A DNA stretch of 40,565 nt from an uncultured Bacteroidales bacterium (GTDB taxonomy: Bacteria; Bacteroidota; Bacteroidia; Bacteroidales; WCHB1-69). Location of the stretch: contig ONAB01000026.1 of NCBI GenBank assembly GCA_900315705.1, positions 1 to 40,565 on the forward strand, written 5' to 3'. This document shows, piece by piece, positions 1 through 40,565 of this stretch (position 1 is the first letter of the stretch; each line of letters opens with the position of its first letter). The notes beneath the pieces were generated by a model, which was not told the origin of the DNA, searched no databases, and was given only the letters and a program-made list of their open reading frames with translations. The translations under genes and the position numbers were made by a program.

Positions 1-1107
1 GTACTTCTTGGCCAATTCAGGATACTTCATGCTACCGATGAGGTTATTGACATACTGCTGGATGCCACCCGGAAACTGCGGCATCACATCCGGATTCTCA
101 CAGACCGGCTCATCAATGGTCACTTCCTCTCCTACCAACTCATCGGCGACCTCCTCTTTCGGATGACAGTTCACCAACAAGAGTCCGGCGATGATGGGAA
201 CGAGCGCGAGCAGCCACCAGGCGGACACCCTGCGCTTTACCGGCTGGTTCATCATCAGAATCCGCTTCTTGGTCAGCAAATGGCGGAAGCTGTTGCCCAC
301 GGGCACAAACTTGCCCACGCACAGTTGTTTGTACAGCAGTTCTAAGTAGTCGCGGCGAGAGAATCCGCACGAGAGCACCGCCTCATCGGCCAGATACTCG
401 TGGACGCTGCTCAACTCCCTGGTGTACAAATAAATGAACGGATTGAACCATTGCATCACCCGCACCGCTTCCGTGAAGAGCAGATCCCACGTGTGGCACT
501 GGCGGATGTGCGTCCGCTCGTGCCGCAGCACCTGCTGCAACTCGCTCTCCGTGAACACTTCCGGATTCACGAACACCGAGCGCAGGAACGAGAACGGAAG
601 GTTGCCGTCGGGCTCGCCTAACACCCGCACGCACATATCGCCCGTCGAAAGCTCATCCGACAGCGCACTGCGACGATAGTAGCTGAACGTCTTAAAGAGC
701 TTGACAACCAGCAGGATAAAGGCCACTCCGCAACCGAGAACATATCCATACCATATTATATCCTTAAAAGAAAATGTTTTGGCAGTTTCTGTCGTTCCCG
801 TTGTCTCAGTTGTCATATTTGTCATATCTGCCGTTGATTCAACAGCCTCAGCTGTCGTTTCCCCAGCCACATCTACTTGAATAACAGCTGGTTTCTGTGT
901 CATCCCAAAATGTTGCGTATAAGGTTGCGCCACGGTAGCCACGCGACTCGGCATCTCAAGAGAGACAAACGGCAGCACCAACGAAAGCGCCAATGTGCCC
1001 ACAAGATAGAACCGACGCAAGCGGAACAGATTGCTCCGACGTAACGTCAGCCAATAGAAACCGAAAAAGAGTGCCATGGCGATGGCGGAAAAAAGGATCG
1101 TTTTCAT
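1..1107 (-). CDS. BlaR1/MecR1-like M56 family membrane metallopeptidase (3' end beyond window)
   Basis: The gene starts at the ATG at 1107, 2 bases after the stop of the BlaI-like gene, and stays open for 369 codons to the window edge, so the C-terminus is missing. Predicted membrane segments lie near residues 1-18, 32-50, 119-138 and 298-314, with a Thr-rich stretch (about 80-112) between the second and third. The M56 zinc site is intact: HERTH at 196-200 plus Glu237 in EYLAD. After the last membrane segment the tail reads MPQFPGGIQQY, which looks like the beginning of a TonB C-terminal-like domain, common in Bacteroidetes M56 proteins. Family knowledge: such proteins sense an envelope signal and cleave a partner BlaI repressor. 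The signal is unknown here, and no beta-lactamase gene is in view. Confidence 0.88.
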   Translation of the reverse strand, partial: MKTILFSAIAMALFFGFYWLTLRRSNLFRLRRFYLVGTLALSLVLPFVSLEMPSRVATVAQPYTQHFGMTQKPAVIQVDVAGETTAEAVESTADMTNMTTETTGTTETAKTFSFKDIIWYGYVLGCGVAFILLVVKLFKTFSYYRRSALSDELSTGDMCVRVLGEPDGNLPFSFLRSVFVNPEVFTESELQQVLRHERTHIRQCHTWDLLFTEAVRVMQWFNPFIYLYTRELSSVHEYLADEAVLSCGFSRRDYLELLYKQLCVGKFVPVGNSFRHLLTKKRILMMNQPVKRRVSAWWLLALVPIIAGLLLVNCHPKEEVADELVGEEVTIDEPVCENPDVMPQFPGGIQQYVNNLIGSMKYPELAKKY

Positions 1108-1109
1108 GA

Positions 1110-1496
1110 CTATTCGGTTTTTGCGGGTGAATCATCTTGCGGAACGGCATCGATCATCCTGCGGATGTCGTCCAGCTCTTCCAACGTAATATCCTGGTTG
1201 TTAGCGAAAAAGGAGACCATCGACTTGAAAGAGTTGTCGAAGTAGTTGCGCACGAACTGCTGCATGAACGACTCCGAGTACTGTTCCTTGCTCACCAACG
1301 GGTAGTAGCGGTTCGACTTCCCGAAGGTCTCGTGCGACACGAACCCCTTCTTTTCGAGAATGCGCACCACGGTCAGCATGGTGTTGTAGGCCGGCTTCGG
1401 TTCCGGGAAATTGGCGATGATGTCGGCGGCGAATCCCTGTTTGATCTGCCACAGCACCTGCATCACCTGTTCTTCTGCTTTGGTTAATTCTTTCAT
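1110..1496 (-). CDS. BlaI/MecI/CopY-family transcriptional repressor
   Basis: This 128-residue protein has the length and pattern of penicillinase-repressor winged-helix proteins. The N-terminus MKELTKAEEQVMQVLW is followed by a recognition region around PAYNTMLTVVRILEKKGFV, then a dimerisation tail. It sits directly upstream of the M56 peptidase with a 2-base gap, the classic repressor-sensor operon. It would bind DNA as a dimer, repress its own operon, and be inactivated by the M56 partner. The acidic tail (VPQDDSPAKTE) is longer than the core domain needs. The targets are unknown. The divergent gene at 1709 shares the same upstream region and could be co-regulated, which is inference. Confidence 0.92.
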   Translation of the reverse strand: MKELTKAEEQVMQVLWQIKQGFAADIIANFPEPKPAYNTMLTVVRILEKKGFVSHETFGKSNRYYPLVSKEQYSESFMQQFVRNYFDNSFKSMVSFFANNQDITLEELDDIRRMIDAVPQDDSPAKTE

Positions 1497-1510
1497 TGTA
1501 ATATTAATTT

Positions 1511-1588
1511 AGTGATCAGTGATTGGTGATCAGTGATCTATGTTCTAACAATTTATATTCTTCATTCTACATTCATCATTCTACATTG
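1511..1588. repeat. Degenerate intergenic tandem phrases (GTGATCA and ATTC-TACATT types)
   Basis: Variants of GTGATCAGTGATTG recur at about 1512-1538. Then variants of ATTC(A/T)TCATTCTACATT recur at about 1558-1588. Neither is coding. The same style of imperfect 8 to 15-base repetition, with different words, occurs in other spacers of this window. Confidence 0.6.
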
Positions 1589-1628
1589 AAATCGACGCGG
1601 CAAAAATACAATTATTTTTTTAATCATA

Positions 1629-1662
1629 CAACGAAAAAATTAGTTATATATTGCATTCGTTG
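1629..1662. promoter_or_regulatory. Inverted repeat in the divergent control region, candidate BlaI operator
   Basis: CAACGAA (1629-1635) is mirrored by TTCGTTG (1656-1662) with a 20-base AT-rich spacer. It lies between the BlaI-like gene and the divergent secreted-protein gene. BlaI-type repressors bind short inverted repeats near their own promoters, but this does not match the known TACA-TGTA operator, so the assignment is tentative. Downstream, TAATTTCG at 1680-1687 is a one-mismatch -7 element for the rightward gene at 1709. Confidence 0.35.
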
Positions 1663-1708
1663 AGAAAAAAATTTTTTCATAATTTCGCACCTGCAAACTA
1701 AATCCGTT

Positions 1709-2932
1709 ATGAGAAAACTTATTATTGTCATATTCAGCTGTCTCTCAGCATTTTTCGCTACCGCCAACGACGGTGTCTTCTACGCTTCCGGCAACCAGCT
1801 GATCCCGATCACGGAGACCGACATCAGCGTGAAGAAGGAGGTGCTGACCATCAACCGGGTGGGCGACCACCTGGAGGTGACCGTCTATTACGAGTTCTTC
1901 AACCCCGTGGGCGAGAAGGAACTGCTGGTCGGATTCGAGGCGAAGTCGCCTTACAACAGCAGTCTGGATCCTTTCAAGGTATTCCCGAGACATCCGCACA
2001 TCCGCAACTTCAAGGTGGCGATGAACGGAGAACCGCTGACCTTTGAAATCGCCAATGTGCCCCTGAAATACTATGACCATGTCAAAGATACCTTCCTGTC
2101 GAATCCGTATTTCAATAACGGGCACATAGAAACATGGGACAAACAACGGATTACAGACTCAATATACGCCTGGGGCGCGCCGGACCTGCCTACAGACTAC
2201 GTCTATCACTTCAAAGCGAAATTCCGCCCAGGGCTAAACATCATCTACCACACTTACGACTTCGACCTTTCTTTCTCTATCGATGAGGAATTCTATTTTC
2301 CCTACGTGCTGACCGCTGCCAACCGCTGGGCCAACCACCAAATCGATGACTTCCTGTTGTTAGTCAATATGGGCGACCGCGAATCTTTCAGCATTGATCC
2401 GGATTTTTTTCAAAGTCCTGACGAATGGAGATTCCTCGGGAAAGGCAAAACCACGACATACTCTTCTTCATACCCTACGAAAAGGGATATCCCTGTTTTC
2501 CACGTCCAAGAAGGCAGCCTCGCTTTCCGAAAGGCCAACTTCCACCCGGAAGGCGAATTGTATCTCACCAAAAGCAACACCATCCATTACTCTTTCGGTG
2601 ACCCTGACGACGCTCCTTCTTTTACAGAGACACTGGCAGAACAATATTATTCCTATTCTGATTTGCTGGCGGCCCTTCGACACGAAATCACGAATTCGCT
2701 GATTATTCCATCCGACACCGACTACGAATACAACTACGACACCCTCGTCACCCCCGAGCAGCGCCGCATCCTCAAGAACCTACCTTTCGCCTATCGGGGC
2801 TACATCTTCAAAGACAAAGCATTACGAGACTATTTCGAATCCACCGACTGGTACCTGCCGAACCCGGAATACGACGGGAAGATGGATGCTTTCAGCGCAG
2901 AGGAGAGGAAATGGGTGGAGTTTTGGAAGTAG
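1709..2932 (+). CDS. Secreted protein of unknown function (DUF4424-like)
   Basis: This 407-residue protein begins with an obvious Sec signal peptide (MRKLIIVIFSCLSAFFATA, cleavage near residue 19). The mature start NDGVFYASGNQLIPI leads into beta-rich sequence with many aromatic and acidic residues, compatible with an exported beta-sandwich protein. There is no lipobox and no later membrane helix, so a periplasmic or secreted location is likely. The N-terminal pattern resembles DUF4424-type proteins that begin shortly after cleavage with NDG and a line about default values, but I am not certain of the family. It is transcribed divergently from the BlaI/BlaR1 pair, and its stop codon touches the first base pairs of a REP hairpin. 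Function unknown. Confidence 0.8.
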   Translation: MRKLIIVIFSCLSAFFATANDGVFYASGNQLIPITETDISVKKEVLTINRVGDHLEVTVYYEFFNPVGEKELLVGFEAKSPYNSSLDPFKVFPRHPHIRNFKVAMNGEPLTFEIANVPLKYYDHVKDTFLSNPYFNNGHIETWDKQRITDSIYAWGAPDLPTDYVYHFKAKFRPGLNIIYHTYDFDLSFSIDEEFYFPYVLTAANRWANHQIDDFLLLVNMGDRESFSIDPDFFQSPDEWRFLGKGKTTTYSSSYPTKRDIPVFHVQEGSLAFRKANFHPEGELYLTKSNTIHYSFGDPDDAPSFTETLAEQYYSYSDLLAALRHEITNSLIIPSDTDYEYNYDTLVTPEQRRILKNLPFAYRGYIFKDKALRDYFESTDWYLPNPEYDGKMDAFSAEERKWVEFWK

Positions 2933-2985
2933 GAGCCGACGCTTCCAGCGTCGCACGTTATTTGACGCTGGAAGCGTCTGCTCCT
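2931..2985. repeat. REP hairpin at the 3' end of the RAYT gene
   Basis: The arms 2931-2952 and 2964-2985 are 22 bases each and pair with one mismatch around an 11-base loop. The core word is GACGCTTCCAGCGTC. The left arm overlaps the stop codon of the upstream gene, and the loop supplies the stop codon of the convergent transposase gene. Sister copies lie at 3588-3679. Confidence 0.92.
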
Positions 2986-3701
2986 AGGGTGTACTGATCA
3001 GGCCTCAAATTGCAGGGATTATGATTGATGTAGTTGACGCACGCCTCATAACTTTGCATATCACGAACAAGACGGTCGAACACATTGCGCTGCCAAACAT
3101 TCCCTCTGCGCCCTAAACGTTTGTTAATGGCATTAGCGGAAAACTGTTTGACACTACCAATGGATTTAACCACCTCGTCATCACCAATAGGGGAAAGTAA
3201 CAGATGTACGTGATTGGGCATAATAACGAAATGGTGAAGGCGATAACGTTTTCCGTTATGAAAAAGCAGTGCATTCTCAACGATTTCCCTGATTTCTCCC
3301 CGTTCCAAAATGCATTCACCGTAACCTTGATCAAGCCATCGGTCCACTTTCACGCGGATTTTATGGTTATACTCCTCTCGCGTTTCATTGTCCCACGGCT
3401 CTGGATGCTCCGTCAACCATTGTTTCTTGAAAGTCAAAAGTTCTGAAAGTTTTGCCTGAGGTAGTGAATCTGCAAGACGAAAAGTAACAAACTGCACTTT
3501 ATCTGTCTGATGCCAATGGGGCAGTTTGGAACCTTTGATACTGATGAACTTGTCTTTCTCCATAAACAGTAGTTGGCTATTTTCCGCATAGGAGGCGACG
3601 CTTCCAAGCGTTGCAGAATTGTTTATTATGACGCTGGAAGCGTCGGCTCCTGTTATGACGCTGGAAGCGTCAGCCCCTGTTTTCACTCGTTTCATTTTCA
3701 T
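2958..3701 (-). CDS. REP-associated tyrosine transposase (RAYT, Y1/IS200-like)
   Basis: A HUH single-strand DNA nuclease of the Y1_Tnp family, 247 residues from the ATG at 3701. The HUH motif is MPNHVHLLL (His164 and His166), and the candidate nucleophile is Tyr218 or Tyr224 in YEACVNYINHNP. Such enzymes cut and join REP hairpins and are thought to spread them. The frame reads into REP DNA at both ends, giving GADASSVI twice near the N-terminus and GADASSVK as the last residues. The catalytic domain itself probably starts at the internal ATG at 3563 (MEKDKFISIKG). A -7 element at 3754-3761 fits a transcript able to use 3701, so the longer start is kept with doubt. No IS ends or target duplication are visible, as expected for a domesticated RAYT. 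Confidence 0.9.
   Translation of the reverse strand: MKMKRVKTGADASSVITGADASSVIINNSATLGSVASYAENSQLLFMEKDKFISIKGSKLPHWHQTDKVQFVTFRLADSLPQAKLSELLTFKKQWLTEHPEPWDNETREEYNHKIRVKVDRWLDQGYGECILERGEIREIVENALLFHNGKRYRLHHFVIMPNHVHLLLSPIGDDEVVKSIGSVKQFSANAINKRLGRRGNVWQRNVFDRLVRDMQSYEACVNYINHNPCNLRPDQYTLGADASSVK
3588..3679. repeat. Cluster of three REP units at the 5' end of the RAYT gene
   Basis: A left-facing unit (3588-3612) pairs with a right-facing unit (3630-3652) to form a hairpin. A third unit follows at 3657-3679. All carry the GACGCTTCC(A)AGCGTC core found in the 2931-2985 hairpin. This is the usual arrangement of REPs flanking their own transposase. Confidence 0.9.
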
Positions 3702-3753
3702 ACAAGATTTTATTTTAAAGTGTTAATAAGATGTTACTAAAATTTTAAGTTTA

Positions 3754-3761
3754 CAAAGATA
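3754..3761 (-). promoter_or_regulatory. Bacteroidetes -7 element for the RAYT gene
   Basis: Reads TATCTTTG on the minus strand, a perfect TAnnTTTG match. Transcription would begin about 45 bases before the ATG at 3701. No clear -33 TTTG was seen. Confidence 0.5.
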
Positions 3762-3923
3762 GTTTTTTTTTCTGACACACTGGTCAAGGGGAAGCCACTA
3801 TTGTAAAGAATGTATGGCAGCACGTCTCTATAACGACAACAAGCTATCGCGTTGTTTTAACATAATACTATAAGGTTAACTATATTTAATAAAGTCGGAA
3901 TGAAGTAGTTTCTATTATTTTTG

Positions 3924-3931
3924 TAACTTTG
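3924..3931 (+). promoter_or_regulatory. Bacteroidetes -7 element for the lipoprotein gene
   Basis: TAACTTTG lies 21 bases before the ATG at 3953, matching TAnnTTTG exactly. The -33 region is weak (TAGTTTC). Confidence 0.55.
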
Positions 3932-3952
3932 CACTATTAAATCAACCCCACT

Positions 3953-4555
3953 ATGAGGAAACTCATCGTTGCGATATTGTGCTGTATTTCAATATCTTGT
4001 GTCAATAATCCAACGGACACGGCAAAAGATATGGATAGCGAGGACACCGCTTCCGTCGCCTCCGCATCGGAAATACACCGGATTGTGCGGGAGACCCTGC
4101 TTTACTGGGATTCGGTTTCGCCAGACAACAATGTCAAGATTGTTTCCCTTCAAGTGTTCTCCGAAGATAATCCAACCGACTCGCTCCATTGGCTTATGGT
4201 GTTTCCGCTTCCTTGTTATGACGCGGCATCATCCAATGACTATTTGGAGTTTTTTGACACAAAAGTGTCCGAATTTTATTCCATCATAGACGGAAAATTG
4301 ACCAATCTGGTATTAGACAGCTTTATGCTAAGTAGAAATGAATCCTCGTTGGAATTCGTTAACCCCGAATCCTTTCCCGAATATAAAAAATGTGACGGAG
4401 AATTCTATTATGATCCTTTGATTTGGTATTATTGTTTGCGAAACGACAGCTTCAAACTCCGACACATCGGCTATTACCTCCCCGAAAAAATCCGAAAAGG
4501 GAATTTCAAAGACACCCTTCCCGAATTTCCCTACCCTCTAAACTCTAAACCCTAA
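3953..4555 (+). CDS. Putative lipoprotein of unknown function
   Basis: A 200-residue protein with a type II signal peptide: MRKLIVAILCCISISC, with the lipidated Cys at 16 followed by VNN. The rest is hydrophilic and rich in Asp, Ser and Tyr, with no transmembrane helix or recognised domain. The candidate promoter at 3924 and a short 5' leader suggest its own transcription unit. Its stop is followed by a 24-base spacer of degenerate CCTAAAC repeats and then the serine dehydratase gene, so co-transcription with that gene is possible but not shown. Function cannot be inferred. Confidence 0.8.
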   Translation: MRKLIVAILCCISISCVNNPTDTAKDMDSEDTASVASASEIHRIVRETLLYWDSVSPDNNVKIVSLQVFSEDNPTDSLHWLMVFPLPCYDAASSNDYLEFFDTKVSEFYSIIDGKLTNLVLDSFMLSRNESSLEFVNPESFPEYKKCDGEFYYDPLIWYYCLRNDSFKLRHIGYYLPEKIRKGNFKDTLPEFPYPLNSKP

Positions 4556-4573
4556 ACCTTAAACCCTAAACTA
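4538..4573. repeat. Degenerate CCTAAAC tandem repeat
   Basis: Four to five imperfect copies of (C)CCTAAA lie between the lipoprotein and sdaA, overlapping the last lipoprotein codons. It resembles a telomere word but is short and imperfect. No function is evident. Confidence 0.7.
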
Positions 4574-4578
4574 ACAAG

Positions 4579-5766
4579 ATGGAATCCATCAAGAAAATCT
4601 TCAAAATCGGCTACGGCCCTTCGAGCAGCCACACTATGGGACCGCATCGCGCGGCTGAAATCTTCAAAGAGAGAACCCCCGACGCAAGCGGCTACCGCGT
4701 GACCCTCTACGGCAGTCTGGCGGCCACCGGCAAGGGCCACTTCACCGACAAGACCATCATCGACGCCCTTTCGCCAAAACCCACCGAAATCCTCTGGAAG
4801 CCCGAAATCCAACACGAATTCCACACCAACGCTATGCTCTTCGAATCTCTCAAGGGCGAGGAGGTGACCGACCAGTGGAAGATCTACAGCATCGGCGGCG
4901 GCGAGATTGCGGACGAGCACTCCGTGATGGACCACGAAGAGCGCTACGAAGAGAACAGTATGTCGGAAATCGTGAAATTGGTGGAGAAGTATGGTATGAA
5001 CTTCTGGGAATATGTAGAGAAGCACGAGGACACCGACCTTTGGGACTTCTTGGAGGAGCGTTGGAAGGTGATGCAGTCAACCATCGAGAAAGGGTTGCAG
5101 AACGACGGGGTGCTGCCCGGCGGACTGTACGTCAAGCGGAAAGCCACGCAGTATTACGTGAAGGCGCGCAGCTACAAGGCATCGCTGCAAGGCCGCTGTC
5201 TCGTGTCGGCCTACGCCCTGGCCACGGCGGAGGAGAACGCCTCGGGCGGCAAGATCGTCACTGCGCCCACTTGCGGCTCATCGGGCGTGCTGCCGGCGGT
5301 GCTCTATCACCTCAAACACAACCACGACTATAGCGACAAGTTCATCCTGAAGGCGATGGCCACAGCCGGACTCTTCGGTAACATCATCCGCACCAACGCC
5401 TCACTGTCCGGAGCGGAAGTGGGCTGTCAGGGCGAAATCGGCTCCGCGTGCGCTATGGCCGCTGCCGCCGCCAACCAGCTCTTCGGAGGTTCGCCACAAC
5501 AAATCGAATACGCCGCCGAGATGGGCCTGGAGCACCACCTCGGGCTCACCTGCGACCCCATCTGCGGCCTCGTACAGATCCCCTGCATCGAGCGCAACGC
5601 TTTCGCCGCCCTCCGCGCCTTGGACGCCAATCTCTTCGCTATGATGTCCGACGGCAAGCACCTCATCAGCTTCGACAAGGTGGTGAAAACGATGAATCTG
5701 ACAGGCAAAGACCTGCCGAGTTTGTACAAGGAAACGGCGATGGGGGGACTGGCAATCGTGGAGTGA
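4579..5766 (+). CDS. sdaA: L-serine ammonia-lyase, single-chain iron-sulfur type
   Basis: This 395-residue enzyme deaminates L-serine to pyruvate and ammonia in the cytoplasm. The N-terminal beta domain is marked by IGYGPSSSHTMGPHRAA (about residues 11-27), the classic SSSHTMGP substrate loop. The C-terminal alpha domain contains TAPTCGSSGVLPAVLYHL, CQGEIGSACAMAAAAANQL and CDPICGLVQIPCIERN, which supply the conserved cysteines of the oxygen-labile [4Fe-4S] cluster. Length and domain order fit the fused single-polypeptide form common in Bacteroidetes rather than split alpha and beta subunits. No promoter is obvious in the short repeat-filled upstream spacer. All expected residues appear present. 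Confidence 0.95.
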   Translation: MESIKKIFKIGYGPSSSHTMGPHRAAEIFKERTPDASGYRVTLYGSLAATGKGHFTDKTIIDALSPKPTEILWKPEIQHEFHTNAMLFESLKGEEVTDQWKIYSIGGGEIADEHSVMDHEERYEENSMSEIVKLVEKYGMNFWEYVEKHEDTDLWDFLEERWKVMQSTIEKGLQNDGVLPGGLYVKRKATQYYVKARSYKASLQGRCLVSAYALATAEENASGGKIVTAPTCGSSGVLPAVLYHLKHNHDYSDKFILKAMATAGLFGNIIRTNASLSGAEVGCQGEIGSACAMAAAAANQLFGGSPQQIEYAAEMGLEHHLGLTCDPICGLVQIPCIERNAFAALRALDANLFAMMSDGKHLISFDKVVKTMNLTGKDLPSLYKETAMGGLAIVE

Positions 5767-5782
5767 GGCATAGCGTCTCCCA

Positions 5783-5813
5783 TTCTAACTGCTAATCGCT
5801 AATGACTAATAGC
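5783..5813. repeat. Degenerate CTAAT-type tandem phrase
   Basis: Four imperfect copies of CTAA(C/T)(T/G)(C/A) with the phrase GCTAATCGCTAATGACTAAT lie between sdaA and kdsA. It is the same kind of spacer as at 1511, 4538 and 27,630, with a different word. Confidence 0.6.
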
Positions 5814-5823
5814 AAAAAAAACG

Positions 5824-5831
5824 TATTTTTG
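5824..5831 (+). promoter_or_regulatory. Bacteroidetes -7 element for kdsA
   Basis: TATTTTTG, a perfect TAnnTTTG match, ends 18 bases before the ATG at 5850. Because it lies inside the longer frame that opens at 5802, it argues that translation starts at 5850. Confidence 0.7.
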
Positions 5832-5849
5832 CACCTCAAATCTATCAAG

Positions 5850-6662
5850 ATGACAAAAGATATTCGCAAGATACTGGCTGCCGGCAACGGCAACTTCTTC
5901 CTCATTGCCGGCCCTTGTGTGGTGGAAGGGGAGGAGATAACCCTGCGCATCGCACGTGAAATCAAGGCAATATGTTCCGAACTGGAGATTCCGTTCCTCT
6001 TCAAGGCTTCCTACAAGAAAGCCAACCGCTCGTCGCTGCACTCCTTCACGGGCATCGGCAACGAGGAGGCGCTGGCCGTGCTGCGCAAGGTGAAAGAGAC
6101 GCTTGACGTGCCCATTGTCACCGACATCCACACAGAGCCAGAGGCGGCGTGGGCCGCCGAGGTGGCCGACGTGCTGCAGATTCCTGCGTTCCTGTGCCGC
6201 CAGACCGACCTGCTGGTGGCCGCCGCCCAAACGGGCAAGTTCATCAACATCAAGAAGGGGCAGTTCCTCTCTCCGGAGGCGATGCGCTTTGCGGTGGAGA
6301 AGGTGCGCGACGCCGGCAATCCCAACGTGATGGTGACCGAACGCGGCACATCCTTCGGCTATCAGGACCTCATCGTGGATTTCCGCGGTGTCAAGGCGCT
6401 GAAGGAGAACCATTGTCCCGTGGTGCTCGACTGCACCCACTCGTTGCAGCAGCCCAACCAGCCCGCGGGCGTGACCGGCGGACGCCCCGACCTTATCGAG
6501 ACTATCGCCAAGGCCGGCGTGGCCGTGGGCTTCGACGGACTCTTTATGGAAACACATCCTGACCCATCGCAGGCCCTGTCCGACGGCGCCAATATGCTGC
6601 CGCTCTCTGAACTCAAATCCCTGCTTGTACAATTGTTGAAAATACGCAAAGCCATTCTATGA
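5850..6662 (+). CDS. kdsA: 3-deoxy-8-phosphooctulonate synthase (KDO-8-P synthase)
   Basis: A 270-residue TIM-barrel enzyme that condenses phosphoenolpyruvate with arabinose 5-phosphate to make KDO-8-phosphate, the precursor of the lipopolysaccharide inner core. Diagnostic stretches are FLIAGPCVVEG near the N-terminus, FKASYKKANRSS, IVTDIH, NIKKGQFLSP, MVTERGTSFGY and DGLFMETHPDP. Cys23 in AGPC, where the E. coli enzyme has Asn, indicates the metal-dependent class. The start at 5850 (MTKDIRK) is chosen over 5802 because of the promoter element at 5824. The stop overlaps the next start as ATGA, so translation of the TMTC-like gene is probably coupled. Confidence 0.95.
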   Translation: MTKDIRKILAAGNGNFFLIAGPCVVEGEEITLRIAREIKAICSELEIPFLFKASYKKANRSSLHSFTGIGNEEALAVLRKVKETLDVPIVTDIHTEPEAAWAAEVADVLQIPAFLCRQTDLLVAAAQTGKFINIKKGQFLSPEAMRFAVEKVRDAGNPNVMVTERGTSFGYQDLIVDFRGVKALKENHCPVVLDCTHSLQQPNQPAGVTGGRPDLIETIAKAGVAVGFDGLFMETHPDPSQALSDGANMLPLSELKSLLVQLLKIRKAIL

Positions 6663-8710
6663 AGAACAAACGCATACACAAGATTATCCTCATTGCCGTA
6701 GTGGCACTGTTTTATTGCAATACCCTGTCGCTCGACTATGCCCTCGATGACCGGATGCTGATGATGGAGAGCGAATATACCCTCGACGGCAGCTGGGATG
6801 CCGTGAAGAAAATCCTCACCACGGATACCTTCACCGGGTATTTCGGCAATGACCAGACGGTTGTGGTCGGTGGCCGTTACCGCCCGTTGTCGCAGCTTAC
6901 TTTCCTGCTGGAGTTCAAGCTTTTCGGCAAGAAAATCAAGGAGCAAATCGGAGATGTGCACGACTTCGAAAATGTGCACAATCCTGACCACGAACAGTTT
7001 TTCGCGGGGTCATTCCTTGCTTTTTTCAGCCATTTTATGAATCTGGTTTACTTTATGCTGCTCTGTCTGCTGGTGTATGAGGTGCTTGCCAAACTGTTTC
7101 GCAAATATCAGGGCGACAAATGGTTCCAGTCGCTGGCTTTTCTGGCGGCGGTGCTTTTCGCCCTGCATCCCATCCATACAGAGGCGGTGGCCAATGCCAA
7201 AGGACGCGACGAGATCTTTGCGATGCTCGGTGCGATGACGGCGCTGTGGTGCTGCCTGCAATATGTGGACACCCGCAAGTGGTGGTATCTCCTGTTGAGC
7301 CTGGTGGCCATTACCTTCGGCCTCTTCTCCAAAGAAAACGCCATCACCTTCCTCGCGGTGGTGCCGCTGACGCTCTTCTTCTATTCCAGCAACAACAAGA
7401 AAAACATAGACTATCTGGTCACGCTTATCCCTATCATAGTGAGCAGCATATTTTTCGTGTGGGTGCGCAGCAAGGTCCTCGGCGGCTTTATGCCAGAGGA
7501 CGCCACCAAAAACATTCTCAACAACCCCTTTGTGCACTCCACCAAGGGTCAGGAGATTGCCACCGTGCTCATCACGTGGGCCCTGTACCTCAAGCTCCTG
7601 GTATTCCCGCATCCGCTCACCCACGATTACTATCCCAAACAAATTGCCATCACGGACTTCTCCAACCCGCTGGTGTGGGTGGTCATAGCCGGTTGCGTGG
7701 CCCTGATCGTGTATGCTCTGGTGAACCTCAAGAAGAAAACGGTCCTGTCGTATGCCATCCTCTTCTTCGTGATCACCTTCTCCATTACTTCCAACTTGCT
7801 GTTCAATGTGGGCACGTTTATGAATGAGCGCTTTGTGTTCATTCCCTCTCTCGGATTCACATTGATTATTGGCTATTGGCTCTATCTTTTGGCGATGTCC
7901 AAGAGCGTTTCGCTGCAAAAGCTCTCTGTTGGCATATTGGCGGTCGTCGGATTGCTTTTTGGCATCAAGACTTTTACCCGCAATTTTGTGTGGAAAGACG
8001 ATTTCACCCTTTTCCTGACGGATGTGAAGACATCTTCTGAAAGTATCAAGTGCAACATCTCTGCCGGTGGCAGCAAGCTTCAGATGTGGAAAAAGAGCCA
8101 CAAGGAGCGCGACAAGGTGGAGGCCTACCGCTATCTGGAGAAGGCCCTGAAGTTGGACGACCACGCCTTCAACGCCTACCTGCTGCTGGGCGAGCTGATG
8201 TACCTCGACGGCAACAAGGAAGGCGCCTACCAGGCCTATCGCAACGCCGCCATCATTGACCCCAATAGCAAGTTGGCTCAGGACAATCTCGCCTTGATGG
8301 TTTCGGTGGCCGAGGACGACAAGCTCAAACCCATTATGACTCTCCTCGACGACGGCATCGCCCAACGCAGTTTGCCGATGGTGGAAGAAGCCTATAATAA
8401 AATAGATGAATATCTAAAAGAAAACCCGGAGAGCCTTATAGGAATGAATATAAAAGGCAATGTGGTTGGGCGCGGTCTGGGCCGGCTTGACGAATCCATC
8501 AAAATCTATGAGCAGATTATCGCCAAAGACCCCACTTTTGCCAGCGCCTACGAGAATATGGGCATCGCCTATGCCATCAAGGGCGAGTTTGACAGGGCGG
8601 AGCAATGCCTGAACAAGGCTCTCGAACTGTCGCCCGACAACGAGAATATCAAATACAACCTCGAAAGCCTGAGAAAAGACAGGGAAACGAGGGGCAGGCA
8701 GAACCCTTGA
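6659..8710 (+). CDS. TMTC-like polytopic membrane protein with C-terminal TPR repeats
   Basis: This 683-residue protein has about ten hydrophobic helices in its first 460 residues, followed by a soluble TPR region (about 485-680). The signature LHPIHTEAVANAKGRDEIF and the early acidic pair in LDYALDDRM match the TMTC/DUF1736 group of GT-C fold glycosyltransferase-like proteins, which transfer sugars from lipid carriers in eukaryotes. Two clear TPR pairs are visible, ALKLDDHAFNAYLLLGELMY with its partner, and a second set ending ALELSPDNENIKYNL. It overlaps kdsA by 4 bases (ATGA). Activity in envelope glycan or protein glycosylation is plausible, but the substrate is unknown. Confidence 0.8.
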   Translation: MKNKRIHKIILIAVVALFYCNTLSLDYALDDRMLMMESEYTLDGSWDAVKKILTTDTFTGYFGNDQTVVVGGRYRPLSQLTFLLEFKLFGKKIKEQIGDVHDFENVHNPDHEQFFAGSFLAFFSHFMNLVYFMLLCLLVYEVLAKLFRKYQGDKWFQSLAFLAAVLFALHPIHTEAVANAKGRDEIFAMLGAMTALWCCLQYVDTRKWWYLLLSLVAITFGLFSKENAITFLAVVPLTLFFYSSNNKKNIDYLVTLIPIIVSSIFFVWVRSKVLGGFMPEDATKNILNNPFVHSTKGQEIATVLITWALYLKLLVFPHPLTHDYYPKQIAITDFSNPLVWVVIAGCVALIVYALVNLKKKTVLSYAILFFVITFSITSNLLFNVGTFMNERFVFIPSLGFTLIIGYWLYLLAMSKSVSLQKLSVGILAVVGLLFGIKTFTRNFVWKDDFTLFLTDVKTSSESIKCNISAGGSKLQMWKKSHKERDKVEAYRYLEKALKLDDHAFNAYLLLGELMYLDGNKEGAYQAYRNAAIIDPNSKLAQDNLALMVSVAEDDKLKPIMTLLDDGIAQRSLPMVEEAYNKIDEYLKENPESLIGMNIKGNVVGRGLGRLDESIKIYEQIIAKDPTFASAYENMGIAYAIKGEFDRAEQCLNKALELSPDNENIKYNLESLRKDRETRGRQNP

Positions 8711-8764
8711 TGACGGATGTGAAATTTCTTTTCGGATAAAAAAGGAGCGACAAAATATTTTTTA

Positions 8765-8772
8765 TATTTTTG
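8765..8772 (+). promoter_or_regulatory. Bacteroidetes -7 element for the DUF4328 gene
   Basis: TATTTTTG followed by C, a perfect TAnnTTTG match, 70 bases before the ATG at 8842. The leader between them is AT-rich. Confidence 0.6.
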
Positions 8773-8841
8773 CGACGGCTTCAATTTAGGTTAATTTTAC
8801 ACTATATTATTGATTATTAATAACTTAAAATAAAACACGGT

Positions 8842-9786
8842 ATGAAAAAAATTACGAACAACACGATGTTGGGCAAATTGACCATCCTCTTGAACGCTGT
8901 GGTCCTGGTTTGTTTCATCATCGCAATGCTGATGTTGATGAAATTCGACAAGACCAACAAGGTGGTCATTTCCCAAAGAGGCGATTACGAAAAAGCTTAT
9001 GAGGAGTATGTGATGGCGCAGCATCCGCTCAAGCAGGACAGCGCCGAAGTGGCTTATTACCAGTACAAGATCGACACGCTGCAACAAAGAAATGTCACCA
9101 AGAAGGATGAGAAGGCCGCATTGGCAAAGACCATTGAGGACAACAAGGCCATTCTGGCGGAGAAAATCAAAACCAGAGAAGAGCATCTCGCAAAGGTGGC
9201 AGAGTTGTCTGGTCCCTATGAGGAACTGAATGCCCAGTGGGACGAGGTGAACGCCAACAACGACAAGGCCAAGCGCACCTTCTGGACGGTGGCCATCCTT
9301 ACGATGATTGTTTTCCTCGTCAAGACCTTCGTGCTTGCGCATTATGGCTACAAGAACTCCAAGAATCTGCACAATGTGGCCGACTGGACGAAGAACGGCA
9401 CGGCTCCCTATATGTCGTATGTCTCCTGGTTCGTTCCCATCTACAATCTTATCAAGCCCGTCTCTTTCATCAACGAGGTTTGTGACGACACCGACTATCT
9501 GTTGGAGAACAAAGGCCTTGTGCCCAGCGATCCCGACAAGATTGACAACTCCGGTCTTTACCTGGGCATCTGGTGGGGCCTGCTTCTGGTGAGTGTCTGG
9601 TTGATGAATTTCATCCTGTACAAGACCTTCTTCTCCGAAGGACCTCTCTTCCTAAAGTTCAACCACGGCACGATGGTTATTGTTGCAATCGTCATTATGG
9701 TGCTCTGTATGTTGATGGAAACCTACCTTATTCTCAACTACAACAAGAAGAACAAACTGATGGCCGATAACGAAGACAAGTTCTAA
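8842..9786 (+). CDS. DUF4328-domain membrane protein with a periplasmic or cytoplasmic coiled coil
   Basis: A 314-residue membrane protein. One hydrophobic helix (about residues 14-33) precedes a charged coiled-coil stretch (about 45-130, rich in Lys, Glu and Ala). Three or four helices then include the DUF4328 hallmark SWFVPIYNLIKPVSFINEV, the proline-rich re-entrant motif of that family. DUF4328 proteins have no established function. The gene has its own -7 element upstream and a strong terminator directly after, so it is monocistronic. The long coiled coil inserted after the first helix is more than the basic family needs. Confidence 0.75.
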   Translation: MKKITNNTMLGKLTILLNAVVLVCFIIAMLMLMKFDKTNKVVISQRGDYEKAYEEYVMAQHPLKQDSAEVAYYQYKIDTLQQRNVTKKDEKAALAKTIEDNKAILAEKIKTREEHLAKVAELSGPYEELNAQWDEVNANNDKAKRTFWTVAILTMIVFLVKTFVLAHYGYKNSKNLHNVADWTKNGTAPYMSYVSWFVPIYNLIKPVSFINEVCDDTDYLLENKGLVPSDPDKIDNSGLYLGIWWGLLLVSVWLMNFILYKTFFSEGPLFLKFNHGTMVIVAIVIMVLCMLMETYLILNYNKKNKLMADNEDKF

Positions 9787-9807
9787 GATTATCGCAAATC
9801 ATATACA

Positions 9808-9851
9808 GAAGGAGGGGCGCTCTGTTGCGGAGTGTTCCTCCTTTTCTTTTT
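9808..9851 (+). terminator. Rho-independent terminator after the DUF4328 gene
   Basis: AAGGAGGGGCGCTC (9809-9822) pairs with GAGTGTTCCTCCTT (9830-9843) around a 7-base loop and is followed by a T-rich run (TTCTTTTT). Confidence 0.85.
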
Positions 9852-9927
9852 GAAATTGTTGAAATAGTGGATGTTCTACGTCTTTGAAAAAAAATATGTC
9901 AAAGGGCTGCAGTATGAAAAAAAAATG

Positions 9928-9935
9928 TATTTTTG
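9928..9935 (+). promoter_or_regulatory. Bacteroidetes -7 element for the tRNA pair
   Basis: TATTTTTG lies 16 bases before tRNA-Pro, and the same TTTGCA/C context precedes kdsA. It probably drives both tRNA genes. Confidence 0.6.
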
Positions 9936-9950
9936 CAGCCTCAAAAACGG

Positions 9951-10026
9951 CGGGGTGTAGCGCAGTTGGTAGCGCGCTACGTTCGGGACGTAGAGGCCGG
10001 AAGTTCGAGTCTTCTCACCCCGACCA
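9951..10026 (+). tRNA. tRNA-Pro (anticodon CGG), CCA encoded
   Basis: The acceptor arm CGGGGTG pairs with CACCCCG. The D arm is GCGCAGTTGGTAGCGC, the anticodon stem is CTACG/CGTAG around TTCGGGA, and the T loop is GTTCGAGTC. Anticodon CGG reads CCG. The discriminator A is followed by an encoded CCA at 10,024-10,026. Confidence 0.96.
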
Positions 10027-10047
10027 TTTTATTCAGCATTTATGCCC

Positions 10048-10134
10048 GGAGAGGTGGGTGAGTGGCTGAAACCAACAGTTTGCTAAACTGTCGTAGGGGA
10101 AACTCTACCGCGAGTTCGAATCTCGCTCTCTCCG
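10048..10134 (+). tRNA. tRNA-Ser (anticodon GCT), long variable arm, likely integration target
   Basis: The acceptor GGAGAGG pairs with TCTCTCC. The anticodon stem ACAGT/ACTGT encloses TTGCTAA, so the anticodon is GCT (AGC/AGU codons). A class II variable arm (GTAGGGGAAACTCTAC) and discriminator G are present, and CCA is not encoded. The tyrosine integrase gene begins about 150 bases downstream, so the 3' part of this tRNA is the probable attachment core. Confidence 0.95.
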
Positions 10135-10156
10135 CAAAAGTCCAAAACTTAATCAG

Positions 10157-10191
10157 AATCAGCAATTTACGCGAGTAGGTTGCTGATTTTT
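10157..10191 (+). terminator. Terminator downstream of the tRNAs
   Basis: AATCAGCAA (10,157-10,165) pairs with TTGCTGATT (10,180-10,188), followed by TTT. It probably ends the tRNA transcript, and it lies at the left end of the integrated element. Confidence 0.75.
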
Positions 10192-10201
10192 GCGTTAAAA
10201 T

Positions 10202-10219
10202 CGGGACAGAAACGGGACA
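10202..10219. repeat. CGGGACA direct repeats, candidate integrase arm sites
   Basis: CGGGACA occurs at 10,202-10,208 and 10,213-10,219, 11 bases apart, that is one helical turn. Short direct repeats between an attachment core and the integrase gene are typical arm-binding sites. No binding evidence is available. Confidence 0.4.
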
Positions 10220-10281
10220 AAGTGTATTTTTTTGGATTTGTCAGTTGGAAATTCTAACAGCTTGGCAAAGCCAAAAAAAAA

Positions 10282-11550
10282 ATGTCATTGAATCACAACA
10301 GGTTAGCAGTATCTTCCGAGTATTCCGCCGTCAACTATCTGCCGGCTACTCTGAAGACCAACAAGTCGGGATGGATTATTGAGTACTATGTGGAGAACCC
10401 GCAAACTCAAGAGTTAGCCCGCAAACGTATCAAGTTGCAGCGGCTTCTCACCCGCTATTCCAACAAAGGCGAGGCAAAGAAGCACATCAACAACATCATT
10501 GTAGCCTTGAACATGAGGCTTTCCACGGGCTGGAACCCGTTCTTCCAGGGCGAGGATTCACGAATGTACACCCCAATCAAGGACGTGGCCGCACGTTATA
10601 TGGAGGAGATAGAAAAGACGCTCCGCCCTGCCACATACCGCACTTACAAGACCTTCATCAAGGTCTTCAGCGAGTGGGTGGAGAAACAGCAGCCGGGCAT
10701 TTACTCTTCGATGGTCTCCCACACCATGATAGTGCGCTTCATGGACTATGTCTATTACGAGCGAAAGGGAATGTCGGGAGACGACATTTCCGCCGCCGCC
10801 TACAACTCCTACATCAAGCAAGGCAGCGCGTTCTTCTCGTGGATGATGGATAAATGCTATTGCAAGGAGAACCACTTCCAAAAAATCAAGGCGAAAAAGG
10901 TGGAGGACAAGAAGAGAATCCTTATCCCCGAGGAGACCCGCGAAAAGATTGACGAATATTTGAAAGCCAAGAACCCGATGTATCTAATCATGCTCAAGCT
11001 GATTTATTCGGGTCTGATAAGGCCTCACGAACTGAGGGGGCTGAAAGTTGAGAATCTGTCTTTTGCCGACATGCAGATAAGGATTCCGAAAGATGTGGCC
11101 AAGAACGGACACGAGAGGGTTGTGCCTCTGTCAAAGGAGATATTGCTTGACTTCCTGGACATCGGGGTTCAGAATGCGAAGATGTCGGACTATATCTTCG
11201 GCGAGCATTTCAAGACCTGTTCCACCCGCATGGCGGATGCCACAATGCCGAAGCATTGGGTGAAGCTGCGCAAGGCGTTGAACCTGCCCAAGGAAATGCA
11301 GCAATACTCGTTCCGTGACACAGGTATGACTGAAATGATAAAGAACGGAATTGACCCGTTGTCTGTCAAGCAGTTGGCCGACCACTCATCATTGGCCATG
11401 ACTACCATCTACACCAAGCACGTGGATCCTAATCTGCGTGACATAGTGATTTCCAAGACCCCGAAATTTGCAAAAGCCAAGGATGACAAAATACCTGAAG
11501 AGGTGGCTACAGAGAAATCTTCGGTTTCGCGGCCTCCACTTCGGCGGTGA
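10282..11550 (+). CDS. int: Tyrosine recombinase/integrase of a tRNA-Ser-integrating element
   Basis: This 422-residue protein has an N-terminal arm-binding region (about 20-90), a SAM-like core-binding domain (about 100-210) and a catalytic domain. Visible catalytic residues are Arg247 (LIRPHELRG), Lys274, Arg345, His368 (LADHSS) and nucleophile Tyr377 (TTIYTKH). The usual HxxR box reads YSFRDTG, with Tyr342 in the first His position, a substitution I associate with Bacteroidetes phage-type integrases. A TTGGC-AAA-GCCAA hairpin sits 8 bases before the ATG. The last 14 codons run into the convergent phage gene, an unusual overlap suggesting the C-terminus was reshaped by the element junction. 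Role: insertion and excision at tRNA-Ser. Confidence 0.93.
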   Translation: MSLNHNRLAVSSEYSAVNYLPATLKTNKSGWIIEYYVENPQTQELARKRIKLQRLLTRYSNKGEAKKHINNIIVALNMRLSTGWNPFFQGEDSRMYTPIKDVAARYMEEIEKTLRPATYRTYKTFIKVFSEWVEKQQPGIYSSMVSHTMIVRFMDYVYYERKGMSGDDISAAAYNSYIKQGSAFFSWMMDKCYCKENHFQKIKAKKVEDKKRILIPEETREKIDEYLKAKNPMYLIMLKLIYSGLIRPHELRGLKVENLSFADMQIRIPKDVAKNGHERVVPLSKEILLDFLDIGVQNAKMSDYIFGEHFKTCSTRMADATMPKHWVKLRKALNLPKEMQQYSFRDTGMTEMIKNGIDPLSVKQLADHSSLAMTTIYTKHVDPNLRDIVISKTPKFAKAKDDKIPEEVATEKSSVSRPPLRR

Positions 11551-13990
11551 CGGATTCGCCGCCCTCGGTGAACTGGAAGGTGATTTTGACGGGCAGGCTC
11601 TTCACTCCGGCGACCAGCAGCCAGCGGGTTTGGCTCTGCTCCCGCCCGTCCTGCGGCTTCAGCAGCCGCCAAAGGTTGAGGAACTCCGACAGCGGCAGCA
11701 GGAAGCGGTAGCGCACTTTCTCGTAGTTGGCGAGAAAGTCCAGCCACGGACTCACCCACAGCTGCCCCACGGAGTTGTCCCCTTGGACGGTCAGCGAAAC
11801 GCCGTCAAGGGGGTCGCCGTAGCGGGAGTGCCGTGTCGGCTGCGCCACCTCTATGAACGGGTTGCCAGCCTGCGGGATTTCAAGCCTCCGGCTTCCAAGA
11901 TACGTCTCCAGCACCATCGGGAAGTCCGTGTTCCCTGTGTCGAAGACTGGGCTGCAGCCCGCCTGCTCGATGCGCATGACAAACTCCGGGTGTTCGGATT
12001 TCGCGTCCGTGATCTCCATCACGGGAACTTTCAATGAGGGTGTTATGCTCTCCTCGTCACCCTCCCCCGCTTCAAGGGTCTGGTCGGCACCGCCCAGCGG
12101 GTTCCATCGGAACACCCAGTTGGCGAAGCTGTCGCCCTCCCGCTCCGCCCTGCGGTAGCGATTCTCGTTCTCCACAAAACATACTTTTCCGTAATTGGCC
12201 GAAGCGTCGGGAAGCTGGTCGGCGGTCGGAACTGGCGGCAGCAGCTTGGTGCTGTCGTTCTCGTCCGTGGTTACACCCTCCAGCTTGAACACGTATTTCC
12301 TCTCATCGGTCTTCTCTATGGCGGTCTCGCCGTCCACGGCGTATGCCGTGAGGTCGAGGCACTTGGACTTCTCCAAGATGTCACGGACGAAGGCGAACTC
12401 CGCCCTCCTGGTCGTGGAGTCAAGGAAGAGGGCGAGGCCGAAAGTCTTGCACAACGTGCCGATGAAGTCGGCGTTGGTCATGTCGGGGACGTGTTCGCCG
12501 TAGCGCAGCCTGTCGGCGAAACAGTTATAGACCTTGTTGTAGGCCGTCACGTCCGCAGTTATCGGCACGCTCTCAAAATTCTTGATCACCAGCATTTGCC
12601 CGTAGCCGCCGACTTCCTCCATCATCCCCCTGCACTTTGCGAAAGCAAACATATACATCTGGTTGGCTCTCATGTCGTTGACGGTGAAATCAAAAGTTAT
12701 CTCATAGAAGCCCGCTCCGGCATAGCCGAATGATGAAAGCTGGTGGGACTTAAACGTCTTCACGTAATACGGCTGGTACCAGTGGCCAAACAACGAATCC
12801 ATGTCGTCCCAATTCCCGTAGAGATTGGAGGCCGTGGCTTTCCACAGGTTGTTGAGCCTGTCGGTCATCATGAACACCAGCGCCTCCTCGTAGTGTTTGG
12901 TCACGGTGCCGCCGTTCTCCTCCACCTCCACGGAGCCGTTCTGTATCAAGTTGGCGGGCAGATAGGTTCTGACAACCACGTGGAAGTGGTGCGTGCCGTC
13001 GGCCTTGGGGTAGAACATATATTGCTCGTTGCCGTCCGAATCGGTGAACGGCTGCATAAACGAGGGCATTCCCCAAAACATGATGTGGTAGTAATCCACG
13101 GAGGGTGTGATTTGCGCACGGAATGCGGCCTCCTCGGTAAACTGAGTGAGAAGCCCGTCCATGGCGCGGAGACTCTGTGAATAGATCTTGGCGGTGTCGG
13201 GGCTGTCAAGGAAGCCGCCCTCAGCCAGATACCCCCCGTTCGCCACCACCCTGCCCAGCAGCCATGTGAGCTGGAGGGCTGGGCAGAAGGCGAAGCTGTT
13301 GGGGTTGTCGGCCTGCCGGTTGTTGAACACCCGCACGCCACGGTTGCCGGGTCTCTCCTCAAACACATCGCCGCTGGCGTTGAAGAAGAGGCGGTTGACA
13401 TAGCAGCGGTCAAGCCCTATGTTGTTGTTGGTGTTCAGCGAGGCCTGGATTCCGCTGGCGTTCTCCGGCGCGTTGTCGTACTGCGTGAGGAACCAGCCGA
13501 AATCGTTGTTCCCGCTGCCGTAGAAAGCCGTGTCCAGGAACAGCGGGAACTTGACCACGGAATCCGGATGGAGGGTGGACTTGAGGAACTCAAGCCACTT
13601 GGCGTTGTGTTCCGTGGCGTTTCGGCTGATGACAACATCGTCGCCGTAGTAGTTCTCTTTCAGCTTTCTGTCGGCGAAACCCGCAGGCCACGGGTTGATG
13701 ACCAGCCCGCAGGAGTAGGTCGTCATGGTCGCCTTTTGGATGTAGAGGTCGCCGCGTGCAATCTCAATCCCTCCCGCCTTGACGGTGCAGGCGTACTTCT
13801 TGAGCCGCTGCACATAGACGAAGCGGGCGTGCCGGAACACCGTGTCGTTGCTCTGCGCGGGCACATCGAAGGTGAACATCACATCCCCCTCCACCCCGTC
13901 GGTGGAGAAGAGGCTGCTGTTCACCTCCATCTGCAGGGAAGTCCCCCGCTTGATGTGCAGCGCGTTTCCGTTGACCTCTATCGTTAGCAT
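11507..13990 (-). CDS. Large phage tail hub/baseplate-like protein, last gene of the late operon
   Basis: An 827-residue protein encoded after the tape measure and fibre genes, the place where tailed phages keep tail-tip or hub proteins. The start is a rolling overlap (TGATG) with the fibre gene. The N-terminus (about 1-110) is a compact beta-rich domain reading IEVNGNALHIKRGTS and later VMFTFDVPAQSNDT, and similar openings occur in large tail proteins of Bacteroidetes prophages. The middle is aromatic-rich, and the C-terminus includes LWRLLKPQDGREQSQT. No enzymatic motif was recognised. The gene ends inside the last codons of the convergent integrase gene. Function is inferred from position, and hub versus side protein cannot be separated. 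Confidence 0.65.
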   Translation of the reverse strand: MLTIEVNGNALHIKRGTSLQMEVNSSLFSTDGVEGDVMFTFDVPAQSNDTVFRHARFVYVQRLKKYACTVKAGGIEIARGDLYIQKATMTTYSCGLVINPWPAGFADRKLKENYYGDDVVISRNATEHNAKWLEFLKSTLHPDSVVKFPLFLDTAFYGSGNNDFGWFLTQYDNAPENASGIQASLNTNNNIGLDRCYVNRLFFNASGDVFEERPGNRGVRVFNNRQADNPNSFAFCPALQLTWLLGRVVANGGYLAEGGFLDSPDTAKIYSQSLRAMDGLLTQFTEEAAFRAQITPSVDYYHIMFWGMPSFMQPFTDSDGNEQYMFYPKADGTHHFHVVVRTYLPANLIQNGSVEVEENGGTVTKHYEEALVFMMTDRLNNLWKATASNLYGNWDDMDSLFGHWYQPYYVKTFKSHQLSSFGYAGAGFYEITFDFTVNDMRANQMYMFAFAKCRGMMEEVGGYGQMLVIKNFESVPITADVTAYNKVYNCFADRLRYGEHVPDMTNADFIGTLCKTFGLALFLDSTTRRAEFAFVRDILEKSKCLDLTAYAVDGETAIEKTDERKYVFKLEGVTTDENDSTKLLPPVPTADQLPDASANYGKVCFVENENRYRRAEREGDSFANWVFRWNPLGGADQTLEAGEGDEESITPSLKVPVMEITDAKSEHPEFVMRIEQAGCSPVFDTGNTDFPMVLETYLGSRRLEIPQAGNPFIEVAQPTRHSRYGDPLDGVSLTVQGDNSVGQLWVSPWLDFLANYEKVRYRFLLPLSEFLNLWRLLKPQDGREQSQTRWLLVAGVKSLPVKITFQFTEGGESVTAEVEAAKPKISL

Positions 13991-14673
13991 CAGGAGAAGG
14001 AGTATTCGTAAACGACTTTCACGCGGTGCACCGTGATGGCGGTGCTGTTGACCTGCAGCTTGCCGCCCTCGATGGCGAATGTCACGCCCTCGTTGACGAT
14101 GGCGATTCCGTCTTTCGCGATGGTGAAGGCGATGACGTTGACCAGATTCGTGGCGTTGATTTTGTCGTCAAGGGTGAGTGCAGTGGCTTTCTTGAGGATG
14201 GAGAGGTCGTTGTAGGTCACCACCTTGAGGCACTTGTCCTCAAGGTTGCTGTGGAGGTTTGAAAGGTTCGAGGCATTGCTGTTGGCGGTGGCGTTGGCGG
14301 TGTTCGCCAAATCGTAGGCGGTCTTGACCGCCTTGGCGGTCGCCGCCAGCGCCTCGGAGGTGCTGTTCACCGCGCTGGTCAGCTTGGTCACGCCGTACTT
14401 GGATGTGGAGGCGAGGTTGACGGTGGTGCTGGTCACCGATGTCCCGTCCGTGAGGACGACGGTGATTTTCGGACCCGCCGAGGAGGTGCCGTCTGTCAGC
14501 GTGACGGACTGCACCTTGGTGTCGGAGTCCACCGGAAACAGCTGCTGGATGAGGGTGGCGAGACCCTCCACCTGGTCGGCGCTGGTCTTCGGATAGAGGA
14601 TGTCGTAGTCGGGAGCGCCGTTCACCATCTGTCCGTTGAAGGCCTCCTGCTGGTATTTGATGATCTGTCCCAT
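13990..14673 (-). CDS. Phage tail fibre protein
   Basis: A 227-residue fibre-like protein. The central stretch KYGVTKLTSAVNSTSEALAA, followed by a Thr/Ala/Asn-rich heptad region (about 95-150), is characteristic of phage tail-fibre repeats that form trimeric rods. The N-terminus MGQIIKYQQEAFNGQ probably attaches to the tail, and the C-terminal beta-rich part (about 165-227) may contact the receptor. It is followed by the hub-like gene with a one-base overlap, and preceded at 32 bases by another short fibre-like gene. The leader just before its ATG (CCAAAACTCAAACCTC) resembles the leaders of the tape measure and the first late gene. Confidence 0.8.
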   Translation of the reverse strand: MGQIIKYQQEAFNGQMVNGAPDYDILYPKTSADQVEGLATLIQQLFPVDSDTKVQSVTLTDGTSSAGPKITVVLTDGTSVTSTTVNLASTSKYGVTKLTSAVNSTSEALAATAKAVKTAYDLANTANATANSNASNLSNLHSNLEDKCLKVVTYNDLSILKKATALTLDDKINATNLVNVIAFTIAKDGIAIVNEGVTFAIEGGKLQVNSTAITVHRVKVVYEYSFS

Positions 14674-14705
14674 GAGGTTTGAGTTTTGGTGAGTTATTGG
14701 GTTAG

Positions 14706-15164
14706 TTATTTGATGACGCGCAGGTACTGGTCGTTGAGCTTCAGCACCTCGTGCTTGAGGTAGTCAATGAGGTCGCCGAGGGTGGTCTTGTAGGCGTTGC
14801 CCTTGTCGTCGCCGATGACAACGAGCATAGAGCCGCTCAGCTCGTACTCCCTCGGCTGCAGCGTGTTGAAGTTCCCGTCCAGCTTGGTGCGGACACTTGC
14901 CGCCGCCGCGCCCGCCGCCGTCTCTTCGGCGAGGGCCCGGATTTCGGCCTTGAACGTTCCGTAGTCGTCGATGCGGGACGCGGGGATGGTAAAATCGTCA
15001 AAGGTGGTCTCTGAGGTGAGCGTCACCCCGTTGATGGCGGGGCGGTTTTCGAGGTCGTCATAGCTGCCGGACACGCTGTCCAGTTCGTTGACCCGTTCTA
15101 TCAGTCTGTTGAGGATGCCCCGCACTTGGGCGAGTTCCATCCCGTTCTCAATCGTCTCTATCAT
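14706..15164 (-). CDS. Short tail-fibre or fibre-attachment protein
   Basis: A 152-residue protein with an N-terminal helical segment (MIETIENGMELAQVRGILNRL). Next come the phrase SGSYDDLENRPAINGVTLT, which recurs in phage fibre proteins, an Ala-rich helix, and a C-terminal helix. It overlaps the preceding 547-residue gene by four bases (ATGA). The position between the distal tail gene and the main fibre suggests it connects a fibre to the tail. No enzymatic features. Confidence 0.65.
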   Translation of the reverse strand: MIETIENGMELAQVRGILNRLIERVNELDSVSGSYDDLENRPAINGVTLTSETTFDDFTIPASRIDDYGTFKAEIRALAEETAAGAAAASVRTKLDGNFNTLQPREYELSGSMLVVIGDDKGNAYKTTLGDLIDYLKHEVLKLNDQYLRVIK

Positions 15165-16804
15165 CTTTCTCTGTGGTATTGGTTAGCTATCTCGTTCTGC
15201 CGTGCGGCATTCCGCTGCAGGTCGTCAACCCATAGGAGCACGTCGTCCCAACGATCCAGCCTGTTCGGAAGGGCGGGCAGATTGCCCGTGCTTGTGGTGG
15301 TGGCTGGCTTGTTGAAGCGGTACTGGAACTCCGCCTCCATGAGGTCTTCGGCGGTGTCGGTCACGGTGAGCGTGTCGGGGATGACGGCGATGGGGACGGC
15401 TCTGCCGCCGATGATGCGGTAGTTGTGGCGGCTGCGCATCGCGTCCGCCACCAGCTGGATTTCCCGCGCCGTCCTGTAGCCCGTGCGGGCGGTGTGGACG
15501 GTCGCCGTGTCGGTGATGTCCGCGCCGACAACGCCGTTCTTCACCGTGTCGCTGCCGTCCGTCTGCTCCTCCACGGCTGACGTGACCGTGGAGAGGCTCT
15601 CCAAAAGCCCGTAGCGGCTTTGCAGCAGGAACTCCTGCGCCCCGACGGGTTTGCGCCCGAGGACGTAGGTGCGTGTCCACTTCACCCCGGACTCGTTGCG
15701 GATGGAGACCGTGTAAGAGAGCATGCCTGAGGGGTCGAGCCCCAACGCCGCCACGGACAGCGGAAGCCGCACGATGTTGTAGTTGGCCACGGTGACCTGC
15801 CCCTGGTTGGCCGTGTGGATGCCGCTGTCTTTCATCCGCACGATGACCCCGACATTGAGCTGGCGGGAGTGCGAGGCGGATTCAAGGGTGTTGAAGAGCA
15901 GGAAATAGGCGTATTGCGAAAGTTCCGCGTAGGAGCGGACGGTAAGCCCCGTGGGGCTTCCGAAGTCGCGAATATCCGTGTATTCGGACAGCTTGGCGGC
16001 AGCTCCCATGTCGGTCTCCCAGTCGGCGAGGTTGAGCGCCTGGTGCGTGTCGTCGAGCCTGCCCGCCGACAGCATGGCCTCCTGCGAGTGTTTCAGAACC
16101 CCGACTTGGGGAATCTCCCCGGACACGTCCGAATAGGTGAGCCGGAACTTCAGTGTGGCGTACTGCAGCGGATAGGCGGCGAAGGTCTCCGAAAGGCTGG
16201 GGACATCAGCCGCCGTGAAGTAGGAGCGCAGGATGTCAAGGGGCAGCTCCGCGAGGTCGTCGGCGTCAAGGTGCAGGATCATGTCGGGGGTCTCCAGCGT
16301 CTGCACCGCGCCGCCGCTGTAGCGCGTGACCTCGAAGCGGGCGAATACGCCGTAGTTGGGGTGCAGCACCCGCGCCACACCCGACACCTGCTCCAACTGC
16401 TCGATGTTCCCGCTTCCGTTGCCGTCAACGGTCACCACCTCGCCGCCGTACTCCTTGGAGAGGAACGTGAGGGTGAGGTCGTCCGCCAACGTCACATCGT
16501 AGTGGCGGGAAATGGTGTAATGCTCGGCTATCTTGCTCTGAAGCTCCTTTTTCAGCATGGAAGCGTCGGTGTAGCCCGCTATCCTGTCCGCCCTGTCGCG
16601 TGCCTGGTACGGCGAGGTGATCTGGAAGTCAAGGACGGTGTCGCCGAAGCCGACCGTCAGCACGGAGGACGGCAGCGCGTTCACGCGCCACGCGCTCCGG
16701 CTCTTGCTTCCGGCGGTGGCGACGGGCGTGCCCTTCAGCAGGAAGCGCGGGCGGTTCCCTGCGAAGTCAAGGGGGTGCGGTTGTTCTCTTATCGTTACTG
16801 CCAT
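15161..16804 (-). CDS. Phage distal tail-like protein
   Basis: This 547-residue protein is encoded 3 bases after the tape measure stop, where tailed phages place the distal tail protein. It is beta-rich, with polar strands throughout and no membrane or enzymatic motif. The opening MAVTIREQPHPLDFAGNRPRF resembles a tail-protein N-terminus that contacts the tube. The segment QEFLLQSRYGLLESLSTV and the final helical tail (about 515-547) are the only other clear features. I infer a tail-tip role from position only. The gene is translationally coupled to the fibre gene downstream. Confidence 0.6.
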   Translation of the reverse strand: MAVTIREQPHPLDFAGNRPRFLLKGTPVATAGSKSRSAWRVNALPSSVLTVGFGDTVLDFQITSPYQARDRADRIAGYTDASMLKKELQSKIAEHYTISRHYDVTLADDLTLTFLSKEYGGEVVTVDGNGSGNIEQLEQVSGVARVLHPNYGVFARFEVTRYSGGAVQTLETPDMILHLDADDLAELPLDILRSYFTAADVPSLSETFAAYPLQYATLKFRLTYSDVSGEIPQVGVLKHSQEAMLSAGRLDDTHQALNLADWETDMGAAAKLSEYTDIRDFGSPTGLTVRSYAELSQYAYFLLFNTLESASHSRQLNVGVIVRMKDSGIHTANQGQVTVANYNIVRLPLSVAALGLDPSGMLSYTVSIRNESGVKWTRTYVLGRKPVGAQEFLLQSRYGLLESLSTVTSAVEEQTDGSDTVKNGVVGADITDTATVHTARTGYRTAREIQLVADAMRSRHNYRIIGGRAVPIAVIPDTLTVTDTAEDLMEAEFQYRFNKPATTTSTGNLPALPNRLDRWDDVLLWVDDLQRNAARQNEIANQYHRER

Positions 16805-16807
16805 TGC

Positions 16808-19800
16808 CTACTGTTTTAGCGAAGCCGCCCTGCGGAGGAAGCTCTCCTGCTGCTCGAACTCAAGCTGGAGTTCCCGGCTGATGACCGCCTGCCTGTTCTT
16901 CGGGTCGCTCATGTACTGGCGCAGCGCGGTCACTTCCTCAAGCATCCTCACCATCGTCCCGTCATCCGCCTGCGCGGTGTGGTAGTGGTTGCTGGTGACG
17001 GCTCTCTCTGTTCTTTCGGGGGCAAATGTACGGCTTATGGAGGTGGCGGCTTGGGACACCGTGCGGCTGTCGGGAACGGCCATCTCAAGGTGTCGCAGGG
17101 GTGCTTTGTTACCCTTGCGCCACTCCTCAAGGGCTTCAATGACGGGCTTCGTTTCCGGATTCTCCACAATCTCGTTTGAGGCTATCCACTCCCTGCCCCT
17201 TTCGCCAGCCACGATGTTCTTCTCCCGCTCGATATAGCCGCCCTTGGCGTAGGGTTCCGGCTGCGAGGCAATGGCGGCGACCTGCACGCCCGTGGCGGCG
17301 AGGGAGAGAGCCATGGAGATGAGCCCCCACGGGAAGCCGCCGCCGTTCTCGAAGCTCTTCACGGCGGCCACGATGCCGGAGATTATGGCCTCCGCGATGG
17401 CCGCTTTCTTCTCCCTGCGGAACTGCTCTATTTCCAGCTGCTTCTCCTTGGCGTCGCGCTCCTTGTCCAGCTGTTCCACCTGCGCGTTGTAGTATTCCTG
17501 CGAGATGATGCCCTGCTCCAGCTGCCAATCCAGCTTCTTTTTGCGCTCGTCATAGCCCTTCCTGTACTCGTTGAGGGCGGCTTTCTCCTTGTTGCTCTGA
17601 AGCTGATTGATGGACTCGAAGAGCTGCATGGCGGTGTTGGCGAAGTCCTGGATCACGTCGGCGATGTCCGACAGGTTCTTCTCCCAATCCTTCTTGAAGT
17701 TCTTCCAGTCTATCTCAAGGAGTTTGCCGATGCCCGTGGTGGCCTTGCCCTTTTTGGCCGACTTCCCTATCGCGGCGGTTTCCTCGTCCATCTTCTGCTT
17801 GAGGGCTTTTATCTGCTCCTCAAGCTGCCGGATGCGGTCTTGGTTCTCCTGCTCGCCCAATGCCTTGAGCTTGGCGATGGCGGACTGGGCGGCGGAGATT
17901 TTCGCCTGGTACTCCTTTTTCACCGCCGCGATGCGCTTTTCGGTCTCCGTCATCAGCGCTTCGGTGATGTCGGCCTCGGCACGCCGCACGATGGAGAGTT
18001 CCTCCTGCGCTTCGAGGGCTACGGCCTGCCGCTTCTGCTCCAGCAGGTCTTCAAGCAATCTCAGTTCGTCTTCGTTGAGGCCTGTCCCCGTTTCGGGGTT
18101 GTACTCCTCTTTTGCCTTGCTCTCGTAATATGCAATGCTCTTGTCAATCTCGGCGATGGTGGAACGCCATTTCTGCTCCACCTGCAGCAGTTCCGTGGAA
18201 TAGGTGTCGGTGAGGCTTTGGTTGAGCTTCTCCTTTATGGTCTGGAACTGCTCGCACAGCTTGTCGTACTGCTGCGTGACCTTCTTCATCTGTTCGGCAC
18301 GGGCGGCGCGGTCAATCTCTTCGATGGCGTTAGCCATATATTTTCTCACTTCATCGGCGAGGTCTTTGGCCGCCTGCCCCTTGCTGTTGGTGAAAGCCTC
18401 GATGCGCTCCACGAGGTCGCCGTACTCCTGCCGGATTTTCTCCTTGTCGGCGGCTACCTTGTCCAAACCGATGAGTTCGTCCTTTTGGAAGAGTTTCTTC
18501 ACCTCCTTTTGGAGGTTCTCCCATTCGGTCAGCTTCTTCTTGGAGACCTCTTCGGCGGTCTCGCCGCCTGTGCCGCCGCCACCGTCGCCGCTGGTCTCGC
18601 CCTCAATGTCGGCGATGACAGCGTCCAGCTGGTCGCCGATCCACGGGGCGAGGTTCTGTTTCACCTTCTCAATCTTGGCCTGCTCCTCCTGCACAATCTT
18701 GGTGACGTTGCGGATCCAGAACTCCTCCTTGTCGTTCAGCTTCCTGTCCTTGAGCAGGTAGCGGTTAAGGTTGCGGATGATGCCTTCGGCGTTCATGCCG
18801 CCCTCCGCCAGTTCCACCGCCTTGCCGCCGATTTCCGGCGAGAGGTGCTTGAGCGAGGTGCCGAGTCTGTCCATCTCCTTTTTCATCACCTCCGTTATCT
18901 GCTCCTGCTGGATGTCAAGGGCTATCTTGCGCTTCATGGCGGTGATGACCTTGTTGTAGGCCTGCTCGATGTCAAGGATGTTGCCCTTCTCGTCCAGCTG
19001 GTCCTGGAGAATGGTCGGGTAATTCTCTATGATTTTCTTCTGTACCTTGTTGTACTCGTCCGTCCCTTTTCGCAGTTCGCGCAATGCCCCGAAGAGCCTG
19101 TCTGCTTCCGCTTTCTGCTCTGCGGTGCGCTCGTGGAAGTCCTTCATGGCTTTCTGCGCCGCCGTGGTGCGGGTGGCCAGCTTGTAGATGGCCGTGCCAG
19201 CCGCTACGATGGCGGTGGCGAGCGCGACCCACGGCACGGCGTTGGTCGAGGCGTTCATTTTCCTGACCGCTGCCGCCGCCCTTTCGGTGTTGCCCGCCAT
19301 CTTCGCTTGCGCTGCGGCCACGGCATAAACCGCCGTCTTGTAGGCGGCTTTGATGACCACTCCGGCTTTCTCCGCCGCCGTGAGCAGCAGCAGACGCGTT
19401 TTCAGCAGCGTGACCTTGGCAATGTAGAGAGTCAAAGGGGCGATTATGGCCAGCACCACACCCTTGTTCTTGCTGATCCAAGTTGTTGCGCTTGATATGG
19501 CCTTGATGCCCGCCGTGCTGGTCTTGGTCAGCTTCAGCAGTATCGGGTAGAGCTTTTGTCCCAGTTCGAGGCGGGTATCCTGGAACTTCTTGCGGGCTTT
19601 CTCCAAGCTGGCCTGCATGTTGTTGTTCTTGACGGAGAACTCCTCGTAGCAGGACACGCCCTCCAGCATGGCTCTGTTGGCCACCTGCTGCGCGGCCTCC
19701 ACCTTGTCGAGGCTGTTGGCCATTGACGATATGGCGGCGGCGGCGCGTGCGCCGTCCAGTCCCAAGTCTTGGAAGATGGGCAGCAGCTTGTCGAAGCCGC

Positions 19801-20788
19801 CCGCACCGGAGAATCCCTTGAGCACTTTCTTCAGTGCCTCGTTCATGTCGGTCTCTATGAGCTGCTTGAACTTGCCGAGTTCCATTCCGGCAATCTTGGC
19901 GAACTCTGCGGGCTTGGATATGACTTTTTGGATGAGCTTTTGGAAAGCGGTGGCGGACATCTCCACCTTCTGCATGTCCTGGTCCAACGCGGAGGCGAAG
20001 CCGAGGATTTGGTCGGCGGCGAGTCCGGCTTGGACGGCGACGCCGCCGAGCCGCCCCGTGAAGTTGACCATGTACTGCTCGTTGGCGGTGCTGGTCTTGC
20101 CCAGCTCGTTGACGGCGGAACCAAGCGAAAGGAGTTGCTCTTTGAGCGACTTGTCCTTGAGCATGTCGGTGGACTTCTTATAGACGTCCACCATCTTGCC
20201 GATGGCCAGTGTTGCGTCATCACCAAGCACGTCCCCCATGGAGACGTTGATGATGTCCGCCGCCTCTACGAACTGCTGCACCAGCTCCTTTGAGGAGATG
20301 CCCAGCTTGCCCGCGATGTAGGCGAGGTTGTTGAGCTGCTCGCGGCTGGTGCGGGTGTCCAGGTTCTTGAAGCTCTCGTTGAGTTCCTCCACCTGCTCGC
20401 GGGTCAGTCCCGTGGTCTTGATGACGTCGGAATATACATCGTCCATGGCGGCGAGGTCGGTGGCCACCTGCTTGAGGGTGGAGGTCACGTTGTCGAGGGA
20501 AGAGAGGATCTGCGTCAGGCCTCCGATGCCCGTACCGAACTGCAGCACCTTGTTGTACATTTCACTCCACGCAGAGGCGGCGGAGCCGATGTTCTGCGCG
20601 TGCTCCTTGAGGTACTGGCGCAGTTCGCGGATTTTCTTGGCGTGGGCGATGTACTCGTCAGAACCGATGACCATGCGGTTCTGCTCGTTCACGAGCTTGT
20701 TCATTTCCGCCCGTATCTGCTTGACGGAGGCCTCCACCTCCTTGCCGTTGATGTAGATGGTTACCCTGCGGGTACTGCTCTTTGCCAT
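16808..20788 (-). CDS. Phage tail tape measure protein
   Basis: A 1,326-residue protein with the classic tape-measure layout. An N-terminal TIGR01760-like core (about 60-400) reads LAAMDDVYSDVIKTTGLTREQ and ELVQQFVEAADIINVS. Hydrophobic stretches follow at about 435-460 and 490-560, then long coiled coils (about 740-1,120), a Gly/Ala-rich hydrophobic patch (about 1,165-1,205), and a C-terminal segment with YAKGGYIER. Tape measures set tail length and are threaded in the tail tube. It has its own -7-like element (CATCTTTG, 20,805-20,812) directly after the foreign block, so it may be expressed although the operon is split upstream. The length predicts a long flexible tail if the usual length rule holds. 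Confidence 0.93.
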   Translation of the reverse strand: MAKSSTRRVTIYINGKEVEASVKQIRAEMNKLVNEQNRMVIGSDEYIAHAKKIRELRQYLKEHAQNIGSAASAWSEMYNKVLQFGTGIGGLTQILSSLDNVTSTLKQVATDLAAMDDVYSDVIKTTGLTREQVEELNESFKNLDTRTSREQLNNLAYIAGKLGISSKELVQQFVEAADIINVSMGDVLGDDATLAIGKMVDVYKKSTDMLKDKSLKEQLLSLGSAVNELGKTSTANEQYMVNFTGRLGGVAVQAGLAADQILGFASALDQDMQKVEMSATAFQKLIQKVISKPAEFAKIAGMELGKFKQLIETDMNEALKKVLKGFSGAGGFDKLLPIFQDLGLDGARAAAAISSMANSLDKVEAAQQVANRAMLEGVSCYEEFSVKNNNMQASLEKARKKFQDTRLELGQKLYPILLKLTKTSTAGIKAISSATTWISKNKGVVLAIIAPLTLYIAKVTLLKTRLLLLTAAEKAGVVIKAAYKTAVYAVAAAQAKMAGNTERAAAAVRKMNASTNAVPWVALATAIVAAGTAIYKLATRTTAAQKAMKDFHERTAEQKAEADRLFGALRELRKGTDEYNKVQKKIIENYPTILQDQLDEKGNILDIEQAYNKVITAMKRKIALDIQQEQITEVMKKEMDRLGTSLKHLSPEIGGKAVELAEGGMNAEGIIRNLNRYLLKDRKLNDKEEFWIRNVTKIVQEEQAKIEKVKQNLAPWIGDQLDAVIADIEGETSGDGGGGTGGETAEEVSKKKLTEWENLQKEVKKLFQKDELIGLDKVAADKEKIRQEYGDLVERIEAFTNSKGQAAKDLADEVRKYMANAIEEIDRAARAEQMKKVTQQYDKLCEQFQTIKEKLNQSLTDTYSTELLQVEQKWRSTIAEIDKSIAYYESKAKEEYNPETGTGLNEDELRLLEDLLEQKRQAVALEAQEELSIVRRAEADITEALMTETEKRIAAVKKEYQAKISAAQSAIAKLKALGEQENQDRIRQLEEQIKALKQKMDEETAAIGKSAKKGKATTGIGKLLEIDWKNFKKDWEKNLSDIADVIQDFANTAMQLFESINQLQSNKEKAALNEYRKGYDERKKKLDWQLEQGIISQEYYNAQVEQLDKERDAKEKQLEIEQFRREKKAAIAEAIISGIVAAVKSFENGGGFPWGLISMALSLAATGVQVAAIASQPEPYAKGGYIEREKNIVAGERGREWIASNEIVENPETKPVIEALEEWRKGNKAPLRHLEMAVPDSRTVSQAATSISRTFAPERTERAVTSNHYHTAQADDGTMVRMLEEVTALRQYMSDPKNRQAVISRELQLEFEQQESFLRRAASLKQ

Positions 20789-20804
20789 AAACGTTAAGTT
20801 TTGG

Positions 20805-20812
20805 CAAAGATG
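20805..20812 (-). promoter_or_regulatory. -7-like element and conserved leader before the tape measure
   Basis: The minus strand reads CATCTTTG, then GCCAAAACTTAACGTTT and the ATG at 20,788. The same leader, with TATCTTTG, precedes the first late gene at 35,941. It is one mismatch from the TAnnTTTG consensus. Confidence 0.5.
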
Positions 20813-20825
20813 CTTTAAACGTCCG

Positions 20826-20966
20826 TCACATTTTGGGACGGTTACGGGAAAACGCAGTCGTTGGCTTTGACTGCGTTTTTGTCTTCCTTAATACCGCGAC
20901 AACGATAGGAATGGTTACGAGCGGCTTGCCGCGAAGTTTGAATGGATAGCGTGCCCGGTCGCCCAC
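20826..20966 (-). pseudogene. Remnant of a phage tail gene cut by the cargo block
   Basis: A GC-rich open stretch between the AT-rich cargo and the tape measure reads VGDRARYPFKLRGKPLVTIP and continues IVVAVLRKTKT before ending at a TGA at 20,826-20,828. It has no start codon of its own, since the frame closes upstream at about 20,979 in cargo-like DNA. The pattern of a short strand, RG-x-PLVTIP, then VL-KTKT is reminiscent of the DUF6046 type of Bacteroidetes tail proteins, but I could not confirm this. It sits where a major tail or tube gene should lie, between the tail-completion gene and the tape measure. A terminator hairpin now occupies its 3' half. Confidence 0.45.
20849..20883. terminator. 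Bidirectional terminator ending the RiPP operon
   Basis: AAAACGCAGTC (20,849-20,859) pairs perfectly with GACTGCGTTTT (20,869-20,879) around a 9-base loop. There are T tracts on both strands. It would end leftward transcripts from the ABC exporter gene (stop at 21,012). Confidence 0.8.
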
Positions 20967-21011
20967 CTCTAAAACATATTAAATAAATAAGTCTCTTGCA
21001 TAGAAAAAGGT

Positions 21012-23195
21012 TTATTTTCCTAATTCCAACTGGTCTTTTACTAATGTAAAATATTTCCCTTTTAACTTTGTTAGTTGAGCATGCGTGCCTTGTTCTACAA
21101 TTGTTCCTCTGTCAAGAACAACAATATTATCTGCCTTTTTTACTGTACTTAATCGATGAGCTATTATCACAACTGTTTTTCCTTCAAAATAATTGTTCAG
21201 ATTCTCCATTATCTTTCTTTCATTTTTAGCATCTAAAGAATTAGTTGCCTCATCAAAGAACAGATATTCTGGATTTTTATAAATAGCTCTTGCTATTAAT
21301 ATGCGTTGTCTCTGCCCTCCGCTTATGGGTAGTCCCGTTTCTCCGATTTTTGTATCCAAACCCATGGGCATTGAGCTGATGAAATCCCGCAGGCAAGACA
21401 GCTTTATGGCTTGCTCAAGGAGGTTCTGATTGATATTCTTTTCGTCTAACGTGATATTTTGTTTGATGCTTCCGCTGAATATGTAGCCGTTTTGCATAAC
21501 CACCCCGCAGTGACGTCGCCAATCGTCGCAACTTATTCGGGAAATATCATGATTACCTATGAGCAGTTCCCCTTTTGTTGGTAAATAAAAACCCATCAAT
21601 AGTTTCAGTAAGGTTGTCTTACCGCTTCCACTAACGCCAACAATAGCTGTAACTTGTTGTTTATTGATTTTCAAATTGATGTCATTGAGGACATTGCGAC
21701 TGTTCGTTCCGGGATATTTGAAATCTACATGTTCGAAATAGATGTTAGCTTGTAGTGATTCCTTTGAAATAGGTTCTTTGTCTCCGTCGTTCTCTTTGGG
21801 ATGCCCTGTTACCTCTTGAACTCGATTGTTTGAAAGTTTTGCATATTGAGCTTGTCTTGAAAATTTCAACAATTGATTAATAGGACTCGTAATCTGTCCT
21901 AAAAGGAAACTTATGGTCATCATTGTCCCGATAGTCATTTGATCATTGACAACCAAAAAGGCGCAGATCCCTGTGACAAACAAATTCATGACATTGTCAA
22001 TAAACCCTATTCCTTCTGAAAAAAATGTTTCAAGAAAAAAAGATTTGAGTTGATATTTGTTGATTTTTTCTTGAAAGGCAGTCCAATCTCGTATTCGAAC
22101 CTCTTGAGAATTATTGATTTTAATATCAGGCATCCCCATAATTGTTTCATAAATTGAATTTCTACGGGAGGATTCGAATGAAAATAGAGAATAGTCAATC
22201 TGTCTTCTTTTTTGTGAAAACAACAACGTATAAAGCAATGACAGCGTGGTCCCACATACAAAGATAAGGAACACCATTGGATTGAAGTAGATGAGAATAG
22301 AACTGAAAACCAATAGATTAAGAAATGTTAGTATCACACCACCTAATAAATCTACAATCAGGTTGTTTACCCTCTCCTGATCACTTATTCTTTGTATCAA
22401 ATCGGAACTGAAGCGTGTCTCAAAATAACTGATAGGCAAATCCACAATTTTTTTAAGGTATTTTGCAATAAGATTTGTTCCGAATGAAAAACCTGTTTTT
22501 AACAAAACAACCTTTGAAATGCTATTTGTAATGATAAAACCCACGTTGAAAAGCAATTGCGACATCAGCAATAACCATATCAAAGGGATATCCTTATTCA
22601 GTATGCCGTCATCAATTGTCTTTTTGAACAGCAACGGCATAATCCAAGTTATCGCCATGGATAGCAAAGTCAAAATCGAGATAATTGAGAAATGCTTCTT
22701 GTACAGATAAAAGATACGCCATGTGAGTTTCCGTAGAGGATGGTCCTTCGTCTTATCTGCATCTGGATTTTTAGTCTTGAAGGTGTCATCTGGCTCAACC
22801 AATATACAGACGATGCTATCATTGATGAACATTTTCTCTATAATTTCATTTTGCGAAAGACTTATTCTTCCGTCATCTGGGTCAATAATATGGAATCGTC
22901 TTTTCCTATCAATTTTTTCCAGAACCACAAAGTGGCCGGAATTAAAATAAAGGATGGCAGGGAGAGGTATCCTATAGATGTCATTGAGAGATATGCTGAC
23001 AGCAACACTCCTCAACCCGATTTCAGTACATATAGTAGAAATATCGCTGATTGTACAACCAATTCGCGATATTTCGCAAAATGATTTCAATGTTTGCAAT
23101 GAATATCTCCTCCCATAGAAGTGTGCAATCATCTGCACACAAGTCGGCCCACAGTCATTGCACTCCAACTGATGATAAACAGGAACCCTTCTCAT
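21012..23195 (-). CDS. Peptidase-containing ABC transporter (C39), double-glycine peptide exporter
   Basis: A 727-residue PCAT that cuts a leader after Gly-Gly and exports the core peptide across the inner membrane. The C39 domain (about 1-130) keeps Gln9, Cys15 (NDCGPTC), His88 (SGHFVVLE) and Asp105, so it should be active. Transmembrane helices span about 165-440. The nucleotide-binding domain has Walker A GVSGSGKTT (about 520-527), signature ISGGQRQR, Walker B YLFFDEATNSLD and H-loop AHRLST. Its start overlaps the barrel gene stop as TAATG, so translation is coupled. The double-glycine precursor encoded at 26,983-27,234 is its obvious substrate. No HlyD-type adaptor gene is next to it, which is unusual for two-membrane export. 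Confidence 0.95.
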   Translation of the reverse strand: MRRVPVYHQLECNDCGPTCVQMIAHFYGRRYSLQTLKSFCEISRIGCTISDISTICTEIGLRSVAVSISLNDIYRIPLPAILYFNSGHFVVLEKIDRKRRFHIIDPDDGRISLSQNEIIEKMFINDSIVCILVEPDDTFKTKNPDADKTKDHPLRKLTWRIFYLYKKHFSIISILTLLSMAITWIMPLLFKKTIDDGILNKDIPLIWLLLMSQLLFNVGFIITNSISKVVLLKTGFSFGTNLIAKYLKKIVDLPISYFETRFSSDLIQRISDQERVNNLIVDLLGGVILTFLNLLVFSSILIYFNPMVFLIFVCGTTLSLLYTLLFSQKRRQIDYSLFSFESSRRNSIYETIMGMPDIKINNSQEVRIRDWTAFQEKINKYQLKSFFLETFFSEGIGFIDNVMNLFVTGICAFLVVNDQMTIGTMMTISFLLGQITSPINQLLKFSRQAQYAKLSNNRVQEVTGHPKENDGDKEPISKESLQANIYFEHVDFKYPGTNSRNVLNDINLKINKQQVTAIVGVSGSGKTTLLKLLMGFYLPTKGELLIGNHDISRISCDDWRRHCGVVMQNGYIFSGSIKQNITLDEKNINQNLLEQAIKLSCLRDFISSMPMGLDTKIGETGLPISGGQRQRILIARAIYKNPEYLFFDEATNSLDAKNERKIMENLNNYFEGKTVVIIAHRLSTVKKADNIVVLDRGTIVEQGTHAQLTKLKGKYFTLVKDQLELGK

Positions 23196-25591
23196 TACAA
23201 TCTTTCTTGAATCGTACTATTCCGTCTTTGGGAGCCTTTGGTTTCGCGATTTCCAAAACGCATACTGTAGGAAATCCAGTATGTTCTCCCATAAACGTGG
23301 GAATAGTGTGTATATATGTAATTCTGTGTTGCGAGCGACTCCTTGCTTTGCCAGTCAAGAATATCATCAACTCCAAATGAAATGGTTCCGCTCTTGAATT
23401 GCTTTGTGATGTGGACATTCCAGTTCACACTTTGATTGAGATTGCCTCCTACATAAGAGGATATGGGAACATAATCCAAAGTGGTTGACAATTTCCAATC
23501 TTTCTTTTTACAAAGTGCTGTTGATATGGAAAGATTGATGGAGAACTCGCTTCCCTTGACATTAAATGCCGTAATCCTCGGACTCTTAATCCTGTATAGA
23601 TCAAATTCATAATAGATGCTGGCAGACAACAAGACGTAATTTTTGAAAAGCTGTTGGTCAGTTTCCAGCTCAATGAAAAAGAAATGTGCATTGCCATAAT
23701 TCTCATCCGTAATTCGGGTGGAATTGGATTCTGGGGTTGGAATGCGGAATTCATTCCAAATATTTTGAGAATAGGAGTATCCCAAAATCAACATATAATC
23801 CCAAAAAAGGGTGTATGAAAGTTCTGCATCATATATCCTACAAGGACGCAAGTCAATATTATTCTCTCTGTATAATGTCGGGGAATAATAGTATCTGAAA
23901 GGATTCCTTTTCGCATAACTAGGAATAACCTGGCGACTGGTGAAATCCAGAGCAAATTCATGGTCGTCATTAGGAATAAAAACGAGGGAAAAAGACGGGA
24001 AGAGATTGAGGTATTTATTGGAGATGGTTTCTTTTGTGACCTGCTGTTGCCCATGATAAAGATAAAACTCACCTCGCAAGCCGGCTGAAATCGACCACAT
24101 GTCGGATATTTCCCAGTCACAGGTAGCATACAATGCTGCGGTTATATCCTTGTAAACGAAGTGGTTGCTTTGGTCAAACCCCTCCATATACGCTGCTGAT
24201 TGTTCTATGTTTGAGGTGTAATCGTCGTCAACCACGCTCCCGTAGCATTCCAATCCTGTTCGCAAATTCAAGGTCTTGCTGAATTTGTGGCTGTATTTTG
24301 CCTTGAAATCGATTCCATTGACGACCGCCGCACTGCTTGTGAAATAGGATGCCATTTCATGCGAAGGGAATCTCTGGTTTCTGTTTGTGTAAGATGAGAT
24401 ACTTTGGTTCCTCGTGTAAAAAATATCGAAAGTCAGCAATTGCTTGTCATTGATTTTCATATTGTAATTAAGATTGGTAAAAAGTGAAAAATTAGGCATG
24501 TTCGATATCTGGCAGGAAGAAGTGATATCGGAGGAATCTGCCAGATTCCTATGTCTATGGTAATAATCACTACGGGTACCCGTGCTGTCGAGCAGACAAT
24601 GGCTGATATTCGTTCCCGCTTGGAATCCCAAGGTGTGCTTTTCGTTGATGTGCCATTCCATCATCGCATAAATATTTTCGCAAAGCACTCGGCTTCGGCT
24701 CAAACTCTGAAAAGCATTCGTTGTTGTATCGTTGTCAGCAAAGTGGTGATGGGCGCTCTCTGTTCCGCTACGGTTAGGTCTATATATCGTTGAGAAACTT
24801 ATGGTTGCATTAACGTTTTTCTTCTGTAGTATCACAAAGGCATCCAAAGAAGGGCTGTTGAGTTCCCATCGTTCCTTTTGCCTATCCTTGACAATCAGTG
24901 TGGCTGCAACCCCGTCAGACGGGTTCTTCCGTAATATAACGTTCAGTATCCCATTTTTCACTGTGGAAGGGAATTCGCTTCCAGGATTTATTATAACCTC
25001 TATTCTCTCAATGTTCTCTGCAGGAATATTCTTCGGATCAAGATTGCTAGGTCTTCCATTGATGTAAATAGTAGCTTTACCTTTGTGTAATATTTCAAGC
25101 TCATCCTTAGACGTGACATTCACCAATGGGACATATCTTAGAATCTCTACAGCATTGTGTCCAGAAGCCAATGGTGATGTGTAAACATTGTTGATGGCAT
25201 ATCTGTCAGGCTTTCGCTCAATGGATAGCGCATTCGCAGAGATCGAGACTTCCTCCAATTCTGTCCAATCTCGATCAAGAATAAAACTCGTCTGACTTAT
25301 GGCCAATCGTGTGGGTATCTGAATGGCGCGGTAACCGAAAGCCTTGACATAAACATTGGTTTTCTCAATATCTTGTGGCAACAACAATTCAAAGATCCCG
25401 TTTGTATCTGAAATGCTTGAGGAAAGTTCCTTGTTGTCACCAGAAACAACAGCCACCACAGCCATTTGTATTGGCAAGCCGTCCCCATCTGTCACCCTCG
25501 CCTGTATAATCGACTGCGAACAAAGATTGTTGCGGAGTACAATCGTCAAGCACAGAATCATCATAATCCTAATGAAAGAAGAATTTTTCAT
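23195..25591 (-). CDS. TonB-receptor-like outer-membrane beta-barrel of the RiPP cluster
   Basis: A 798-residue protein with signal peptide (about 1-25), a carboxypeptidase-regulatory-like beta domain (about 28-110), a plug-like region (about 120-225, including GKATIYINGRPSNLDP and IERIEVIINPGSEFP), then a large barrel rich in aromatic strands to the C-terminus (OMP_b-brl_3 style). It is shorter than SusC proteins and has no SusD partner. It lies 18 bases after the radical SAM gene and overlaps the exporter start, so it is part of the peptide operon. It could pass the mature peptide across the outer membrane, take it up for sensing, or protect the producer. The sequence does not decide. The last residues (after MRFGNRETKG) extend beyond a typical barrel end. 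Confidence 0.85.
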   Translation of the reverse strand: MKNSSFIRIMMILCLTIVLRNNLCSQSIIQARVTDGDGLPIQMAVVAVVSGDNKELSSSISDTNGIFELLLPQDIEKTNVYVKAFGYRAIQIPTRLAISQTSFILDRDWTELEEVSISANALSIERKPDRYAINNVYTSPLASGHNAVEILRYVPLVNVTSKDELEILHKGKATIYINGRPSNLDPKNIPAENIERIEVIINPGSEFPSTVKNGILNVILRKNPSDGVAATLIVKDRQKERWELNSPSLDAFVILQKKNVNATISFSTIYRPNRSGTESAHHHFADNDTTTNAFQSLSRSRVLCENIYAMMEWHINEKHTLGFQAGTNISHCLLDSTGTRSDYYHRHRNLADSSDITSSCQISNMPNFSLFTNLNYNMKINDKQLLTFDIFYTRNQSISSYTNRNQRFPSHEMASYFTSSAAVVNGIDFKAKYSHKFSKTLNLRTGLECYGSVVDDDYTSNIEQSAAYMEGFDQSNHFVYKDITAALYATCDWEISDMWSISAGLRGEFYLYHGQQQVTKETISNKYLNLFPSFSLVFIPNDDHEFALDFTSRQVIPSYAKRNPFRYYYSPTLYRENNIDLRPCRIYDAELSYTLFWDYMLILGYSYSQNIWNEFRIPTPESNSTRITDENYGNAHFFFIELETDQQLFKNYVLLSASIYYEFDLYRIKSPRITAFNVKGSEFSINLSISTALCKKKDWKLSTTLDYVPISSYVGGNLNQSVNWNVHITKQFKSGTISFGVDDILDWQSKESLATQNYIYTHYSHVYGRTYWISYSMRFGNRETKGSQRRNSTIQERL

Positions 25592-25609
25592 AAAGCAATG
25601 TTTTTCAGT

Positions 25610-26902
25610 TTATTGGAATTTGCACTTGTTTTTCACAACATAATTATAGAATCTGTTAAGAATAATATCTTGCTTTTTTTGTTCATCAATTCCGTAAATG
25701 CAGACATTATCCTTCTGCTCTTGGCGTTTTTGTATGCACCCTCCGCCACATAAGGGGAAAATCGAGCAAGTCGAACATATTTGATGAGGTAATATGTTGG
25801 TTATTCTTTCCTTTGGTGTGCCTTGCATCCAAACGACACTACCATCATCCTTTAAAAAACCATGCCGACTCTCTTTAGAAAAATCACGAGCAGTACATTT
25901 GTACACATCCCCATTGTAATTTACTAATAGCTGGTTAACACAATCTGCGTAGCAGGGGTGGTGTAAATAGTCAAGATCAAGCAACGGTGAAGTTATTTCG
26001 AATCCCCCCTCCCTAAAAAGTTTCATCGTTGGTCTAATTTCAAGTTCCTTCGCCCCGTCCTGCCAGATGCGCTGCAGATCCACCTGGACATACTTTCTAT
26101 CTTCCTCATTCCATTTTTTTATATCACTTAAAATCGATAAAATTGATGAAAAATTTTTAGCCGTATAGTTGATACGGAGAATTACAGGTATCTGATTTTC
26201 AAGCAAACAATGAATATTACGAATGATTATATCGTAGGTTCCAACATTGCCTTTGGTAAAACGAGTTTTATCATGCTCTTCTTGAGCTCCATCCAATGTG
26301 ATTTGAAATGTAACATCCAACTTGTTTTCCTTGAAAAAAGACACCATTTCATCATTGATTAAAACCCCATTTGAGGTAAATGAGATTCCAAGTGCAATAC
26401 TTTTTTTCTCGCAACACACCAATGAGTGTAGGATGATTTTCCGAACAGAATCAAACTCTAATAATGGTTCTCCCCCAAAAAAAGAAAGAATCAGCTTCTT
26501 GATATTTCGTTGCTCTATGCATTTTTTTGAAATCAAGCCAAGAATGCTATTCATTATTTCCGAGGATATAGATGACCCTTTTACGTGTTTTTCGTAACAA
26601 TACCAGCAATGTAAATTGCAATCCAAAGTCGGATTTATCATCAGATGAAAAACCCCTGATTCCAACCTGATTTTTTGAGAATTTCTCAACTGTTTCTTGT
26701 ACTCGTCTTCCTCATTTGAAACTATAGCACCAGCACCACATAGTTCATTGTACAAATCCTCATTCAATCGCCTCAATTCAGCAGGTGGATTATTCAGCCA
26801 ATTGCCCCCCATAATTAAGACAAAAGAATCGGAAGCCGAATTATAAACAGCCTTCACCGTGTCTGTTAGATCGATAAAGTTGTTATATATGCTGTATTTC
26901 AT
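25610..26902 (-). CDS. Radical SAM/SPASM peptide maturase
   Basis: A 430-residue radical SAM enzyme with an N-terminal peptide-engaging region (about 1-85). The cluster motif CNLHCWYC has Cys95, Cys99 and Cys102 in CxxxCxxC spacing. The barrel includes SFFGGEPLLEFD, SFTSNGVLINDE and FQITLDGAQEEHD. A C-terminal SPASM domain carries auxiliary iron-sulfur cysteines in HPCYADC, YKCTARDF and CSTCSIFPLCGGGC. This architecture installs thioether or carbon-carbon crosslinks in RiPP precursors. The start at 26,902 (MKYSIYNN) is chosen over an upstream ATG at 26,929 because the longer start lies inside the intergenic hairpin. It is encoded 80 bases after the precursor and would modify the cysteine-rich core. 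The exact linkage cannot be read from sequence. Confidence 0.92.
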   Translation of the reverse strand: MKYSIYNNFIDLTDTVKAVYNSASDSFVLIMGGNWLNNPPAELRRLNEDLYNELCGAGAIVSNEEDEYKKQLRNSQKIRLESGVFHLMINPTLDCNLHCWYCYEKHVKGSSISSEIMNSILGLISKKCIEQRNIKKLILSFFGGEPLLEFDSVRKIILHSLVCCEKKSIALGISFTSNGVLINDEMVSFFKENKLDVTFQITLDGAQEEHDKTRFTKGNVGTYDIIIRNIHCLLENQIPVILRINYTAKNFSSILSILSDIKKWNEEDRKYVQVDLQRIWQDGAKELEIRPTMKLFREGGFEITSPLLDLDYLHHPCYADCVNQLLVNYNGDVYKCTARDFSKESRHGFLKDDGSVVWMQGTPKERITNILPHQICSTCSIFPLCGGGCIQKRQEQKDNVCIYGIDEQKKQDIILNRFYNYVVKNKCKFQ

Positions 26903-26912
26903 ACACAGAGAT

Positions 26913-26968
26913 TTAACACACACCTCCAACGATGTTACTCAGATTTGAGTAGTTGAAGGTGTGTGTAA
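26913..26968 (-). promoter_or_regulatory. Nested hairpin between precursor and radical SAM gene
   Basis: The outer arms (26,913-26,930 and 26,952-26,968) pair through ACACACACCT/AGGTGTGTGT and CAAC/GTTG. An inner perfect hairpin is TACTCA-GATT-TGAGTA (26,936-26,951). It begins 14 bases after the precursor stop and ends 10 bases before the maturase ATG. It has no T tract, so it more likely stabilises the precursor message or limits maturase translation than terminates. Confidence 0.75.
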
Positions 26969-26982
26969 TTATGTAGCAAAAC

Positions 26983-27234
26983 TTATTTGGTTGTACCTGA
27001 GCCTTGATTGTCACAAATTCTTCTGTTTATCGCATCATCGCATTTGCTTTGGTTCACACAATATACACGATTTCTGGAAGAATCGCAGCTGCTATTTGTA
27101 CAATCTCTGTTGTGACTAAGACCACCAATCAAATTTGGCAAAACGGATATCGTCATCATTTGTCTTTCACTTAAAACAGACTGCTCTAACGAATTAACAA
27201 ATTCTGTAATCTCTGAATATTTAGCAGGTTTCAT
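26983..27234 (-). CDS. Double-glycine RiPP precursor peptide, cysteine-rich core
   Basis: An 83-residue peptide gene immediately upstream of the radical SAM gene. The acidic helical leader (residues 1-38: MKPAKYSEITEFVNSLEQ and on) contains LSERQMMTIS and ends SVLPNLIGG, a typical double-glycine site for a C39 peptidase. The predicted core is residues 39-83 (45 residues), with five cysteines at core positions 7, 12, 21, 27 and 36 (spacing 4, 8, 5, 8). Four of them are followed at +1 or +2 by Asn or Asp. The core has many Asn, Asp, Arg and Ser and few hydrophobics. An odd cysteine number favours thioether crosslinks over plain disulfides. It is similar in style to GG-Bacteroidales natural-product precursors. 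No clear promoter was found (TATGTTTA at 27,260-27,267 is near consensus). Confidence 0.88.
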   Translation of the reverse strand: MKPAKYSEITEFVNSLEQSVLSERQMMTISVLPNLIGGLSHNRDCTNSSCDSSRNRVYCVNQSKCDDAINRRICDNQGSGTTK

Positions 27235-27342
27235 AATACATTAATTTTCTTTTCTTAATTAAACATACTTCCCTCTTCCCCGCAGGGTGTGCTGGCACTT
27301 TGCACGGCACTTTCGGGTCTGTCATTCGAAACGGAAAAATTG

Positions 27343-27350
27343 TATCTTTG
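27343..27350 (+). promoter_or_regulatory. -7 element for a rightward transcript
   Basis: TATCTTTG, a perfect TAnnTTTG match, immediately upstream of the structured candidate small RNA. No clear -33 TTTG was found. Confidence 0.55.
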
Positions 27351-27356
27351 CCGCTT

Positions 27357-27485
27357 GATTACTGTGCCATCGCGTGACAGACATCACGATATATGCGACC
27401 TAAGGTGCTTTGCGGCAGGGAACATCGCTAATGGTTCCTTAAACACAAATGCGATGCCCCTGCTTGGGCACCTTTCTTTTCTTGC
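27357..27485 (+). ncRNA. Candidate structured small RNA, opposite to the RiPP operon
   Basis: A perfect -7 element at 27,343 would start a transcript that folds into two nested helices. The first is TCGC/GCGA (27,370-27,373 with 27,395-27,398) enclosing GTGA/TCAC. The second is a long arm with three stacked perfect helices: AAGGTGC/GCACCTT (27,402-27,408 with 27,468-27,474), GCAGGG/CCCTGC (27,415-27,420 with 27,458-27,463) and CATCGC/GCGATG (27,423-27,428 with 27,451-27,456). A T-rich tract follows (27,472-27,481), as at a terminator. A 6S-like RNA of the Bacteroidetes type or an element-specific regulator are alternatives. Not matched to any family here. Confidence 0.5.
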
Positions 27486-27520
27486 TCCGCTATCGGTCCG
27501 TTGCACACCATAACGGAGCT

Positions 27521-27595
27521 TTACCCAATGAATTTGTTCTTGCCTGACCATTGCAGGTCAGAGGCGTCGGTTTCTATGTGAATTACTTTTTTCAT
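27521..27595 (-). CDS. Possible 24-residue peptide or leader ORF
   Basis: ATG at 27,595, reading MKKVIHIETDASDLQWSGKN to a TAA at 27,521. A purine-rich GAAGAAGAAG lies just upstream on the minus strand, better than most ribosome sites here. Its end overlaps the first hairpin of the spacer. It could be a leader peptide, a gene fragment or chance. Confidence 0.25.
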   Translation of the reverse strand: MKKVIHIETDASDLQWSGKNKFIG

Positions 27596-27662
27596 GCTTC
27601 TTCTTCTCATTCAGCCGCAAGGATGCGGCGGCTCCTAATTTCTCATTCCTAATTTCTCATTC

Positions 27663-28163
27663 CTAATTGTTTGAGTACGCTGCTGTTTCGCTGAAGAAGA
27701 GTCCCGTGAATGTGAACTGCAGGGTCGTGGTGTCACGATAGATCATCTGCCCGGGGATGTTCAGGAAGATGTGGTTGCCCTTCTCGTCCGTGTAGTTCAG
27801 CGAGCGATCCGGCACGAGGAAGAAGTCCTCCGAAGTCAAATCGAACGTGTCCGTTGTGGTGGCGGTAACTGCGGTACCTATTTGTTGTAGCTGGACAGCA
27901 AACGTATATGCACATTCGTCACCTGCCCCCATACAATTGATATGTATGCGATGTCCGTCCATCATCACACATCCTTTACAATCTTTGCTGCTATGTCCCA
28001 TGCTCATTGCAAACAGGTGTGTTGAGTTTCCTGTTTTGGCGTTGCCAGACAGTGCAACCACACGGTTGAGTGTTTGTTCTTGTGTTGCTGTTTGGTTTTC
28101 CACTTTTTCACATGCGCCAAGCAACGTGACCGCAAGCAGTGTCAATGTCAATACTTTTTTCAT
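27663..28163 (-). CDS. Cysteine-rich putative lipoprotein, divergent from the LytTR regulator
   Basis: A 166-residue protein with a type II signal peptide (MKKVLTLTLLAVTLLGAC, lipidated Cys18). Mature region residues 60-85 contain four cysteines and several His (DCKGCVMMDGHRIHINCMG and DEC: Cys62, 65, 77, 84), a possible metal or disulfide site. The remainder is a soluble beta-rich domain ending in LQFTFTGLFFSETAAYSNN. A -7 element and two direct repeats lie upstream, so it is the likely target of the divergent regulator. No family was recognised. It could sense or bind the neighbouring peptide, or give immunity, but nothing beyond position supports this. Confidence 0.75.
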   Translation of the reverse strand: MKKVLTLTLLAVTLLGACEKVENQTATQEQTLNRVVALSGNAKTGNSTHLFAMSMGHSSKDCKGCVMMDGHRIHINCMGAGDECAYTFAVQLQQIGTAVTATTTDTFDLTSEDFFLVPDRSLNYTDEKGNHIFLNIPGQMIYRDTTTLQFTFTGLFFSETAAYSNN

Positions 28164-28204
28164 TGCGCTTTGATTTTGATGTTAATTCATTACTTTTTCG
28201 GCGG

Positions 28205-28212
28205 CAAAAGTA
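28205..28212 (-). promoter_or_regulatory. -7 element for the lipoprotein gene
   Basis: The minus strand reads TACTTTTG, matching TAnnTTTG, 42 bases before the ATG at 28,163. The direct-repeat operator lies just upstream of it. Confidence 0.65.
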
Positions 28213-28249
28213 CAAACTGTTTAAATACCATCAATCCCCTCACATCGTG

Positions 28250-28282
28250 AATATGAACCCCTCGTAATACAAATATGAACCC
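28250..28282. promoter_or_regulatory. Direct repeats AATATGAACCC, candidate LytTR operator
   Basis: AATATGAACCC occurs perfectly at 28,250-28,260 and 28,272-28,282, 22 bases from start to start. LytTR domains (AgrA, AlgR, VirR type) bind as dimers to 9 to 11-base direct repeats spaced about two helical turns. The site lies 38 bases upstream of the lipoprotein -7 element, the usual position for an activator. The divergent gene encodes a LytTR protein. Confidence 0.7.
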
Positions 28283-28293
28283 TTATCCCTTTA

Positions 28294-28303
28294 GGGGGGG
28301 GGG
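28294..28303. repeat. Homopolymer of ten G (rightward strand)
   Basis: Ten consecutive G residues, 11 bases beyond the direct repeats, in the divergent control region. Such tracts slip during replication and can switch expression. Here it does not sit between -7 and -33 of a recognised promoter. Confidence 0.8.
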
Positions 28304-28341
28304 TAGTGTATTGATATTCAGCGTGTTATTTAATTTATCAT

Positions 28342-28371
28342 TCCCTCGCATATCGTCAAATTTGCGAGGGG
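28342..28371. promoter_or_regulatory. Hairpin in the divergent control region
   Basis: TCCCTCGCA (28,342-28,350) pairs with TGCGAGGG (28,363-28,370) around a 12-base loop, upstream of the LytTR promoter. The rest of the 28,164-28,464 spacer holds the operator, G tract and promoters listed separately, and no gene. Confidence 0.6.
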
Positions 28372-28430
28372 ATTGTGGGTTTTTGTGTGAGGGATTGCAC
28401 AATTGCCGTGTCCTGTGTCGGAAAATTGAG

Positions 28431-28438
28431 TATCTTTG
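28431..28438 (+). promoter_or_regulatory. -7 element for the LytTR regulator gene
   Basis: TATCTTTG followed by C, a perfect TAnnTTTG match 27 bases before the ATG at 28,465. It rules against the longer frame that opens at 28,375. Confidence 0.65.
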
Positions 28439-28464
28439 CTGCCGTTTTCAAAAACATAATTGAT

Positions 28465-29649
28465 ATGAAGCGAAAAAAAACCGTTGTAACTATTGTGCTA
28501 AATGTCTTGTTCTGTGGCATAATGCTTTGGCTTTTTACCCGTAATTCCATCCTGCGACCATGTTCGGACAGCATTTACAAAGAGGCGCTTGCAGGATTAC
28601 TATTGTTAGGTTCACTGTATGTCAATTACTTTCTGTTGTATCCGAAAATCTATCGCAATCGTCCGCTCATATACTGGTTGGTGATAGTGGCCATGGCTGT
28701 AGTTTTGGGCTTTGTTGATTTGGCCATTGCATACAACGGCATTGTATCGTGTAATGCCCAGGTTATTCAATATGTTGGTCGCTTGAGCTTCTTCTCAAAG
28801 ATTCTGTTTTTTATCATTGGGCGTAATCTTGCCTTGAATTTCTTTCCTTTCTTGCTAAGGGAGCGGCAACATTTCCAACAGTCCTTAGAGAAAGAGGTAA
28901 AGGTCGTTTACCAAACAGTCCGAATGTTTGATGTGACAGATATAAAGAACAAGTTATATCTGGTCAACATTGATGACATCTTCTATTGCTACCAAGAGCG
29001 AAACAGTACCAGTGTCCATTTAGTGCAAGATGTATGTTATTATCGTCTTGGATCCATGAAACATCTTGAACAGCTGCTTGGAAATAAAGACTTCATCCGT
29101 ATTACAACCAATGTACTGGTACCTTTCCGTTACATCAGAGAGTGTAAAGACAATATGGTGATTATGAAAAAAATGTCTTGGGAAAATGAACCCACTATAT
29201 TCCACTTGGAACCCAAGACTCAGAAGGAGATTTCAAAAAGGGTGATAGAGGGTGTTCAGAGATACAGAGGAGAAGTCGCGGCTGGGGATAGAATCCCCAA
29301 AAAACCAACCCGCCGAAAAGTCAAGCGTAAACCGGCAAAACCTTCGGATGAGAAAACCCAAAAAGTGCTTTCTTACATAGAAAGCCACCCGAATTGCAAC
29401 TCAAAAGGGATTATTGATGGAACAAAAATCCCGTTGAGTAGTGTTGAACGTTGCATTTCCGTACTCAAAAAGCAAGGTCTCATCAAACACACTGGCAGCA
29501 AAAGGAATGGTGGCTACGATGTGGTCAGTCCTCGCCCGGAAAGAGAAAGAGTGGAATCTGTACAACAGGAGGAAAAGGGTACCACAATAAAATTAGTCCA
29601 AGAAACACACGACAAGGGAAAGCCCGCAGAACCGTCATCCAAGGAATAG
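28465..29649 (+). CDS. Membrane LytTR-family regulator fused to a C-terminal winged helix
   Basis: A 394-residue protein from the ATG at 28,465. Four hydrophobic helices (about 7-24, 41-58, 68-88, 108-128) anchor it. A LytTR DNA-binding domain follows (about 150-265, with KNKLYLVNIDDIFYCYQERN and LLGNKDFIRITTNVLV). After a basic linker (KPTRRKVKRKPAK) there is a second DNA-binding-like winged helix (about 305-370: QKVLSYIESHPNC through LKKQGLIKHTGSKRNGG). Membrane LytTR proteins usually stop after the LytTR domain, so the fusion is unusual. The helix resembles the C-terminal one in the AlbA_2 protein at 30,151. It is divergent from the cysteine-rich lipoprotein, with matching direct repeats in between. 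Confidence 0.85.
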   Translation: MKRKKTVVTIVLNVLFCGIMLWLFTRNSILRPCSDSIYKEALAGLLLLGSLYVNYFLLYPKIYRNRPLIYWLVIVAMAVVLGFVDLAIAYNGIVSCNAQVIQYVGRLSFFSKILFFIIGRNLALNFFPFLLRERQHFQQSLEKEVKVVYQTVRMFDVTDIKNKLYLVNIDDIFYCYQERNSTSVHLVQDVCYYRLGSMKHLEQLLGNKDFIRITTNVLVPFRYIRECKDNMVIMKKMSWENEPTIFHLEPKTQKEISKRVIEGVQRYRGEVAAGDRIPKKPTRRKVKRKPAKPSDEKTQKVLSYIESHPNCNSKGIIDGTKIPLSSVERCISVLKKQGLIKHTGSKRNGGYDVVSPRPERERVESVQQEEKGTTIKLVQETHDKGKPAEPSSKE

Positions 29650-29692
29650 GTCTCTTGCGATGCGGCAGCTGTTTGGTGCTGTGTTAGTTTTT

Positions 29693-30154
29693 CTACTGTT
29701 TCTTTACTCCGAAGAAGTTGACCAGACACTCGTCACCCCAAAATTCGGCTGCGAGGTCGAAGAGGCGTTCCGCGTTGCGGTCTATGGGTTCGTCTAACCA
29801 GTCCACCACGGAGCGGCGGATGCTGGGGTGCGGGTTCACGTACTTGCCGGGAACACGGGGCTGGCCGTAGCCCACCGCCCACTCCCGCCATATCCCGTGG
29901 ATAGGAATCTTGAAACTCACGGCCTCAGGGATTCCGCCATCATGCTCTATCTTGTACTGTATGCTGTTGCGGAGCTTGCGCTCCACCTTGCCGCTCTTCT
30001 TGGTTATGGAGGTGACCTTCTTGCCCTTGGTGAACCGCAGGGTGTTGCGCCTCGCGGCGTTGCGCACCGCCGCTGCCCACCGCCGCGCCTGCCGCAGGAA
30101 CTCCTCGGCGGTGAGGATGTTGGTGTCCGTGGTGTCGGTTATGGTGTGGTTCAT
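29693..30154 (-). CDS. Phage tail-completion (HK97 gp10-like) candidate
   Basis: A 153-residue basic protein starting at the ATG at 30,154, which overlaps the AlbA_2 stop as ATGA. The Lys/Arg-rich N-terminal half (TLRFTKGKKVTSITKKSGKV) and the segment ending FFGVKKQ fit small head-tail or tail-completion proteins, which lie just before the tube and tape measure genes. I would call it HK97 gp10-like at moderate confidence. It is the last late gene before the foreign block. The next expected gene, a tail tube or major tail protein, is missing and may be the remnant at 20,826-20,966. Confidence 0.55.
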   Translation of the reverse strand: MNHTITDTTDTNILTAEEFLRQARRWAAAVRNAARRNTLRFTKGKKVTSITKKSGKVERKLRNSIQYKIEHDGGIPEAVSFKIPIHGIWREWAVGYGQPRVPGKYVNPHPSIRRSVVDWLDEPIDRNAERLFDLAAEFWGDECLVNFFGVKKQ

Positions 30155-31581
30155 TGCTGCTGGTCTATTACTTCCCAATGGCCGTTCTTACGACCTCCAA
30201 TCCTTTTAAGGAGCTTCATTTCCTGCAATCTCGCCACGGCGTATTTGATTCCACTTGCGCTATATCCTTGCAACACCTGGTTCATAGTATCCCGTGTGGC
30301 AGTGGGATTGGCACCAAGAAAATCCAATACTTTCTGCTGTAAATCTGTCAGCTGCACCTTTTGGTCAGTCTTTTGGCCAGTCTTTTGGCCAGTCTTTTGG
30401 TCAGTCTTTTGGTCAGTCTTTTGGTCAGTTGTCGGGACCGCCTCAGCTTTCCTCCTTTCTGCTTCAATAAATGGCATCACACTGGGTGCTGCGTCGAACC
30501 GAACCATCAGGTCGCAAGGGTGGATGATGTAAACAGGTTCGGGCGAACCGTAATTGCGGCACGCCTTGCACATTTTTTCAATCCCGCGTCCCCAGGCTTC
30601 GATGAACCCCGCACGGAAAAACGTGTTGGCAATATTGGGATTTAGCAAAAGAGACTGATGGGAAGAAAGAAGTGTTTCCGCTGTCCAACCTTCGGTCAGC
30701 AAGCAACTGTTGGAAATAAACAACCTGTCATCCTCAACGCGGATTTGAATCGGGTTATTGGCCGACCAGTCTGAGTGTGCCAGCGCATTGAAAATGGCTT
30801 CTCTCACCGCCATTTTCGGAAACGGATAGGTTTCAACCCTGGTAATGTTTTCGTAGGTGATGAATGCCTTGAGGTACTTTTGGTACAGCAGATCCTGCAC
30901 ACGGTCGGCCTGCATCATCAGTGAGCCGTGAACCTCATCCATATACAAGATGTCGGCCTCTTTGTTGAACATTCCGATTTTGGTGTAACACCCTGTGACC
31001 AACTCTTCCGGCTCGCGGTAAAACAAGAGTACCGCCGCCCTTTTCAGCTTGCCATCAACGGTGAGTTTCAATCTTTCAAGCAATTCCTCATCAGAACAGG
31101 CGAGGTCGTCTTCTGTCATACGTTTGCTTCGCAGCGCCTCCCTGCGGAAAATATTGAAACTCTCTCTGTCAAGGTCCTGGTATGTGAAATTGTCAACGGT
31201 GACGGAATCCCATTTCGTTCCGGTTCGTTTAAGTAGAAAATGGGTGAGGGCGGAACCCTGCAGCGTCTGCAATGTCGCACCAGACCGAATGTAATAGTCT
31301 CCCTTGTAATTGAGAGGGAATCCGCACGGTTCGGTTTCGATTCTGATGTACGACTTGCCGTCTTCCGTCATCAAATCCACACCGACAATGATTCCCATCG
31401 CATTCTTCACCTTGTTGGGGATGTCCTCCAAGAGGCGTTTGGCGTTGTCCACACCGACCACCTCGCCCTTGTCGTTCATGCCGATGTAGAGCGTGCCGCC
31501 CTGCGCGTTGGCGAAACCGCAGATCCACTTCAGGTATTCGTCACGCCAAGACTCCTTGTATTCAATATTTTGCGTTTCCAT
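30151..31581 (-). CDS. AlbA_2-type ATP-binding protein with C-terminal winged helix
   Basis: A 476-residue protein starting at the ATG at 31,581 (METQNIEYKESW). An N-terminal AlbA_2/Schlafen-like domain (about 1-115: ESWRDEYLKWICGFANAQGG and YIGMNDKGEVVGV) is followed by a central domain with an ATPase-like helix box (FPKMAVREAIFNALAHSDW, about 270-285) and RAGFIEAWGRGIEKM. A TDQK/TGQK tandem repeat linker leads to a C-terminal winged helix. Such proteins are common in Bacteroidetes as putative regulators or defence-associated factors. It has its own promoter at 31,603 and sits in the middle of the late operon as a moron-like cargo gene, yet its stop overlaps the next phage start, so it is fully integrated. 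Confidence 0.85.
   Translation of the reverse strand: METQNIEYKESWRDEYLKWICGFANAQGGTLYIGMNDKGEVVGVDNAKRLLEDIPNKVKNAMGIIVGVDLMTEDGKSYIRIETEPCGFPLNYKGDYYIRSGATLQTLQGSALTHFLLKRTGTKWDSVTVDNFTYQDLDRESFNIFRREALRSKRMTEDDLACSDEELLERLKLTVDGKLKRAAVLLFYREPEELVTGCYTKIGMFNKEADILYMDEVHGSLMMQADRVQDLLYQKYLKAFITYENITRVETYPFPKMAVREAIFNALAHSDWSANNPIQIRVEDDRLFISNSCLLTEGWTAETLLSSHQSLLLNPNIANTFFRAGFIEAWGRGIEKMCKACRNYGSPEPVYIIHPCDLMVRFDAAPSVMPFIEAERRKAEAVPTTDQKTDQKTDQKTGQKTGQKTDQKVQLTDLQQKVLDFLGANPTATRDTMNQVLQGYSASGIKYAVARLQEMKLLKRIGGRKNGHWEVIDQQQ
30360..30430. repeat. In-frame 12-base tandem repeat (six units)
   Basis: Six copies of CTTTTGG(T/C)CAGT encode TDQK or TGQK repeats in the linker of the AlbA_2 protein. 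Copy number can change without shifting frame. Confidence 0.9.
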
Positions 31582-31602
31582 ACAACATTCAAATTCCGAC
31601 CG

Positions 31603-31610
31603 CAAAATTA
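31603..31610 (-). promoter_or_regulatory. -7 element for the AlbA_2 gene
   Basis: The minus strand reads TAATTTTG, a perfect TAnnTTTG match, 22 bases before the ATG at 31,581, in a 54-base AT-rich gap inside the otherwise tightly packed late operon. Confidence 0.65.
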
Positions 31611-31635
31611 TAAAAAATCTCGAAACAGAAGACCG

Positions 31636-32394
31636 TCATTTCCTGCCTCCCTCCCGAATCACCTTGTCGAGCCTGCCGAGGATGACGTGGACGTTGGAGG
31701 CGAAGAATTTGCTTTCGTCATAGAAGCGGTCGCCCATGAGGTCGCGGTGGACGGCCACCCACGAGAACGCGGGCGGCTGGTCGTTTGGCGAAATCTTAGG
31801 ACGTTTCGGTGCGCGTGCGAACACGTTGGGGTATTTCTCCTCAAGGTTGCGCTTGCGCAGCGTCTTGTAGCACAGCACAAAGGCGGTGAGCTGCTCTTCG
31901 GGAAGTGTGGCCATCATTCTCATCCGGGTGTCCGCGCCGTAGATGGTGAACGGCACGCGGCGGTCGGTCTCGCCCGTGTAGTCTTCGCGCTGTGGGCGGT
32001 AGAGCACCGCCGCCGCCTCGCGGAAACGCCCAGCCAGCATATAGCCGTCAGCGTAGATGAACTCCTCCCACGTGGTGTTGGAAAAGGAGGGCTGGTAGCC
32101 GATGAGACGGATTCCGCCCGCCTCCATCCAGGGCAGCAGCTGGCGGGAAAACCTCGGCTCTTTCTCAAAAGCGAAGTCGAAGAGGCGCATCAGGAAGTAG
32201 CGTTTCCCGAACGGTATCTCCTCCCACGTCTCTTCGGGGATTCCCGACAAGGCGGAGTAAAAGGCGGATTCGGAGAGCGTGCCGCCGACTGCGGCGCATA
32301 CGGCCAGAAGCTGTTCGCGGGTCAGCTCGTCAAAGCATTCGGGCGCGTTGTAGACGGTCTGAACGCCGTCAATGTCAACCTTTATCTCGTTCAT
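31636..32394 (-). CDS. Phage tail-assembly chaperone candidate
   Basis: A 252-residue protein whose start at 32,394 overlaps the upstream stop as ATGA. The N-terminal phrase APECFDELTREQLLAVC is the kind of helix opening seen in tail-assembly chaperones of Bacteroidetes prophages. Most of the protein is helical, and the C-terminal helix ends IREGGRK. No slippery frameshift site was seen. It lies between the small connector-like genes and the AlbA_2 cargo. The chaperone role is inferred from position and the N-terminal pattern. Confidence 0.4.
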   Translation of the reverse strand: MNEIKVDIDGVQTVYNAPECFDELTREQLLAVCAAVGGTLSESAFYSALSGIPEETWEEIPFGKRYFLMRLFDFAFEKEPRFSRQLLPWMEAGGIRLIGYQPSFSNTTWEEFIYADGYMLAGRFREAAAVLYRPQREDYTGETDRRVPFTIYGADTRMRMMATLPEEQLTAFVLCYKTLRKRNLEEKYPNVFARAPKRPKISPNDQPPAFSWVAVHRDLMGDRFYDESKFFASNVHVILGRLDKVIREGGRK

Positions 32395-32924
32395 GGCCTC
32401 CAGTTTCTCGTGTCTATCTCGTTCCAAAAAGGTGCGCTGGTGGTGAACGTGTAGCGCATCCCCGCGTAGCGTTCCCGGACGTTCTGAATCGGGATGGCCG
32501 TCACCTCGTCAAGGCGGAACTCCTTGACCACCATGCAGGCGGCCTCGTACTTGTCGAGGTTCATCCTGCGGATAATCTCGTCGCCGATGCGCTCGCACAG
32601 GTCGAAAGCCTCATACACCGCGTCATAGTCGCCATCCTCCTCGTAGGACTGCACGATCATGAAGGAGGATTCGCGCTCCTTGAAGGCGTTGTCGGCGTTG
32701 TCCGAAGTGAAGCGCACTTCGCCGCCCTCCTGGACGAGGGCGGGGAAGTTCACGCGGTCTCTGAAGCCCGTGTAGAACTCCTCCAGCTCGCCACGGAAGA
32801 AGTGCGGCTCTTCGGGCGTGTGGTTCAGCGACTTGTGCCGTGCGGCCAAGTCCTGCAAATAGCGGCTGAACGCCTGCGGGGAGTTGTGCAGGTCTCCCCG
32901 GTAGTCTTGTTCGCATTCTCTCAT
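32391..32924 (-). CDS. Small phage structural protein, head-tail or tail-terminator candidate
   Basis: A 177-residue protein starting at the ATG at 32,924 (MRECEQDYRGDL), preferred over an upstream ATG at 32,981 because of the exact ATGA overlap with the previous stop. The protein is acidic, with a central region YEEDGDYDAVYEAFDLCERI and an ending FWNEIDTRNWRP. The alternating polar and hydrophobic strands in the C-terminal part (RYTFTTSAPF) fit a tail-terminator or neck protein. No motif confirms it. Confidence 0.5.
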   Translation of the reverse strand: MRECEQDYRGDLHNSPQAFSRYLQDLAARHKSLNHTPEEPHFFRGELEEFYTGFRDRVNFPALVQEGGEVRFTSDNADNAFKERESSFMIVQSYEEDGDYDAVYEAFDLCERIGDEIIRRMNLDKYEAACMVVKEFRLDEVTAIPIQNVRERYAGMRYTFTTSAPFWNEIDTRNWRP

Positions 32925-33325
32925 ATCTCTGTGGTTTGAGTTGTCTTCCTCATTCTGTCGGGGCAGTCCTTGCGGTGGCACTCATAGGCTTGGGAAAGTG
33001 TGAGCCGCCGTTCCAGCTCAATCTTTTCGGCCTCGATGTGTGCGGAGTTGCGCTTGAGGGTGGCGATGAGTTCCCGCTGCTTGTCGTCAAGTTCGTCTTT
33101 CGCCTGCTCGTTGCTGATGTACTCCGCGATGAGCTGCTTCTGGTACTCTATCTGTTGGGTGAGCGCCTCGAAGCGCTGTGTCTCAAGGCTGGTCTCCTTG
33201 CTCTTCTCCTCAATCTTGCGGAGCTTCTTCTCGGAGAGCCACTGGATGATGCTCCATACCGTGGTGCCGCCCAGCAGGAAGTTGAGGACGGCGGAGCCGA
33301 TGGTGATGTAGTCTAATGGTTCCAT
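32921..33325 (-). CDS. Small membrane-anchored coiled-coil protein in the late operon
   Basis: A 134-residue protein with one hydrophobic helix (about residues 8-28), a long charged coiled coil (about 34-112), and a short tail with two cysteines (ECHRKDC). The start overlaps the upstream stop as TAATG. One-helix coiled-coil proteins in phage late operons can be holin- or spanin-like, or assembly factors. Its position between a connector and neck gene argues for assembly, but nothing is conclusive. Confidence 0.6.
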   Translation of the reverse strand: MEPLDYITIGSAVLNFLLGGTTVWSIIQWLSEKKLRKIEEKSKETSLETQRFEALTQQIEYQKQLIAEYISNEQAKDELDDKQRELIATLKRNSAHIEAEKIELERRLTLSQAYECHRKDCPDRMRKTTQTTEI

Positions 33326-34320
33326 TATGCAAAGAAGATTTTGCGGTTGGTGTTGTCGCGGCGGAATACCTCGTTCTTCGGCGCGTTGTCGCCCGCGAAA
33401 GCCCTGTATGCCGGATAGTCGGCGATGTGGGCTTTTAGGGTTGAAATAACACTGGCCATGTACCGCTCCGCCTTTCTGCGGTACTCTGCAGCCATCTGCT
33501 CCAGCTCCTGCGGAGGCACCACGGAGACGGCGGTGTCGGAGCCGGAAGCCGCCTGCGCCGTCTCGAAGACCATGCCCTGCTCGGTGGGCAGTCGGTGGAG
33601 TTCCCCGATGCCGTCTGCCACTGACCAGAAGACGGTGAACTTCTTGACCTCCGGCAGGATCCTGGCATAGCGTTCTTCGTTGGTGTCTGCCGTCAGAAGT
33701 TCCTCGCAGAACGCCCTGCCGAGGCGGTGGCGCAGCTCCGTCTCCTGCGCGGTGCGCACGAAGTGGCGCATCTTGAGGAACACGAGGCGCGAGCCGCCGA
33801 TGTGGAAGATGTCGTTGAACTCCTTTGTCGTGCCCACGATGAGGCTCTTCGCGTCCGTGTATGCGGGGCTCTGCAGGAACTCCGGCAGCTGGTCAAGGTT
33901 GCGGTGGCACCACTCCAGCACCGAATCCAGCTGGTCGAAGCCGCCGTTCTTGAGGGCTTTCTTCAGCGCGTCGGCCTGGTACTTGTAGAGCCTGCCCTCC
34001 CCCGCGTTGTCCGCCGCGCCCTTGTCGGACATGGAGACGGAGAGCAGGTCGTAGTCCTGCCAGTAGGCAAGACGGACAACGGCGTACTGGCTTCGCTTCA
34101 GCAGCACCTCCAACAGGTCGCTGTCATGTGTGCCAGCCTCGTAGTACGCCGCCAGCCTCTCGAAAAGCGCTTCGCCCAGCACGGGCAGCAGGTACTTGGT
34201 CTCGCACTGCGCGATGGCCGGAGCCAGCGAGCGGAACGAGCAGGTGACGTTCACGGGGAGGAACTGCTTGAACTCCTCCGCCTTGGTGTTGTTCTCGGGT
34301 GCGAAAAGTCTCGGTGTCAT
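33325..34320 (-). CDS. DUF6712-like phage connector protein
   Basis: A 331-residue protein starting at the ATG at 34,320 (MTPRLFAPENNTKAEEFKQF), 4 bases after the portal-like gene stop. Features such as FLPVNVTCSFRSLAPAI, the KYLLPVLGEALFERLAAYYE helix, and a duplicated helical organisation (first and second halves both contain helix pairs after LP or VL) match DUF6712 proteins of Bacteroidetes prophages. The place after a portal gene suggests a head-tail adaptor. An upstream ATG at 34,401 would add residues from the portal gene frame and is rejected. Confidence 0.65.
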   Translation of the reverse strand: MTPRLFAPENNTKAEEFKQFLPVNVTCSFRSLAPAIAQCETKYLLPVLGEALFERLAAYYEAGTHDSDLLEVLLKRSQYAVVRLAYWQDYDLLSVSMSDKGAADNAGEGRLYKYQADALKKALKNGGFDQLDSVLEWCHRNLDQLPEFLQSPAYTDAKSLIVGTTKEFNDIFHIGGSRLVFLKMRHFVRTAQETELRHRLGRAFCEELLTADTNEERYARILPEVKKFTVFWSVADGIGELHRLPTEQGMVFETAQAASGSDTAVSVVPPQELEQMAAEYRRKAERYMASVISTLKAHIADYPAYRAFAGDNAPKNEVFRRDNTNRKIFFA

Positions 34321-34324
34321 AATG

Positions 34325-35641
34325 CTACGAAAGTTTTTCCTCGGTGGACTTGCCCTTGTCGAGGGTGGTGAGTATGATGTTGCGGTACACGAGCTCCACA
34401 TCGTGGATGCCGTTGTATTCCAGCATCAGCTCTATGGGGTCGAGCACCTGCTGCTTCTCTATGTAGTTGAGGATGAGGGAGACCAGCAGCCCCTCGCGGA
34501 TGTCCGAGCCGCTTCCTGCGTTGCCCGCGTAGGGGCCGCCTGGTAACCCGGCGCCTAACACACTCGGGTTCACCATGAGGGAGAAGAGGATCTCGGAGTT
34601 GGCGGCGGCTGACGTGGAGAGGCGGTCTTCCGCCTTGATTTCGTTCTCCAGCCGCTCGATGACCCATTTCTCCTCGGCCTTGCCGCTCTCGTTGAGGGAG
34701 AATCCCGTGGTGAGGGTCTTGGCAGGGTTCTCCTCGCTGGTCAGCTGCTCCTCGAAGCTGTCAAGGTATGCGTTGATGGCCTTCTCCCTCTCTGCGGTGG
34801 ACTCAAAAGACTCTTCGGGGAACTTCTTTTCCCAGTAGGTGTCGGGAATCTGGATGTGCCACATGAGGTTCATGGCGTTGGAGTAGGCCTTCTTCAGGAA
34901 CGTGGGTATCTTGTGGGCGATGTCTATCCAGCCGCTCTTCCACGCGGTGTCCCAGTCGGGAAGGGCGTAGTAGTCGTTGCCGGAGAAGTAGTTGCGGATT
35001 CGCGGGAAGGCGACGCATCCGCCCTTCAACCTGCCCTGCTCTTTCAAGACCTGCAGGTGGGTGAAAGGGTCGGCCTCGTTGAGCATGGGGATGACTTTGG
35101 CCGTGTCGTCCGGAAAGCGTCTGTTGAACTCCCCGAACAGAAGCACTTTCGACTTGTCTATGCTGATTCTGCAATGCCTTGCGTTGACGGCCTCGGTGCG
35201 CAGGATGCGGTTTCCGTCCGCGCTGAACACGAACACGGGGAAGCAGTTGCCCAGCTTTATGAGGTCGCGGAACGCGTTGGTGTGGTAGGTGCGGAAGGTG
35301 TAGCCCCGCAGGAAGTTGAGAACTTCGGGGCGGTTGACAGGTGCGTACTGCTCGCGGTTCTGCTCGTCAAGTCCCGTAAGGTTCACGGGGATTACCCCCT
35401 GCCCGTAGCAGCAGCGGCACTTGTAGTTGAGCCCTGTGGAGAGGACGCCCGTCTTGCCGATGACCTCCAATGCCTCCTCCGGCCAGCGGTTGGCGCTGCC
35501 CCAGCAGGCGTACTCCACCTCTTCGAACGAGAACCGCTCGAATATCTCCTCGTTGACGGCCGTTTTCTTCACGGTGCTGCCGAACGAGGCCTTGCCCAGG
35601 AACAGCAGCGGTGTGCCTTGCTTGTTGAACGTTATTTCCAT
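34325..35641 (-). CDS. Phage portal-like protein
   Basis: A 438-residue protein with portal-type features. The segment YACWGSANRWPEEALEVIGK leads into NYKCRCCYGQGVIPV, and the middle has FSGNDYYALPDWDTAWKSGW, the type of bent stretch seen in portals. A C-terminal glycine-rich loop then reads NPSVLGAGLPGGPYAGNAGS and is followed by helices (LVSLILNYIEKQQ). Family knowledge: portals form the dodecameric DNA gate of the capsid. The gene is second in the late operon. No terminase or capsid gene accompanies it in view, which is odd for a phage. I am fairly confident of portal-like, not of a working head. Confidence 0.6.
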   Translation of the reverse strand: MEITFNKQGTPLLFLGKASFGSTVKKTAVNEEIFERFSFEEVEYACWGSANRWPEEALEVIGKTGVLSTGLNYKCRCCYGQGVIPVNLTGLDEQNREQYAPVNRPEVLNFLRGYTFRTYHTNAFRDLIKLGNCFPVFVFSADGNRILRTEAVNARHCRISIDKSKVLLFGEFNRRFPDDTAKVIPMLNEADPFTHLQVLKEQGRLKGGCVAFPRIRNYFSGNDYYALPDWDTAWKSGWIDIAHKIPTFLKKAYSNAMNLMWHIQIPDTYWEKKFPEESFESTAEREKAINAYLDSFEEQLTSEENPAKTLTTGFSLNESGKAEEKWVIERLENEIKAEDRLSTSAAANSEILFSLMVNPSVLGAGLPGGPYAGNAGSGSDIREGLLVSLILNYIEKQQVLDPIELMLEYNGIHDVELVYRNIILTTLDKGKSTEEKLS

Positions 35642-35662
35642 TTCTTCCAGTGCTTCAAGTTA

Positions 35663-35941
35663 CTAAATCACCACCTGCATCCCGTTGAACTCCCGAAGGT
35701 TGTCTATCGAAACTGCGTGGATGTGCCCGATGGGGTCCCCGTTGGAATCCACGGGCAGGATCCCGCGCAGTCGGTTCCTCTTCATGTCGGCGCGGAGCCC
35801 TCTCATCACGGCTCGCGGGAACGAGACCAGCTCCCCGTTTTTCAGATAGAACTGCAGGGAGAAATGGGAGGCCTTTCCTCCGGCCTTTTCGCGGGTCTCC
35901 ATCTCCCGCAGTGCGTCGGCACGTCTTATCTTGTTGCCCAT
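35663..35941 (-). CDS. Small protein opening the late operon
   Basis: A 92-residue basic protein starting at the ATG at 35,941 (MGNKIRRADALREMET). A TTG start at 35,962 would overlap the -7 element and is rejected. It is hydrophilic in the first half, with a strand-rich segment (HFSLQFYLKNGELVSFPRAV) and a second half containing GILPVDSNGDPIGHIHAVSI. No domain was recognised. It is the first gene after the strong promoter at 35,960. Function unknown, and a regulatory or small structural role is possible. Confidence 0.6.
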   Translation of the reverse strand: MGNKIRRADALREMETREKAGGKASHFSLQFYLKNGELVSFPRAVMRGLRADMKRNRLRGILPVDSNGDPIGHIHAVSIDNLREFNGMQVVI

Positions 35942-35959
35942 AAGCGTTAAGTTTTTGGG

Positions 35960-35967
35960 CAAAGATA
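35960..35967 (-). promoter_or_regulatory. Late operon promoter -7 element and conserved leader
   Basis: The minus strand reads TATCTTTG, then GCCCAAAAACTTAACGCTT and the ATG at 35,941. The leader nearly repeats the tape-measure leader at 20,788-20,812. It defines the start of the leftward structural operon. Confidence 0.7.
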
Positions 35968-36084
35968 AGGCAATGGGAGAAAAACGTATGGGACAGATAT
36001 GGAGTGACGGGAAAATGACGCCTCAAAAAAAGATGCTGACCTCCGGGAAGCGGCTGTCATTTGACCAGAGCGTAATTCCGCCGT

Positions 36085-36119
36085 AATTTTTTCCGCCGGA
36101 TGGCGGAAAAAATTTTTTT
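36085..36119. terminator. Strong bidirectional terminator
   Basis: AATTTTTTCCGCC (36,085-36,097) pairs perfectly with GGCGGAAAAAATT (36,102-36,114) around GGAT, with a T tract on each side. It separates the late operon from the right-hand operon. Confidence 0.85.
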
Positions 36120-36133
36120 GGGGATATGGCACT

Positions 36134-36176
36134 AAAAAAGGCGCAAAAGTTCCGTTTTTTCGGATCTTTGCGCCTT
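36134..36176 (-). terminator. Terminator ending the right-hand leftward operon
   Basis: AAGGCGCAAA (36,138-36,147) pairs with TTTGCGCCTT (36,167-36,176), with inner TCCG/CGGA around a T6 loop. On the minus strand it is followed by a T tract, 20 bases after the stop of the 65-residue gene. Confidence 0.8.
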
Positions 36177-36196
36177 GCTTGGGCTTGTTTCCGCCC

Positions 36197-36394
36197 TTAT
36201 TGGGGCGGCTGTATTACAATTCGTTTGGGGGCGTGTAACGTGACGTAAACAACATATTTTCTGAATGTCTCCACCGTTTCGGCGGGGGCGTGGTTGTTCT
36301 CCAGCATTTCGGCCAGCTGCGCGCCCGTGTAGCTTCCCACTTTCGGCAGGTGGTATTTTTCCGCCTTTAGTGCCTTTGTTATCCTGCTAATCAT
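36197..36394 (-). CDS. Small protein of unknown function, last gene of the right-hand operon
   Basis: A 65-residue basic protein (MISRITKALKAEKYHLPKVG). The start overlaps the previous stop as ATGA. A helical N-terminal half with SYTGAQLAEMLENNHAPAET looks like a small DNA- or protein-binding fold, and the end is VTLHAPKRIVIQPPQ. A terminator follows at once. Not assignable. Confidence 0.55.
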   Translation of the reverse strand: MISRITKALKAEKYHLPKVGSYTGAQLAEMLENNHAPAETVETFRKYVVYVTLHAPKRIVIQPPQ

Positions 36395-36648
36395 TGCCGC
36401 GCCTCCTTTCTCGCTGGTACTTCAAATTTGTAGCATTCCGCGCCCTCGTTGGTTATGTCGTTGAATGGGTAGAACTCCGTTTGTTGTCCGTCCTTTGGTA
36501 TGCAATAGGCGGAAAGCGGCAGCGGCAGCAGATAGGCGTATTTCTCCAAAAATTGGGCGGTGGCTTCGGCTTCCTTTTCCGTTATGCCGTCCCGCTCTCC
36601 ATAGAGCAGGAACGGCAACAAATTGGCGGGTATCACTATACAAAACAT
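36391..36648 (-). CDS. Small protein of unknown function
   Basis: An 85-residue protein with a hydrophobic N-terminus (MFCIVIPANLLPFLLYGERD) and an acidic helix (KEAEATAQFLEKYAYLLPL) with aromatic residues. It overlaps the next gene (ATGA), lies 15 bases downstream of the ArdC-like gene, and is co-directional with it. No family was recognised. Confidence 0.55.
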   Translation of the reverse strand: MFCIVIPANLLPFLLYGERDGITEKEAEATAQFLEKYAYLLPLPLSAYCIPKDGQQTEFYPFNDITNEGAECYKFEVPARKEARQ

Positions 36649-36663
36649 TTTCGCGCCTCCTTT

Positions 36664-37302
36664 CTAAAAAACCGCTATCGGTTCGGGTTCTTCCATCGGT
36701 TCGGGCTGCAGGAACGCGGCGGCGGCTTCCTCGGCGGGTGCTTCCTGCGCCTCTGCCGTCTCGGTCGGCTCTTCCGTGCTGGCGGGCTGGTCGCGGCGTG
36801 TCACTTGCAAATTGCTGAACAAATAACACATATTGAAGCGTTCGCGCTCGCCGTGGGTGCTGCCCTCCTCGCCTGCGCCGTCGGCGTTCTCCATCAGCGC
36901 GGGAGTTGGCGCGGGTGCGCTGGCGGTCTCGCCGTCCTGCTCTTTCTTCTCGCGCTTGGTGGGCTGGCTCCACACGGGGAACGCTTTCGAGCCCTTAATA
37001 ATGGTGTAGCCCTCACTTTTCCACTCGTTGAACTTTTTAAACTCCGTTGTGCCCTCCTCGGCGGGTGCGTACACGAATTTTAATATAAAGTAGTTCAGCG
37101 GCTGGGATTCCAAAAATAAGGCCTGCGCCGCGCTTTTGGCGGTGTTAATCATAAAATCGCGGATTTGCCGCGCCTCCGCGCTGGCGGCTAAAAGTCTTTC
37201 AAATTGGGCGGCGCGGTTCTTTTCCTTTGCCGTTAACGGTCTTGTCTGCACCTTTTCGGCGGTTTCCGTTATTTCTCCTGTTATTGTATTGATATTTTCC
37301 AT
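36664..37302 (-). CDS. ArdC-like N-terminal domain protein (antirestriction/ssDNA-binding type)
   Basis: A 212-residue protein. The stretch KFNEWKSEGYTIIKGSKAFP (about residues 90-110), followed later by YLFSNLQVTRR, fits the ssDNA-binding domain of ArdC-type antirestriction proteins found on mobile elements. N-terminal helices (PLTAKEKNRAAQFERLLAAS) precede it, and the C-terminal 60 residues are an acidic Pro/Glu/Ala-rich tail ending PEPIAVF. A C-terminal metalloprotease domain, present in full ArdC, is absent. It is encoded with a RadC-type gene, a typical mobile-island combination. Confidence 0.6.
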   Translation of the reverse strand: MENINTITGEITETAEKVQTRPLTAKEKNRAAQFERLLAASAEARQIRDFMINTAKSAAQALFLESQPLNYFILKFVYAPAEEGTTEFKKFNEWKSEGYTIIKGSKAFPVWSQPTKREKKEQDGETASAPAPTPALMENADGAGEEGSTHGERERFNMCYLFSNLQVTRRDQPASTEEPTETAEAQEAPAEEAAAAFLQPEPMEEPEPIAVF

Positions 37303-37404
37303 ATTTTTGCGGATTGGTTTTTTGTCCCCTTGGGGATTGAAAATTTAATTGTGAAAGAGGCGGCGCGGGTCTGAATTATTGCGCCGCCTCTCCTTTTTGC
37401 CCTC

Positions 37405-38193
37405 TTAGGCGGTCAAAAGTTCGGTTTCTATCTCGCCGACTTTGGCGCAAATTTCCGCGTTCATCGCCTCGCAGAATTTTTTGACGATTGCCGTATTTGA
37501 AACGGTCATCACCTTTTTGAACTCCTCGCGGTTCAGTCCGTCTTTCGTGAAACGTTCAAAGGATAGGCGGCAGATACTTGTTTCAAACTCTTCTTCGTCC
37601 TCCAGCTCTTCGATATAGTTTTCTATATCCTCGCGGCACTTGATGAACATTTCCCGCTTCTCGGCGATTTCGCGCTTGTGGTTGAGGCGTTCCAGTTCCT
37701 CGTCCAGTCGTTTCTGCATTTCCGCGAGGGATTCGCGGCGTTTGCGGTCGGCTTCCTCGGCGGCGCGTATCGCGGCGGCGGCGGCTTCCTCCGCGCTCAT
37801 CGGGGCGGGCGCGGGTGCTGGTGTCGGTTCTGCGGGCTTCTGCTCCGTCTCGGCGGCGGGTGCTGCCGTGGTGGGTGCTGGCGTTGCCTCTTTCGGGGTC
37901 TCCGTTTTGGGGGCTTCCTTGGTTGCCTCGGTCGGTTTCTCCTGCTTGGTCGCCGCTGCGGGTTTCGTCTCCGCCTTTGCAGGGGCGGCGGGCTTGGTCT
38001 CCGTCTTGGCGGGTGTCGCTGGTTTCCCCTCGGCGGGCGTTCCTCCCATCGGGGGGACGATTACCGACTTAACAAGCGTTAACGCGGGGGCGGCTGCTGC
38101 CGTGGCGGTCGGGGTTGTGGTTTTCGCTGCGCTCTTGGCGGTTGCGGTTGCGGTTCTCGTTGCGCTGGTTGCGCTCTTGGTGTTTTTTTCCAT
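37405..38193 (-). CDS. Ala/Pro/Thr-rich disordered protein with C-terminal coiled coil
   Basis: A 262-residue protein. The first 130 residues are a low-complexity run of Ala, Thr, Pro and Lys with PAKTETKPAA-type repeats. A coiled coil follows (about 140-190), then a folded helical tail (FKKVMTVSNTAIVKKFCEAM) with three Cys. The codons are highly GC-rich. Positioned between the RadC-type and ArdC-like genes, it may be a scaffold or a single-strand DNA tether, but no family was recognised. Confidence 0.6.
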   Translation of the reverse strand: MEKNTKSATSATRTATATAKSAAKTTTPTATAAAAPALTLVKSVIVPPMGGTPAEGKPATPAKTETKPAAPAKAETKPAAATKQEKPTEATKEAPKTETPKEATPAPTTAAPAAETEQKPAEPTPAPAPAPMSAEEAAAAAIRAAEEADRKRRESLAEMQKRLDEELERLNHKREIAEKREMFIKCREDIENYIEELEDEEEFETSICRLSFERFTKDGLNREEFKKVMTVSNTAIVKKFCEAMNAEICAKVGEIETELLTA

Positions 38194-38267
38194 TGTTTTG
38201 AAAATTTAAATGTGAAAAATAAGGTTATTTAATGCGGGCGGGGTCTGTCCTGCCCTTTCTTTGTCGC

Positions 38268-38747
38268 TTATATTATGCCCTCTTCAACGAATGAAAAATA
38301 ATTGTCGGCGGTTATTATTACGCTGTCGGTCAGTCGGATGTCGAAAAGTTCGGCGGCTTTCCGTATCTTCTCCGTCATTAGTTTGTCGTTTCGGCTGGGG
38401 CTTGTGCTGCCGCTCGGGTGGTTGTGGCAAACTATCAGCGCGGCGGCGTTGGTCATTATTGCGCCCTGCATTATGAATTTAACATCTACGGGGGCGGCGG
38501 TGGTCGTTCCCTCGCCTATCTTGTGGAGGGCTAAAAGTTTGTTGGCCTGGTTCAGATAGAGGGCGAAAAACATTTCTTTGTACTCCATATTCCGCGACAT
38601 TTCGCCGTTCTCGGTCATTATGTTGTAAACATCGGGCGCGTTTTGGATTTCCGGACGCTGCGCCGGCCTTACGGCGGTTTTGTAGTGTATTTCTATTTCG
38701 GGGGCTTGCGCCGTTTCCGGCTGGCTGTATTTGGTTGTTTGGTTCAT
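38268..38747 (-). CDS. RadC-type JAMM domain protein
   Basis: A 159-residue protein starting at the ATG at 38,747 (MNQTTKYSQPETAQ). The JAMM metal site is present as VCHNHPSGSTSPSRND (His108, His110, Ser118, Asp121) with an upstream Glu. The helix-hairpin-helix of full RadC is missing, so it is the short form carried by many Bacteroidetes mobile elements. These are called RadC-like DNA repair proteins, but their enzymatic role is unclear. An upstream ATG at 38,888 would add a low-complexity tail and is rejected. The 258 bases upstream, to the next gene, hold no gene. Confidence 0.85.
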   Translation of the reverse strand: MNQTTKYSQPETAQAPEIEIHYKTAVRPAQRPEIQNAPDVYNIMTENGEMSRNMEYKEMFFALYLNQANKLLALHKIGEGTTTAAPVDVKFIMQGAIMTNAAALIVCHNHPSGSTSPSRNDKLMTEKIRKAAELFDIRLTDSVIITADNYFSFVEEGII

Positions 38748-39005
38748 CGTCTTGGGTTTTTGATTGTGAAAGAGGCGTTTTTTCTGTCTTTCCTGCCGTT
38801 TATCAACGGCGGGGAGGGTCTGAAGTTCCCCGCCGTGGGGCTGTGTAGTTTTATTTTCCGTTCCTTGTTGATAATCAGTTTTTTGCACGCCTTTTTTTTG
38901 AAAAAAGGCCGTTAAAGTGTAACGTGTCCCGCCTCTCGCCCTGCCTGCCGCGTTTATAAACGTTTCGCGCTTCGCTGGAAATATGACGGCGGGCGGCGGG
39001 CTGGG

Positions 39006-39281
39006 TCAGTCCGTCACGCTGCCCAAATATTCGTATTTGTAGCCGTTTTCATCGTCTTCGGCTTGTTTCAGTTCGTACACGTCATTTTGTTTATAGTAGT
39101 AGATTCCCGCCTTGACGGATTCCGCGCCGCTGGCGGTGGTTATCCCGAAATATTGTGTGTTGGTGGTGTCGGGGTAGTCTTCGGGGATGAAAAAAACATC
39201 TTCGGGGGTCACGTTCTCATTCTCCAAAAAGGAGCAGAACGCCGCTACATTCTTGAAAAAATCGTTGTTTTGTCCGTTCAT
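39006..39281 (-). CDS. Small acidic protein of unknown function
   Basis: A 91-residue acidic protein (MNGQNNDFFKNVAAFCSFLE). The central segment DVFFIPEDYPDTTNTQYFGI and the end YEYLGSVTD show a strand-rich fold without a recognised domain. It is the second gene of the right-hand leftward operon, 20 bases after the 57-residue gene. Mobile islands often carry small antirestriction or regulatory proteins here, but nothing specific can be said. Confidence 0.55.
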   Translation of the reverse strand: MNGQNNDFFKNVAAFCSFLENENVTPEDVFFIPEDYPDTTNTQYFGITTASGAESVKAGIYYYKQNDVYELKQAEDDENGYKYEYLGSVTD

Positions 39282-39301
39282 CGCTTCGGGGTTTATGGGG
39301 T

Positions 39302-39475
39302 TTATAATGAAATTAAGTTGTCAATTACTTGTGTGTAGGTGTCCGCGCTCATTCGGGATTCTACGCGCCGAATATCGGCGTACACGTCATTTTTGCGGTC
39401 ATCGGGAACAATGGCGTACAATCTCCAAAGGTTCTTTAACAGGTTCGTGAATCTCAAAACATCGTCAACTTGCAT
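39302..39475 (-). CDS. Short helical protein of unknown function
   Basis: A 57-residue frame starting at the ATG at 39,475 (MQVDDVLRFTNLLKNLWRLY) and ending at a TAA at 39,302. It lies 20 bases upstream of the 91-residue gene and is in the same direction. Its codon use is similar to its neighbours, and a helical, charged protein is predicted. It is probably the first gene of the operon. Confidence 0.5.
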   Translation of the reverse strand: MQVDDVLRFTNLLKNLWRLYAIVPDDRKNDVYADIRRVESRMSADTYTQVIDNLISL

Positions 39476-40090
39476 AATCTCTATTTTTTAGGGTTTGAAA
39501 TTGTCGGGGTTTGTTATCCCCTTTGTTTTATGTCGCTAATATACAACTTTTTACGGAAACCACCAAATTTTTTTTCAAAAAAATTCAATTTTATTTTATT
39601 GATAATCAACAAGTTAAAAATATTTTTCATTTTTAAGTGTTTTTGTATCAATTTTTTGGGCGATTTTTCGCAGATTTTAGGGGTTGCCAGCGCAAAATTG
39701 AAACATTGTAATTTATTGATACACAGTATTTTATAACAATTATTCGCATTAAAAACGCGGGCGGTATGCAACATTTTAGCGCGGCGGCGGCGGTGTCGGG
39801 CGGGGGTGTTCGGGGGTTGGCGGCTGTTCCGATGGATGGGGCGCGGGCGGGCGCGGGGATGGCGACCGCCGCAGGGCGGCGGCGCGTCCACTCTGACGGC
39901 GAAGCCGTCCACCCGTACAACTGCCGTCCACTCGTTTGACAAAAGACAGATACCATTGCGGCAGCAATGACCGCCTGTAAAAGCATTTTAGGTGAGCAAT
40001 GGTACATTTGCTCACCAACATAATAAATACGCTTGTATGGGCTTATTCCAGCCTTATTTGTACCTTGTCAAGGTGCGCAGCACAAATAAA
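39476..40090. other. Gene-free 615-base region with sharp base-composition shift
   Basis: 39,540-39,760 is very AT-rich. It contains the inverted pair TGTATCAAT (39,644-39,652) and ATTGATACA (39,715-39,723) around 62 bases. From 39,776 to about 39,930 the DNA turns extremely GC-rich with GGCGG runs. A perfect 9-base hairpin GGTGAGCAA-TGGTACAT-TTGCTCACC lies at 39,991-40,016, and a palindrome ACCTTGTCAAGGT at 40,062-40,074. Open frames here (for example 39,514-39,942) read as low-complexity and are not accepted as genes. It may contain the right border or replication/transfer sites of the element. Confidence 0.55.
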
Positions 40091-40092
40091 AA

Positions 40093-40113
40093 AGCAGTCC
40101 ACATCGGACTGCT
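40093..40113 (-). terminator. Terminator of the outer-membrane barrel gene
   Basis: AGCAGTCC (40,093-40,100) pairs perfectly with GGACTGCT (40,106-40,113). On the minus strand it is followed by six T. The next 223 bases, up to the barrel gene, hold no gene. Confidence 0.85.
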
Positions 40114-40336
40114 CAACTCATTTATCTAAATTCAATAACTCTATAAAACTGCGTTAGGGATTGAAGCACGTTATCGGAAGCGGACGGATGCGCCGACATT
40201 TTCAACGTCAAAAAAGGCGACCAGCGGAAGCCGCTTTTTGCGTCAGAAAATGGGCGCAGACGCGCTTTCGATTAAGGCGGAAAGCCCGACCCGACAGGGG
40301 AACGCCCAAAATCATAGTCACTCTTAATCGGTTTTA

Positions 40337-40565
40337 TCATAACTGAAAAGAATATACAAAATGGAATGTGGAGTTATAATGCTTCTTGAGTAGGCCGCTG
40401 GTGTACTCATAATCAGGAGTTCCTATCGGAAGAATCGAATGGCAGAAACGAAATGATATACCATGATGACGTTTGAAAACATACGTAATTCCGCCGTGGA
40501 GCGCAAACTCAAGTCTCTTGAGATCATAAAGGTCATCCCATTCATAGCGCATTCCACCTCGTCCA
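40337..40565 (-). CDS. Outer-membrane beta-barrel protein, 3' part (5' end beyond window)
   Basis: The minus-strand frame is open to the window edge and ends at 40,337 with HYNSTFHFVYSFQL, an aromatic C-terminal strand typical of outer-membrane barrels. Visible strands (EFALHGGITYVFKRHHGI, ISFRFCHSILPIG) alternate polar and hydrophobic residues. The 5' part is missing, so the family cannot be named. With its own terminator it looks like chromosomal DNA, which would put the right border of the element between about 39,480 and 40,090. Confidence 0.6.
   Translation of the reverse strand, partial: GRGGMRYEWDDLYDLKRLEFALHGGITYVFKRHHGISFRFCHSILPIGTPDYEYTSGLLKKHYNSTFHFVYSFQL

Follow-up and report, generated by a model that had tools for sequence, protein, structure and literature searches.

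The low-GC block that separates a gp10-like tail-completion candidate from the tape measure gene is, with high probability, a radical SAM RiPP cargo cassette accompanied by a LytTR-lipoprotein module, lodged in a phage slot, swapped by recombination and having a putative weapon role. The window (the whole stretch of 40 565 nucleotides analysed here) is an entire contig, C34; the genome to which this contig belongs measures ~3 Mb and comprises 47 contigs. The window corresponds to the left part of a ~47-kb prophage integrated in a tRNA-Ser gene, the right part being located on contig C22. Along the window, chromosomal genes are followed by the tRNA-Ser, a tyrosine integrase, tail genes, the tape measure and the low-GC block, to the right of which leftward phage genes continue as far as the contig end (Table 1).

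The two parts of the prophage were connected by an overlap of ~100 bases between the end of the window contig and the end of C22; in genome G003, the genes of both contigs are present in a single stretch. The copy of the 33-base tRNA 3′ end on C22 sets the size of the prophage at ~47 kb, and related prophages in G016 and G084 are bounded by 29-base repeats and measure ~44 and 46 kb, respectively. Within the same att-bounded element, C22 encodes a head-maturation protease (phrog_94) and a primase (phrog_6444), together with genes which, from their position and known motifs, we take to be those for capsid, tail tube and terminase; for these latter genes, Pfam and PHROGs gave no match. The protease and the primase rule out a tailocin or headless tail element. 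The carrier, presented as a tail element in a preliminary description made from the sequence, is therefore a complete temperate phage of Bacteroidales integrated in tRNA-Ser. The RiPP cluster sits between both att sites of this single prophage and so do the two flanking tail genes, which consequently do not belong to separate elements. The gp10-like protein had no family match in Pfam or PHROGs, and the mean pLDDT of its AlphaFold model is 53. The Schlafen/AlbA gene is missing from four of the related loci (L070, L068, L072 and L114).

Table 1. Features of the prophage and of the low-GC block, in window coordinates
Feature	Position	Strand	Evidence or remark
tRNA-Ser	10048-10135		left limit of prophage
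attL, 3′ end of tRNA-Ser	10107..10139	+	exact 33-base repeat at C22:254215-254247
Tyrosine integrase of prophage	10282..11550	+	PF00589 76.8 bits; phrog_1
Tail fibre protein	13990..14673	-	PF03406 56.9 bits; several tail-fibre PHROGs
Tape measure protein, left flank of slot	16808..20788	-	phrog_25337 E 4.2e-47; PF10145
Conserved boundary element, 3′ end of cargo	20847..20964	-	terminator hairpin 20848-20880
C39 peptidase / ABC exporter	21012..23195	-	PF03412 87.4 bits, PF00664, PF00005
Outer-membrane beta-barrel, 798 aa	23195..25591	-	PF14905 193.8 bits
Radical SAM peptide maturase	25610..26929	-	PF04055 50.9 bits
Precursor peptide, 83 aa	26983..27234	-	double-glycine leader, IGG ahead of five-Cys core
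Leader repeat upstream of precursor	27343..27545	.	single copy in window genome
Lipoprotein	27663..28163	-	LytTR as divergent neighbour in most fetched loci
Membrane LytTR / winged-helix regulator	28375..29649	+	PF04397 37.1 bits, PF13412 24.6 bits
gp10-like tail-completion candidate, right flank of slot	29693..30178	-	named by position
Schlafen/AlbA protein, second insertion	30151..31605	-	PF04326, PF13749

The C39 ABC exporter, the radical SAM enzyme and the LytTR regulator announced in the preliminary description were all recovered by Pfam searches. The accompanying lipoprotein is present, with no Pfam match, and so is the double-glycine precursor, with no family match in profile searches. 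Copies of the precursor in G064 (83% identical) and G103 (41% identical) keep the GG and the five Cys, four of which are in register across the three sequences. The outer-membrane barrel also holds; its 'TonB-type' label is weak, since the TonB Plug domain scored 17.3 bits, under the cut-off of 23.9. The Pfam SPASM model gave no match to the radical SAM gene at E ≤ 0.001; the term 'SPASM' thus depends on partial alignments to SPASM-type maturases, with scores far under the cut-offs, and on a Cys pattern read by eye. The true start of this gene is likely an internal ATG at residue 10. The enzyme adjoins a leader-core precursor and a C39 exporter, the arrangement that defines a radical SAM RiPP cluster; no HlyD or TolC partner was seen within the block. 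All block genes point leftward except that of the LytTR regulator. Among viral sequences, no relative of the maturase was found in IMG/VR contigs. In INPHARED, maturase matches occurred in 55 records (the ten listed being 22–27% identical) and tape-measure matches in 53 (the ten listed covering 27–30% of the tape measure), with no DNA match to 16808-31605; the cassette is therefore so far without a sighting in viral records, as judged from IMG/VR and the INPHARED matches listed.

The block differs in composition from its surroundings. The best two-break GC segmentation placed steps at 20,780 and 29,745 (GC 0.604, 0.400 and 0.576 for the successive segments), near the positions 20,980 and 29,690 where steps in GC and codon usage had been predicted, and GC3 shifted too, from 0.79–0.87 in the phage genes listed (AlbA excepted, at 0.60) to 0.31–0.56 in the block. 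In its GC, the block resembles chromosomal islands.

The content of the corresponding site was then compared among 19 loci in which both flanking genes, gp10-like and tape measure, are present (the tape measure of L095 and that of L097 were missed by one short query and detected by another comparison). The interval is very variable, with a size of 0.3–11.7 kb and at least seven kinds of content. The RiPP cassette of the window is found in five loci (the window, G003, G011, G034 and contig C63 of G063) and a homologous RiPP, with a different gene order and a maturase 49% identical, in one locus from another genus (L076 in G103). A graspetide cluster occupies L098 in G046 (TIGR04193 274.5 bits, cut-off 175; TIGR04192 205.4 bits, under its cut-off of 230). 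PKD/T9SS surface proteins fill three loci (L072, L114 and L115, the last two apparently representing one phage), an RHS/SpvB-type protein of 3,002 aa another (L068), and a type I R-M system with a recombinase yet another (L074). Five loci contain other small genes: L065, which has a LytTR-lipoprotein pair with small genes of no known kind, and L094, L096, L097 and L116, a YefM/YoeB-like pair in L097 being read by eye as a possible toxin-antitoxin. The remaining two, L095 and L100, are empty, with ~345 bases separating the gp10-like gene from the tape measure. In three additional cases (L067, L078 and L113) cargo adjoins the tape measure and the contig or fetched stretch stops short of gp10. 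The two empty loci rule out a displaced tail-tube gene, which had been expected at this place. The interval bounded by the gp10-like gene and the tape measure is an exchange slot for cargo. That the RiPP genes are a later insertion in a phage tail operon, as proposed initially, is borne out by the empty slots, the unrelated cargo at the same place, the composition steps and the near-identical cassettes beside diverged genes described below.

Two genomes show where the identity with the window begins and ends. Over 18,000-20,500, in the neighbouring tape measure, G011 is 90.6, 88.8 and 93.0% identical to the window; there is one mismatch in 20,439-21,000 and there are four in 21,000-29,390. Past 29,390 the identity drops, AlbA is missing and the genes further right are 85–95% identical. 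G003 is 88–91% identical up to 18,926, then identical over 18,927-31,778 save for N runs and two mismatches; to the right of 31,778 the blocks examined are 86.5–99.2% identical and the next genes 86.5–95%. A near-identical cassette beside phage genes with ~85–95% identity, in both genomes, indicates that the cassette moves by recombination, and the identity pattern, as far as sequence comparison can tell, bears the marks of homologous replacement and of recent movement. In G034 the drop in identity is found on the right side only, the left flank being identical to the window, and the 13.9-kb contig C63 of G063 is identical throughout save for one gap, flanks included, which may reflect transfer or misbinning; hence a mosaic is not shown on those sides. 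Near-identical cassettes in five genomes would be consistent with the phage transferring peptide production to a new host. Cassettes may be swapped by homologous recombination through shared flanks, which would be, on one side, the 5′ end of the tape measure plus the boundary element and, on the other, gp10, AlbA or the 3′ end of the LytTR gene. The RiPP genes are not always found in this position: in G064 (L079) there is a cluster 89% identical in DNA, with a maturase 92% identical, for which no tape-measure or gp10 match was found within the stretches fetched. It lies within a run of small operons sharing the leader repeat, which precedes several operons in that genome, and its exporter reads as two open frames.

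An origin of both junctions in assembly or binning artefacts, by which a chromosomal RiPP island would have been joined to phage contigs, can be considered in the light of these comparisons. The sources are mostly metagenome assemblies and the GC of the block is island-like, as such an error would have it, but both junctions recur in five assemblies whose flanks differ in divergence, and a divergent homologue is found at the same place in a sixth (L076). We regard this explanation as extremely improbable.

LytTR homologues were detected in 38 of 41 genomes of the genus, and among 20 LytTR loci, hand-picked from the listed matches and thus not a random sample, the lipoprotein adjoins LytTR in 14 and graspetide genes are nearby in only 2. 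The LytTR-lipoprotein pair therefore seems to be a module of host type, carried along with the RiPP. It is next to other RiPP clusters, of the graspetide class, in G032 and G025; a general tie between the module and RiPPs is weak.

At the left edge of the block, what had been described as a coding remnant is a conserved non-coding element. It starts abruptly with GGGCGACCGGGCACGCT, extends over ~75 bases and closes with a terminator hairpin. A tail-gene end was ruled out, as the segment is also found in places remote from any tape measure; copies of the segment (20826-20966 in the window) also differ by 1-nt steps and, when read by eye, have stops in some frames, which again argues against a gene terminus. 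Followed from the tape measure, homology ends at 20964/20965 in 13 loci and at 20840/20841, ahead of the element, in six further loci. A 25-base pattern of the element, with one mismatch allowed, was found in 40 of 105 genomes of the family (reversed control, 0 of 105). Among 393 genomes sampled across the order, a covariance model gave matches in 4; three of these belong to the same genus, and the fourth, a weak match, comes from another family. The slots of more distant relatives do not have it (L074, L076, L094, L096, L098, L100 and L116). The element marks the end of cargo in three phage slots as well as in orphan units. Of its 54 distinct sites, 22 are followed by a tape measure, complete or fragmentary, 6 by the gene P269 (on the side of the tail tube) and 22 by another gene or no recognised one, the other 4 being situated between terminase and RadC; a cargo-query match was present within the preceding 3 kb for 18 of the 54.

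The arms of the element covary, with 16 of 26 predicted pairs changed on both sides in alignment A1, from which 4 of the 47 distinct copies were excluded because of early divergence; the pair formed by columns 18-61 is kept in 43 out of 43 copies (24 A-U and 19 U-A). A stable RNA was rejected: no Rfam match was obtained, and four DNA folds of the single strands were no better than shuffles (z-scores from −0.47 to +1.80). The element may represent a dyad to which a protein binds, a site of recombination or ordinary homology of linkers. The element could be the site of a dedicated exchange, by a protein-bound dyad or by recombination of a folded single strand, to which cargo is joined precisely and not through passive homology. 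Such a role would account for the abrupt edge that the copies share, ahead of which their sequences all diverge, for the recurrence of one element across three phage slots and the orphan units, for the covariation of its arms and for the similar cargo proteins that precede it in different settings. However, no recombinase is tied to the element, the crossovers in G011 and G003 are outside it (in the tape measure, at the LytTR end and beyond AlbA), its single strands fold no better than shuffles and distant relatives have slots without it. We therefore judge a dedicated exchange site unlikely. The broader proposal that this Bacteroidales phage lineage keeps several slots closed at the 3′ end by a shared dyad and terminator, as its own recombination site for weapon cassettes, is speculative and seems to us equally improbable. 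Under that broader proposal, the cassettes would comprise RiPPs, RHS-type proteins with possible immunity neighbours and surface proteins, and a precise exchange would link different slots, different phages and chromosomal units located at tRNA genes.

As for the function of the cassette, the gene content suggests the following scheme. The LytTR protein would control expression of the cassette in the lysogen, the radical SAM enzyme would cross-link the Cys-rich core, and the C39 transporter would cleave after GG and export the peptide, while the barrel might pass the product, take it up or protect from it at the outer membrane. Most likely, the peptide inhibits competing Bacteroidales, an antimicrobial activity predicted from the genes; the lysogen would thus be helped and, through it, the phage. 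The peptide might instead serve in signalling, carry a metal or a nutrient, or act on other phages that enter the lysogen. LytTR regulators are often linked to peptide signalling, the barrel, which may be of the TonB-receptor type, has a carboxypeptidase-regulatory domain, and other such slots hold R-M and possible toxin-antitoxin genes. Nevertheless, the double-glycine leader, the C39 exporter and the exchange with RHS-type and graspetide cargo fit interbacterial conflict, so that a function other than a weapon appears less likely.

With an antimicrobial function as the preferred reading, the phage lineage appears to be a vehicle by which probable weapon genes are exchanged among hosts. A temperate phage whose tail operon contains a replaceable slot would offer a possible route for the spread of peptide and protein weapons among uncultured gut Bacteroidales, since the cargo becomes available to a lysogen immediately. 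The slot has already yielded two unrelated RiPP classes, which makes it a place to seek new peptides and toxins. With this system, a link between the fitness of the phage and its bacteriocin cargo could be tested directly, and the boundary element offers a starting point for understanding the continued exchange of large inserts within a phage tail operon.

Both cargo hotspots in phages and bacteriocin clusters carried by prophages have precedents, whereas the slot, its range of cargo and the element look new. In the open-licence PMC literature, as far as its accessible parts go, we recognised nothing describing any of the slot, the cassette or the element, and the portion of PMC10352776 at hand contains no word starting with 'phage'. 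The maturase reached no NCBIfam cut-off. Its nearest named families, which likewise act on Cys-rich substrates, are CefB (NF038107; the best score, 149.5 bits) and PapB (NF047865; 118.4 bits), both far under the respective cut-offs of 600 and 340 bits; unlike in those families, the precursor core here alternates short and long Cys spacings (read by eye). Grasp-with-spasm graspetide clusters, which share the slot in G046 and the LytTR-lipoprotein neighbourhood in G032 and G025, are a RiPP class different from that of the window. The boundary element is only loosely similar, as an imperfect dyad, to the attC sites of integrons. According to excerpts of a review (PMC7616364, which cites Dragos 2021), biosynthetic clusters are present in up to 3% of prophages and are mostly bacteriocin clusters; here too a biosynthetic cluster lies inside a temperate phage, but in a replaceable slot of the tail operon that holds different RiPP classes and non-RiPP cargo in relatives. 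The best analogue of the slot is provided by the P2/P4 hotspots which, in the sections available of PMC9122126, are loci of 1–5 kb between two conserved phage genes, adjoining cos, with a high turnover of mostly anti-phage systems and a proposed exchange by homologous recombination. The slot similarly lies between two conserved phage genes and shows high turnover (19 loci), but it differs in size (0.3–11.7 kb), in its gp10-like/tape-measure site, in cargo that is often RiPP or toxin-like (with a type I R-M system in 1 of 19 loci and, by eye, a possible toxin-antitoxin pair in 1 of 19 as candidate anti-phage content) and in the common 3′ boundary element of most close relatives. Since its size goes beyond 1–5 kb, it can be described as hotspot-like in its working and outside the P2/P4 set.

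The prophage of the window, whose right part lies on another contig (C22) of the same genome, has two cargo sites in addition to the slot between the gp10-like gene and the tape measure (see table). At one of these a tail-tube-like gene is followed by a gene for a 137-aa membrane protein and then by a boundary element, the conserved non-coding element with a terminator hairpin; at the other, a lipoprotein gene and a barrel-like gene come after a terminase-like gene. In the Schlafen/AlbA gene, one related genome (G003) has a run of N at the position matching the short tandem repeat.

Features seen in the window and in fetched loci (L) of its own genome and of related genomes (G)
Feature	Locus	Positions	Remark
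Two further cargo sites of the window's prophage	L126 (own genome C22)	9091-11352, 14491-16080
	window	40337-40565
Short tandem repeat, 3' part of Schlafen/AlbA gene	window	30360-30420	encodes TDQK/TGQK units
Leader repeat, ~200 bases	L079 (G064:C11)	2900-15300
	window	27343-27545
LytTR-lipoprotein pair next to RiPP islands	L140 (G032:C112)	1-14400
	L133 (G025:C59)	400-13400
LytTR homologue and gp10-like gene	L240 (G030:C10)	9106-10817	convergent
Tandem cargo units at tRNA-Ser	L081 (G025:C35)	1-9900
	L093 (G025:C45)	9480-14260
RHS-type protein ends with boundary elements	L127 (own genome C4)
	L180, L185, L190, L191, L194

In G064 the leader repeat precedes five or more small operons, and one copy stands ahead of the precursor gene of the window; a motif within the repeat, which we take to be a promoter motif of the Bacteroidetes type, is directed away from the genes. 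The islands adjoining the LytTR-lipoprotein pair each contain a graspetide cluster as well as another radical SAM/C39 RiPP cluster. The gp10-like gene that faces a LytTR homologue is 96% identical, no tape measure was found in the fetched stretch, and we read this locus as another slot or a remnant.

Each tandem unit in G025 runs from a tRNA 3' end through a terminator, the start of the tape measure (its first 46-52 codons) and a boundary element to the cargo, and is closed, after a fragment that we read as transposase-like, by the following tRNA 3' end. Within these units no integrase was seen. Orphan N-terminal pieces of the tape measure also adjoin a boundary element and cargo at L088, L089, L091 and further loci, those in the three named being 59 codons long with an identical end point; such fragments are apparently remnants of decayed prophages. 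The RHS-type loci do not lie in an intact phage; the protein ends there come with small downstream genes and boundary elements, and at some of these loci also with pieces of the tape-measure or terminase gene, an arrangement resembling that of orphan toxin-immunity units.
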